Positions 1-64,000 of a DNA stretch of 64,000 nucleotides are shown here, one piece after another. The position numbers were made by a program, and so were the translations under genes. The notes under the pieces were generated by a model. The model ran no database searches. It worked only from the letters and a program-made list of their open reading frames with translations, and was not told where the DNA came from. Within the stretch, counting starts at the first letter, position 1. Each line of letters starts with the position of its first letter. The DNA is taken from contig OX579639.1 of assembly GCA_951230915.1 (NCBI GenBank), positions 8,308,001-8,372,000 of the forward strand, given 5' to 3'. This DNA comes from Antitrichia curtipendula. Taxonomy: Eukaryota > Streptophyta > Bryopsida > Hypnales > Leucodontaceae.

Positions 1-677
1 GCATAGTGTTTCTTTATGTATTTGACAATAGATTTGACATCCAAGGTGTATAAATTGACACAACAATACAAAAGTTTAAAAAAATTGTTTTCATGCTTAA
101 ATAGATCCTATGATATATGGCACTCCAATTTAAATCATTATTGCACCTCTTACATGTTTGAGAAGTTGCAAAATGGACACCTATCTGACATATATAATAA
201 GCAGTGTCATATTTGAACATGACATAGTTTAGTATATAATATATTATAAGAATAAAATACAAGATCATATTTACAGTCTCTACTAGAACTTGTAAGGATT
301 AATCCCCAAAGAATAAGTGGATTTGGTCACAAAATGATAAACTGAAAATTTTGGGTAGTTTTTGTACGAAATCACTTTGACTTAGAAAGTGGACAAGTAC
401 TCAATTTTCAAGAATATTGATTCTTTTTGTTCATTAGAAACATTGCCTCCAAAATCAAACAAAGTAAGTAGCTTTGAGACACATGTGCATTTTTTCTATT
501 TGAATCATAAAATTTGGCAAGTATGTTACTAACATGATGTACAATAGCATGCATCTCTCAAAAAGAAAGCATGTAGTGCCCAAATCTCACTTTAACTGCA
601 CTCAAAGATTGTAGACCGTATTGGGATGTCTTTTCAATGGATAGTGAATGGATAGTCACTTAGAGGTGACAATTCCA
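1..677. other. AT-rich intergenic sequence, no gene seen
   Basis: Only short ORFs without recognisable protein character are present. I see no conserved motif, RNA gene or clear repeat. Confidence 0.5.
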
Positions 678-1619
678 TTAACCCCTAAAGGACCAAACAT
701 TGTTTTTTGACAACATAGCGATTTTGGGTAGCTCACTACAACCGGAATTTTTATTTTTTTTCCTTGAAATTTTCACACAAGATGTGCTTGAGGAGTAGCT
801 TTAAGGCCCAACAATTTTCATAACTTTTGACTACGTGGTTAAAAAGTTATAACATGATATGTCATTTTCATTGGTTAGCGGGCAACCCGGGCAGCTGAAA
901 AAACTTCTTTAGAAATCAATTCTTTTTTAAATAAAAATTTGAAATTGGTTCTTTAGATTTATATATACATGGAAAGCTTTGAATCATTCTAATTTGATCA
1001 ATGAGATGAAAGTTATGAAGAGGTTTGTTTGAGGATAGTTATGGAATTTCTACTCTAAGATAAACTTTGAAGTCCTTTATTTAACTCAATTTTCAATACT
1101 TTTGAAAAAAAATGAAAACATTGGGTGTAGATTGTTTATTAAAACATTACGATTGTTGGGATTGGCATATTTAAATTCCATATTTAAATTCTTAACAATT
1201 TAGTGTTTTGAACATTCTCTACCTCTTTCTACTTACTATTTTTTTCCTGTATGTTTTACAATTCCAAACGGTCTGAAAATTTTCAAGCATGTATCCAACT
1301 GGCCTTGAAGAATGAATGCAAAGAGTAACCAACATTTTAGATATTTTTTCATACAAGTGTGACCTTGTGAAGTGCAGCTGCTCGGATTTCCGTAGGGACA
1401 AAAAAAGGATTTTTGTCAATTCAGACGCTATTATCTTGCAATCTACATGGTGGAAATTTCTGAATTTTTTTCCACAACTTCTCAAACTAGTTTAATACAA
1501 GATCCTTTGGTTACATTCTTCCAAAAATGTTTTTTTAAAAAAAATTTGGTACTTGTATTAGAAATAGCAATTTTGGAGCGGTTTTGGTGAAAACATAGTC
1601 TCTGACCTTTAGGGGTTAT
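678..1619. mobile_element. TTAA-flanked non-autonomous DNA element
   Basis: The left end reads TTAACCCCTAAAGGACC at 678. The right end reads CCTTTAGGGGTTAT at 1606-1619, where the expected TTAA has become TTAT. The first 370 bases are clearly homologous to the left arm of the foldback element at 12760-13504: the same order of sequence, including the block about an unchanged CGATTTTGGG motif near 720. The right half is different, so this is a diverged or chimeric family member. There is no coding capacity. A TTAA target and CCC-starting ends are what piggyBac-superfamily elements leave; the assignment is inference. Confidence 0.6.
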
Positions 1620-4600
1620 CACACAAATTAAATGTACTTGTTATAAATGTGGCATCTAGTGATAGGACATAATTTTTTTAAATCCCCCCCCTTAATTTGT
1701 AATTTCAGATTGCAACTTCGGATGAAATCAATATAGGATATATTGTTGTCTTGTCATATCTATATCCATAATATATAGTATGTATCCGTATACATCTTTT
1801 ATATCCCATATCCGTATTCCAAAGCGACAGCCATTGATTTTTGGCAAATAAATGGTATAGGATTTTTGGCAAATCAATGACATTTTTTTGGAGCATATTG
1901 ATGGTATGTAATTTTTTAGAATCAAAAGTGCAGGGGATTAATCAAAAACACGTTGTTCACATCTTTTCATAGGATAGGGTAGGGCCAAAAAGAAACCTTT
2001 CCATCTAAACACTTAGATTTTAGCACTCAAAATGAATTAGGCTTTAGATGTTTCATAATTAATTAGTTATATAAACTTCAAAGTGGCTATAGAAATTTAA
2101 TACCTTTGTACACGTGAAGACCAAGTTTTGGTTCATGTTTGCAAATGTTGGCCTAGACATGTATTGATCTCGTAAGAACACAAACTAAATACTTGGGAGA
2201 CTCAAACCTATGAGGCATAAGAAAAAGGTCTAGAAAGGGTCAAAGAAAAAAATCTATTGAAAAGAAGAAACCAAGACCAATGAATCAATGTTTCTTTTTT
2301 CATTTTCTATAAAGTGGCAAAGTGACGAAGTGGCGATAGTAATTGTTACGGTGGTGCTCCAAGTTTCAACATTCATCCACATATTGGATAGAAAATGTGA
2401 TACTACATATCTATAATTCTATTTCCATTCACAATGTGGCGATTTCATCCAAGATTTTTCTTGAACTTGAATTTTTTTCGTGATTTCATCCAAAATTTTA
2501 CTGAAAATTTCCTATAGGCTTGGTGCTAGGTCAAATTTTTTGGTGCAATTTTGCACCAAATCGCCAAAAAAACCCACCACTGCAATGAATAGGCTCAAAA
2601 TTTTCTTCCCCTAACTAATTATTTTTGTAAAACCCAAAACTTTATTGTTGATCCATCTTCATTTGAAAGTAGGATACTAAAAATTCTCTCTCCCCACTAT
2701 TCCTGACGCCTACCAATTGAGCTTCTTTTCTAGTTTGAACCTCCCCAATTCTAAGGGAGGAGGTCCTAAAATGGAGCGGGTTCTAAAACCAATCGGGCTC
2801 TAGAGGTACATTTTGCACTTTCCAATGTAGAAGTGGTGTGCATTTGAGGAGGTGGTCGGTTTTAGAGCCCACAAAAATGCACTTTTCAGCAACTTCAGAA
2901 ATTCATAACTAACTCTACAAAGCTTCAAAAAATATGAAACAACTTGGGTTAGATGCCAATTTCTCTTGTCTTTCAAGGAAAATTTACTGAAAAATATTTT
3001 AAGAAGTTCTACCTCCCCAAAAGTTAGCTTCAACTCTTAGATGAGCGGTTTATGGACCTCCTACCTTAGTGCAAACGATCAAGCCTATTGCTTTTAACCT
3101 TCTTTTTACGTTATCATTTCTGCTATAGGACTTCTCAAAAATTTGGTTCAGGCCACTAATTTTGTCAAATTATGATTGACCCCCAAAAATTGTAGAAGCC
3201 TGGTAATCCTTTGCCCAAGAACTACAGTTGTACAGTACTGCACCATTCTTCAAGAAATCTGCACTAACTTAGGCTGCCTCATTCATCATGAGTTTGCAAA
3301 CTTGAAACGTCCTCGTGATGAACAATTTTGCATCATGGCACAGCCGCCAGTGCACGGTGCCCACAGTACAGACGATGTACACTATTTTGCAACACTAAAT
3401 TTAGCAAATTTAATTCCCCAAAGTTTTCTTACTGCTACAACAAATGTGAATACCCGTATCAAAGTACTTTTTAAATTTGAAATTCTAGCATATATATAGC
3501 AACGGTTCTAGCAACTTGAAATAATCATGGGATCACTGCATATGAAATATCACTGCTCTAGTGAGTCTACGAAATAAAACACAAATAGGGTAGAATGAGT
3601 GAGAATGAGTTGAAATTGCTCAATCACTGAAATATTTCATTTCAGCAGCACGAATTTAAATTCAGTACAAATAATGTGACTTCGGAAATTTATTAGCGTC
3701 ACCTGCACTACCGGCCAATTATGTTATTTCCTGATAACTGTAACATCCTCTCTAGAATTTATGAATAAATTAACATCTATATAGAACTCTCTAAATATAG
3801 CCGTATGCCTGCATAACACATTTGACACCCTTGAATCCCCGAAAGGATGGCACTCGAGTGTAACCTAGAGCATTGACTTGAACGCCTTGTCAACATATAA
3901 GTTAATGAGCAGTTACAAATTCAAATTCGAAACCAAACGTCTCAAGAAATTCTAATTTATTTTTGGCGAAAATGAAACAGTAAATTTCATAGGAAACACA
4001 CAAATGGGAACGTCACGAATGGGAACGTCTCAACAGTGGGAAACGGGATGCCACGAATGGGAACGTCTCAACAAATTTTAATGCGGGTACTTGGGTGTCC
4101 ACATTTGAACGATGAGAGTTCAATGAATCCCACCACCTACCATGTTACCACAATACACAAATCTATCAGGCAGCGATAGCATCTACAATTGAGCAAATAA
4201 CAGGTGCGTGTTTTGAATGTCTTTCGACATTGCCTGAATTGCAGTAGCTTCCTTTAAATCAGGAGACTTCATGTACTCAACCCCCGAACATAAACCTAAA
4301 ACTACTCAAATGTGGGTTACCTTGTATTTTCCATGAAAATTGGAGCAGATCAAAAGTGGGCAACTTTTTCTGACCTGCCTCCGATGATTCAGCTCACAAT
4401 GGTCCACCATGTGTTTCTTTCTCCTTGTGATTCACCGTACATTGCAAGTCAAAGGGCAGTAGCGCCCTGTAGACGAGTGACCAGATGATATGAATTGTCT
4501 CCACGAGGCCTGAATGCAATGACAGAAAAAAATGCTACCTAGAATCTTTGATGGATGTTTCCAATCTACGGCAGAAAGCATGAACAGCCTTACGCAACTA

Positions 4601-4823
4601 CATTTACAAAGGTCAGGCAAGTGGGGCACCCTCCGGATCTCCCCTTGCTCACGCCTCCAACATCGATGTCCGATACTAACGTAGGTTGAAGCTTCAGCTG
4701 AAAAAGTCAGGTTGCACGAGGTTGAGTTCAGCATATACTCTAAGTCCAATGCACCACTCATGAATACTTTAACTACAGTGAATCCTATCCAACAGAATGT
4801 ATGCGGATATATTCTGTTCAAAC
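1620..4823. other. 3.2 kb without a recognisable gene
   Basis: This is AT-rich spacer with small random ORFs. The last few hundred bases (about 4200-4823) probably hold the 3' UTR and downstream flank of the minus-strand DUF1640 gene, since base composition becomes less AT-rich there. A short repeated phrase (gggaacgtc, three times at 4006-4067) is visible. Nothing else is supported. Confidence 0.45.
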
Positions 4824-7582
4824 TCACATGAGAATGCGCAGGAGACCAAGCCCAACAGCCGTAACAGAGACAATGGTACCTGCACACAATGGAAAGCTAT
4901 TGTAAAAAATCACCATTAGCACTGCAAGTAACTATGCCTGTATCCAAAAAAATATCATAAAGACACAAGGTATAACTTCAAAATAAAATCTCAGAAGTTG
5001 GTCTAGGACTTCAGGGTTGAAGAAACAAACATCAAACAAAGCAAGGCAACAGTGAGAAAAACTGTACCAATGCAGTACTTAATAACATCGTATTTGGCCG
5101 CCTCAAGTTGTGTTTTTAAAGTATGTATTTCCTGCTCATCAAAACATACATGGAGCACATTAGTGTGGAAGCTTCAATATTCAAAACATGACTGCGGTCC
5201 ACAAAAATACAAAGCTGCGGAACCATCCATATTAAAGCAACTCAGAAAAAAAAAAAAAGATAAAGGAAGAGAAAATGTCTGCTCTTCTCTAACTCACCCT
5301 GTCCAGTTTGTTGGTGAGATTTGAAGTCTCACTGCTCTGTGTGGCTAGTTCCTCTCGGATGCGCCTGGAAAACCCCCAGAATCTTAAGGATTCAGCCATT
5401 CACAAGCTGATATAAACTTCAACATCCAACTCTACTATTAGGTATCCTATCACAATCTGCCCCTCCAAAGTTGCAGTTTTAACCTTAAAGATATCAGCTC
5501 ACTGATACAATCAATTATTGCATGCTAATGCCAGTTGGTACAGAGATGGAAGAAGAAAATTCTCAAGTACAAGAAGTCCAGGATGTAATAAAACTCACCC
5601 TCTTTCTAGGTTCAAGTCCAAGCGTTGACCTGCTGTTACTTTGTCAATCTCATACCTGCAATGATGACCAAACAAAATCAAGATAAGGACCAAAAAATGT
5701 CCGTACAAATTTGTCTCAACTTGAATTGACTGTTTCCAAATCTACAAATGCTTAGTAAGTTCGGAATGAAAATATTGACAAACAGTGAGCAAAGTTATAC
5801 CTAAGCTCACTGCGCATTTTGTCAATGTCAGTCCGAAGTCTTTCAGTTTCGCGCTGCAACGTTGCAAAGTGATGCTCCTGTAAACATGACGATTGAGATC
5901 CACACAGACAAACATCATCAGAGAGGTGTAGTCGGTACAAAAGGCAGAAAATTGCAAACGCAAGGACTTCCGACGAGAGATGGATCCAAGTATTTTAAAA
6001 GAATACCTGTGAGCTTTGCACTTCACCCTTAAACTTGGACAGTGCTGCTTCTGCCATCATCTCACTCTGCAAGATAAGACCACTCGAAATCTGAGCACAC
6101 AACTCATAAACTCCTGACAGAAAACGAATGACACTGCCGAAGGACAATACTAAGCAGTTATTGTAACAACTAATTACATTGCACCAAAATATGTTTTCAG
6201 ATTGAAGTGACACTTTTGACCACCTTTGACAGCTTACAAATTCCTTGGACAAAATTGTTATGGGCCACATTAATTTTCCTTCCAGTGCAATTGAACACAG
6301 AGAGGTCTTGACGTGTCCGGTGTAATGGCAGTCAGGACAACCGACGAATCCCAAAACTCAGGGTTGAAGTCAAACAAAATTAACATTTTATCGGACCTGC
6401 CCAACGGGAGTGTTAGATGGCACAAGAACTGCGTCACATTAATCAGTCCTTGGTCAGTTTTTATAACACATCAGGATTAGGGGCTTTCGGCAGAATTTGG
6501 GATTTAGACATACTCTTGTCATCTCCGTTTTCGAAGTAAACGATTGAGCCACATTTTCCAAGCTGTCATTGAGCACTTCCGTGATAACTGCAGTGATCGC
6601 CTCAGCTTGCTTTGGTGTCAATCCCTGAGCTTCTAACCTCCGAACCTGTGAAGGCATCCATTGACCTCATGTCAGGTGTGCGATATCCTCCTCTTTCTGA
6701 TTCCATAAAAACAGAAAACCGGTGCAGAATATAGAAGGAACCGCAGAGGCCCGTCCACCAACCGGGACAGGTCCCTCTCAAACCTGCAGTATCAATGCAG
6801 GATTGGAAAGTTTCAATGCTATGCCTAATGCAAGCACTGGTCTTCATGTCAATCTACGGAAAAGAGGTCATCAATTAGGGGAACAAAGAAACTAGAATTG
6901 CCGAAGTAAATCCTGCCTAACAAAGATGCAAATTGACCCTATAAGGCCGAAACCAACCACATGAGAGTAGAGATGACCGATGAGCAAAATCACCAAAAAA
7001 ACTGATTATTATGGCTAGATTAAGATTCATGATATGCAGTTTTCAATATCTCCTCGACAAAGGCAACTTTATGGGTGCAATTCCAAATTTCGAAAATGAC
7101 GTTCTGTTATTAAGGAACAACAGAGTACACTTTTCCTGACCACATCTGCCAAACCTAAAATCCATCATGACAGATATTCCACGTCCACTCGGGACATGCA
7201 GATCCAGCTGTTATGATCGTGATCAAATTGTCCCTTGCAACTAGAGAAAAAGCATCCTCCCGGACAATAATGGAGAGTCAGAAATTACCAGTGCCAGAGT
7301 GTCAACGAGAAATGCTCTCTTGTTATTGGCCGTCGCGACAAGCTGCGAGATGTTGCGCATGTAGTACCCCCTCACAGCCGTGTAATTCCACGCCTTCAAT
7401 GGCGTCGATCCATACGAACACCTGCGATCTTGCAATAATTGCCAATCCACAGGCACCCTCGCCACCACTGGCACCTTCAATTTCAAATCCGACCCGATCA
7501 ACTCCGCCGGGATGGCACTCACCAATGTCTGTAACGGCCACGCCTGATTCTGCACGACCCTCCGCGCTGCAGCAGCTGCCAT
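4824..7582 (-). CDS. DUF1640 / CCDC90-MCUR1-like mitochondrial coiled-coil protein
   Basis: Eight exons on the minus strand join in frame: 7289-7582, 6514-6645, 6007-6066, 5801-5877, 5599-5655, 5298-5364, 5068-5131 and 4824-4879, giving 268 aa. All junctions use GT-AG. The N-terminus is Ala/Arg-rich and free of acids at the start, like a mitochondrial presequence. The family core is plain: VDTLALVRRLEAQG, then KQAEAITAVITEVLNDSLEN, then a long coiled coil (LQRETERLRTDIDKMRSELR, YEIDKVTAGQRLDLNLERG). It ends with a membrane segment, roughly KYCIGTIVSVTAVGLGLLRILM-stop. The family includes yeast FMP32 and animal CCDC90B/MCUR1, inner-membrane proteins linked to calcium-uniporter or respiratory-complex assembly; the plant role is not settled. 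An upstream in-frame ATG at 7612 would add ten Gly-rich residues; I prefer 7582 because MAAAAARR looks like a normal presequence start. Confidence 0.93.
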
Positions 7583-7612
7583 TCCACCCCCTCCCCACCC
7601 CACCCCACCCAA

Positions 7613-8812
7613 ACCCTAACCTCTCTCACACTAAAACACTAAAAAAATCAAGAAATTCCAACTCTCACACTACTCCCATCGTGAATGGGATGCAAATGGC
7701 ATCAAACTCGACCCAAATGATATCACCTCCGGAATGTAAGACGTCAAGTCTCGACAAAGTGGAAACTCTATACCATTCCAAGCTCCAAACCAAACCCTAA
7801 CGACTCCCACGCCAAAATACTCAATCCAAAATTCCGAAACTCATGCTACTACCGATCCTGGATCACAATACTCGCCCGAATTGGCATCGCCCTAGTGATT
7901 CGAAACACGGGATGCGAACCATCCAAAACTCCAGAGCGATCAAAGCTCTGTCCACACGATTCCAGGCCGGAATCAGGGACATGACTTGCGGAGCACTCTC
8001 GATTTCGCTTGGCCAACTGGTGAAGTAAATTGAACGCAATCGCATTCAGTTAACTGATTGTTAACTTACAGAGGATCTGCAATTGCAAAAGATGGTAACG
8101 GAGGATCGCGTCGGGTGTTGCGATTGTGCAGTGGATTGCATGCACGTGGTTCGAGAAGGAAACCCTAGAAAATACATTAATACAGCAGAGCCTGCCGGAA
8201 GTGGTTTTGCAATTGGCCGAGACCGGTAGGTCCAGGTGGATGGGTCCAGGTGGACGAACTGGACTGTCGTCGGTGGGCCCAGTCAATTGCCTAGTCACTT
8301 CTACCCTTTCAGTTTTTCCCAGAGTAAATTTTTTGACAAATTATTACCACAACCCGGCTAGGGAGGATTGACCTCCTTATTGCCCCGTGTTTTATCCCCG
8401 ATAAAACACTGGAATTTTTTACTGGCCCACCCATGATAAAATTTGCAAATTCTGAATTCAAATTTGCAATCAAAGGCCCCGTAATTGCTAGCAACTGTGA
8501 AGACATACAAAATTTATATAATACGTGAGGGGCAATTTTTACATTTTTCCTTGGATGGGGCAATGAGGGGATCATTCTTCCTTGTCCCAGAAAACTAACA
8601 CAAATGTAAGTGACAAGCTAAAGGTGAGTACATCTAAAACCACCACACTAAAAAAACTAACAATATATACTAGCAGCCTACATTTGGGTGCATCAAATGT
8701 ACAACACCATTGTATAGTGTTGCTTTCGGGTGAATAGTTGATTTGGAGAGTATTGACCTTAAGTTAGGAGGCTTGGAAGAAGCAAAGAGAATGATTACAT
8801 CTTGCAATAAAT
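7613..8812. other. 5' flank of the DUF1640 gene and spacer
   Basis: The first 400 bases are less AT-rich than the surrounding spacer and probably contain the 5' UTR and promoter of the minus-strand gene. A G/T-rich run (C/A on the plus strand, 7582-7615) lies at the start codon region. No TATA box or second gene is evident. Open frames here lack family features. Confidence 0.4.
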
Positions 8813-10133
8813 CACTATAAGAAAACCCTGTTTTTGTTGTCGTTGAACCAAAACATGCCATGTTTGCTGAGATGTCACGCGTTAAGTAGTGAACGGGTGC
8901 AAAAGAGTGAATTTGATTTGATGTTGCAAAAAACATGTGAGATTAAGTTGGAAAACAAGTAGATGTCACCGTAGACAAAGATGTTTTTAACGATGTTTAA
9001 AAAAACAAGCTCATGTTTTGCTGTGACATCTCAACAAACATAGACTGCCACGTCAGAATGAAGTCCATTTTCATTATGGATAAATTACTAAAAATTACTA
9101 AGGTCAATGGAAAAATATTGACCTCATATAAAAAATTTAGGAAAAAGGCAGTGATGTGGCATGCTTTATAAAAAAAAGAAAAATGGATGGATGAAAATGG
9201 ATGTGTTCCATGGATGAAAATAGATAGTCTTTATACAAGTGGGGAGGTGGAAGAGAGACAATTGATATGGGATATATAAAAAAAAAATTGTATTCAAAGT
9301 GAAATGTCCACAAAAACGTTGAGATGTCTGAAACAACATCTCTATGTTTAAAAAAACATCTCTATGTTTAGAAGAATATGTACACGTCAAAAACAACATC
9401 GACATGTAAACAAGTGAAATAACCATATTCTACTTATCCCATATTGTTTGTCTTTCCATGGGCAGAGAATGGATATAAATATAATGTCTTTGTCCTTCAT
9501 TTTTATTAACTTTTAATGAAGTAATTCCTTCATTTGGCCATTAAAAATTCTCTTAATGGTTGATGGTAAGTTTTCTTCAATTTTTGTTGAATTAAAATTT
9601 TTTTTTGTTCATTTCATTTTTTTAATTTATATTAAATTTTTATTGATATTGCCTTGTAGGTAGGGTATGTAGCAATTGATGTTTGAAAAAACGTGTAATT
9701 TGACGTTGCAAAAAATTGTCTAATTTGACATCTCAAAAAACACCATTAAATTATTCAAATGACACAAAAATGAGCTGACGTGGCCTCCACGTCAGTGACC
9801 ACGTCACAGTTTCCCGCCTCCACGTCAAAGACCACATCAGCAATGGCATGGATGGAAAAAAAGATGACGTGGCAGTGGTCGAGCATGTGGCGTTGACATG
9901 GCGCTTACGTGGCCTCCACATGTCGACCTCTGCAGACCTTTGTTCACCTTGTCATGTGTGACATCAGGAAAACACAAGCTTGGAAACGACCCTTTTTTTG
10001 TGATTTTTGCACGTTTTTTGCCCGTCAATTCAAACGGATTTTAGGAGACGTCTAAGCCGATTACTTCCGCATCAAACAAGACGCCGTCTCATGTTTTTTG
10101 CAACATAAAAAAAAACCATGTTTTCTTATAGTG
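8813..10133. mobile_element. Non-autonomous CACTA (CMC/EnSpm-type) transposon
   Basis: The left end is CACTATAAGAAAAC at 8813 and the right end is GTTTTCTTATAGTG ending at 10133, a perfect 14-bp terminal inverted repeat. The element is flanked by the 3-bp direct repeat AAT (8810-8812 and 10134-10136), the expected CACTA target-site duplication. Subterminal regions carry many copies of short motifs in both orientations, for example variants of GAGATGTC and AACATGTTTT, as expected for transposase-binding arrays. No transposase ORF is present, so it is a 1,321-bp deletion or MITE-like derivative. Confidence 0.9.
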
Positions 10134-10136
10134 AAT

Positions 10137-12759
10137 AATATATTTTTTTAATCCATTCAATGACTATAGAGGTCAATTTAACACCATTATCCCTTCGGGG
10201 GCCAAATTGGATTTTGGGTAGACACCTATTGTTTCAATTTTTGTCATGATTTCTTAAAAGAAAATTTGAAGATAGAAAAATTGATTATCTTTGTGGGAGT
10301 ATAATTATTTTTTTCAATTGGTGCTTAGAAACAAAATCATGCCTAAATAAGCTCAATATAAGAGAGACCAGGTAGCAAAAAAATATTTCAAAAAATTTAA
10401 TTTTTAATTTTTTTCTCATGAATTCTATTTAGTCTACATTGAAGGCTTTGGTTCGTTTCATTTGGATAAGTGATGTGAAAATTATACGCAATCTTGTTTT
10501 GGAGGCAATCTAAGCATCTTCTTGAAAAAATTACTTATAAAATTTACTTCTAAATGCAATTTTTACACTTTTCAAAAAATAAGGTCCCGCATGTTTTAGT
10601 TTTCTATCTAAGAAAATCTATCCATTAACATTAGTTCATTTTAATTCCATCTCAGAGACATTAATAATTTAGATTTTTCTTCTATCTTGTACCTATTTCT
10701 ACTTAACAATTTTTTATTGAATAAAAATAAAGTTTTTTAATTTTTTTCCTAGATTCTCAACTCAATTTTCCTCCATGAAAATTTAAACCTTAAGACTCTA
10801 TAGTGCCAAGAAATTTATGTTAAGAAGCTTCAAAGTCAAATAATTTGGTCCTGCAATGTGCCAAAAAACTTGTTTTCTTCAGTTCAAATACATATATCTT
10901 GCAATTTGAGACGTCAAATTTTTTAGAATTCATTTAACACATTTTTATACTAGTAAGGTGTAAGATCCTAAGATTAGATGTGCAAAAAAACCACTTCAAT
11001 ATAATTAGAATATGAGACTTTGAATCTTCTTAGCTTAAAGATTTTGTACTATAAATTTTGAATTTCTAATTTTCTATAAAGAATTGAATTGCAAGTCTAT
11101 ATTTTTTTTCTTAAAAACACACTTAACATTTACACATGAGCCCCTAAATACCCAAGGCTTTTTTTGAGCTTTTAGGAATTATTTTGCTCTAAATTGAACA
11201 AAAAAACAATATTTTGATAAATTGTATTATTTACAAAAAATTGTAACCGTATAAATTCAAACTAAACATGTCAGAGATCAACGGTGCTAGTATGTGAGTC
11301 CAAGAATTTAAGCTTGTGAGCATTGAGCCTATAATGTAGGTATCTATAATATAGATACCACACTTTATAGAAGGTGTATGTATCATAAACACCTATAATA
11401 TGGGTATTTGTAACCTATAATCATATATGGTTTCTATAATATATACCTATATACATGTATCATAAGCACCTATAATATAAATGTATAGTATTCTAGGCTC
11501 ATGGGCTCACACCCTTATGCTCACATAATAGCAACCTTTTGTTAGAGATCATATAGGAAAAAAAACATAACAAAATCACTTGAGGATTTAAAGATTATAA
11601 TGTTTGACATGAGGGTGTTAAAACTACAAAAGTGATTTGAAGTCTTTCAATCCTTTTTTTCTCATGTCAAATCTAAAAAGTTGGTCACCAAAAAAATATG
11701 AGGATAAAGGGCCTATCATGCAAACCCCTAATCAATTTATGGCCTCTCAAAATCTACTCTAGAATTTTTTTAAATTAATTTCTAATGTGAATTTTTCTCC
11801 AAGGTTTAGTGTATTTGAGACTCATTTCCAAGAGCCTTCAACACTACATAAAATCAAGATTGCAATGGACACCCTTGCACAAAATCTTGAATAAAAAAAT
11901 CATAATCAATCATTTTTTAAATCAGATTTTTGCTATTAAAAACTTGTGTTTTTATAGGACGTTTTCATGATTTTAGGAGACAGATATTAGTGGAGGTTTA
12001 ATAAAACAACTTGTGTTTTTATGTCAATAATAACATCAAATGTAACATTTGGTGTTTTGATAGTGTTTTGATGCTAAAACTAGACTTCAGAAAGAATTAA
12101 AAACTATATAAACTACTAAGAATAGCAACTTGGTTAGGTTTATTTAATTTCAAAGTATTGTCAACACCCAAATTGAGTGCCTTGAGCATTTACGGGTTAA
12201 AGAATTGTTAAATAGAAGCACGATTAAGATTGAAACACATTTATCTAAACAATAAAATTGTTCTTCTAAGGGACCTTAACTCCTGAGCACCTCAACAACA
12301 TAATCTTGTCTTTCAAAATTTAAAGGTTTTCTTGTTTGACTATTATAATCTTTTTAATAGTACGGTCAAAGGACGTGTCTCTTTCCCTTGAGTTCCTAGC
12401 TTGTCTCTACTACCGATCGATACAATTTATGTGGATCTTTTGTTAGGTGATAGTTTGATTGGAATGAATTCATTAAGGGTTTGAATTTTAGTAAATATAC
12501 AATGGTCGTTTAGGAGTTAACCCTTGAAGTCTCAAGGCCACTTTTTGTCAAAAAATACTCAAAATTGCCATTTTTGTTGCGTTTGTCCAAAAAAGCAAAA
12601 AACATTTTTTTCAAAAATTGAACTACCAAATCTTATACTTCATTTATCTAAAATTATGTAGTAAAAATCTAATGAAGTTTAACTGTACAAATTGGAAGAT
12701 ATTAGCATTTAAAGATAGCAAAAAAAAATATGAATGCTACCTTGCAAATTCAGATGAAT
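10137..12759. other. AT-rich spacer with old repeat fragments
   Basis: There is no gene. About 10400-10560 is an inverted, diverged copy of the repeat unit seen tandemly at 13765-14614; both share the phrase for cttagattgc next to acaagattg on the opposite strand. At 11320-11500 the sequence alternates short TATAAT/TATAGGTAT-like words, a local low-complexity tract. A possible TTAACCC end lies at 12517-12523 and could be the left end of a larger element ending at 14614. Confidence 0.45.
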
Positions 12760-13504
12760 TTAACCCCTAAAGGACCAAACACTGTTTTTTGACAACATAG
12801 CGATTTTGGGCAGCTCACTACGAATGAAATTTTTATTTATTTTCTCTCGAATTTTCACAGAAGAAGTGCCCAAGGAGTATCTTTAAGGCCCAACAATTTT
12901 CATGACTTTTGACTACATGGTTCAAAAGTTATTGCATGGTATGTCATTTTCAATGCTCGGCGGACAGCCCGGGCAGAAAAAAAAACTTCTTTGAAAATCA
13001 CTTTTAAAAAAAATAAAAATTTGAAATTGGTTCTTTAGGTTTATTTAAGAGTGGGAAGCTTTGAATCATTCCATTTGAATTAATGAGTCAAAAGTTATGA
13101 GGATTTTTAGTTTGCGGATAGGTATGGAGTCCATGGAAACCATACCTACTCGCAAACTAAAAATCCTCATAACTTTTGACTCATTAATCCAAATGGAATG
13201 ATTCAAAGCTTCCCACTCTTAGATAAACCTAAAGAACCAATTTAAATTAAAAAAAATTTAAAGTGATTTTTCAGGAAGTTTTTTGAGCTGCCCAAGCTGC
13301 CTGCCGAGCAATGAAAATCACATATCATGTTATAACTTTTTAACAATGTAGTCAAAAGTTTTGAAAATTGTTGGAACCTAAAGCTACTCCTAGGGCACAT
13401 GTTTTGTGAAATTTTCAAAAAAAAATATTAAGAACTCCATTCATAGCGAGCTGCCCAAAATCGCTATGTTGCCAAAACACACAGTTTTTTCCTTTAGGGG
13501 TTAA
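12760..13504. mobile_element. 745-bp near-perfect foldback element with TTAA target duplication
   Basis: The element starts TTAACCCCTAAAGGACC (12760) and ends with the inverse CCTTTAGGGGTTAA (13504). The two arms, about 365 bases each, are inverted copies of one another through their whole length and meet near 13132 with a spacer of only about ten bases. No ORF of note is present. The arms match the left 370 bases of the element at 678-1619. A partial relative lies at 25195-25330. TTAA flanks plus CCCC-starting termini fit a piggyBac-type MITE. The transcript of either strand would be one long hairpin. Confidence 0.85.
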
Positions 13505-13764
13505 TCGCCATTTGTGGAAAAAATTAGCACGACAAATTCTAACTAAAAAAAATTTATGTTGAAGAATTGAATTGAAAGTCTAGGGAACAAATTTAAAAAA
13601 AACACTCATTTGATTTTTCAGTCTTTAAAAAGTTGTTAAATAGAAGTAGGTACATGATTGAAAGAAAAAATTAAATCGTTAATAACTCTAAGATGGGATT
13701 GAAACATAATAATTCCAACAATGAGATTATATTTGCAAGCATATTAAACCCCTTCAAACAGTTT

Positions 13765-14614
13765 TTTGGGAAAAATTATAAAAATTGCATTATGTAATGA
13801 ATCCTGAAAGTTTATTTTTTGAAGAAAATGCTTAGATTGCTTGAAAAACAAGATTGTTCATAGCTTTTTCATTACTAGTCCAAATAGAATGAATGAAAAC
13901 TTCACATGTAGACAAAAATATAATATTATAAAAAAAATAAAAATTATTTTATTTTTATTTTTTGTGTGTTGCCTACCAACCTCTGTCTTTGAATTATTAT
14001 GCCATAACTTTTGCTCCCTAGCACCAATTGAAATAAAAATTATATTCTCATAAAGCTTATGTATTTTTCTATATTCACAAAAAAATCCAAAAATTACAAT
14101 GAATATTGAGACCGTATGAGCCTATCTGAAATCGCATTTTGGCCCCCATAGGACCAATGGGACTTAAGGGTTGAACCTTGTGAAACTTTGTTTTTAAAAA
14201 AGTTATCAAAATTGAATTTATGAATGAATCCTATAAGTTATCTTTTCAAGAAGATGCTCTTATTGTCTAAAAAATAAGATTGTCCATTACATTCACATAA
14301 AAAATACAAATAGAATGAATAAAAGCTTTCTATATAGATAAAAATACAATCAAGGAAGAAAGAATTATGAAAATTTGAAAATTTAATTTTTTGTGGGTTT
14401 TTTCTTCCAGCTCGTCAAACTAAAATTTGAACTTATTGTGCCATAACTTTTGTTCTTGTGCTTTGATTGAAATAAAAGTTATATTCCTAGAAAGCTAATG
14501 TATTTTTCTATCTTCACAAAATGTTTCAGAAAACCACAAAAAATATTGAGACCATATAAACTTGCTCACAATCCATTTTGTCCCCTAAGGAGACACTGGG
14601 ATTTTAGGGGTTAA
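13765..14614. repeat. Two tandem copies of a ~430-bp repeat
   Basis: Unit 1 (about 13765-14177) and unit 2 (about 14190-14614) align through aatgaatcc (13796 and 14223), a block about AAGATTG, and a shared 3' part ending in cccc(a/t)aaggagac-like and ttaggggttaa-like sequence. Unit 2 ends in TTTTAGGGGTTAA at 14602-14614, the same end type as the TTAA elements. An inverted third relative lies at 10400-10560. Both units are non-coding. Confidence 0.7.
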
Positions 14615-15560
14615 TTAATCCATTTTATAACCAAAAGAGGAAGATTGAGCGAAATAGAGCATGAAATTCAACATGGAAGTAAACAAGGATTTTCTTGATT
14701 TCACTTTTGAATTTCAAACCCTATTTTGTTCAATCTTCTTCATTCAATTACAAAATGGATTGTAAATAATTCCATTGCCAAAGTAGGATATATCTATAAT
14801 CTACACTTATAGCAATTGAGCATAATTATTATTGTTAAACCAAATTTTTTCTTTGCTAATTTTATTGGCAAGTCTAAGGGTTCTAATTTACTTTAGCATG
14901 CATTATTTGGACACTATGTAAATAAGTTATGAAATTTTTAAATTTTTTATATAGGTGTACCAAAAATTAACATTAGGCTCTCATATTCTAATTATATAAA
15001 TTTTATGTCATCAATATCTATGTCTTAGTGTTATATTTTGACCCACATGTTGGTGTCGCATTTTGAGTAGTGATTATGTACGACTCCAAATTTTTTCCCA
15101 AAATGATCATAAATTTGTCAAATGAAATCACTCTAATTACAATTTCAATTAGTCGGCACCTTGTGCTATTGCCATAGTTGAAATAAAAGTAGTTTTTTTA
15201 TTTTTCAATTAAAAAATAATTCAAAAATTCATAACTTGCACCATGAGTTGAAACAAATCCCATGCACCTCTCCTTGCATAGAGCATTCCAATAGTACCAA
15301 GAATGCAACTAAGAAACATGTGGTCTAAGAGATTTCAATGTACAAACAAATAAATCGAACAAATAGTCTAATTTAAGGTATGGATATAGATTAGTGTGCC
15401 TTATGTTGTTGCTACAACCAAAATAAAAGTAATTCATAAAATTTTAAAATTCAATAACCTTCCCTTCGCAAGTCCAACCGCCACAAAATGGGAAAAGCTC
15501 GTATGTGAGCGGTGAGCGGAGAGTGGAGAGCGGTGAGCAGAAAAAGAGAGCAGACTTGAT
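14615..15560. other. Spacer with a copy of the 245-bp repeat and a GTGAGCG-rich tract
   Basis: About 15240-15450 resembles the repeat that is tandem at 39446-40100 (shared words: ctccttg, ttaaggtat, agattagtgtgcc). It is followed at 15500-15540 by a purine-rich tract of GTGAGCG/GTGGAGAGCG words. The same tract occurs inverted next to the other copy of the repeat near 39385-39420. There is no gene. Confidence 0.5.
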
Positions 15561-16087
15561 AAATTTAAAGGTCCCTATTATCGTGGTTTATTTTTAATAA
15601 AATTCATAAAAATTTCATTTACTCTCTCTTCATGGTTTATTATAGAAATTAGGGTTGATGTCATGACATCATTTTTTTTAAAAATGACGTTATCATCAAT
15701 ATATCCATACCTTTTAGATATAAATCACAGCAAAAAATTCAGACTTTGAAAGCCATGTCATATTGAGGCATACGCACTGTATGTTGGCTTGACAAAATTT
15801 AAGGGCCCCTATTATTGTGGTTTATTTTTAATAAAGTTCATAAAAATTTCATTTACTCTCTCTTCATGGTTTATTATAGAAATTAGGGCTGATGTCATGA
15901 TTTCATTTTTTTTTAAATGACGTCATCATCAATACATCCATACCTTTTAGATATAAATCACAGCAAGAAAATTAGATTTTGAAAGCCATGTCATATTGAG
16001 GCATACTCACTGTATGTTGACTTGACAAAATTTAAGGGTCCCTATTATCGTGGTTTACTTTTAATAAAGTTCATAAAAATTTCATTT
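15561..16087. repeat. 234-bp tandem repeat, about 2.2 copies
   Basis: The phrase g(t/c)ccctatta recurs at 15571, 15805 and 16038, giving a period of 233-234 bases. Units 1 and 2 are about 95 percent alike by eye, including atttactctctcttcatgg and ccataccttttagatataaa. The third copy stops after some 50 bases. No coding potential is visible. Confidence 0.85.
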
Positions 16088-16735
16088 ATTCTTGTGAGAA
16101 TTTATAATATTTCTGGAACATTTCATGATTAGGGGTGTGTGGGACAGTAGCCGTAAGTGGTAAGAAAATCTGTAGATATTTTTCATAAAACGAATTGGGT
16201 AACCATGGACATTGGCAATAATAAAGCTTATATTCGTGGGGATTTGAGAGTGTTATAGCCGCTATATCTGTGGAGAATTTGTAGTTGTGAAGCCTATATT
16301 CATAGAAAAGGGGTAGTAATATAGACTATGGACATGGAGAATTATCAATAATAAAATTTATATCCATGAATGAAATATAAATTAGTTTGTTCATGCATAC
16401 GTTTAATTGTTGTCTACCATGTCTTTGCCATTTTTGTCCTACTTTGAAGGTTAATTTAGGATATTGTATCGGTTTAAAAGGAATGCCTTACCAATGAAGA
16501 CTACAAATAGTTGTCTTAGGTTAGCCTTAACCAAACGCATCATCATTTTAGCAATGACATGTAGATTGTAATGATCTGTTTAGTACAATTGAAAAACATT
16601 GCAAAAATAACGAAGGTAACAATCAGAAAGATGATGTAAGAGACAAGAAAGAAGACGATGTTGAGCTCAATTGTACTTGGATTTAATGAAACAAAATACA
16701 AATGAACTCGATTTTTGAAATAAAACAAAATATAA
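16088..16735. other. Spacer downstream of the ParB/MTase-like pseudogene
   Basis: AT-rich sequence containing repeated short phrases such as tatattcgtgg and tatccatg. It likely includes the 3' end region of the minus-strand pseudogene. No separate gene is seen. Confidence 0.4.
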
Positions 16736-19700
16736 CTAGTCCATGTCATCAGAACTATCCTTGCTACCAATTTCTTCTTGTGCTTCTACTTCTAGGTATT
16801 TCAAAACACTCTTGTGATAATTCTGGACTTCACGTTGAGATCGTGGAGAGCTTAGCGTCAACATCAATGCCATTGCTTGTTCAATGTAAATTGGAAGAGT
16901 AAATGAAGACGCTGTAGATGGTGGAAAGGGCCTCAATATAGAACATGTAGGAGAATTCTGGTGAACTCTGCAAAGTAAGATAAAATGAATGAAATTCCTA
17001 AAACTTGAAATGAAGTCCATATTAATGTGTACATAAAATAATAAAGTTAATAGTGAAACTTACTCACATAAAGGAATGCGGTTGTTCTTCTGTTTCTTCT
17101 GAGCCGCTTCTCCTTGCATATATCGAACGGCTTTCCGCTTCTCCAATATTAATACGGTGGGTGATTTTGGAATGAGTGGTGCCAAGAGAGATTGAAAAAT
17201 CTTTGAGTCTTCTTCAAACGCAACTATGTGTCGGCCAAGTGACTAACAAGCACGAATAACGGGTTCTCCTAAACAGAGGGCAATGACAAAAGATGCTTTA
17301 ATACTTAATGAAAGAAAAAATTGCAAATTGAAGGCAAAATGAATATGGAGTGAATGCGAACCTTTAGAAGCATTCCAATCGAAAATAATGTTGCCAATGG
17401 AGGTAAGCGACTCAATCATTGACTTCATCAAATCATCGGACTTCTCTCGAGGGCCACGCCATGGCGTTTCTCCACGCAAATGCTGAATTAAAGTGTTTAC
17501 TGGATTGAACAATATGTCCAGCTCCTCCAAGGAAGCGCTAATGCGGAAGCTGGAGACATCAATAGTGTCTTGTACAAATAATTGGATATAGAATCGCATG
17601 CCCTGAAATAAATTACAATTCCGATTAGTATGAGATTCACTAAATTTGAAAATATTGATACATTTCAAAGAAGCATATGGAATTTTATACAGCCACTAGA
17701 TAAAATTACCGTGGCAGAAGGATCTCGAGGTAAATCTAGAGGGAGCTCGTTCAAAGTCCATCAATCAATTAGTAACTTGAATTTGTACGTCATTGCATAG
17801 TCATCAATCTCCAATTGCAAATCTCAATTGTTAACATGAAACAGAAGCAATGCTGCATTGTCATGGAGATAATTCTCAGCAAAATCAAAAATGGTGTCCA
17901 CGTACTTCTCCGGCCTAACATTCCACAAAGAAATAGCTAAATTTAACACAGAGATCCCTGGAACAGATAAATTATCTGGAATGTCTGCAATGATAAGATC
18001 CAATCCAAAGTGTTTGCATTTCTCACTTGAGACTTGTCGTGATCGATTTGCACCAACCTGGAAAGCATATGAATTAATAAAGTTGGAGATATGTTATACT
18101 AAAACATCAACGGACATGAGTGATGCAATATAAATCATACCTTTGCTATGAATTCATGAAGAGAAGTCCAAGGCAGAGGTGGACCACCGGGTTGAGTGAG
18201 AGACTGCATAATGGAAAATAGAGAATAGTTTTGAATTAATGACTCTGAAGTAAAATTATGCAGTGCTGCAACGGATGATTTAGATTGTTGAAATTGATGT
18301 TACTTGCGTTGGTGAACCTCCATACGCGTGACTTTAAGAAGGCTGGATCCAGCAGCTTGAGAAGATTCTATGATTGATAATGAATTCCAAGCAATTTCAT
18401 CATCTCGAGTTATGTCAAGAGGATTTGGTAGCACAAAATCATTGACATCTGCCCTAGTTGCGAGGGGGATAGCAACAACCTCATCAATCTCGGCCTTCTT
18501 AGCCGCCTCCGCCTTCTGAGCTTCTTTAGTCCCGAACTTCACCTTCTGGGCCTTGGTCAGGCATTTCTTCTTGTTGGAAGTTTCGTCTTGTACAATAGTT
18601 GGTGTTAGGGATGATTGCTCTTTTTCAATGTCTTTGCCCTCTGGATTAGTTGAAATAGGGATAGACATAGAACCAGAAAGACTATTGTAAAGCTCTAATT
18701 CCTCATCCGGCACAAAATTGGAGTTGCACTCAAGGTACCATCTACTACCTTGCAGAAGAGGAACAGAAAAATTCTTCTTCTGAATATCTGTAAAAATACA
18801 AATATTGGAAGAAGATTGAATCTACGGAGATAGGAAAACAGGGCAGGAAAGTACTCCCAGGGCATTCTTCGCCATCAATTCCCTGACACTATACCTAAGT
18901 AAAGTAGAATACACTGTATCAATATATAAACAAATTTGAAATGTATGTAAATGAAACAACACCAAAGTCAATGAACCTGACATGTTCAGAGAGCTACAAA
19001 GAAAAGAATGTGAATGAATAAAACCTGTAGATTAGTCGTTGGATGAGATGGTCAACTTCCATTAAATCATCCTAATGTTATGTTTGATGTCCAAAAAATT
19101 TGACGTCCAGTTTTTGGACGTCAGAAAAAACACAGGTTTTTTCTAGTCGATGCTTGATCCCTTCAAAAATGGTGGCTTAACTTTAGGATGGATAAAAAGC
19201 ATGCAAGCTTTCTCCCACAAAGTCATACGCCATTTCTCAACATAGTCTGAAGGACGCCTAATCCCAGGTGAGGTGTTTCAAGCAACAGTAATTGCGCTTG
19301 ATTCATAGAGCTTTTCGAATTCAGCAATGAGTTGATCTTCTAGCTGCATAGTTCAAAAAAATATTAGAAAAAAATTGAAACGTTTGGATTACAAAGAAGC
19401 CACAACAAGAAAGATGATTCACTTGGGTCCAAAATGATGCATGGTTTAAGAACAAGTCAAATGTGTTGTCTTTGAAACGCGAACTTGAAAACCTGTAGAC
19501 AGATTGGATAAGCGTTGGAGAATTCTAGTAATGAAGCCATCTTGCTTTGAATCGTGGCTCAACAGCAGCGGTTGCAACCTTTTGCAACCTCTCGATTGTC
19601 ATTTCAGTTGTTTTAAAATGACTAAAATGATAGTTGATCTGCAAGAAACAAAATCCTAGTGAAAAATATTTTAAAAAAATTTGGAGGAATTGTGCAAGCA

Positions 19701-21185
19701 AACAAAAATTGTGCAAGCAAATCAGGAAAAAAAGAACAATAGTAAGAATTACCTCGTCAAAGAATCCTTCGCCGTGCTTCGGATTTTCAACAGAAAGATA
19801 CTTTTGAAAATCCTTGTTTTTTATTGACTTCACCATCGATGCTTCCGCAACATTCATAATCGTCACAACGCCTTCAACGGTTCTTTCTTTTACGGGCGTG
19901 ATTCTTTCGTATTTGATGGCAGCCTCATCAGCAATCCTAGCGAGGTCTTGCTGCAAAAGACAATATTTAGGGGTATGAAATATACATTTGATTTTATCAA
20001 ATTCTCAATCATACCTTGAACAAATATCAGCACAAAATCCACTGCTACACTATTCAAGATAGAAGTTGAGAGAACATACTCGATATAATAAATAAATAAA
20101 TACATCAATTGTTAATGGAAACCAAGCTGTACAAGACTTTCACACTTTCGCACAAATCTTGAATTCTGTGGAAGTCAGAAGGTCTTTGAAATCTTCAAGT
20201 TTAAGCCCTCTGTAATATTGAATGCGATGCAATTTTGCAAGGAGACTGATCTTGACATGGTTATTTTGCATCGACCTACGTATTCAACAAAGGAAGTTGT
20301 CAATTCAAAGTTAGAATAAAGTAAACATAAGAACAATAATTGCTACAAAAGAACACAAGGAGGGATTAAATTTTATACCAGTTTACGTCGTGCATGCATT
20401 TGAGCAGAATCGAGATATGACCTTTTGGATTGAGAACAATACTTGCAATTGAGTAATGCCAAGTTTTGTCATTAGGATGAACTTTGCTAATAAAGCGCCA
20501 CAAAGCATTCAATCTGTGGTTTCCATCCCACTCAAAAAAAAATTTCCAATGAAACTTGCATATTCTAGATTTGAACCCAGAAACTCTTCAAACTTTTCAT
20601 TGACCAAATGCCAATGAGAATCCCAAGTTGCTTTGATCTTAGGAGAGACATCACAAGTATTCTTAGAATCATCAAATAAAGATATATAAAATGATTGATC
20701 ACCATCAATGTATCCCCCTTCAAATCGATTTTAAAGGGCACATACATCTACCTCCTGAATGGGACGAACTCGTGGCAATGCAACCATCCTGCAAAGAGGA
20801 ACATAAAAAAGGTCATTAGTGACACGCATACTTTCCAGAATAATTACAAAATTTGATTTCTGATGAAGCCTTCTTGCTTTTTTTCCCTCAACTGCGTTGA
20901 CTAAACCACTTGGGCATTTTGGAGAATCATGCTCAGAATCGGATGAAGAAACCTCCTACATTTTAAATGTACAAATAAAAATTAACAATATTTGATAACA
21001 CCTTTAAAATCATTACAGAATGCAAAGATTTAATGCAAATAGTGAATGATTCAACAATTGAAAAAAGAAAAATGTGAAAATCAAAAGAATAACTGGAGAA
21101 CAAAACAAACTTGAATTTGTGGGTTATCGGTTACTTCTTTGTCATCATCAATTGTGTTGACTTCAACAAGAGGCTCCACATTCAT
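16736..21185 (-). pseudogene. ParB/Srx-like (DGNHR) plus class-beta DNA-methyltransferase-like protein, multi-exon, decayed
   Basis: I could trace about 13 exons on the minus strand with good GT-AG borders: 21111-21185, 20379-20955, 20146-20275, 19753-19950, 19423-19638, about 19050-19343, 18855-18894, about 18304-18779, 18141-18203, 17710-18057, 17362-17602, 17068-17295, 16736-16965. The second exon reads RVRPIQEVDV, FEGGYIDGD, then WDGNHRLNALWRF, the [D]G[NQ]HR signature of the ParB/sulfiredoxin fold. Later come LDLIIADIPDN (where methylases have DPPY), EKSDDLMKSMIESL, FDWNASK (where methylases have D-P-F-x-G-x-G) and SLGRHIVAFEEDSKIF. That order, DPPY-like before FxGxG-like, is class beta. 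It is broken by stops at 20731, 19525, 19278, 17824, 17761 and 17243 and a frameshift in the T9 run at 20534-20542. The catalytic DPPY itself reads DIPD, so activity is unlikely. The protein ends in an acidic tail, KDSSDDMD. The function of an intact relative is unknown. Confidence 0.7.
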
Positions 21186-21269
21186 CTAAATACAAATGCA
21201 CATAAATTTAAGACTTTCAATTCAACATTTTCAAAAACAAACAATCTTAGTATCACACCTAAGACAATA

Positions 21270-21780
21270 CCTTTGTCTGCGAAGGCTAATATCCAATAGT
21301 CTAGAAATCAATGTTCAATTATTTAATGAACCTCAATTACTCATCAAAACAACCTTCGTTCACGAAGGCTTATATCCAATAGTCAAAAAATCATTGTTCA
21401 ACTATTTAATGAACCTCAATTACCCCTCAAAAGAGCCTTTGTCCACAAAAGCTTAATTCCATTAGTCCAAAAATCAATGTTCAACTATTTAATGAACCAT
21501 AATTATCCATCAAAAGAGCCTTCATCCACAAAGGCTTCTCAGCACATATGAATGTTTAAAATCATACTATTAAACAACCCTTAGTTTAGTAGCATTACAA
21601 GAAGCTTTGTCCACAAAACCTTTTCACTAATATATGAATGTTTGAAGTCATACTAGTAAACCACCCTTAGTTTAGTAGCATTACAAGAGCCTTCGTCCAT
21701 GAAGCGTTTATTCATAAATAAAATACATGACCACACCTAGCAGATATTTATTCTTGGATGAGGATTCGTCTACGAAGGTT
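21270..21780. repeat. Array of 83-86-bp repeats with a CCTTYGTCCACRAAGGC palindrome
   Basis: The palindromic word, in variants such as CCTTTGTCTGCGAAGGC, starts at 21270, 21353, 21436, 21519, 21604 and 21690, with a last degenerate copy near 21766. Spacing is 83 for the first four, then 85-86. Between palindromes the units share aatgttcaactatttaatgaacc-like sequence in the first four and gtttagtagcattacaag in the later ones. Relatives of the palindrome recur near 23347 and 24105. It lies immediately 5' of the first mapped exon of the ParB/MTase-like gene. Confidence 0.85.
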
Positions 21781-21805
21781 CATTGCCAACAAGCAAAATT
21801 AATCC

Positions 21806-23094
21806 CACTAGAAGAAAAATGAGCCCGACACAATCCACTACTATGCAACTAGTGTCCTATACAACTATCCTAAAACTGTAATCCTCTCTATATGCACCAA
21901 ATTTGACAACTAGGTTGTTTAGTCGCAAAGTAGTCGTAGAATGAAGTGTAGGGTTACAAGATTGTAACAGAGTTGGCAATTAGAATTACTGTGAGGTATT
22001 CTAGATCCAATTTTCATCACAGTTGTCGATGTGGACAACTCTACGCATCATGGAGTCCACTGTGGTAAACCACAATTGCATATTATTTAAATTTGACCAC
22101 AATTCGACTAGAAAACGACTAGAAAACAACTAGTTTGCGACTAGAAACAACTATAATTTGACTAGAAAACGACTAGACTGCAACTAAAAAACAACTATAG
22201 TTTGACTAAAAAATAGCTAGATTGCAACTAGAAACAACTAGAATTTGTAAATGACAACTCTATTACACTCTTGTAACCCTACACTATTACAGAGTTTCTC
22301 TGTGACTAGATTGCAACTAGAGAATGACTAAAAAACAACTGGAATTTTCTAGAATTCTTTTTGTTGTTGTGTAGTCATTTTGTAGTTGTTTTCTAATTTG
22401 TTTTCTAATTTGTTTTCCAATTATTTGTCTTATAGCAATTGTCCCATATCAATTGTCAAAAGTACCATTAGGTTAGACATATAAGACTTGTAAGTTGTTG
22501 TATTCTTATGTAATGAACTCCCTTAGTAGAATTTTAAGATTTCTATTAGGTGTAGATTTCTACAGTTCGTAGATTTCTACAAATTGTAGGTTTCTACAAA
22601 CTGTAAAAATCCAAGAATTTTTAAATTACATAATTTCCTTAACCAATGAAATCTTTTAAATCTAAATATCTGAAATCTAAAATAGAATTTAGATTTGTAA
22701 TATCCAAAATCTACAAATCATTAAGATTAAAATTTTAAAATCTACAAATCTACAAGTCACAAACAAGTTACAAACAAGTCGCAAATGAGTTGCCAATAAG
22801 TCGCAATGGAGTCATAGATAAGTCGCAAACAAGTCGCACAACTCATCGATTGAATGACCGACGTCACGTGGCAGCGAGTACACATAAGCGACCATGTCAG
22901 AATAGGCCGTCGATGAAGTTCAAACGTGGCTGCTAGTTGAAAAATAGATTCACTTCATTTTGCGACTCTAATTTTCCATGTGACTTGTCCACTGCAACTA
23001 CGGACCTCTAGATTATCACCTGTCGCAAATTAGTTACACAATTCAAAAAGCAGTTGCTCTTTGCAGTCGTAGAACCCCTCATTTTCTTCTAGTG
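21806..23094. mobile_element. Second non-autonomous CACTA transposon
   Basis: The left end is CACTAGAAGAAAAATGAG (21806) and the right end is CTCATTTTCTTCTAGTG (ending 23094). Both sides carry the 3-bp duplication TCC (21803-21805 and 23095-23097). Subterminal arrays are striking: GACTAGAAAACAACTAG-type words repeat many times at 22100-22350, and AAGTCGCAA-type words at 22760-22860. Length is 1,289 bases with no transposase ORF. The ends differ from the CACTA element at 8813, so the two need different transposases or diverged subfamilies. Confidence 0.9.
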
Positions 23095-23784
23095 TCCTCG
23101 CTAATAATCTCATGTTGAATTTTAAGGTTCACGATACCAATGATGTGTTCTGTAGAGTCGTTTCTGTTGCCGTGGACGATTGAGACGATTCTGCAGTATC
23201 GCCAATATCACCAATTTCAGTGTACCTTACCCCTCCCGTTATGCCCTACTACAGACACACAACAATTTAGAATCTACATCCGCCTATAATAAGTATTTAC
23301 GAAATGTGTGACCACCATAGGGTACAAACTAATTGATCTACTAATGAGCCTTCGTCAGCAAAGCCTCAATTGTCATCGACGTCTCATGGCCGTCGGGAGC
23401 AGAGTTTTGGATAAAGGGAAAGGTTGACTGGTAAGGAAGTCAATTCAGGGGATGCAAAGCGGATGCCTGGAGCCAGGGACAAAAACTTTGAAGTCAATCC
23501 CATGCGACCTGAGGCAGGTGGTAATGATTGATAAGCCACAGGAAGTGTGCTAGTAAGGAGGGAACTGAATTCTAGCCAGGAAGTGTCATGCCCCACTCTC
23601 TGACCAGAAGCAATAAGACCACCATGAAGAAGAAAAAGAGCAAGCCCATTTGCACGAAACAATCTATAATGACCACACTTTGCTTAGGAAAAATATTCGC
23701 CAAGGAATTCGCATTTATGCCCAACGCCAATGGTCCCAGAAGGATTCCACCCTGAGAGCCATCCACAACAGAACCAAATCAGAC

Positions 23785-24299
23785 AGGTGCTTCGAGCGAG
23801 GCTCTCGTGGTCAAAAGGCGGCCCCCCAAGTTGAAGAAAAGGCGAACCCCCACAACCTGCCCAATTTGTCCCGACCAACCTCTCTGATTGACAATGGCTC
23901 TGATACAACTCCGTTGCACATCGAGGGAGGCCTTTCAACGGGGCTTTCCTGCATATCGAGTGCCATCTCTCTTGGGTGCGGCGCTACATGAACCACGATA
24001 ACAGGCTTCGACGAAGTTGGAATCACGACAGGTGCCACGACGAAGCTGGAATCATGTGCTTTGAGCTAGGCGCAAGTGAGCAAAAGGCGCCCCTCCAAAT
24101 AGCCTTTGTCGACGAAGCTTTCCGCAGGTGCTTCGAGCTGGGCTCTCGTGGTCAAAAGGCAGCCCCCTGAATTGAAGAAAAGGCGACCCCCCACGACCTG
24201 CCCGATCTGTCCCGACCAACCTCTCTGATCAACAATGGCTCCAATGCAACTCCGTTGCACACCGAGGGAGGCTTTGTCAACGAGGCTTCTTGCATACCG
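23785..24299. repeat. Direct duplication, 341-bp offset
   Basis: About 174 bases at 23785-23958 are repeated at 24126-24299 with roughly 90 percent identity by eye. Shared words include aggtgcttcgagc, ggctctcgtggtcaaaagg, cctctctgat and aactccgttgcac. In copy 1 the minus strand reads TATCAGAGCC, which resembles the initiator-tRNA-Met primer site of plant LTR retrotransposons, but no LTR or reverse transcriptase is visible. The block is markedly more GC-rich than its surroundings. Origin unresolved. Confidence 0.6.
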
Positions 24300-27126
24300 A
24301 CGTGGTAATGACCACCAGCCTCTACTTGACTAAACAATGTGTGCAAGGGAAGCTAGCAAAACAGATCAATAACCATGAAGTTCAACTGTTTTCTACTCAC
24401 CTCCTTCACTAGAGTCGATTTGGCCATGTTGCCCAGATCAACAACGGTTCTTCCTCCCCTTGTAACTTGCCACATTCACAGAAGATCCCACAACGATTCA
24501 GAAATTTAGAAAACAAATATGTGTCAAACGCTCAGAAAACCCCCATGCGGTGAGGCGGTTTGGACAACAACAACGAACATTGTTTCCACTGTAACAGCTA
24601 CAAGGCGCCCGAGGGTTATAAACCACATGGGGGCTTTGGGATTGTGTGTAGAGTTTTGTTCTTGACAAACAAAAGAGAGTATGATAGTTAGAAGGATTGA
24701 GGACAATGAGCTGGAATTTCAGAAGGCACATTCAAGAGTGTATTAGAGCGATTTGAGCCACAAGGGTGCAACAGCTAATAGTAAGGAACCTATGGTAGGT
24801 CACCGCCAATACTTCAAGAGTCTCCAAAAAGATGTTCACTGGTGACAATTTTGTACGGAGAGGGAGCTCAAGCGAACGTCTACAAAGCTCAAGTTGAATT
24901 TGTGAAGAACCATTTTTATTCTAGTCATAATCTCAATAAATGGCATGGATATTCCTGGCAAAACAAGCTTGTAGGCAGGCGGCAAAAAACTCAAAAAAGA
25001 AAAGCCTCATAAATTGGATCCCTAAACCGTCACCTCATAAATCACCCCATGGTCCATCCCAGTGCGCTCTCCTCAAATGTGAGAAATGTGGATGATGTAT
25101 TATTAATTCTTCGTTCAGGCTAAGAGAAACTCAAGATTAGGACGTCCAATTTGCACTTAAATCCTCGATAGGCATTTGCTAATTAAATAATAATTGGAAT
25201 TCGTTGTTTGAACTTATATATAAATGCAAAGTTTTGAATCATTTTGTTTTGATTAATGAGATGAAATTTGAAAAGACTATTAATGTGGTTTGGAATCAAG
25301 GTAGTTAACCCATTTAGTCCCAAATTCTCTTTTCTATCAATAAATATTAAAGGTAGCCATTTATAATGCAAAAATGACAAGCAAAAAATAAAAATTTGAT
25401 TATTAGATTTCTTATTAAAAATTTTATGTAGTTTATCAACTGATGTGAAGGTTAAATATTTTAGAAAAAAAAAATGCGTGTTTTAAATTGTATCTTATGT
25501 CTGTTTGATTAATATATTTAGGTACTTAAATTTAATTAATAATGTAAATGGAATTGTCTTCTTATTTGATATGGTCATAATAAAAGTTTGGATTGTTGAA
25601 GTACATATTCATTCTTATTTTGCATGTGTTATTTAGCAACATAAATCTACAAATCTTGTACATGTCTGTGATTTGAGATTTGCATCTTTTAGGTTGAAAA
25701 AGTAATAGAATATAGCAACAAGGACTATCTTTTATGTGCACTAATTTTAATAACATTTTGAAATATAACGGAAATAGTTTTAATTGCCCCACAAATGCGT
25801 ACTATTCAAAGAGCATGGGAGATCATGTATTTTGGAAACACGAACTAAAAATTGGTATTCTAGCATTATTTGTATGTGGACAACTTGGAGCCATGATTTT
25901 ATTGCAAATTAGACCCCGTGATTCTAATAAAACTAATTTTTATACAAAGAAATGCCCAAGAGATTGAAATAAAAATCTATATATTCTTTTATTTCATTGT
26001 AGTGGCTTGACAAGTTATCAAGGCGACAATTCAAAAGTCTATTGTATGCCTTTCGAGGTAGACCTTTATTCTGACCAAATTAAAAAAGAAACTACCACGT
26101 AGAAACAAACAAGGTGGTTTTATTGAGCAGCTTGCTTCTAGCGCAGGTCCCATTTGTATCTTGTACTTCATTAAAGAAGCACCTGATAATACATGGGCAC
26201 ACTTACTTTCGTTGGCCTCCCACAACCAAAATCTAGTATTTTTATACGGACAACTTCAATCTCCTTGAGTCAATCATATAGATATAAAAAAGCTACTAAT
26301 TTTGAAATAACATCAATATTTGAACAACTTCTTGAGATCATTTTTTTCCCATTTAATTCCCTATGTTCTTGTTTAAAGTAGCCAATATATGTTGTAACCA
26401 CTATACAAGAACAAACGCAAGGAGGATTGCTTAGTCACTAGAAGATAATCAACTACTAACTTAATAACTAACACAAATAGTAAACTATACAATTAGGTGG
26501 GTTTCATGGGTATCATTATCTAAATGATGTGGTGTTGAATATGAATATCTAAGTGGGATATTGGGTTTGGTATCTGGGCGAAAGATATTGGAGAAGTCCT
26601 GAACTAAGTCATTGGTATCGGGTATTGGTTTAGCCGTCGGGTTTACCGTGTCTTAGATATAATCTAAAATGGCCGATGATGGTGGATGCCAAATATGCCA
26701 TCATAATTATCTACAACGTTGTTTCAATAGAACAAGTCTAACTGGACATACATGTAACTAATACCAAACCGTTGTATGCAATACCGCCCATAAAAAATAT
26801 CCACTTCTGATACATATTACAAAACCATCAAGAATTAAAGATGTTGGGGTTAAATGCTTACTTTTAGGCTTGAAATCATTGTTGCCGTTGTTTCTAGAGA
26901 TGACGCCAATACCGCTGAGGATGGAGTAGATTCCTCCACATCTTCTGATATTGCATCACTCCGTCTATCTTATTCCGCATATATAAGTTTTATAATTAAA
27001 TCTATGTAAAGGAACAATGAAGATGAACCGAGCTAGGTCAATACTACAAGCTTACTTAAACTCTAGCAAAGACATTTCAAACCTAAACGTAAACATAAAA
27101 ATGAATTGCTCTATAAAATGACTTAC
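24300..27126. other. Spacer or intron with possible small minus-strand exons
   Basis: Most of this is AT-rich and featureless. About 25195-25330 is a diverged piece of the foldback-element arm. On the minus strand, about 26861-26945 encodes SEDVEESTPSSAVLASS followed by a good donor GTAAGC, and about 23157-23250 (in the preceding region) encodes a similar Ser/Thr-rich, acidic stretch (EIGDIGDTAESSQSSTATET). Both could be 5' exons of the ParB/MTase-like gene. No other gene is supported. Confidence 0.35.
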
Positions 27127-27390
27127 AATTGATACTCCTTCATTTTCCAATACGTCATGATGTTCACCGTCACTATCACGTTGTCTTAAGTTATACGACA
27201 ACATCCTTGCAGTATTAGAAATATCAACATCGATAATGTTTGCCTTTCTTCTTCCCATTCTAACCCTCTGCAACTGTTTACCACTTGAAAACAAAATGCC
27301 TCGCCTCCTTCGCTTCTTTTTCCTCTCAGTTAGTAGAACTAGAGAATCCTTCGTAGCTTTCCCAATTGTATCAAATGCTAATTCCATCAA
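27127..27390 (-). CDS. Candidate 5' exon with basic nuclear-localisation-like stretch
   Basis: An 88-codon open exon ends at a consensus donor (GTAAGT, plus 27121-27126). It reads MMELAFDTIGKATKDS, then TERKKKRRRRGILF, a typical monopartite nuclear localisation signal, then an acidic tail (RDSDGEHHDVLENEGVSI). It is on the same strand as the ParB/MTase-like pseudogene and may be its first coding exon across a long, transposon-filled 5' region. The direct splice to the next candidate exon at 26861-26945 does not keep phase as I read it, so either an exon is missing or these are separate remnants. I do not recognise a family from this exon alone. Confidence 0.35.
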
Positions 27391-28397
27391 CCGAGGCGTA
27401 CAAATGAAGTTGAAAACCCGTCTACTTCACTTAACAAAACACATTTACAAGAGGCTACTGAATAGAAGGTAATACCAACACAATGTTGCTACATCAATTC
27501 GAATACAAGGCTACAAATTTTTAATAGATATATGCTTGTCAACCGTTGTCGTTTACTTCATACAGTGGTCACGTTTCATTAATAACTAAACTATTTATGA
27601 GATATATGACACGCCATTTAAACACTATTTTTGTCACGTACCACAATGATCATCATGTCAGTTTAATTTTCAAAACTCACCTACTTCTGTTGATAATTAT
27701 AGGGTGTTCCAATAAACGTGCCTGCTAAAATCCACCTCAAATCCTATGAGAATTTTACACTATACACGGTTATTTTTTTGGACATTTGCAACTTGTATTA
27801 TGTCAGTTACACACATGCCAACTTATAAAAGTAAATGAGGAGTTCCACATAATTGATCCAATGTTGATCCAAGCACCTTTTATGGGAAAATCCTGCTCAA
27901 GGGGGAACATGTTCACACTTTGTGTCAAAATTGTGTGACCATCCGTCCATAATTCAATGTACACGAACCTAGCTGAGTATCTGATTGTCCCCTCAACTGA
28001 CAATTTTGCTTTAGGGCTTCTTTGCATCAGCTTTCTGTTCTCTTTGATCAACCCCAGTAGCCTTCTTATCCTTCTTTCGTTGCATTCATGAGCATGCTCT
28101 CTCTTTTTGAGTCAAAAAAAATTGCTTTCACTTTCTTATGCTTTGTTTACATTTGTTCTACTGTAACACTCAAAAACTAGTCCGACCCTATCTCCTCATT
28201 TGAAACATAACACAAACGTGGCAACACTTTCCTCAAGTTCTACCCCTCCAGCAGGTATTAGGGTTGCTATTCATTCAAACACCATTCACATGGGAACAAC
28301 GGTTCCCATAAATTCGGCCGCCTCTTATCATGAAGTATCATACTAGTAACCTAGTTAATAAATTTCTAATATCTTTGAGGTATCATTGTAATTTGCT
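27391..28397. other. Spacer, no gene seen
   Basis: AT-rich sequence with short frames that lack family character. It ends at the putative left TTAA end of the piggyBac-like element. Confidence 0.4.
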
Positions 28398-29305
28398 TTA
28401 ACCCCTAACTTTCTGGGCGACCATATATGGTCGCACAAAATTTTTGGCTCGTTTGTGTGCGGGCAGTTAAATTCATTTGACCGGTCTGAAATTTTTTACG
28501 GGCAGTACTGAAAGGTAACCATTGGAAATTTTAATTTTTAAGTGAAAAAGGTGAATATATGAATTATTTTCAAGGCTTCAAAGGTGTATAGGTCTTATTA
28601 GTAGGAGGGGGCAACTTTGGAGACCAATAAGAATGTGCCATTCTTCAAGTGGGCAAAGGAAAAAAAAAGTGGGGAGGCAATGGGCCTGGATTTTGGTAGG
28701 ATGGGCCCAACATTGGTGCAAACGGTTCCTAGTTTGGCATCATAAAAGCAAGAAACTAAACCCATTGAAAACCGTCCATTTGTACAACCTCCTAAATGAC
28801 AAAAAAAGGACACTGTAGCCACTGTGGCAGGTGGTAACGGCCAACTCATTACACACAACCACCTCTACAACTTTCACAACACCAAGATATGAAAATAACG
28901 GTAACCACAACAATTTGAGCTCACAGAATCCCTCAGAAAATTTAAGCCAATACAACGTTGCAAAGTATTTTGAACTAACAATCAATGAAAGATTGCATAA
29001 AATATACATACATTGTAAAGAATGACAGCTACTAGCAAAAATTTCAAAAAATAACATTTATAAGTTGTAGGAATTCAAATCTGAATTCACAAGTCTCCAA
29101 GTGCATACAAGCTTCTCACAATGGAAGAAATTCCAAGCCCTTCAACCTCTTTTTGCTATTGTGGAGGACCAATAGACATAGTTAGAGATTGGACAAGGCA
29201 ACAAGGTGCAAGTGCACACCAAGAAAGAGTTATCCTAGCAACTCTAGATTCACACTATCTTTCTAAGCTTCCTAAGCCAAAGAAGTGAAGAGAGATTGGT
29301 AGTAC

Positions 29306-29317
29306 TATAAATAGAGG
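29306..29317 (+). promoter_or_regulatory. TATA box, likely promoter of the piggyBac-like element
   Basis: CTATAAATAGAGG is a consensus plant TATA box. Transcription would start about 30 bases downstream, near 29338, followed by ORFs 29319-29606 and 29937-31127 on the same strand. The ORF ending at 29606 contains a good splice donor, GTAAGTAAGG, at 29599. Confidence 0.5.
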
Positions 29318-29936
29318 TTTGAGAGCAAGGTACTATCAACAAGTAGCACACATTTTGGAGTGGAAAGAGAGACATGTGGATGGATTTTCAAAAATAGTGA
29401 GAGACACCTTGAGGAAGTTGGTATGGCCAGATCATGGAGAAGCAGAAGGAGTTATGACAAGAGACAATATTGATAGCACTAGAGAGAAGGGATGCAACCA
29501 TGTTACCACTCCAATGGGGCAATCTGCAGTGGCCAAGGACAACAAGCTTAACAAGGGTGACAACCAAGCTGAGGTTCAAGAGAAGTACATCACAAACGGT
29601 AAGTAAGGCAAAAGTGACTTACAAGAAGGGTTGGTCGGAGGGAAGAAAGCGTGTTGGGGAAAGAAGGAAACTTCTACTGAAGAAAGGACACATTGGAGTA
29701 GTGGAGATACAACTATAGTCGTAGTACCAGAGGAGGGTCGATCTGCAGCCACAGTACCAGAGGAGGACAGTTTTCAACGACAGTTTGCTGGTGGACAGAG
29801 CATCGACGCTGCCATCAACAGTGGAAGAGGCAGCAAATCCAACTACAATAGCGAAAGAAGCAGCTGCAATAAAATAGCAGCGATGGTCACAGCTGCACCA
29901 ACAAACGCCCCTAAATAGAAGAGGAAAGTAGCCCAT

Positions 29937-31127
29937 ATGGATCCACAAAGAAGCCTAGAAGTGCAAGAGGACGTGTACTTCCAAAGTGGTTTACATGAAA
30001 CTAGATTGAGAGAAGTGGCAATGGAAGAACATGAAGTAGCATTGAGGGTTCCAAGTTATGTTTTGAATGAAAGAGAGCAATCAACAAAAGAAGAAGAAGA
30101 AGAAGAAGAAGAAGACTTAGAATGGGTCCTAGGTGTAGTGTTGAAGGTCTACATAGAAGAGCATTCGAATGCTAGAATGTATCAAGTTCTATTTGGAAAT
30201 GGGGTTACAAAATGCATTCCTAGTGGTTTTACAGAACAAATCTTGAGGCATGAACAAACTGAAACCCAACTAGAACACTCCAATGATCCATTGCACAGCA
30301 TTTCAAGGAAAGACGAGTCTGAGGATGAAGAGGGCAGCAGGGACGGTGATGACTGCTGGCCTGCAGATGAAGAAAATGACCTTGAAAACCAAGTTGCTGA
30401 ATGGGAAGCTTGGAAGCTCCGACCTACTACACGAGCAAGAACCAAATGCATGAGTACAGTGGTTACAAAAGAAGCAAGCAAAGCAAAAAGCAAGCAAAAT
30501 AAATCAAGAGGAAGAAAGACAGAACAAGAACAATCACTTGGCGCTGGAGTGAAGTCAATTGTGGGAGGGAGAGCATTTGAAGGCGACAATGTTGACATGA
30601 GGAAGAAGAAGGCAAAGACAAACGCGGCAGGCAAGGCGGGGGTGGCAACAGAGGAAAATTTGAATTCGATGATTTCTGCGGGCAGGAGCGGATGCGGAAC
30701 CAAGGGCGGCAGTGAAAAATCGTTGGGCAACGGGAGGGAGACTGCAACGGGCTCTGTCAACAGTACTATGTTAGATCACACGAAATCAAATGAGAATCCA
30801 AAGCGTGGGAGCAAGCAGTGGCATGCAAGGAGAAAGAACTTGGCAGTCAAGGCAACAAGTCCTAGGATAGGACAGTTGGAAGGGCGTGATGGGGTGGTTG
30901 CGGTGGCTGGAGAGGGTGGGGTGGCTAAGGAAGATGCGGTGGTTGGAGACAGGGAGTGCTCCAGGGATGGAGCAGGGAAGAAAGGCACAGTCAATCCAAA
31001 GGAAGAGGACATGTGTTGGGGTCTCCAAGTACGTTTTTTTGTTTTTTTATATATTTATTTTTATTTGAGACCTTATCATAGTCATAGTCATAGTGTGACA
31101 AAGATTTGTTATTTATTAATTCATTAA
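29937..31127 (+). CDS. 396-aa charged protein, possible N-terminal part of the piggyBac-like transposase
   Basis: A long open frame starts at 29937. After an acidic run (seven Glu, encoded by a GAA repeat, near residues 51-60) it reads LEWVLGVVLKVYIEEHSNAR, then MYQVLFGNGVTKCIPS, an alternating hydrophobic pattern like a small Tudor/chromo-type barrel that precedes the DDE domain in some plant and oomycete piggyBac proteins. The remainder is acidic (about residues 120-160) and then basic, Lys/Arg/Gly-rich, and probably disordered. The last 30 residues, after a possible donor GTACGT at 31029, are AT-rich and hydrophobic and look like read-through into an intron. An upstream exon around 29340-29598 may belong to it. 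The function is inferred from position only. Confidence 0.5.
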   Translation: MDPQRSLEVQEDVYFQSGLHETRLREVAMEEHEVALRVPSYVLNEREQSTKEEEEEEEEDLEWVLGVVLKVYIEEHSNARMYQVLFGNGVTKCIPSGFTEQILRHEQTETQLEHSNDPLHSISRKDESEDEEGSRDGDDCWPADEENDLENQVAEWEAWKLRPTTRARTKCMSTVVTKEASKAKSKQNKSRGRKTEQEQSLGAGVKSIVGGRAFEGDNVDMRKKKAKTNAAGKAGVATEENLNSMISAGRSGCGTKGGSEKSLGNGRETATGSVNSTMLDHTKSNENPKRGSKQWHARRKNLAVKATSPRIGQLEGRDGVVAVAGEGGVAKEDAVVGDRECSRDGAGKKGTVNPKEEDMCWGLQVRFFVFLYIYFYLRPYHSHSHSVTKICYLLIH

Positions 31128-31607
31128 TGTCAAAATCAAATTTCAATAAAATATTAAGAGACAAATAATAAAATATGTGAAAAACAATTAAGAACTTGGT
31201 CGAAAACTTTACTAATAAAGGACCAATGTTGGAAGGATTTTAAATTTGCAACCAACATATTTAGAATGTCAAGAGTTATGTTCACAAATATCAAAATGCT
31301 TTTAATAGATTTTCTTTGCATATAAATTGCATATTCACTACTCATTCACTATTAAATCATCTTTTAAAATCTAAATCTAATGCTTTTTCTTCCTTATTAA
31401 TAATGTTGTTAACAAATAAAAAAACCACTATAGTACCTTGAACCGTTTCAAAGCGCATTTGTGCATACATCATTTTCTTGAAAGGACATGATGAATTGAA
31501 AAATAATTACAAGACTACAAAATCGAAATCACCATTTATTCATATTAGTGTAAATGATACACTTTGGCTAAAAAAATAATTATTTTGTCTTTGCAAAGTC
31601 AAAAACC

Positions 31608-33325
31608 ATGTCACACCATGGTATTAGAATTTTTGAAATACCATGTCATTTATTGGTTTTGTATGTGGAAAATTTGATATGTGGGACAGAGAATGAAGTT
31701 GTGGGTGGAAATGTAAATGGGAAGAAAATGGGCAAGCAAAAATCACCGGGCTTGAAGGAAGTTTACAATGAGGAGTCATGGCAAAAGACATTTTCTATGT
31801 TTGATCCAGCACCAGTTTCATTTAGTGGTCCCACCTCGGGATTACCAAACCCTTCGCAAAGAATGCCCACTTTATATGGCTTGTTCCATAAATTTTGAAC
31901 TCCAAAAACTTTACGCAAGATATGTGCTAAGACTAATAGGTATGCCTCTGAGATAAATCCACAGTCAAGATGTACACCTAAGAAGTTACAGGGCGGGGAG
32001 ACATGGTTTGCGCTATATCCACCGGAGTTGAGGGCACTTTTGCTATATCTTTATATATAGGAATCAAAACTGAGTCAAATGTGCAATGCTATTGGAAGAA
32101 ATCATGTGAGTTTTTGTGGTGCCCGGTGATATCATCTATTATGACCCAAGACCGTTATGAGCACATTATATGGTGTTTACATGTGCATAATGATCATGGA
32201 GCAACTACGGACCAATCAAATGTAGAATTTGACAAATTGATGAAATTGAGATGGCTTCTAGATGAGATTAGAGATCAGTGCAAAGATATGTGGAATTTGG
32301 GGGACAAGGTGACAATTGATGAGATGATGATACAATACAAGGGTAAATATTTTGCCATTCGCCAATATATGCCCAAAAAAAAAAAAAAATGGGGGATTAA
32401 AGTTTGGTGCCTTACCGATTCAGAAGCGAGGGATGTGTGGACATTTGAAGTTTATTGTGGAGCCAACAAGGGAGTTCTTGGGATTAAAGGTTCCAAGAAG
32501 GGTGAGGCTATGCAAGGAGCAAATGTAGTACATGGACTATTGTCCGGATTAGAGAATAGAGGGCATATAGTTATCATGGATAATTTCTTTTCTTCCGTAC
32601 CTTTATTTATGGACCTTTTGAATAAAGGCACCTATGCAATGGGCACGGTTAGGGTAAATCACAATGGTCTTTCCAAGGCTTTGGCTACCAAATCCCTTTA
32701 CACTAAATGTACTCAAGGGCATTTGGAATGGAGAATGCATATATCCAAGCAACTTAGTGCTATAGTGTGGGTTGACAAAAAACTGGTTCTTTTTATGTCT
32801 ATGGTTGCACCACCAATCCATAAGGCCGACCAAGAATGTCCGGTAGTTCAACGATGAGTGGGACATTTGCGGAAACCGATTGACACATCACCTATTCATT
32901 TTCAATACACTACGTTCATGCGAGGAGTAGATGTTGCCGACCAATTGAGAGGTCAATATTCTTGCCAAGTTCGCACTCAAAAGTGGTGGCATAGACTTCT
33001 TTTCTTCCTCTTGGACACCACGGTGGTGAACATGTGGAAACTTCATTCCCAACAATGTTTGATGTTGGGAATAAAAGGTTTGAACCATAAATCTTTTCAA
33101 CTCCGCCTCGCAAAGGTTTTAGCATCACATCATCTTCGATCTCGTAGATGTACTTCACGTTACAATCGACATGAAGCACTTTTTCACATGCCAATGTGGA
33201 GTGATCTTCGTAAAATTTGTGTCCAATGCCACATACGGTGCCAAACCTATTGCCCATGTTGTCTCGGGCACCACATCCATATTGGAGATTGTTGGAAGGT
33301 GGTGCACCTTCCAATTTTGAATTGA
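31608..33325 (+). pseudogene. piggyBac-type DDE transposase (DDE_Tnp_1_7), broken
   Basis: Reading frames in order show the family hallmarks: AKTNRYASEINPQ near 31925, WFALYPPELRALLLYLYI near 32000-32057, then IDEMMIQYKGK with the first catalytic Asp at 32318, IVIMDNFFSS with the second at 32579, and MRGVDVADQLRGQYS with the third at 32930. A Cys/His-rich C-terminus follows (CVQCHIRC, YCPCC, HHIHIGDC), like the C-terminal zinc domain of piggyBac proteins. It is disabled by an in-frame TGA at 31896-31898, a frameshift near 32050-32060 and a TGA at 32855-32857. Both TGA codons fall where Trp is plausible, so G-to-A or C-to-T decay fits. All three catalytic Asp codons survive. An A14 tract at 32374-32387 encodes PKKKKKW. 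Confidence 0.88.
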
Positions 33326-34832
33326 AGGTATTTTTCCTCCATTTTCTATCTTTGTATTTGCTACTCTTCAATACCTAGAAGTAGTCACATGAATCACTAA
33401 AATCTATGTTCATTTGCAAAAGTTATAAGGGATTGAAATTGGTTTGGAACTTTCTTGTTGTGTATTGGTGTTTGTGGAAGGTGGCATAAATTTTTATTTT
33501 TAATTATTATATTTTGTGAGGGCAAAAGTTTAGTTTTTAATTTTTAATTATGCTTCAATATGTATAAGGGGAAAAATAAACACTAAAAAACAAGTTCATA
33601 TGCAAAAGTTATAAAACTTTGAAGATCGACTTGATTTTCAAGAGTCCCTGGAGTGAGAAGAGAGCTGCTGCGATTTCAAGGCCTCTTTAGGAATAGTGGA
33701 TTCAATTATTTTTGGTAGTATCTCAGTTACTTGGAAAAGGTGCGTCATAAGTATATCTAATGGGTCCAACAAATTTCATGCAAAAATATTAATTTTTGTA
33801 GAAGTTATGGTCATTTGACTAAATTGTGGATTTTATGGCAGCACCTTTTATGGCGGGCCAGGAGCGGTGGGTACAATCATGGGAACAACCTTCTTGGATT
33901 AGAAGGTACCTAGTGCCTTTTGAGGTGGCTCCCATTATTTAGACAAAGAGTTAGGACATTGCTCCTGGCTTTGAGCAATTTTACTTTGTTTTGAAATCTA
34001 AAAAGTTTTACTTATCCATTTCCTTTGAAAATGGTCCTATTTGAAAGAGTAAAGTGTCTTCTTGATTATCACCGTTGAAAATTTAAACATGAAAGTGCTG
34101 ATTTGGAGTTATTTGCAATTTCTACTAACCAAGTGTTAAAAAAAATTGCATTTCAACAATAGCAAGGTAGATTGTGTAATGAGTTTGGTAGCTTCTTCTT
34201 TTGAATTTTGTTTTTTTGAACATGCATTTTTGTTAGCTAATACAATTTCAAGTTGTTCATGTCACCTCCTATCTCCAAAAAGATTTACATGCAATTTTCT
34301 CAAACATTGTGGGGTGGGGCAACATACTAAAAATAGAATATTTACTTTTCTCTTGTTATAATCTCACAAGTCCTATACAATTTCAAGCTCAAAATTAATA
34401 GACATACTAATAAGCAAGCTCTCTAAACATTTATACGGTTAGATTTTGAAATAAAAAATAATTTGCTTCATTGGAAAATATTAGAAACCCATGCTCTTTT
34501 TTCTTAGCAAAATCACACTTGGAAGAGCTTAGGCACTTAGGGGTTAAGTGTGTCTTTGCAGTATCTTCCTCTAACAATGTCTTGGTTAATCTGAACCATT
34601 CAAATTCTAGAATTATATTTGCTTTACCAATGTACAAAACTCCCCTACTTGTTTTACAACCAGTCTGGAAAAAAATATCCAAAGTTTCAGAGATATGGAG
34701 AGGTGCCGTTAGATGTCTTGCATTCCAAACTTTAATTCAAATTCTCCAAATATTCATGCATGTGCCATCTTGCACAACTACTTTCTCTTAACTCAAATCT
34801 GTCAGAATTGACGCAAAGTCAGTATTTGGAGG

Positions 34833-37800
34833 TTGAGTTTGAAACATATTAGAGCCATTGCCTTTCTTTGGATCACAATCTCTCATTTCTCTCCTTCCCT
34901 CATCATCGCTTCTTCTTCTCAAGCTCAAGCACCCAGTCTTATTTTCCTTCGTGCCAATGGTGTTGGCGTTCTTCTTACTTGTCGTTTAGATAGTGACGGC
35001 CTCGCATCTGTTATTTCTTTGTTGTTAAGTCTTAGATTCTCTTTCTTGTAGGACAATATCTACATTGAGGAGGACATTTACGACGAGGTAACCTCAGAAC
35101 TTACTCATACTATTGCTATGCAAAGCAATGTAGACATGGAATCGCAGAGAGTTTAGAAACTTGAACCAGGGCAGTATAGAGTGTATGGACTCCTAGATTC
35201 TACAATCTCTGCCTCAAATCATACTCTCACTCCTCGTCAGTCATTTTCATGTAGCATGCACATTCCGCTTCCGATTGGAGTTAGGGTTAAAGTAGAACTT
35301 GGGACGGGGAGCGTAGTAATCCTCTTATCGGATGATGAGTCCTCCTCTCAAACAAATTGTCCACCTAAGTCTTTTACCCCAACGTCCTGCCTTCCTCGGA
35401 ATACCACTCCCATGTTGTGCCCACCTAGAAACAACACTCCGACATCTTGTCTTCCAACATCTCGTACTCCAGTGTCTTACCTTCCAAATCAAACTACGGG
35501 CTGTGTTGTACTTAGTGTTCTTTCTTTCTTGAGGCAGTTGCGTTCCCGTCCCGGTTGCAAGAACCTTTCGAAACTGTTAGACTATGATAGGATCCGTCAT
35601 GAGAAAGTAGAGTATCTTCTCCATCAATTCAATGGCGATGTCATATTTGAGCTTCCTCTTGCACAACCATTAGCATCATCTAGTCAAGCAAAGTTCATAT
35701 ATGGCATGGATAAAAGATACGATGGGCACGTACGGACAAAGACCATCACAGCAAATATCATCAATGATAACGGACTACACTTTTAGATTTCTAAATGTGT
35801 CGGCCATCTTTGATGCAACAACCCTAACTGTGGATACCTACAGCAAGACCATTGAACGGCACCGTTTAATGTGACAGAATTTGATGGAATTACTTTTCAT
35901 TCATTCATTCCAGGTCAGGTACCACCCGTGGGCTCCACGTTAGTTTGCAAAAATGTGTCGCATGCCTCCTTCCTGTCTTGCGGAATGTCCGGCTATAGTT
36001 TATTATGTTTCAAGTAAGCATAATATCACACGTGCATATATTCATTTAGGGAGTTACAACCATCCCATTAAAATTGGGGATTATTGTGAGGTTAAGGAGC
36101 GGATCAATTCATTGATTGGTGAGCAAGTTCAGAGAACTCCTCTTGCCACTAAAAGTTCCATAGTTTTAGAAGCCAGTAAAGATCTTGTGGGAGAATTCTT
36201 GTTGCGAGAAGAGAACGATCCTAAAAAACTTCTAAGTTTTGAGGAATTAGTTCCGATGTTAGATAAGTGCAAGGATATGGGATCTCCAAGCATCCAAAAC
36301 AAGGTGGTTTTGTTTTGATATCTAAAGAGATATGGTGTATTAGATAGCATAACAAAGCTAAGGGGAGTAAGTACTTAGGCTTTTGTGCAAAAAAACATGT
36401 TCCCAGGTCAAGGTGAGGACTCAGAGAAAGTATTTGTCTTCAAAATGTCAAAAGTTGGACCGGGTTCAGATGTTGATTTGATGGAACGCATGCAGCCAAG
36501 TGGTGACTTGAAAAATGCTTGGATGATGTTTGATCACGTTAAACGTGTGAAACAGTGGACGACCATGGCATGTCATGTGTATGACACCACCTACTATCGG
36601 GTCATGAGTATTGCATGTTGTGACATGCAACTTGAAGATACCAAAGCGCAGATGGTGTTCTAGAAGAACCTTAATGCTGTGATGGCTTGACATGGGCTTC
36701 CTTTGCCATAGTTCAAAGGTTTTATGGCCGTTAGTGCTCATGCTAATTGGAATGTTGTGCAAATTTTGTATGGTAGCGGAAACAAGGATGAAGCGATGGT
36801 GGACAAGGAGCGTACATGCTTGTTTCATTGGACTCAATCGAGGGTGAAACACATAGACAAATACATCGCCGAAAGACCTTTACGTGATCAACACAAGGCG
36901 TTATGTCAACAGTATAGGAAGGCCAACACAATGGAAGAGACTGAGAAATTATTTCAAACTATTCGAGCTCGGTGGGCATCGTTTGGAGCTGTTTCAGCTT
37001 ACATCTTGACCTTTGGTTAGCGTTTCGGCACTTTCGTTATCGACAATGGGGTGGATTTATGACTCAGGTACTGCATCATTCTGTAATTATTTCATTTCAA
37101 TTATTGTGATCACAAGCCTCGTACTAAATATAATGATCGTATACAGAGCATGTTCAAGGATGAACTCACGGGAATGCCATCTTGTAATCTTGCGGAATCT
37201 ATCCATAACAAGTGGAAGCAAGCCTCGGGTAATAACGATGGAGACTTGTACGTTGCAACAATAGATGATTACATCCGGGCTTTCCTTCAAGTGGTTAACT
37301 ACTACCAATTTTTGAAGGGTAACATTGGGGGGACGGGTCCTACCAAAGAAGAGTTGAAACTCCGTATTGCCAAATGAAAAGCTAGGAAGACTAACAATCT
37401 ACGTGTTCTAGATGATCCCATGATGGGATTGCCAGGTGCAGACGAATTTTGTACGCGCGATTTGCATATGCAAGGCGAGGAGGTTTTTGGCACACACAAG
37501 CGTAAGGCCAAGTTACGACTAGGTGCCGACAATGAATCACATCGACCAGATAGAATGAATTTTTCACATCCTCGATATCTATTTAGGTGGCGTGGCCCTT
37601 CTACAAATCCTCCGCCCATCATCGACGAAGACGATGGTGTTCCCAGTGACGTGGTTGCATCACCATAGCTATTGCCTCTAATTGTAGATGCAACTCTGGT
37701 AAGTAGGGTTGGAATTTTCCCTGTAATAGCACTAGAAGAGACCCATGCCATTCTGACCAAGTGGCATATTGCTCGATTGCCGGCCAACTCGGCCAAGTCT

Positions 37801-38640
37801 TGTTGGGCACAAAGGGCGCAAACCAAGAAGAAATGCACAAAGAAGATTGTGACACAAGGAAAGAGAACTCCCGCACCCACCTATACTATTACTTATGAAA
37901 GCAAACATAAGAAAGTCACAGAGCATACAGATTTCTACTTTTGCAACAATGACATCGATCGATGTGTAAAAGGTACCAAATGTCTCTTGGTCATTTGATA
38001 CTCAATGGAGCAGGACAAGCCCCCAATTTCGGATGTTTGGCCTGTTGTAATCGGCACTAATCTAAACCGCATTGAAATTGAGGCTTTGCAACTTGCCGGG
38101 TTTCAACTTCCCCAAAAGCAACAAATATCTCTAAGGCGCCTCTTTTCAATTGCTAGGCCACCTTTGGACCTCAGCTCAATTTCCGTGCCCGTCTTTGCCA
38201 ATAAATATCATGTTAAGAGGAATGGAAAGACTTTGAAGCGCTCTTCTACTAAGCCCAATATGAATAAAAGAAAGTCAATGGGATCTGTGGCATGCATTAC
38301 AGCTTCTATTTGTTCTGTTCGTATGGTTCCACATCCTAGTTTTGGGTGCATCATCACCCTCTACTCGGGTGTTCCCCCCGATGTATCAATGTATACGATA
38401 CATGTGAGTGTCTTCCCCAACTATACGTGTGAAGCCTTCAAGAAGACTATGAGTGAATTTCGTGGACGGAATCTCTTCTCCTACTGTAAGCACATCTACT
38501 TTATATTTTTTTAAATTTGTAAACTTCAAGCCGACATTCACTTTTTTATTCATGCACCTTCCTTCAGCTTCAACGAGGTGAAGCTAGTTCTTGAAAGTGG
38601 AATATTGGCACACCCCAATGGCATATTATAGACTATTATC
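34833..38640 (+). pseudogene. MULE-like transposase with zinc knuckle and SWIM finger, degenerate
   Basis: One decayed coding region runs across several frames. About 35181-35786 is a Pro/Thr-rich N-terminal part with a 10-11-residue repeat (TPTSCLPRN-like, four copies). Next comes a Cys-rich segment (CNNPNCGYL; then LVCK, CRMPPSCLAECPAIVYYV near 35960). The core follows: WTTMACHVYDTTYYRVMSIA, CCDMQLEDTKAQMVF, KGFMAVSAHANWNVV, ERTCLFHWTQS, then LWLAFRHFRYRQWGGFMTQ and a donor at 37067. After the intron comes CNLAESIHNKWKQASG. At the C-terminus NYTCEAF and SYCKHIYF form a SWIM-type zinc finger whose first Cys has become Tyr. In-frame stops lie at 35784, 35811, 35853, 36316, 36373, 36661, 36688, 36709, 37375, 37666 and 37996; none is TAA. 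The MULE assignment rests on motif order and the SWIM finger. Terminal repeats were not found. Confidence 0.65.
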
Positions 38641-39036
38641 TTCAACAAAATGGTAGTTGCATACCCTCTCAGTTCCAAGGGTGTATTTAACCTTGTTCAC
38701 CTCCATTTTAGTACGAAGTATTTTTAGGAGTGTACGATCTCGTTTTTGACCTGAAACCTTGACCATGTCCAGTCGCCCATTTCATTACAAAATATTTTTT
38801 GAAATGTACTAAATCGTTTCCGAGAGGATACTTGAACATGACCATTGGCCCTTTTCAATATGAACTATGTTTAGAAATGTACACGAGAGGGTACTTTTCC
38901 TTTAAATTTTAGTATCTCAATCAACTATTGTATCTCTAGTATCCACATATTTATTCAATTTCAATAAAATTATTTGTTTATTTTTTTGCAAGCATCAGTG
39001 TTACATCAATATCGAGCACTAAATCTAAACATCAAT
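38641..39036. other. Spacer after the MULE-like pseudogene
   Basis: Contains two or three degenerate repeats of a phrase like agtacgaagtattttt/aagtgtac at 38710-38880. No gene is seen. Confidence 0.35.
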
Positions 39037-39270
39037 CTATTCCCCCTTCTTATGTTTTTTTCTAGGTGGCACGAGGCCACTACGTGGACACTTTAAAGGA
39101 GGTCCTTCATAGTTTTTGGTAATGTGCTTTGATTCTAGAATACGCATGGCAAGGTATGGGCATGAGTAGTTCCTCTTCCTCTCTTTTAATGGTATCATTG
39201 ACCAGTCAATGTCCCGGTGAGGAGGTATGGCCCTATGATAATCCGTGAGTCCCACGATTTTAGGACCCAA
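39037..39270 (-). pseudogene. C-terminal fragment of an unidentified protein with a degenerate zinc knuckle
   Basis: A 77-codon frame ends at 39037 in a basic tail, LVPPRKKHKKGE. Before it, CPYLAMRILESKHITKNY followed by EGPPLKCPRSG resembles a CCHC knuckle of the form C-x2-C-x4-H-x4-C in which Cys and Gly residues have been lost. The part IPPHRDIDWSMIPLKERKRN is well formed and not low complexity. It probably is the last exon of a transposon-derived ORF. I cannot name the family. It converges with the MULE-like pseudogene, which may be coincidence. Confidence 0.3.
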
Positions 39271-39445
39271 AAGAGTCTTATTTAAATTAAAAATTAAAAA
39301 TCACCCTAAAATAATTAGAATATATTAAGAATACTCTAATATTCTATAAATATTCAAATAATTTATGCTCCCCATTGCTGAATTTTCTGCTCACCGCTCT
39401 TTGCTCACCGCTCACTGCTTACATACAAGCCACCCTCGCCACAAA

Positions 39446-40120
39446 ACAAAGCTTGTGCACCCCTCCTTGTAGAGAGGTTTTTTTTATGGTATTAGGAACG
39501 TGACCAAAGGATGCGCAATTCCAAAAATCTCACTATAACAAACAAACAAAACAAAACAATCATTCTAACTTAAAGTATAGATTAGTGTACCATGTATTGT
39601 TGCTACAGTCAAAATAAAAATGAAAGCAATTTTTTTACTTTTCATATAATAAAAACTTCAAAAATCAATATCTTTTACATGGTAGGTCCAAATACTACGA
39701 AACAAAGCCCATGCACTCCTCCTTGTTGAGGGCTTTCTGATGGTACTACAAATGTGATAGGAGATGTACGGACTTGGAGATCTCAATGTAACAAACAACC
39801 AAACAACCTAATTTAAGGTATAAACTAGTGTGTCTTGTACCATTGCCACAACCAAAATGAAATAAAAGTAAGTTTCTAAGTTTCTAAATTCATATAAAAA
39901 TTGTGAGATTCATTATCTTTCACATCATAGGTTCAAACACCATGAAACAAAGCCCTTGCATCCCTCCTTGTAGAGAGCTTTCCAATCGTACCAAAATAGC
40001 GACATGAGGATACACGGTTCTGGAGATCTCACAATAACAAATAAAACAAACAAAACAAAACAAACAATCTATATATAATCAATGTATATCTAGTGTGCCT
40101 ATGTAGTGTAGACAACATTT
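39446..40120. repeat. Three tandem copies of a ~245-255-bp repeat
   Basis: The word aacaaagc followed by tgcac/tgcatccctccttgt recurs at 39446, 39701 and 39946. Each unit also carries ctcac/ctcaatgtaacaaac and agtgtgcc/agtgtgtc. The same unit occurs once at 15240-15450. Adjacent to the left end, near 39385-39420, is a CTCACCGCTC-rich tract that is the inverse of the GTGAGCG tract next to the 15-kb copy. Confidence 0.75.
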
Positions 40121-42892
40121 TTTCTTCTCTTTTTAACAAGGTTGTAGTTCCTCACAAATTATCAACGAATGTATGCATTGATGAAATTAGTCCTCAATAC
40201 AATGCAATGCAATGGTTCCGGTAGATTTGTATATATAGAAGGTGGGTGGATCTTTGAAGGTTGCACAACATCTTGTGCATGAAAGTGCAAGGCTTTTATA
40301 TAAAAAGTAACGCATACCAAAGTCCATTACTAACACACTTCTCTATTTGAGATGAAACTATTGTGTGTTTTGAATTTTTGTGATTTGCTCTTCAAGTTTT
40401 ACACTACTTTTCATTTGCCTACCTTTCATTTGCCTATCTTTCATTTGGAGATCATAGGACTATCCATTTGGATACCATTGTATGCAATTCAAATTTATAT
40501 GACAGGAGTGGTCATGCAAAATATAAGTTCTGCATTCTCAAACCACTTTAGTGGATGTATTGAGACAAATATTGATTTTTTTTGTGGCCCAATTGAAGCA
40601 TTCATTTTGAATGTGATCATCAAAAGCTTGTCAGTAGGATTCCTAAAGCTTGAATTAGAGTCTTTTTGTTTTTTTGTAAGTTTGAATATATTCTAACTTA
40701 TGCTTTGTTTGCAGTCAATTGGAGGTGTTTAATTTGCTAGATAGCATTAAAAAGGTATTTGAAGAAATAAGTTGTATTAAGCCTTTTGGGAGATATGAAA
40801 TTTGATGATTTTTGTCCATCTGGCAATTAATTTATCCAAATATTTGCCACCATATATCCTAATTTCATCCATCCAAAAAATTCAGCCAAAAACTTGCTAT
40901 TCAACTAACATGATTTCATCCACTCCCAAAAGAATTCATTCATAACTTTGTCATTCATCCCAAAGAATTTCATCCATACAAAATGTATTTCATTAAATTT
41001 TTTATCATTCACTAGTCATTATTTCATCCGCAAGCAATCAAAAATTTCAAAATCCCCTACCCGGTGAAGTTACATGGGGGATTGGGGAGGGGGGAATTTA
41101 AAAACATCCCTTGTAGTGTAGTAGGAAGAAGTTTATATTTCCTAGTCTCCCTGTGCTTGGATAGCCTAGCCAAAGCAATCAGGAATGTGAGAATATCTTT
41201 GTCGTATGTCTCTTCTTTGACACTAAAGTTTGTTTTGTTGAAGTTGTCTTGACTTGTCTGTCAACTACGAGGTCTTTGATATTTGTTGATATTGGTCTCG
41301 TCATGGTCATCAAAGTCTTTGTTTAAGTTTTTGTGGAAGTTGTCCATTGCTGGTCTTTGCAGTAGTCGATTGAAAGATTAGACCTTGCCTTTCTACAACT
41401 AGTTGTTAACTATGCTATAACTTCAATGGATCTAATTTAACAACCTGCCCTAAGCCAACGATTCACATGTGAGAGGTTTGAGGTTCAAATTTAGAAAGGA
41501 ACCTGTGAAAGCATCCAAATTTTTGTGCAATTCTCAATACTTGTACTGTTGTAATGTATGATCCTCAAAATACAAAGGAATTCTCCAAATTTGAAACATT
41601 ATTGTACAATAAAAACACTGCAATTCTTTGATTTAAAATGAGGTTCATCAATTATTGGATTTCAATTTCTAGCATAAATAGAGACTATGTAATTGATTGT
41701 TTCATGTGGTATAAAGATTCTTTAATGTGATTGTGGATTCATGAAGTTCTCAAAGCTGTCATGTTATTTGCTAATATGCGTTGGTCCACTGTCTTAAAAA
41801 TGGACTTTATTTTCCTTTGTTTGTCCTGTGTTGTAGTTAATCATTATTTTAGATTTTTTTGCATATGTAAAAAAGCAATTCACCTAACAATTATCATTTT
41901 CATTCATTCAATGCATACGTGTCTACTTACTTCAAAATGAATTTACTGTAGCTCTTATTCCATCCATTGGAGAAGTCTGAACCAATATCTTACAAATCTT
42001 TAACTACTCTGACATTATTGACAGTTGATTCAACGTCCACCATATATCCATTTCAAAACCATTCACGGTCCATTACAAAGCTTTTTGTAGGGACGGTTTG
42101 AAGAAGAGGGTTGCAATAATATCCCACTACAATATCTACAATTTTGTCTTGTAGCACTTGGCAAGACAAAGTCCTTTTCATTAATGGTGACATTATGGTA
42201 GAACCACCCATTTCCAATCAAGGATCCATACCCAACCTGTAGAGTGTAGCTATTTCCAACCAAGCTTGGAATAGATTTCAAACCAAAGTTTGGAATGGTT
42301 TTTTTCTTCTTTTTAAGGTTGCGACTAATAAGGTCATGACACATGTCTTGAAGTAGTGAGCAATGAGCAGGAAAATAGTTCTTGAATGATCAGAATTGGA
42401 AGACTCTATACATTGGGTAGAGGTTGAGGCCAACTTTTGGCTTCTAATATTCATAGTAATTCCAATTCTTGGCATAAAATTACCAAAAAAATTACAATCC
42501 CCATGATTTCTATCTTCCTACATGACAATTTTTTTTACGTTGCCTTACACTACTCCAGAACATGTACATAATCACTTAAGTGGTCAAATATGGGTGGTTC
42601 TACCATATTGGGATGTGGGGCATACTGTATTGTGTCAAAAACAATAGGCCAATTTGTAAGGATTAACCCATACACGCCGCCGAGGACGTTTTCTAGCCGA
42701 TGAATGACAAAGAATCTATCCTTGTAGGACAAAAGTGCAACTATTCATCCTCCCAATTTTGTGCGAAAAGGGAAGATCATCTACAGTAGTTTGTCTTCCA
42801 ACGAGTGCTTTTACATTATTTTAATCCAACAATTCACACGGTGACAAAACAGATGATTTCCACGGTTATGAGCCCGTCGTTTTAAGGGTTAA
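40121..42892. other. AT-rich spacer, no gene identified
   Basis: Some frames reach 60-115 codons but none has recognisable family motifs. Minus-strand frames at 42063-42344 and 42550-42732 have fair coding character (for example RFFVIHRLENVLGGVYGLIL), and may be remnants of one decayed gene, but I cannot identify it. A run of FHLP(T/I)-encoding repeats at 40410-40450 is a local 18-bp triplication. Confidence 0.35.
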
Positions 42893-43022
42893 GAGCATCC
42901 CCACTCCAACACGGGGAAGCAACACTTCAAATGGTCTGAACCATTGATCTTAGAAAATCTTCCAAGATCAATGGTTCAGACCATTTGAAGTGTTGCTTCC
43001 CCATGTTGGAGTGGGGATGCTC
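42893..43022. mobile_element. 130-bp hairpin MITE with TAA target duplication
   Basis: The left end GAGCATCCCCACTCCAACA (42893) is repeated inverted at the right end (ending 43022), and the arms pair almost perfectly over about 60 bases around a short loop near 42957. Direct TAA flanks both sides (42890-42892 and 43023-43025), as in PIF/Harbinger-type insertions. It sits about 240 bases before the ATG of the next gene, so in its promoter or 5' UTR. Confidence 0.85.
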
Positions 43023-43264
43023 TAAGGTATCGATGGTCTACACAAACAGCGAGGTGATAGTAGCCCTAAAACACTTGCTGGAAACGGGCAGCAGAATAAA
43101 TTTAATGGATCTGCCCCAAACAAGTTCGTGTGCCCTCTAAGGAAATTCGTTTGAAGCACCCTCGTTGTTTGCTTCCTTTGTTTAGGTCAAGCTCTTGCGG
43201 AGATTGCCGAATTGCGCCCTTCTTGCGACATGAGCTGATCGTCGTTGCGACCCGGGAGAACAAG

Positions 43265-45329
43265 ATGACAGACGCGCCACTTGGAAATCTGGACTTCGAT
43301 GATATGCTGCGCTACGTGGAGAGTGGGCACAACAGCAACAAACCTGGCACGTTGAAAATCCTGTCGCCAAGCAAACCGGGGCTTCCGAACTTGTAAGATT
43401 TCCCTGATGCTGTGCTTATGTTCTAATTAGGGTTTACTTTGCTATAAGCAACTACAACTTACGGCCATGGACTTTTTACGGCCTCCGAAAGTTAATATTT
43501 AGTACCACAGAATTGAACTTGTGAACAGGAAACTGAAGGGCATTCTGTTCGATAACAGTTCTTTTGTAGCTGCAGTTTAGTTTCTGGGCCGAGCTGCGTG
43601 AGTAGAGTCGGCTTTTTCCTGCCAATTCGCTGCGGTTGCAGCAGTCAATTCAGTTCATATCGCTTTTCTGCTTTTTAGATGTGTGTTTTCCATCGTCTCG
43701 TGAGATTTCATGCAAATTTCGGCTGCTCTCGGAATCGTTGATCTTTAGATTGGTGCATCCCTGGCTTAGCGTCGCCATTTGAGGGTTTTAAGCTGACTTG
43801 CGCAATGCATTGTAGTGGTCCTTATGAGCTATTGCGTAGTTGAGTGTTCTAAAAGCTATCAAGAACAAAAATTCAGAGTGGATTCATGACTCCAAATGTG
43901 CGAGGAGGTAGGTTTTCTCGACATTATTGTCTCGATTTCTTCAGCTGATTGCGTTTACCTCCTTCGTTCAGTGACTCTTAAGTCCTTGTGAGGAGCTTTG
44001 AGTGATATTTGTTATTTTCCTCTTCAGTAACTGTTGTGTTGCAGGCAATACCTGTTTCTTCCACTTAGGGAAACCCTAGAATGCGGTGTCGTTGGGTCAC
44101 CGACAGCGGTGTGGGGATGGCTTCTCACTGAAGCGTAGTGTATATAGATTTCTATTGACTTGAACATTTCAATGTTTCTGGTTTTACTTTTCACTTTTGT
44201 TTGCTTTGTGTATCTTAACCCTTTTAGGACCAAGAAGCCCAAATCGGGCCTTTCATGTTTTTTAACATTTTCGAATGGATCCTATGGCAACTTTCTTTCG
44301 TTCTATATTATTTATTTTCTGACATCACATGTACTGTTCTTCACTGATATAAATTCTGGACATGTCTGAAATCTACGGAGTATTATTTTCACAAGATAAT
44401 CTATCAAAGTGGTCATTTAAAAGACCTTGAAGTCTGGGTACTTTAGGGGTTAACGCTCATGGTGCTATTGTGCAGGCGATAGTAAGAGCTTGAGCTTTCT
44501 CGTAATGATATGAGTTTATGTACAGTACATTTGATCCTTTGTTGCTGATCCTTTGTTGCTTTCTCTTCCAACTGACAGGGTCAACTCGATAGCACCAGTT
44601 GTGCACGACCAGAGTGGTGTGAAGAGCGTTGACGTTTCCAGAATGCAGCAGCCCAAGACTCAGAAGCGACAGAGCAAGAAGAGCAGGGCAACGTACGAGT
44701 CAGACGACGATGCTCAAATTGCCATGAGATTGGCTAGGTTACGTCGAGACGTGCTCGAGCAGCAAGAAGACGTCGAGGAGGAAGTAGTGAACGATCATGA
44801 GCACACAGACGATGCACTGGAGCGCCTCCGGAGCTTCAGGGAGTCACTCGGCATCCCTGAGCCTCACCATCGACAACACTCCACTCCCAAGACCAAATCC
44901 GCTTCGAAACGACGGTACAATTCCAGCGACAAGAGCTTGGGGAGGAAGGATTTCGAAACCCCGGCGGAGGTTAGTGAAGCTCAGTTGTTGTATCGACTGC
45001 AGAAGCTTCGACAATCTTTGACATCCCCGGAGAGGTCCAAGTCTTCAAAGTCACAACGCGTTACAAAGAAGAAGAGGATCCAGTATTTTTCTAGTAATGC
45101 ACCTGCAACGAACACCAGCATGAGTGCTGAACTCTTTTCTGCTGCCCCTGAGAATCCATCAGATGCTAGCATACTGCATTTGCAAGGAGTGAATACTGGC
45201 TTGGCAAAGGAGCTGCATCAGCACTGGGCCATGGACCTCAACAATGTCATGCATATGGGTTTTGCAATGGAAGGTGGACAAGTCGACCAGTTTGTTGGTC
45301 ATGGCCACCTGCATCAATATGCACAGTAA
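43265..45329 (+). CDS. Conserved-looking plant protein of unknown function, two exons
   Basis: Exons 43265-43392 and 44579-45329 join in phase through donor GTAAGA and acceptor CTGACAG to give 292 aa. I chose the ATG at 43265 (MTDAPLGNLDFDDMLRYVES) because it opens with a compact acidic motif; an upstream in-frame ATG at 43130 would add 45 unlike residues. The body is charged and probably disordered, with basic patches (KTQKRQSKKSR; RVTKKKRIQYF) that could act as nuclear signals. Three related segments recur: AMRLARLRRDVLEQQ, ALERLRSFRESLGIPEP and LLYRLQKLRQSLTSPE, a repeated LxRLxxxRxxL helix followed by proline. The C-terminus is His/Met-rich (MHMGFAME, HGHLHQYAQ). I do not recognise the family. 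The intron carries a TTAA-type MITE. Confidence 0.75.
44215..44453. mobile_element. 239-bp TTAA-flanked MITE in an intron
   Basis: It begins TTAACCCTTTTAGGACC (44215) and ends GGTACTTTAGGGGTTAA (44453). The inverted ends share TTAACCC and AG(G/T)ACC. It lies inside the intron of the 43265-45329 gene and leaves splice sites intact. Confidence 0.8.
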
Positions 45330-47189
45330 TGGGTCCAACTGCTTGTTCATATCCCTGTTTTATAGTAATACAAATCCTTATGCTCTGTTGAAATCAAAGG
45401 CAATTTTAAGCTGTAATGTTTTTGCTGGGGGTACAATGACAGGGTTGTACCAGGTGAGATGTTCTGGCCTTGTCATATATTTCTGCTTTCATAATTCTTG
45501 TGATAGGATTGATGTCAATACTATTCCAGAATCGATTGATTTGCTCTAGATCTTTACAGGCTACCGGTGCTCTTGTGCAATGTGATTTCTGCAGAGGTAC
45601 CCTACTTCAGGGCAGAAGCGCACCAGATATGAACTGATGTTTAGCTTAGGTGCGAACTTTTTCCTTAAGTTTAGAACCTTAAGCTTGTTCTCATTGATAT
45701 TGTAAATACAGTCCTTCAATATGTAGCTGATTGTGTGAAAACATGTTGTCTAAACTATCACGACAAAGGATGTTATTCTTTGGCATTCTGGTTCAGGCGG
45801 GGCTGTGCACAAAATCTTTACCCCCCCAAACCCTATGGGATTGCGATACTATGTGATGCATGGAGCTTTTGGAGTAATATCTCTCTGTCTTATCCCTCTG
45901 ACAATGAACTTCACCAAAAAAAATCTCTGAAGCTTATTTCTCAACAGGACCATTTCTTTTGAGTTAGCAGGGGTTGGTTTTTGCCCCTTTTGCATTATTT
46001 GGCTTGGTTAGTTCAAACTTTGACTCATAGAATATGAATTATGAACAAAAATACAGTAGGACATACATCATTGGTTTGCTAATTCAATAATTACCATCTT
46101 TCATTTTAACATCTAAACCTTATCATGCTCAAATACGGCACCATTTTGGTAATGTGACATGATCATTTTGTTCTCACTCACACAAATAGGAGTTATGAGT
46201 GTTGGGTGTCATTGGATCCAACATAATATGAAGACAAATTTTTGCCACTATTGTGTACTTCAATTTGTACCATCTATTTCAAATATACAATAATCCCATG
46301 TTGTAGCCAAATTTGAGTTGTACATATCTTCAAGGATTAGTGTAGCTAAGACACCAAGGACTAAAAGTGTCTAATGAATGATTTTTACAAAAATTGTAGA
46401 AACAAAGAATACACCTATTCATCCAAGAATTTAATAATTATTGGCAAATTGCCTTGATGATAGGATTGCATACTTTCAAGTTTGTATCCTAAAGCTTCTT
46501 CATATTAAAAGGCTAAAACTCTCTAAAAAAAGGATTGTTTTTAAAACAAAGCAAAGATTTCATTATTTTCTCTAATTATTTGCAAATTCAATTGTTAGAT
46601 TTTTTAAAGTGAACTTATTAAAGAATATCCTCATAAACTTTCAAGGTGAAAAAACCAAACATTTGTACAATCTTAATACTTGAAGAATAATTTTTTACTA
46701 GTCTTTTTCAAAGGCGCAAACGTACTTTATCCAATTAGTGAGGGGATTAGTGTCAGTACTAAATTTCTTTTATAGTAGAAATTGGTTAAATAAAATAATA
46801 TTTCAATCTACACTAATTCAAAATAGCATGACTTTGGCCTCCCCCAGTTCACGAACAGATGAAACATGACAGTCCCTCAACCTATCATCCGGGCAGGACT
46901 AAACCCCTCCAAAGTCACAACCCCGTGTGAACAGCGTCTAAAAAAGAATGAGCACGTGTGAACACGAAAGAAGCCAACTGAGGGCTTTTCCTGGGAGCCA
47001 AGTATCGGCAATCTTTGCTCTTGGAAAACAAATCCCTTTCAAGCGGTGATTTCTCAGTGACCATGCTGGCGCCATCGCAAAAACAATCACTGTTTCTCCT
47101 CCACTCTGCACTTAGTTTTCCTCTATTGCTGACAACAGCTTGAAATTTGCTGCTGAAAGCATTGAAATCTGTCACAGTAGGCAGGAGAT
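45330..47189. other. 3' UTR of the upstream gene and spacer before ThrRS
   Basis: About 45330-45900 is likely 3' UTR. At 46740-46832 a CACTAATTCAAAATAG word matches the end of an inverted repeat at 59073-59212. About 46840-47189 is less AT-rich and should hold the promoter and 5' UTR of the threonyl-tRNA synthetase gene. No other gene is seen. Confidence 0.4.
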
Positions 47190-50100
47190 ATGGGGACCGC
47201 GACTGCGATAGTCCCTCGCATGGCGCTCCCCAAGCTCCGCTCGCTTAGTTCCTCCCTCTACGCCCCTGCTGCCAGATTCTCCCCGCTCTTCTCCAGGTGA
47301 GTTTTCGTTTCGATTGCTCTCGTAGCTCCTTCATTTGACACAACTTTTGAGGATTTTCATGGGAATTGGGGGATTTTCTTGATTCTTCTTGCATTTCTGA
47401 GCTTCGAGTAATTTGGAATTTTAGGGGTTGCAATGACGGGATTTTTGTCAGGCTCGAATTCGATTTCGTCACTGGAAGTAATCTCTCCGAAATTTTGAGC
47501 TTCTGTTGGTGCCAGGGTTTAGTGTTTGTGGAGCCTGAGAGGCCGAATTTGACCCCGTTTTTGGTTACCAGTTTTGAGTACGTCATTCAGGGATTTTTTG
47601 GGGTTCAATTAGGTGTATTTTTTGACCGGCACGTGGAATGTTCTTCACTGAATATAGTGATAAAGTTACGACTTCTTCTATGTTCTGTTTTTCACATTGT
47701 GATGAATTGAATCGGTGATTTTTGAGAGCTTGTTATTTAGGGGTTAAGAGCGCAAGTTTTTCGAATTTAGGGTTTAATTCTGTTTTCGTGGAGTGTGCAA
47801 AAATCAGTGTTGACTTTGGGATTATCAACTAGGAAATTCTGAGAATTTCTTTGGATTTCTTTTTCTTTGGATTTCTTTGAAGTAAGGTGATGGTAGGAAG
47901 TGGAGTCATGAATTTTATTTTATGGTGTGATGTGGAGGGGTTGTTTTAGATCGTGTTGTGTTGACTGGTGGAATTCATATTCAGGCGAGTCTCCTCGCAT
48001 TCGAGTGCATTATGTGCGGCAAGGCGGAATCGGAACGTTTTGTTAGGATACATGTCGCTTGCCAGCTCCAACTCCCGACTGTTTCAACATGTAGCCATGG
48101 TGTCTCTCCTTGGGCGGATGCCCTTGTGGAACCAACAAGGAGGTAGTGAGCGGATGATGACAATGGCGTCTCTCGCAGCTGATCAAGAGACCGTTATTAA
48201 ATCAGAGTCCGATGTTGAGGTCGAAGTGGAGGAAGAGAAGAAGCCCGTTGTTCTGCCTACAAACGAGTCTTCAGAGAATCTTTTGAGAATCCGCCACACG
48301 GTAACCTTTTCTCCAACCTTTTTGTACTTCTGAATTGATCCTTGAACTTTTGAAAGTTTTTAATGATACTTTATGCATCTTAGGAGCCAGAAGGGACTCA
48401 ATGTTTCTGTCTCAAATTTTAGTTTAATATTACAAGATATACATGATTCTTGAAGCATGCTTCTTTTAAAAATTATAAGACTCATTCATAGATAGTTGGA
48501 GGAAGCTTCAAATCATTTAACACATTTGTGAATTGCTAAGCCATTCGAAAGTGAATGGCATGTCTTCTATGTACAGGGATCCAATATATTATTTTGTTGT
48601 ATTGATTTATCTGTGTATAATTGTCAGTAGAGGAGGAATGTGCTTGAAATCATTTCTTCAAAATCGTTATTCCAGTTGTTTCATGACAGGGCAACTATTC
48701 CTTTCAACCACTCTTCTTTTCAATGGCGTTAATATTATTCTCAATAACAGTGGCACCTCTGCACTTGCACTATGCAATTATCGGTACATGGCACAAATTG
48801 TGAAAGTTTGTCTTATGTGTCAGTTAGCAGCAGGATTCACTTGTTCTGATGAGGGGAACATCTGGGGTTCAGAATCGCTCATATTCTCTTATGGTTGGAT
48901 TTTTGAGTGATGGTGTGTCTGCCTGTTGTTGTTGGGTTTTCCAGAGTGCACATGTTCTGGCAATGGCTGTTCAGAAGCTATTTCCAGAGGCCCAGGTTAC
49001 AATTGGTCCATGTATTGAGAAGGGCTTCTACTACGACTTCGATATGAAAGAACCATTTACCGAGAAAGATTTAAAGAAAATCAAGAAAGAAATGGTGGGT
49101 TCGTTATTATACTACATGTGTCATTTCGACTATGGACTTGCTACCTATTTTCTTGTATTTGTCTTGTGCTGGCCATTGAAGCTGACAAATTGTGGAGTAT
49201 ACCTCTGTAGGACCGCATTATTAGCCGCAATTTATCACTTACACGAGAAGAGGTGTCAAGGGAGGAAGCCGAGGCCCGTATCAAGGCCATAAATGAGCCT
49301 TACAAACTGGAGATATTGGAGGGTATCAAGTCAGAGCCGATTACAATCTACAAAATTGGTTCGTTTTCTGATCTATCCAGCACTAAGATTGTCTCGGTTT
49401 GAAAGTAGGTGATCCCTTATACTGTTCACGAGACGACGTTCAAATAGATATGCTGGGTTTCATTAATCCCGAATGACTAATCTATTAAGAGAAAATTCAC
49501 TTTGGGATTTAATAGTTGTAACTTTCAAAGCATATTTCTATGGTTCAAAAATGTTGGACATGATTTCTTCTTTCTGTTGGTACATTTTGTTACCTTTCTT
49601 GAAATGATTTTTTTTCTACTTCTAGGAATGGTAGTGGACACCTTTGACCATTTAGGCACTTGGGGGTTAACTTACTGCTACGCATGTTCTGCTCCTCATT
49701 TTAGGCGTTTTGAAGTTCTAATAATTCCCCTAGAGAGGATACTTTTCTTAATTTTTTGCATTCTGCACTCTCTGCAGGGGAAGATTGGTGGGATCTCTGC
49801 GCTGGGCCCCATCTGGAGAGGACAGGTCAACTGAACAGACGAGCCATTGAGTTGGAGTTCGTAGCAGGAGCATATTGGAGAGGTGATGAGAAGAGGCAGA
49901 TGCTGCAGAGGATATATGGAACAGCATGGGAGTCAGAGGAGCAACTGAAGGCCTACCAAATTCAAAAGGAGGAGGCGAGACGCCGCGATCATCGGCGTCT
50001 TGGACAAGACCTTAATTTGTTCTCTATCCAAGTAATGGCAGCCAGATATCTTGGAACCTTGAGAGCTCTGATTGTTTGAATTGTCTTAAAGCTTGTATGG

Positions 50101-52081
50101 GATGTGATTGGGAGAGCAGTTGAGACTGTTACATTGGCATTGTTTGAATTGTCTTAAAGCTTGTATGGGATGTGATTGAGAGAGAAGTTGAGACTGTTAC
50201 ATTGGCAAATTTTTGATGTTAATGCTTCTGTTGCAGGAAGATGCAGGAGGCGGTCTTGTCTTCTGGCATCCTAAGGGAGCTATGGTGCGTAACGTTATCG
50301 AAGAATACTGGAAGAAAATGCACTTTGCAAATGGATACGAGCTCCTCTACACTCCTCATATTGCTAAGCTTGATTTGTGGAAAACAAGTGGTCATTACGA
50401 CTTCTACAAGGAAAACATGTTCGATCAGATGCAAATAGAGGAGGAGCTGTATCAAATTAGGCCTATGAACTGTCCGTTCCATATTCAAATCTATAAGGAT
50501 GCACTTCGATCATATCGAGAGTTGCCCATGAGGGTTGCAGAACTCGGCACTGTTTATCGGTATGAGCGGTCTGGTGCATTGCATGGCTTGTTCCGTGTTC
50601 GAGGTTTCACGCAGGTATTTTCGACTCTTTGTTCCTATTTATGCTCTTCATCATTATTTGAAGGTTGGATGCAAAACTTGACATGTAGTCTTTCCTTCTT
50701 ACTCAAAGGCATTGATCAGTAGTTTTGTGATCGGGAGCATTTGCATCGTGTGAGTGGATTATGTTATCTTACTTGCGCTGTTATGAAGTTTGACATTCTT
50801 GTTGCGGTGGTTAGGACGATGGACACATCTTCTGTCTCCCTGATCAAATTAGGGGTGAGATCCGAGGAGTCCTTGATTTAACAGAGACCGTTCTCAAACA
50901 ATTTGGCTTTTCGAAATTTGAGATTAATTTATCAACAAGGCCCGAGAAAGCTGTTGGTAGCGATGAAATTTGGGATCAAGCGACGTCGGCTTTGAAAGAT
51001 GCCCTGGAGGACAAGGGTTGGGAGTATGGCATTGATGAAGGAGGTGGTGCTTTCTATGGCCCTAAAATCGACGTGAAAATAGAGGATGCTATTGGCCGGA
51101 AATGGCAGTGCTCGACCATTCAGGTGGATTTCAATTTGCCTGAGAGGTTTAATATGGTGTATGTGGACTCCGACACCTCAAGGAAGCAGCCGATTATGAT
51201 TCACAGAGCTATCTTAGGTTCCATTGAGAGATTTTTTGGTATATTGGTTGAAAATTACGCTGGCGACTTTCCCTTGTGGCTTGCTCCAGTCCAGGTTCGA
51301 TTGTTGCCAGTGACGGACCACGAGGTGAGCTATTTTTCACTTTGCAACGCTTTGATTGCCTAATTATTTGACATTTCAGTTTTTGATCAAAAGAAATTTG
51401 TTGAAAGTTATTATAATCAGCTATTATATCATAAAACGGGTATTCTATTTTTAGTTTAGGGTTAACCCCCTAGTAAGTATCTTTCATGTAATTAGAGAAT
51501 CCACTTTGTAAGTTAATAGGTGATATGGTAACTTCCAAAACTTACTTCTATCAATTAAAAATTGAGGACATGATTATTTGTTTCTATTGATACTTTCCTT
51601 GTAGCTTCCTTAATGATTTGCTTGGACTCCTGTTCATATGGCAATGACGACTTTGGGGCCCTTGGTTCTTAAGTCGATAAATTCGGTCTCTCATCACTCT
51701 GCCACTTTCTGTCGTGGGTTGAAGTTGGATGCAGATATTGTCCATTTATATTTTTTTCTTCTTTTGGTCAAGGATACAAAATTCGCGGGATGATCTGACG
51801 TGCAGACTTTTGACTTGCAGGTCGATTACTGCAAGAAGGTGGTTGCCAAGTTGAAAGCGAGGGAAATCAGAGCTGAAGTGATTTTCGGTGAGCGGCTTGG
51901 GAAGCTGATTCGTAACGCCGAGACGCAGAAGATCCCGGTCATGGCTGTCGTGGGTCCCAAGGAAGTGGAATCCGGAACTCTGACGGTGCGAACCAGACAC
52001 GGTGGAGAGCTCGGGAACGTTAGTGTGGATGATCTAGCTGGTAGAATCCAACTCGCAAGCTCTACTCGTGGTGTCCTGTAA
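47190..52081 (+). CDS. Threonyl-tRNA synthetase, organellar type
   Basis: Eight exons join in frame: 47190-47296, 47985-48300, 48945-49094, 49211-49358, 49778-50031, 50237-50614, 50815-51324, 51821-52081, giving 707 aa. It charges tRNA-Thr with threonine. The first 100 residues are rich in Ser/Arg/Ala with few acids, a chloroplast/mitochondrial transit peptide. No TGS domain is evident. The editing-domain metal-type residues are present: H140-x3-H144 and C248-x3-H252. The catalytic zinc ligands C404, H455 and H581 keep the spacing of the E. coli enzyme (51 and 126). Motif 2 is [19 protein letters not shown] and motif 3 ends [12 protein letters not shown]. The C-terminal anticodon-binding domain ends SSTRGVL. 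The long acidic linker around residues 105-130 precedes the editing domain. Intron 4 has donor GTTCGT, unusual at +3. MITEs lie in introns 4 and 7 and a 68-bp duplication in intron 5. Plants have a second, cytosolic/mitochondrial ThrRS; the resemblance here is to the plastid/mitochondrial form. Confidence 0.95.
49463..49670. mobile_element. TTAA-flanked MITE in ThrRS intron 4
   Basis: The element starts TTAATCCCGAATGACTAATC and ends TTTAGGCACTTGGGGGTTAA. The right end shares GTGCCTAA (inverted) with the right end of the piggyBac-like element at 34547. Its interior aligns with the element at 51462-51672. Confidence 0.7.
50071..50206. repeat. 68-bp tandem duplication in ThrRS intron 5
   Basis: attgtttgaattgtcttaaa starts at 50071 and again at 50139. 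The two 68-base copies differ at only about two positions, so the duplication is recent or maintained. It ends just before the 3' splice site of intron 5 (exon at 50237). Confidence 0.9.
51462..51672. mobile_element. TTAA-flanked MITE in ThrRS intron 7
   Basis: It begins TTAACCCCCTAGTAAG (51462). Interior words gagaatccactttg, ggacatgatt and aatgattt follow the same order as in the MITE at 49463-49670. The right end is less certain; TTAA at 51669 is the best candidate. Confidence 0.6.
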
Positions 52082-53640
52082 GTACGACCAATCAAATTTC
52101 CACTTCGGTTGCCAGTCTTTAGATTTACCTTCTTGTGGACATTCCACTAATGATTTGAGCACGTAGATGTGTCTCATTTGTATGCTTATCTCACTTGTGA
52201 GCCATGTAGTAAATGATCTTATTGGAGATTAATGTATTCCCAGGCCCTGACCTCTTGATCTGGCTGCCTGGGGTCTCAAAGAAGTGACTCTCAAAGACAT
52301 AATTTGGATGTGTGACAAGTGTGCTAGAATGCATGATAGTGTGCATGATATTCCAGAATGTCATTTTGGAGATCGTCACATGGGAGAGGTCCGAGTGTAC
52401 TTCTGAATGATGTTAGCTTTTGAGGAATGCTATTATCTTGAATTTCAGACCTTGCCCTTTGTGGTGTCCAAGGTGATATTGCTATATACCATAATCCCTG
52501 AGAATATCGGCTAAATTTTGGTACCTACCCTCTCGAGTCCCAACGCTGGATTGCAAAATCTGTCAGATTTTCAATCAGACATGAGCATGGACCGAGTGAT
52601 TTTCTCCTACAAAGATATGATATCATTTCAACGGGTTAGAGAATTTGCTATGTGTCATCGTCGTTGTTAGAGATGGTTGCACTTGAGCTTTTGTGTCTGT
52701 CTATTTCTCCATTTTCATCGGTTAAATATGTAATTTTCATTAGGATGTTAATGAATGCAATTGTAGATCCTTTTAACATCCAGCATGTAACATCAACTCG
52801 ACAGCATTATTGGAAGGAATTAATTGCACGGAACAGTACTTTGGTCCAATTATGCTACAATCACGTGAACCGTGAGAATTCCTTGACTTGACTTAGGTTT
52901 GCAAGGAATAAGTGAGAATGGCGAAATGGGCATGGCCGTGGGTAGTACTACTGTCGTTGCAATTTTGTTGGCGGTGATCTCATTTCCAGGCAGGCGGACG
53001 ACTGCTGGCTCGTCAACACTTCAGAAAGTGCACGGGAGGGACCAGGAGTGCCGCAGTAACAGCTGCAAGTGGGCGGCCCACTTGAGTGTATCTCTTTGTA
53101 TTAGTATTATTAGTACTATAATATCATTATAATAGTATAATATCTCTATTTCCTTTTCTGGAAATCATCGAAATCAGTAGTTTCCTTTGAGGCATTCCGA
53201 CCTTCCTCCGAATCCTCCCACTCCTGGCATTGAACGCCGGAATTACAGCATCCTGTCTACTTCAGGGGATTCGACAGTCACTTCTTCAACTCGTGATGCG
53301 GGAAAGAGCGAAGCCGCTTAATTGAGATCTTCTGATCTTTCAGAGGTGAAAAGAAGTAGAAGAATGTTATTGAGCGCATGTGATCAGCTTTGTCTCGAAA
53401 GCCTGCTGCCGACGTTATTGGGGATTACTTTGAATGCTACCAGTCATTGAGGATTCCAAAGTTACCTTGAATGCTGCAAGCGTGTACTGTAGTCATTGGG
53501 TATAGTTTCCCGAAATGGATAGCCCAGAGTCCGAGAATTCAGCAAAAGCGTGGCCAATTTGGAGTATCTCGACGCTGTAGTTGTGTTATAGTTCCGGCGT
53601 TGACAAGGCGTCTCTAGGATTCTGACCTGACTCGGCCTAC
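52082..53640. other. Spacer between ThrRS and the TNP gene
   Basis: The first few hundred bases are ThrRS 3' UTR. A frame at 52926-53132 begins MGMAVGSTTVVAILLAVISF, like a secretory signal, followed by a short tail with two Cys; this is weak. Otherwise no gene is seen. From about 53200 the sequence becomes more GC-rich toward the TNP promoter. Confidence 0.4.
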
Positions 53641-53652
53641 GCTCTCTCTCTC

Positions 53653-53660
53653 TATATATA
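53653..53660 (+). promoter_or_regulatory. TATA box after a CT-repeat, TNP gene promoter
   Basis: TATATATA follows CTCTCTCTCTC (53642-53652). A transcript from about 53690 would have a roughly 550-base leader with several short upstream ORFs (for example 53683 and 53867) before the ATG at 54241, which could limit translation. Confidence 0.5.
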
Positions 53661-54240
53661 TCTCGTCGTCAACGACTCTTCTGTGCGCACGGAGGTTACA
53701 GTTCCTCTAGAACCCCCGTTGATAGATCTTCTCTTCACTTGTCGGCGAATTCTTGGGAGCCGTCGACGACTTCTGGAGCGCCGTGGAGATTTGATTCCAG
53801 ACACGGCGAAAAGGCTGGTGAGAAGAAGAATGCTGACGGCCGCTGTATTAGCTTTGAAGTCACAGATTGCAGGGTTGGAATCTTGGCTTGCAGGGTAGAA
53901 AGGTGCTGCATTCGGTAGAGAAGAACAGTGTGGGATATGCAGGTGGCGAGATTCAACCCAGATATTGCGGGAGGAATGCAACAGGACTTGGTGAGGTTTA
54001 TCTAGAGGGTTGGCGTTTTCGTTGTCAATGTAGCCCACTGGACGTTGAATTTTACAGGGTAGGATGGACGTAACCGAGCCCGGAAGAATTCACAGCGCGC
54101 GTGGGGTTTAGCCTAGCACAGGCACTAGGGATGGTTGAGGTTCCGGGGCGCCATTCTTCGTTGTGGGATCGTTGACAGGACGTGATTCAAGGAGAGAATC
54201 CCTGGTGCATGGTGGTCCGGGCGCTTGAGCCGCGGGTTCT

Positions 54241-57200
54241 ATGGATGAGGACCAGAAGGATGCATCGCCACCACCATCCCAACCCCTGCCGCGCATCTCC
54301 AGCGATGAAAATCAGACAACTCCAAGCGCCGCAGCTGCCACGCCAGTCACCCCTGAATCTGCTACCGCGAGATTCCAAGCGGGTTTGGATTTGTTCCTGA
54401 CGTCTCTCACGGGCGCCAGCAGCAGCTCCCGCAGCGCCCCGTCTTCGTCGCGACGTGGTTCCCATTCTGGCAGCGAGCCTCGGCGTCTGAGCGCTTCATC
54501 GGCCCCTGCGTTCGAGCGCGACGATGAGCTTCTTCCCCCCTCCGCCATCGCGCCCGACAAACGCAGCTTCGCGCTGGACGACCTGTCCTCACCCGCCGTG
54601 TTCCGCGTGCGCCCGAGCTCCATCTCCGCGAATTCGCCAGTGTACTCCTCCTTCGAGCACCCCACACCCGCACTCGATGAGCCCTCGTCGTCTTTCTGCG
54701 GCTTGCCGCCCTCAGTGGCGGACTCTTTCACTCTTTCCGTGCCCCACCCTCCGTCACGCGCATCCTCCACTGAAGACATCAATTTCAACCCCGAGGATTC
54801 CGATTTCCCAATCGCCACGGGCAGCATCCTCACGACGGCGACCAGCACGCCAGAACGCAAAAGCAGCGCGCGCCATTGCGCTATTGATTCAGGTGAGTTT
54901 GGGTCCGTGCTTGGATCCCCGCCTCCGTTTGCACTACCCTCATCCGCGGCGTCGCCGCTACAGTACAACGTGCTGATTTCCGACTCAGATCACGAGGCCG
55001 CGTCCGCGAGCTCCTTCTTCACGCCGGAGACTTCAAGCAGCTTCGCCAGCACGAGTCTCTTCACACCAGTGGCCAATCCTTCGCTTCGCGGGTGCCATTC
55101 TGGGAATGTGAACATTGGGTCGTCCTCGCCGCCCCTGATTTCGCTTTCACCAGGATCTTTCAAGCACCCGCGCAGCTGCGAGGTATACATTGGGTTGTTC
55201 GGGAAGGATCCCCTGTTGCTCCGTTACGCGAAATGGCTGCAAGCGGAGCTGGAGTCACACGGCGTGGCCTGCTTCTCCGCTGACAGAGCATTGTACGCCG
55301 ACCAGCGCAGCCACGACATTGCGCGCGCGATCATGCACGCCGCGGCGTTCGGCGTGGTGCTCGTCGCGCGGAAATCGTTTCGGAATCCTTACACTATTGA
55401 AGAGCTCACGATTTTCCTCGACAGGGGGAACCTGGTACCCGTGTTCTTCGATTTGGCGCCCGCGGACTGCCTGGTGCGTGACATTGTGGAGAAGCAGGGC
55501 GAGATTTGGGAAGAGGAGGGAGGGGAACTGTGGAAAGTGTACATGGGAGAGGAGAAAGGGTGGGCGGAGGCGGTCAAAGGGTTGCTCACGGTGGAGGCGT
55601 TTAGGATTGAGGCGTATAAACGCAATTGGAGAGATAGCATTCAGCGCATGGTCGCGTTGGTGGGATCCAAATTAGGACGAAGAAGCGTCCCTGATATAGA
55701 GAAGGCGAGGAGGATGCTGAATGAGGAGCTCCCGTGGCCGCGGAATCCGTATTTCGCTGGACGCGAGAAGGAATTAAAGCTCATTGAGAAGGTAAGGAAA
55801 GTTCCATTATTGAATCTGCAAGTTTTTCGTTAAAGTGGAAAAAATTTGTGCGAAACTTGAATGTAAGCTGGTAATCCGAATACCACTTCCGTATGATTGC
55901 TGACAATGGCGTATTTCCAAGGTATTCAAAGATCTAGATACAAGACTCACGTTGCCAATTTTGGGTAAGACTGCCACCATAGTAGTGCAGGGAGCATCGT
56001 CTGGTAATCCCGGCCTTAGACCTGTCCTAGTATTAACCCCTAAAGGACGAAGGATTCCAGGTTTAAAAAGGGCTAGTACAATTGACCATACTGCGAAAAA
56101 CATAATTCAGATGAGTTCATATTTTATGTCACCAAAATCAGTGAAGAGCATCGCACGTGTTGGTCAAAATATACAGCAAATTGAACAAAAAAAGATCCAC
56201 AAATTTATCTACTCAAACTGACTCCAGAAGAACATGAGGCTAAAATTGGACATCTCGGGTTCTTTCATAGGAGTTGAAGGAAGAGCTATTTGTGCACAAC
56301 ACTTATGGCATTTGGAAATTTATGCCAATTTGTTGATTTTTTGTGTTCAGTTGTTGTTCACCGAACCATCTGGGCACTCAATCGCTAAACCCGGCGAATC
56401 GACTGTCTCGTCACGGCGGAGCGATGCGTCCATTAAAGCCGAGACCGAGGACATGGACTCGTCGCGACCGTCGAACTACGACAATGAGAATTACGAGGAG
56501 CTCGCCTGGAATGTGCAAACGGGTTCGGGTTTGAAGGATGCGTCACGGCGCACGCGACGCACGTCGCGTGAGAAGGATCGCAACTCGGCTGACCGGCGTG
56601 GCGAGAGCGACCGTACGAAGTACTCGCCCGCGTGTACAGTTACAGGAATCCCAGGCATTGGCAAATCCGAGCTCGCCTTGGAGTACGCCTTCCGCCACTC
56701 GCAGAAGTATCAGATGGTGCTCTGGGTAGGCGGGGAGGCGCGCTACCTGCGTCAAAATTACCTCAATTTGTCGACCATCTTGGGCGTGAGCGTGGGCACG
56801 GAGACTTCGCAACCCGGAAAGCCGCGGGCGTTCGAGGACATGGAGAGCGAAGCCGTCCAGAAGATCCGTTACGAACTTCAGAAAGACGTCCCATACCTTC
56901 TCATCATCGACAACTTGGACACTTTCGACGCGCGCGAGCTCTCGGAGCTTCTGCCGCGAGCGGGAAGTGCCTCGCACGTCGTCATCACCACACGACTCCC
57001 TCGCGTTTTGCGCCTGGCATGCCTGGAGCTTCCGTATCTCTCCAGTTTCGAAGCGCTCACGCTCATGCGCGACGGGAAGCGGTCGGAGCGCTCGTTCTCG
57101 GTGCAACAGATTGACAAATTCAAGGAATTCGAGGACAAGCTCCGGCGCCTGCCGTTTGGACTCGCCATCGTTGGCCGGCTTATCAATGAGTTTAACATGA

Positions 57201-58323
57201 AACCTTCTGAGATTCTCGCCAAGATGGGCACCACTGATACGAAGCGCGTCACGCCTGCGATTGAAAGAGACGACGTGGTGTTGCGGAGCAATCCTTTTCT
57301 GGTGAAGCTCTTGGATTTGTGTTTCAACCTCATGGGCGCCAAAAGCTTGGCCGTGCGCATGGCGTATGCAGGCGGATGGTTTGCACCTACGCCGTGTCCG
57401 CTCGCGCTCCTCGTGCTCGTAGCCAAGAAGCTGGAGAAGGATTGCCGAACAAGCGGGACGTCCATGTTGAGCTCGTGCTACCCGCGGTCCACCACGAACG
57501 CGCGCACGGAGAGTGATGCCTTCGACCTCTTGACGCGACTCGGCGTCGCGCGCGCCGCGGTGCGATCCGATTGCGACGGCCTCTACTTCCCGGACCTCAT
57601 CCAGGTGTACTGCCAGAAGCGCGGCGGTGTGCTCGCGGCGCGCGCGTTTGTGCGCGTGATGCGCAATCGCGGGAACATCGTGCACCACTACGAGCACTTC
57701 TGGGCCGCGGCGTATCTCGTGTGCCGCTACGGCAGCGACCCCTCCGTGGTGGAGCTGCAAGTGCCCGATCTCCTGGACTTCACGCGCCGACTCGTGCTGC
57801 CGCTCGCCATTCGCGCCTTCCACTCGTTCTCGCGCTGCACCGCCGCGCTGGAAGCTCTGCGACTCTGCCTCGGGATGCTGGAAGACGTAGAGAAATCGTA
57901 TGTTGCGCAGATTCAAGACCGCTGGGATCGATCTCTCTGCTGGAAACGTGACGCTGACGTCCCACATCGGGTACCAAAACTTGGATACCTCTCGCAAAGC
58001 TCATTCCCTCTAAATTTTCGCATTTTTTGATGTTCTCCTTGATCAGGTGCAATGTCGTGAACCGTTTTGATTTTTTTGCTCTTGTTTAGGTTGACGAGTA
58101 CGTGTGGCAAGACTTGACGCTTCTGAAAGCACTCCTGCTGGAAGCGCGCGCGAAGCTGTTGATGCGAGGCGGGCGCTACGACGTGGGAGAGGAGCTCATT
58201 CGCACTTGTATCAGTATTCGCACTGTCATGTTGGGCGCGGATCACTCCGACACTCTCGCGGCGCAGGAAACGCTCTCCAAGTTTGTTCGGAGTCGAAGCA
58301 GCTCAAGCGCGTTACCACCCTAG
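54241..58323 (+). CDS. TIR-NB-ARC-TPR (TNP) protein
   Basis: Three exons, 54241-55791, 56351-57970 and 58090-58323, all phase 0, give 1134 aa. Residues 1-310 are Ser/Pro-rich and probably disordered. The TIR domain (about 312-480) reads CEVYIGLFGKDPLLL, then SFRNPYTIEEL with the likely NADase glutamate at 387/388, then NLVPVFFDL, DCLVRDIVEKQGEIW and GRRSVPDI, the set typical of TNP rather than TNL TIRs. The NB-ARC follows: P-loop GIPGIGKSELALEYAF (616-631), Walker B YLLIIDNLD (699-707), VVITTR (727-732) and LRRLPFGLAIVG (781-792). The region AYAGGWFAPTPCPLALL is also TNP-like. The C-terminus has no LRR but a TPR-like helical repeat (LLLEARAKLLMRGGRYDVGE, then HSDTLAAQETL). TNPs are ancient plant proteins related to immune receptors; their roles are little known. 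Codon use is strongly GC-rich compared with the flanks. Intron 1 contains a TTAA MITE. The intron 2 donor (GTACCA at 57971) is my best choice but not certain. Confidence 0.9.
56033..56277. mobile_element. TTAA-type MITE in TNP intron 1
   Basis: The left end TTAACCCCTAAAGGACGAAGG (56033) matches the family. The right end is decayed (TTTCATAGGAGTTGA, about 56263-56277) but is a plausible inverse. Size is about 245 bases, close to the intronic MITE at 44215-44453. Confidence 0.6.
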
Positions 58324-58352
58324 GATGCGCATTTTGCGGCTTGAAATCTCTG

Positions 58353-58452
58353 ATTGGGGCATGAATCAAATGTTTCAGGAGCATGAATCCAGTGCGTCAG
58401 AAGCATGAATCAAATACTTCAGGAGCATGAATTCTACGGTCTCATGCCCCAA
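58353..58452. repeat. Four 21-22-bp direct repeats inside a small inverted repeat
   Basis: gcatgaatc starts at 58360, 58381, 58403 and 58425, each followed by a variant of caaatgcttcagga. The array is bracketed by ttggggcatga (58354) and tcatgccccaa (58442). It begins 30 bases after the TNP stop codon, so it is likely in the 3' UTR. Confidence 0.8.
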
Positions 58453-60604
58453 CTCAGAATACATGTATCATACGTTTCAGAGCCTTTACAGCCTCAGGCA
58501 CGGCAATAGGGGATCTGGGGTCCGGCAACAGAGGCCTCGGGCACGGACTTCGGGCACGGTGGTGGGGTACCTTCGAACGTGTCCGACAGTTTGATACAGA
58601 TTCCATACCAATCAGGTATAAGGTGGGTACACCCAAAACCGCCACTTTTTGCTATTGAGCCTAGTTATTACTATTAGACTGGCCAAATTTTCATATATCC
58701 TTGTTGGCAAGTGAAAGGAGGTTCCAACGCACCAGAGAACGTGGCATTTGGACACCGTATGCAAAAGTTATTAAGGGTCAAAGTTTGTTTCTGAAAGCGC
58801 TCCATCCAAATAGGTACATAACTGATTTTGAAAATGTACACAACCTGTAGATGGCGCTTTAAGGTCAGGTGCCATTTTGGGGGTGCCTACCTTAGCTAGT
58901 GTCAGTGTAGATGTCCCGTTTCCTTGAAGGAGGGAAGAATTGATTCCAGTATCATTTTCATTGGTCCAATACACCGATTTCTGTTACTGCTGAGGGTACA
59001 AAACGACTGTTCCTATAAAAGTTTATTTTTGAGGAAGTTGTTACAATACAGTGAATTTCTTCCTACACTAATTTTTTTAGTTTTTTAGTTTACAAATAGT
59101 ATGACTATGGTAAATTTGTGATGCATGGCTTACAAGGACAAATACAAGTACATTAATTTGTTTTAATAGTAGTGTGTGTGACACTAATTTACTATAGTCA
59201 CTCTATTTTGAATTAGTGCATTATGAAAGTTGTGTGTTGACATTGATTTTCTAGGTCCTCACCAATGGGACAAATCAGTGTTGGAACTGAAAAGAAAGAG
59301 CACCTTCTTGGGCCCTATCATTTAGGGTTTTTATTTGGCATGAGTGCCTATTTGGATCTATTTGGATCCTATTGTTGAGGGGTTTTTATTGCATGTGGGA
59401 TGTCATATGGCACCTATAGTGCAAATGAATTTTCAACTCTTTTTAGGATTTAAGGTAGTGAAGGCTAAATTCTTTCATGTACAACATCCTTTAATCAATG
59501 ATATGTAAATTCTTGCGCAATTCCAATCAAGCATACTAAATTTGAATTTTCAAAAAGCAAAACTCCATTTTGGGTGGTTTGCTTCATTTTAAATTCATGA
59601 TTTTACATGATAATCAATTGAAAAATATTGGTGATGAATTTTTTTAATTTAATTGCTTAGATACGTAGGAAACTTCTATATGCAAATTTTTCATATAAAA
59701 AAAAACACCCCATTAAGTAACAAAAATATGATCTATGAAGAAATCAATGTGAGGTTTAATATGAATAAATACCATCATGCTTAAATGGACAAAAACAATT
59801 GTAGTGTGCAGATGAAATAGTAAAATCTAGTTAAATTATTGATTTTACTATTTCACCTTCACACTACAACTACTTTGGAACATGTAAAGACAAACCATAT
59901 GAATTTGAAGTTTGAAAGAGTGCAATTACTTTATGAGGGATTAAATATTTCATTAACTTTTCAAATACACATATTTTTAGACTATGCCAATGAAAACAAA
60001 GGTAAAAAGACAAGAAATTGGATGACTTTGAGTAATAAATGCCTATATTTATGAATAGATAATGAAGTCCGTATGGCATGGTTGCAAATTTCATATAATC
60101 CGTTTGGTTTGTCACGACCGAGACACGAGTGCGTAGCACAAGTGCAACTACCTTAATATACTATCCATTTATTAATTTTCACGAAAAGATACATTCTCCT
60201 CATCAACTGAGAGGAACCCGCAAATCATATCAAACCGAACGTCATTATTCGTCATTATCACTTTGCTACCTCTAGCAAAACGGAATCTGTACAACAGAAC
60301 CCATGACTAACTTATAGGGTTTCTAATTGAACATATGGTCAGGACGCTACTCAATTGCGAGAATTAGCAATAGCAGTTAGAGCTATCCAAAATGAGTAGA
60401 CATGATACTACTTTGGAAACAGGCACAAATAGAATTAATCTCCACTCGAACCTAAGAATCGTGATTTGCAACTTTCTTACCAAAACTGGGCACACCATGA
60501 TTCGTCTTTCTCCAAAGTAGTAGCCAGCCCCCCCAGAGTTTCGGAACGCGATTCTGCAATCGCGATTTTCTGCAATCTAGCTTTGACACCTCCTCATTGC
60601 TAGT
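58453..60604. other. Spacer between TNP and ClpX genes with two inverted repeats
   Basis: No gene is seen. At 59073-59212, CACTAATT-type ends face each other around some 140 bases, a probable small MITE. At 59799-59869 there is a hairpin. The last 200 bases are likely ClpX 3' UTR. Confidence 0.45.
59799..59869. repeat. 29-bp inverted repeat with a 13-base loop
   Basis: The arm at 59799-59827 and the arm at 59841-59869 are complementary at 27 of 29 positions around the loop tagttaaattatt. It could be a MITE core or encode a small hairpin RNA. There is no independent evidence of transcription. Confidence 0.8.
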
Positions 60605-63600
60605 TTACAAATTTACCGCCCTGGCAAGCACTTCTTGTTCCGTCTCAATGTCGTCTTGTTGTGGGGTTGTTTGCGTTTCACCCTGCTGCAATCATTGACA
60701 GAAAAATCTGCGTTAACCAATGACAAATAAACAAAATGAGACTCTTCTGTAGTCACGATGATTGTTCTTGGTTACATCGAAACTCGCATCAGGCGCCAGT
60801 AGTTTTAGTTAAACATACTGAAACTGATAGGACCTAATCCCGTATTCTATGCCGACCCAGTTACTAATGGCAACGCATCTACTCATACGCTATGTTGGAC
60901 TCATTAGCAAGTGATGTAAGCAAGACCTGGCCACTCTTTGTTTAAAAATGGAGTTGTCCACTGTCAGTGGTAAACAACATCCTACTTTTGAAATCCCATA
61001 AGAAATTCAGTCATATAAATTTGATCTCAAAAGATTGGGCTCTTACTAGTGCCCAAAAGATCTCTCTTAACCTCCCAATCAGACTTTTATATAGTTGCAA
61101 CGGTTCGAAAGTTCGGAACATTGAGGAATCATTACGTGTAGAAAATCAACACAAAGAACACTTTTCATAAAAGTTGCATCAAGGAGCAGCATTGGGTCCA
61201 AAGCGTAATTGTTGTCGTTCCAGAGGCTTACAGTCATGAAGGCACGCCGGCCATCAAAGCCTGCGACGCTCCTTACCTTGCTTTGTCTTTTCTGATTTCC
61301 TAAAAAGAAATCCAATGCGCCCTCGCCACGCAATATCTTCGCACCATCTCCACTTCCGTCAGGAGCGCCCACAGCGTCTTCATCCAGTACGACAGCATCT
61401 ACCTGCTCATGCCTTTTCAAGGAAACATCTGGTACCTGGCAACACTCAAAATTAATAATTAGTTCTATATACTGCAGGGAAGAAAAAAATAGAGCCATCC
61501 ATATTTTCTGAATAATGATATTGATGCTTAAGTTTATCACACGATGTCATGCTGCTGCTACAGCGAATCATCTTCATCTTTTGCTCTCATTATCCGTTTC
61601 AACATTTCCCGTCATTACTTTAAGTAATCCATCTTACTTATCCATTGGACTCACATTTGAGAAAAAGCAGTACGTTGTATAATGTTCAATTTAAACTGTT
61701 ATACCTTGCAAATAGCTTCGAAGAAATGACATGTAGGTGCAACGATTTGAACCGCCCTCCCTTTCCGGCTGGGAAAGCTTTGTTAGACCGTTGCATTTTT
61801 TCACTCCGGAATTGTAGCAGAAAAGGAGAGTACTCTATCGTATGGAAGACAAACCTGGTACATAGCTTCAGTAAGGAGAGTCTCCATAATGGATCGTAGC
61901 CCACGAGCACCAGTGCTTTTAACCATTGCCTTCTGGGCAATCTTCCGCAAAGCTCCTTCAGTGTAATGCAGTTTTACCTGACAACGAGGAACAGACCAAA
62001 CCGTTAGATCTGACGTCATTTAAAAAAAATGAAGCAACTTCAAGGAAATCTCCTAAATAGAATTAGCTAATTCACCTTTCCTTAACCATACCCCAGCACT
62101 TGCTCCTAAACTTCAAAATCAAAAGAATACCAATGCACCAATTGCTTACATCATTCATGGCGAACATCTTCTTATACTGTTTCCCAAGAGCGTTACGGGG
62201 CTCTGTGAGAACCTGTCACAAAATAAAAGAATCATCAAAGGCAGTAAATGCAGTTTCCATATTGAATAAATCCATGATACAAACCATCAAATTTAATAAG
62301 TTGAGATATAGCGAAGGCGTATTCAAAGCTCATATCGTCCAAGAGTCTACTGAAAGAATGACCTCCTGAAAGATTTATGAAGCTTGAAACCATTTCTAAA
62401 AAAACAATTACCTGAACAAGTTGGTCTTCATTAAGAGCAGAAAGACTAACAAGAACTGGAAATCTTCCAATAAACTCAGGAATCAACCCATAGGAAATCA
62501 AATCGCTGCTCTCCACCTGTATAACATAATCACAACCACTATTCATCTAAGAAGAATACTCAGAGACGGAATTTCAAATCTTACTTGAAAATAAACTTAC
62601 ACCAAGGCAGCAATAAACTGGAATTCAAAAATACTGAATAAATGAATTTATCCTTATGAAGAACAATCTGGAAGGCACACTACATTGAGTGTCATGTACC
62701 GTTTCTAGCAACGTCGAGGTAATCGCAGCATCGATGAGCTTGTTTCCCCTCATATTGGCTCGTACAGGTGCTCCAAAGCCAATTGAAGAGTCTTGCTTCC
62801 TGCAATAACAGTCATAGATTAGAATCCAGTTCACAGCTGACGTGTCCCTAGTGATGTCAATCATCAAACCGCTGTGATAGATCATAAAACTTCGAGGCAC
62901 ACATCAGCGATTAGATGCTCTTCCTGAAATATAAAGTTTGTAGATGACAGTTTACCTTTCCGCAATAGTCTTCTCAAGCTCAATAAAAGCACCTCCGCAT
63001 ATGAAAAGAATGTCCTTGGTATCAATCTGCACAGCTTTTACTGCTCACATGAGTGGCCCGCCATACCATGGTATAAAATCAAGTGACACAAACGGGGACT
63101 AAAACCAACAATATCGATTTCCCCTCGAGTAAAATTTCAACCAAAGAAGATGATAATGAGAGACAACTTTTAAGAGTAAAACCAAACTAAGAACACCAGG
63201 CACCTGGATATGGTCCCCCCTTGGATGTTTCCTGGCCCCTTTCTCGGGGACATTCACAACCTGCATCATAACGCGCTGAATTAATAAGAACTGAAATTTT
63301 GTACTTAATTATACTTTCTCAAAGTAGACAATTGATCCTAAAGCATTATAAAGTAGATCAGACATCTCAGTATATACTAGATCATCACCTGCAAAGAGAA
63401 AAACGCAGACCACACATGCATAGTCCAAATTAGTTTTCACTGTCTCGAATGTCCAAACTGTGAGTGAGGTGCCTGGTAACTGCTCTGTGCTTCTAAATGA
63501 TAACTTCGCAGAATATCAGGTCATATTATAGTCCAAAGAGAATACTTACAGTCCCTTCCAGCATCTTCAGAAGTGCCTGCTGGACGCCTTCGCCAGACAC

Positions 63601-63947
63601 ATCTCGGCTCATGTTCATACTCTCTGCCTAAACCATTCACGAACTGTCAGTCAAATTTTATGCAGAGCCACAAACATAAGTGGGTGAGTAGAAGTTGCAG
63701 AACAAGGCAGCCAAGTTAATTCAAAAGTTTGTCAAATTCAAAATTATGAATCAATGAATCTCTCAATCACCTGAGTAAGGCAACACCTGACCCTCCTCAC
63801 AATATCTATGTGGTCTAAAACCAATTGATCACCTCCATCAATCAAGGACTAGCATGCAGAGCAAACAAGTACCTTCTTCGTAATCTTATCCACTTCATCA
63901 ATGTAAACGATACCCTGCTGGGCAGCAGGAACATTGAACTCCGCAGC
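60605..63947 (-). CDS. CLPX: ClpX, ATP-dependent Clp protease unfoldase subunit (3' part)
   Basis: Ten minus-strand exons give the last 303 residues: 63873-63947, 63550-63627, 63204-63260, 62956-63026, 62700-62799, 62412-62516, 62150-62212, 61855-61977, 61277-61435, 60605-60685. The 5' exons lie beyond the window. ClpX unfolds substrates and feeds them to ClpP; plant ClpX is mitochondrial. Visible hallmarks: Walker [12 protein letters not shown], the pore-2 loop segment [20 protein letters not shown], the RKH loop [15 protein letters not shown] and ELEKTIAER, the ClpP-docking region [14 protein letters not shown], the arm [16 protein letters not shown], and sensor 2 [13 protein letters not shown]. 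The C-terminal extension (from [15 protein letters not shown] to LARAVNL) is acidic and longer than in bacteria, as in plant homologues. All junctions are GT-AG and in phase, so the gene looks functional. Confidence 0.95.
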
Positions 63948-64000
63948 CTGTGGTTGCATATCAAGCCCACCAACTAATACTTAAGCCGATACACTCTTCG

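Follow-up and report, generated by a model that had tools for sequence, protein, structure and literature searches.

A decayed DNA-transposon gene of the moss Antitrichia curtipendula that joins a class-beta methyltransferase-like domain to a predicted ParB/Srx-like domain

The gene and its surroundings

The window, as the whole 64-kb stretch of moss DNA analyzed here is called, harbors on its minus strand a multi-exon gene that runs from a start codon at 21185 to a stop codon at 16738-16736 (Table 1). Exon bounds were set from GT-AG signals and by comparison with an unbroken paralogue. All peptides quoted in the original prediction are found on this strand where they had been placed, and the bounds fit the start and stop codons. 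The copy had also been described as decayed; it is indeed dead. In-frame stops interrupt it about seven times, a T run immediately ahead of WDGNHR contains a frameshift, and exon E7 has received an insertion of 80 bp. The inserted repeat yields 33 other match rows genome-wide; several of these lie close together as inverted pairs, and to judge from them it resembles a small mobile repeat.

The window also holds a piggyBac-type transposase, threonyl-tRNA synthetase exons (49714-51363), and TIR and NB-ARC-like frames, and the setting is therefore eukaryotic. The latter frames are located in a G+C-rich stretch (54229-58030), where a TIR-domain frame (54229-55833, above the cut-off) and an NB-ARC-like frame (56222-58030, below the cut-off) appear to constitute a resistance-type gene.

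Table 1. Positions in the window of the transposon copy, its ends, its nested insertion, and the exons of the gene.
Feature	Position	Strand	Remarks
Whole transposon copy	15489..39437	- (sense of the ParB-methyltransferase-like gene)	terminal inverted repeats, flanking 9-bp repeats, homology to other copies
Target site duplication TTTTGTGGC	15480..15488	.	gene-3' side
Target site duplication TTTTGTGGC	39438..39446	.	gene-5' side
Terminal inverted repeat, gene-5' side	39384..39437	-	about 50 bp, imperfect; inner bound approximate; local alignment of both ends
Terminal inverted repeat, gene-3' side	15489..15545	-	inner bound approximate
Decayed reading frames, opposite strand, possibly transposase	35157..38514	+	weak SWIM match in related copy
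Nested piggyBac-type transposase (DDE_Tnp_1_7), not part of the element	31982..33325	+	
Exon 1 (start codon)	21111..21185	-	
Exon with predicted ParB/Srx-like domain (WDGNHRLNALWRF)	20379..20955	-	one stop, one frameshift
Exon E4	20146..20275	-	
Exon E5	19753..19950	-	
Exon E6	19423..19638	-	one stop; 3' bound from unbroken paralogue
Exon E7	19025..19343	-	one stop; 80-bp repeat insertion 19068-19147
Exon E8, lysine/alanine-rich linker	18317..18894	-	one stop; 5' bound from unbroken paralogue
Exon E9	18141..18203	-	
Exon E10, motif IV region (LDLIIADIPDN) and next strands	17710..18057	-	two stops
Exon E11, PWRGPREK to IIFDWNASK, up to SAM motif I	17362..17602	-	
Exon E12, SLGRHIVAFEED with SAM-site acid	17064..17268	-	one stop
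Exon E13 with stop codon	16736..16967	-	

The transposon and its relatives in the genome

Homology among the copies extends past the gene on both sides. Two of them, X91 (13.8 kb) and X92 (12.2 kb), agree at about 95-96% outside a 1.5-kb stretch present only in X91. Both terminate in inverted repeats, beyond which lie direct repeats of 9 bp; a length of 10 bp is an alternative reading for X92. The ends of the window copy, at positions 39437 and 15489, are the same, and TTTTGTGGC flanks it on both sides. The proposal that the gene is transposon-borne thus holds, since it lies within a 24-kb element (about 23.9 kb, nested insertions counted) with terminal inverted repeats and 9-bp duplications. 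The greater length of this element is due in part to the nested piggyBac and in part to the decayed frames retained on the other strand (35157-38514), of which X91 and X92 retain the end only and two further copies, L094 and L095, retain more. No inverted repeats closely flanking the gene itself were found; the ends of the element are located farther out.

Target duplications are present in three of the four elements with both ends read, X94 being the one without. These duplications of about 9 bp and the imperfect terminal inverted repeats of about 50 bp are features of Mutator-like elements (MULEs), and nine-bp target duplications are described for MuDR elements (PMC3627910). In a related copy, the end of the opposite-strand frames yields a weak SWIM zinc finger match (E 0.018, below the cut-off). 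On the basis of the 9-bp duplications and the SWIM end, the element most likely belongs to the Mutator (MULE) group, a class that we infer because a Pfam search of the decayed opposite-strand frames found no match to a MULE transposase. A 32%-identical relative of these frames is located beside another element copy (L090:8525-9208). Within the element, tandem repeats lie on both sides of the gene (15553-16092 and 21282-21537, with units of 233 and 83 bp), and the blast pieces suggest that their number may differ between copies. L094 and L095 are the same element copy on contigs C1 and C2, with 99-100% identity and a shared flank, and probably represent a recent segmental duplication.

A DNA search of the source genome (400 Mb, 303 contigs) revealed dispersed copies with main pieces of 78-92% identity. 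Twelve copies, including that of the window, were aligned exon by exon; L089 is without the first exons and L099 without the first half. Intact relatives had been considered possible, and one copy, L088, is free of stops across all exons and yields a 1033-aa protein, its coding sequence being interrupted by 11 introns. Ten of these introns follow the GT-AG rule, and the remaining one, with a CAA acceptor, is also open if retained. Codon changes relative to L088 were counted in 10 exons, E1 and E7 being left out. Third positions differed most in 10 of 10 comparisons; synonymous single changes outnumbered nonsynonymous ones in L090 (79 versus 58), and the reverse was found in the other nine.

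Searching the genome with the methyltransferase part gave at least 182 exon-level matches (137 scored of 2468 candidates; not a gene count). Among the matches listed, which are spread over contigs C1-C10 and C218, many are without stops, and the divergent ones show 34-53% identity. A ParB-like exon is found upstream in all six divergent loci fetched, with 32-44% identity to L088, and the fusion therefore predates the window's subfamily; the transposon nature itself was established within that subfamily. In four of the six (L114, L115, L116, and L118), stops interrupt this exon or the next one. L106 also harbors a ParB-like exon and has a stop in E7; just upstream of this relative, the end of another reading frame lies in the same direction (L106:400-707). 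Nine of the matches listed, methyltransferase-like exons that are nearly identical to one another and 35% identical to the query, fall within about 41.53-42.12 Mb of contig C1. Four of the intervals measure about 48.03 kb, and the stretch appears to be a large tandem array.

The two domains of the encoded protein

In the unbroken protein of about 1030 residues, an N-terminal part with a predicted ParB/Srx fold is followed by a middle region, a basic linker, and, at the C-terminus, an amino-methyltransferase fold of class beta. As L088 reads through both, the ParB/Srx-like and methyltransferase-like domains reside in one gene, in agreement with the original prediction. The methyltransferase-like domain and its motif order were upheld as well. 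The L088 protein matches Pfam N6_N4_Mtase (PF01555) with an E-value of 1.1e-6 (29.2 bits versus a cut-off of 26.7), the alignment covering profile positions 144-217 of 221, i.e. the last third, and in PHROGs it finds four methyltransferase families at 4e-6 to 5.4e-5 and a fifth at 0.018. For the window copy, methyltransferase families also rank first in PHROGs (E 0.0016, 0.0025, and 0.047), and its PF01555 match (E 0.025, 15 bits) is below the cut-off.

Class-beta enzymes are characterized by a permutation in which motif IV precedes motifs X-I-II. The hhalign alignment to phage class-beta enzymes is colinear, with the motif IV region followed by the SAM motifs. Against eight phage proteins, the window copy scored 31.9, a value reached by none of 300 shuffles; by halves, 4 of 200 shuffles reached the score of the motif IV half and 0 of 200 that of the C-terminal half. 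Among these phage rows, L007 is unrelated to the others in its C-terminal half. With the seven others, the window copy alone scored 27.8 (P 0.0053) and the score of the family profile rose: built from seven family members, this profile matched the eight phage proteins with 92.9% probability over 209 columns and, with L007 omitted and three letters of one family row corrected, with 94.7% over 198 columns, which 0 of 150 column shuffles reached. The TG and the acid pair of the SAM site are both kept in the seven aligned family members, L112 having SG in place of TG.

In known amino-methyltransferases, the motif [DNS]PP[YFW] holds the flipped base. Motif IV was tabulated for 20 loci, of which L099 is frameshifted at this site, and the genome holds more. 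Intact paralogues with DPPY had been proposed as a search target; [DNS]PP[YFW] occurs in none of the 19 readable loci. Instead, D-x-P-E followed by N or G is present in 11 of the 20, including the unbroken copy and divergent members, and L112 and L113 read DLKSG. Since the change is common to divergent members, it is not a decay of the window copy. Given the missing motif and the recurrence of D-x-P-E in its place, it is doubtful that the protein is an active base-modifying enzyme of the known kind.

The predicted fold and the motif support the ParB/Srx assignment, DGNHR being present in five of six divergent loci and NGNHR in L119; the ParBc profile (PF02195) finds no match in the unbroken paralogue or in the relatives searched, and the domain is therefore not filed as a member of PF02195. 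In the model, the DGNHR-like motif is placed between a strand (115-117) and a helix (121-134), and a fold search with this predicted structure returned matches nearly all of which belong to the ParB/Srx superfamily. A fold model from two sequences only had a pLDDT of 34. Sequence libraries did not retrieve ParB, and masking the DGNHR motif abolished the profile signal; the unmasked family profile matches the strand, DGNHR, the helix, and the next strand, a result reached by 0 of 150 shuffles.

Other candidates for this region were discarded. A LAGLIDADG endonuclease match (Pfam E 0.011, below the cut-off) overlaps the ParB strands and weakens to E 0.18 in one of eight relatives; the fold search, too, indicates a different assignment. 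In the Pfam search of the relatives, dermatopontin (two of eight members, best 0.024) and KduI (one of eight, 0.016) were taken as chance, as were PDB sequence matches of the ParB part to hemocyanin (E 0.82) and a ribosomal protein (E 0.023).

Possible role and comparison with known systems

We give an even chance to the reading that the window holds a dead copy of an accessory gene from a DNA transposon with terminal inverted repeats and 9-bp duplications, most likely a Mutator element, whose product keeps a methyltransferase fold with lost or changed base methylation. The ParB-fold part would hold a nucleotide or DNA and load or clamp the protein onto DNA, and the methyltransferase part would bind SAM and nucleic acid, the known amino-methylation chemistry being lost or changed. 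As a DNA-binding accessory factor, the protein may act in end binding or in protection from silencing, and could help the element to move or to escape silencing.

Under the main rival, which we regard as unlikely, the protein would be a catalytically active methyltransferase in which D-x-P-E, then G or N, serves as a non-canonical motif IV; it would mark the element's DNA or an RNA and be loaded on its target by the ParB-fold domain. The recurrence of D-x-P-E in 11 of 20 loci, divergent ones included, and the conserved TG and acid pair of the SAM site would suit such an enzyme, whereas the absence of the flipped-base motif from all 19 readable loci and the DLKSG of L112 and L113 argue against it. 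An equally small likelihood is assigned to a host gene captured by a transposon in the window's subfamily only, with the other genome matches forming an ordinary plant gene family. Element nature was shown for that subfamily only, many divergent exon matches among those listed are stop-free, and the nine near-identical matches on C1 would also fit; however, the matches are spread over contigs C1-C10 and C218, and several divergent loci (L106, L114, L115, L116, and L118) are broken, as expected of mobile elements.

Somewhat less probable again is that a large eukaryotic DNA transposon family encodes a ParB-loaded methyltransferase with D-x-P-E, then G or N, as a new catalytic motif, marking the element's DNA or RNA to escape host silencing; if true, this would represent a novel type of nucleic-acid-modifying enzyme and, for eukaryotes, a novel way of using ParB. 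Least probable among these readings is a look-alike, i.e. a DGNHR motif within an unrelated fold. The silence of the sequence libraries and the loss of signal upon masking speak for it, but the structural matches of the predicted model, nearly all to the ParB/Srx superfamily, and the extent of the unmasked profile beyond the motif speak against it.

In a multi-copy DNA transposon of eukaryotes, an accessory gene that unites a ParB fold with a class-beta methyltransferase-like domain, the latter with its catalytic motif changed and its fold kept, would be a new combination. It raises the questions of which role a methyltransferase fold plays once its motif has given way to another, and whether ParB-type proteins are employed by transposons. 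It also suggests that plant genes with a methylase or ParB annotation may belong to transposons.

Close relatives were not found encoded in the genome-contig and viral-contig collections. In the phage collection, a single methyltransferase region was retrieved (Sitara, 41% over 56 residues, E 2e-3) along with one chance-level match (E 6), and the plasmid collection gave chance-level matches only (E 6). A scan for DGNHRLNA returned 61 stretches in bacterial and six in viral contigs, comprising true ParB proteins and many chance matches, none with the searched methyltransferase-type motif in the same frame. A literature search covering titles and abstract beginnings retrieved no description of such a plant gene.

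Phage fusions of ParB-N and a DNA methylase (L003-L006, L008, L009, and L012) are likewise single proteins in which a class-beta methyltransferase follows a ParB domain, and their methyltransferase halves align with the moss family over 198 columns. These seven have DPPY, GHGR or GHQR, and 415-501 aa in one frame, whereas the moss gene has DGNHR, many exons, about 1030 aa, and no DPPY. Inactive methyltransferases of the METTL14 type, members of the MT-A70 family that partner an RNA enzyme, keep their fold despite a changed catalytic motif. The moss family resembles them in this retained fold and altered motif; METTL14-type proteins are not known to be transposon-borne.

Methyltransferases on eukaryotic mobile elements are known from DIRS retrotransposons, which carry Dam-like N6-adenine methylases (PMC5890265); these differ in being retrotransposon-encoded and Dam-like, and ParB is not mentioned in the available part of that text. 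Dinoflagellate and charophyte retrotransposons carry DNMT genes (PMC5890265), likewise multi-copy and element-borne, but these encode C5-cytosine enzymes. Mariner elements with an endonuclease and methyltransferase gene, reported for viruses (PMC3627910), are likewise DNA transposons with transposase and methyltransferase genes; they belong to another superfamily, and the term 'ParB' is absent from this source and from PMC9477723. As far as these partial texts go, the nearest published cases found are thus the retrotransposon and mariner methyltransferases (PMC5890265, PMC3627910).
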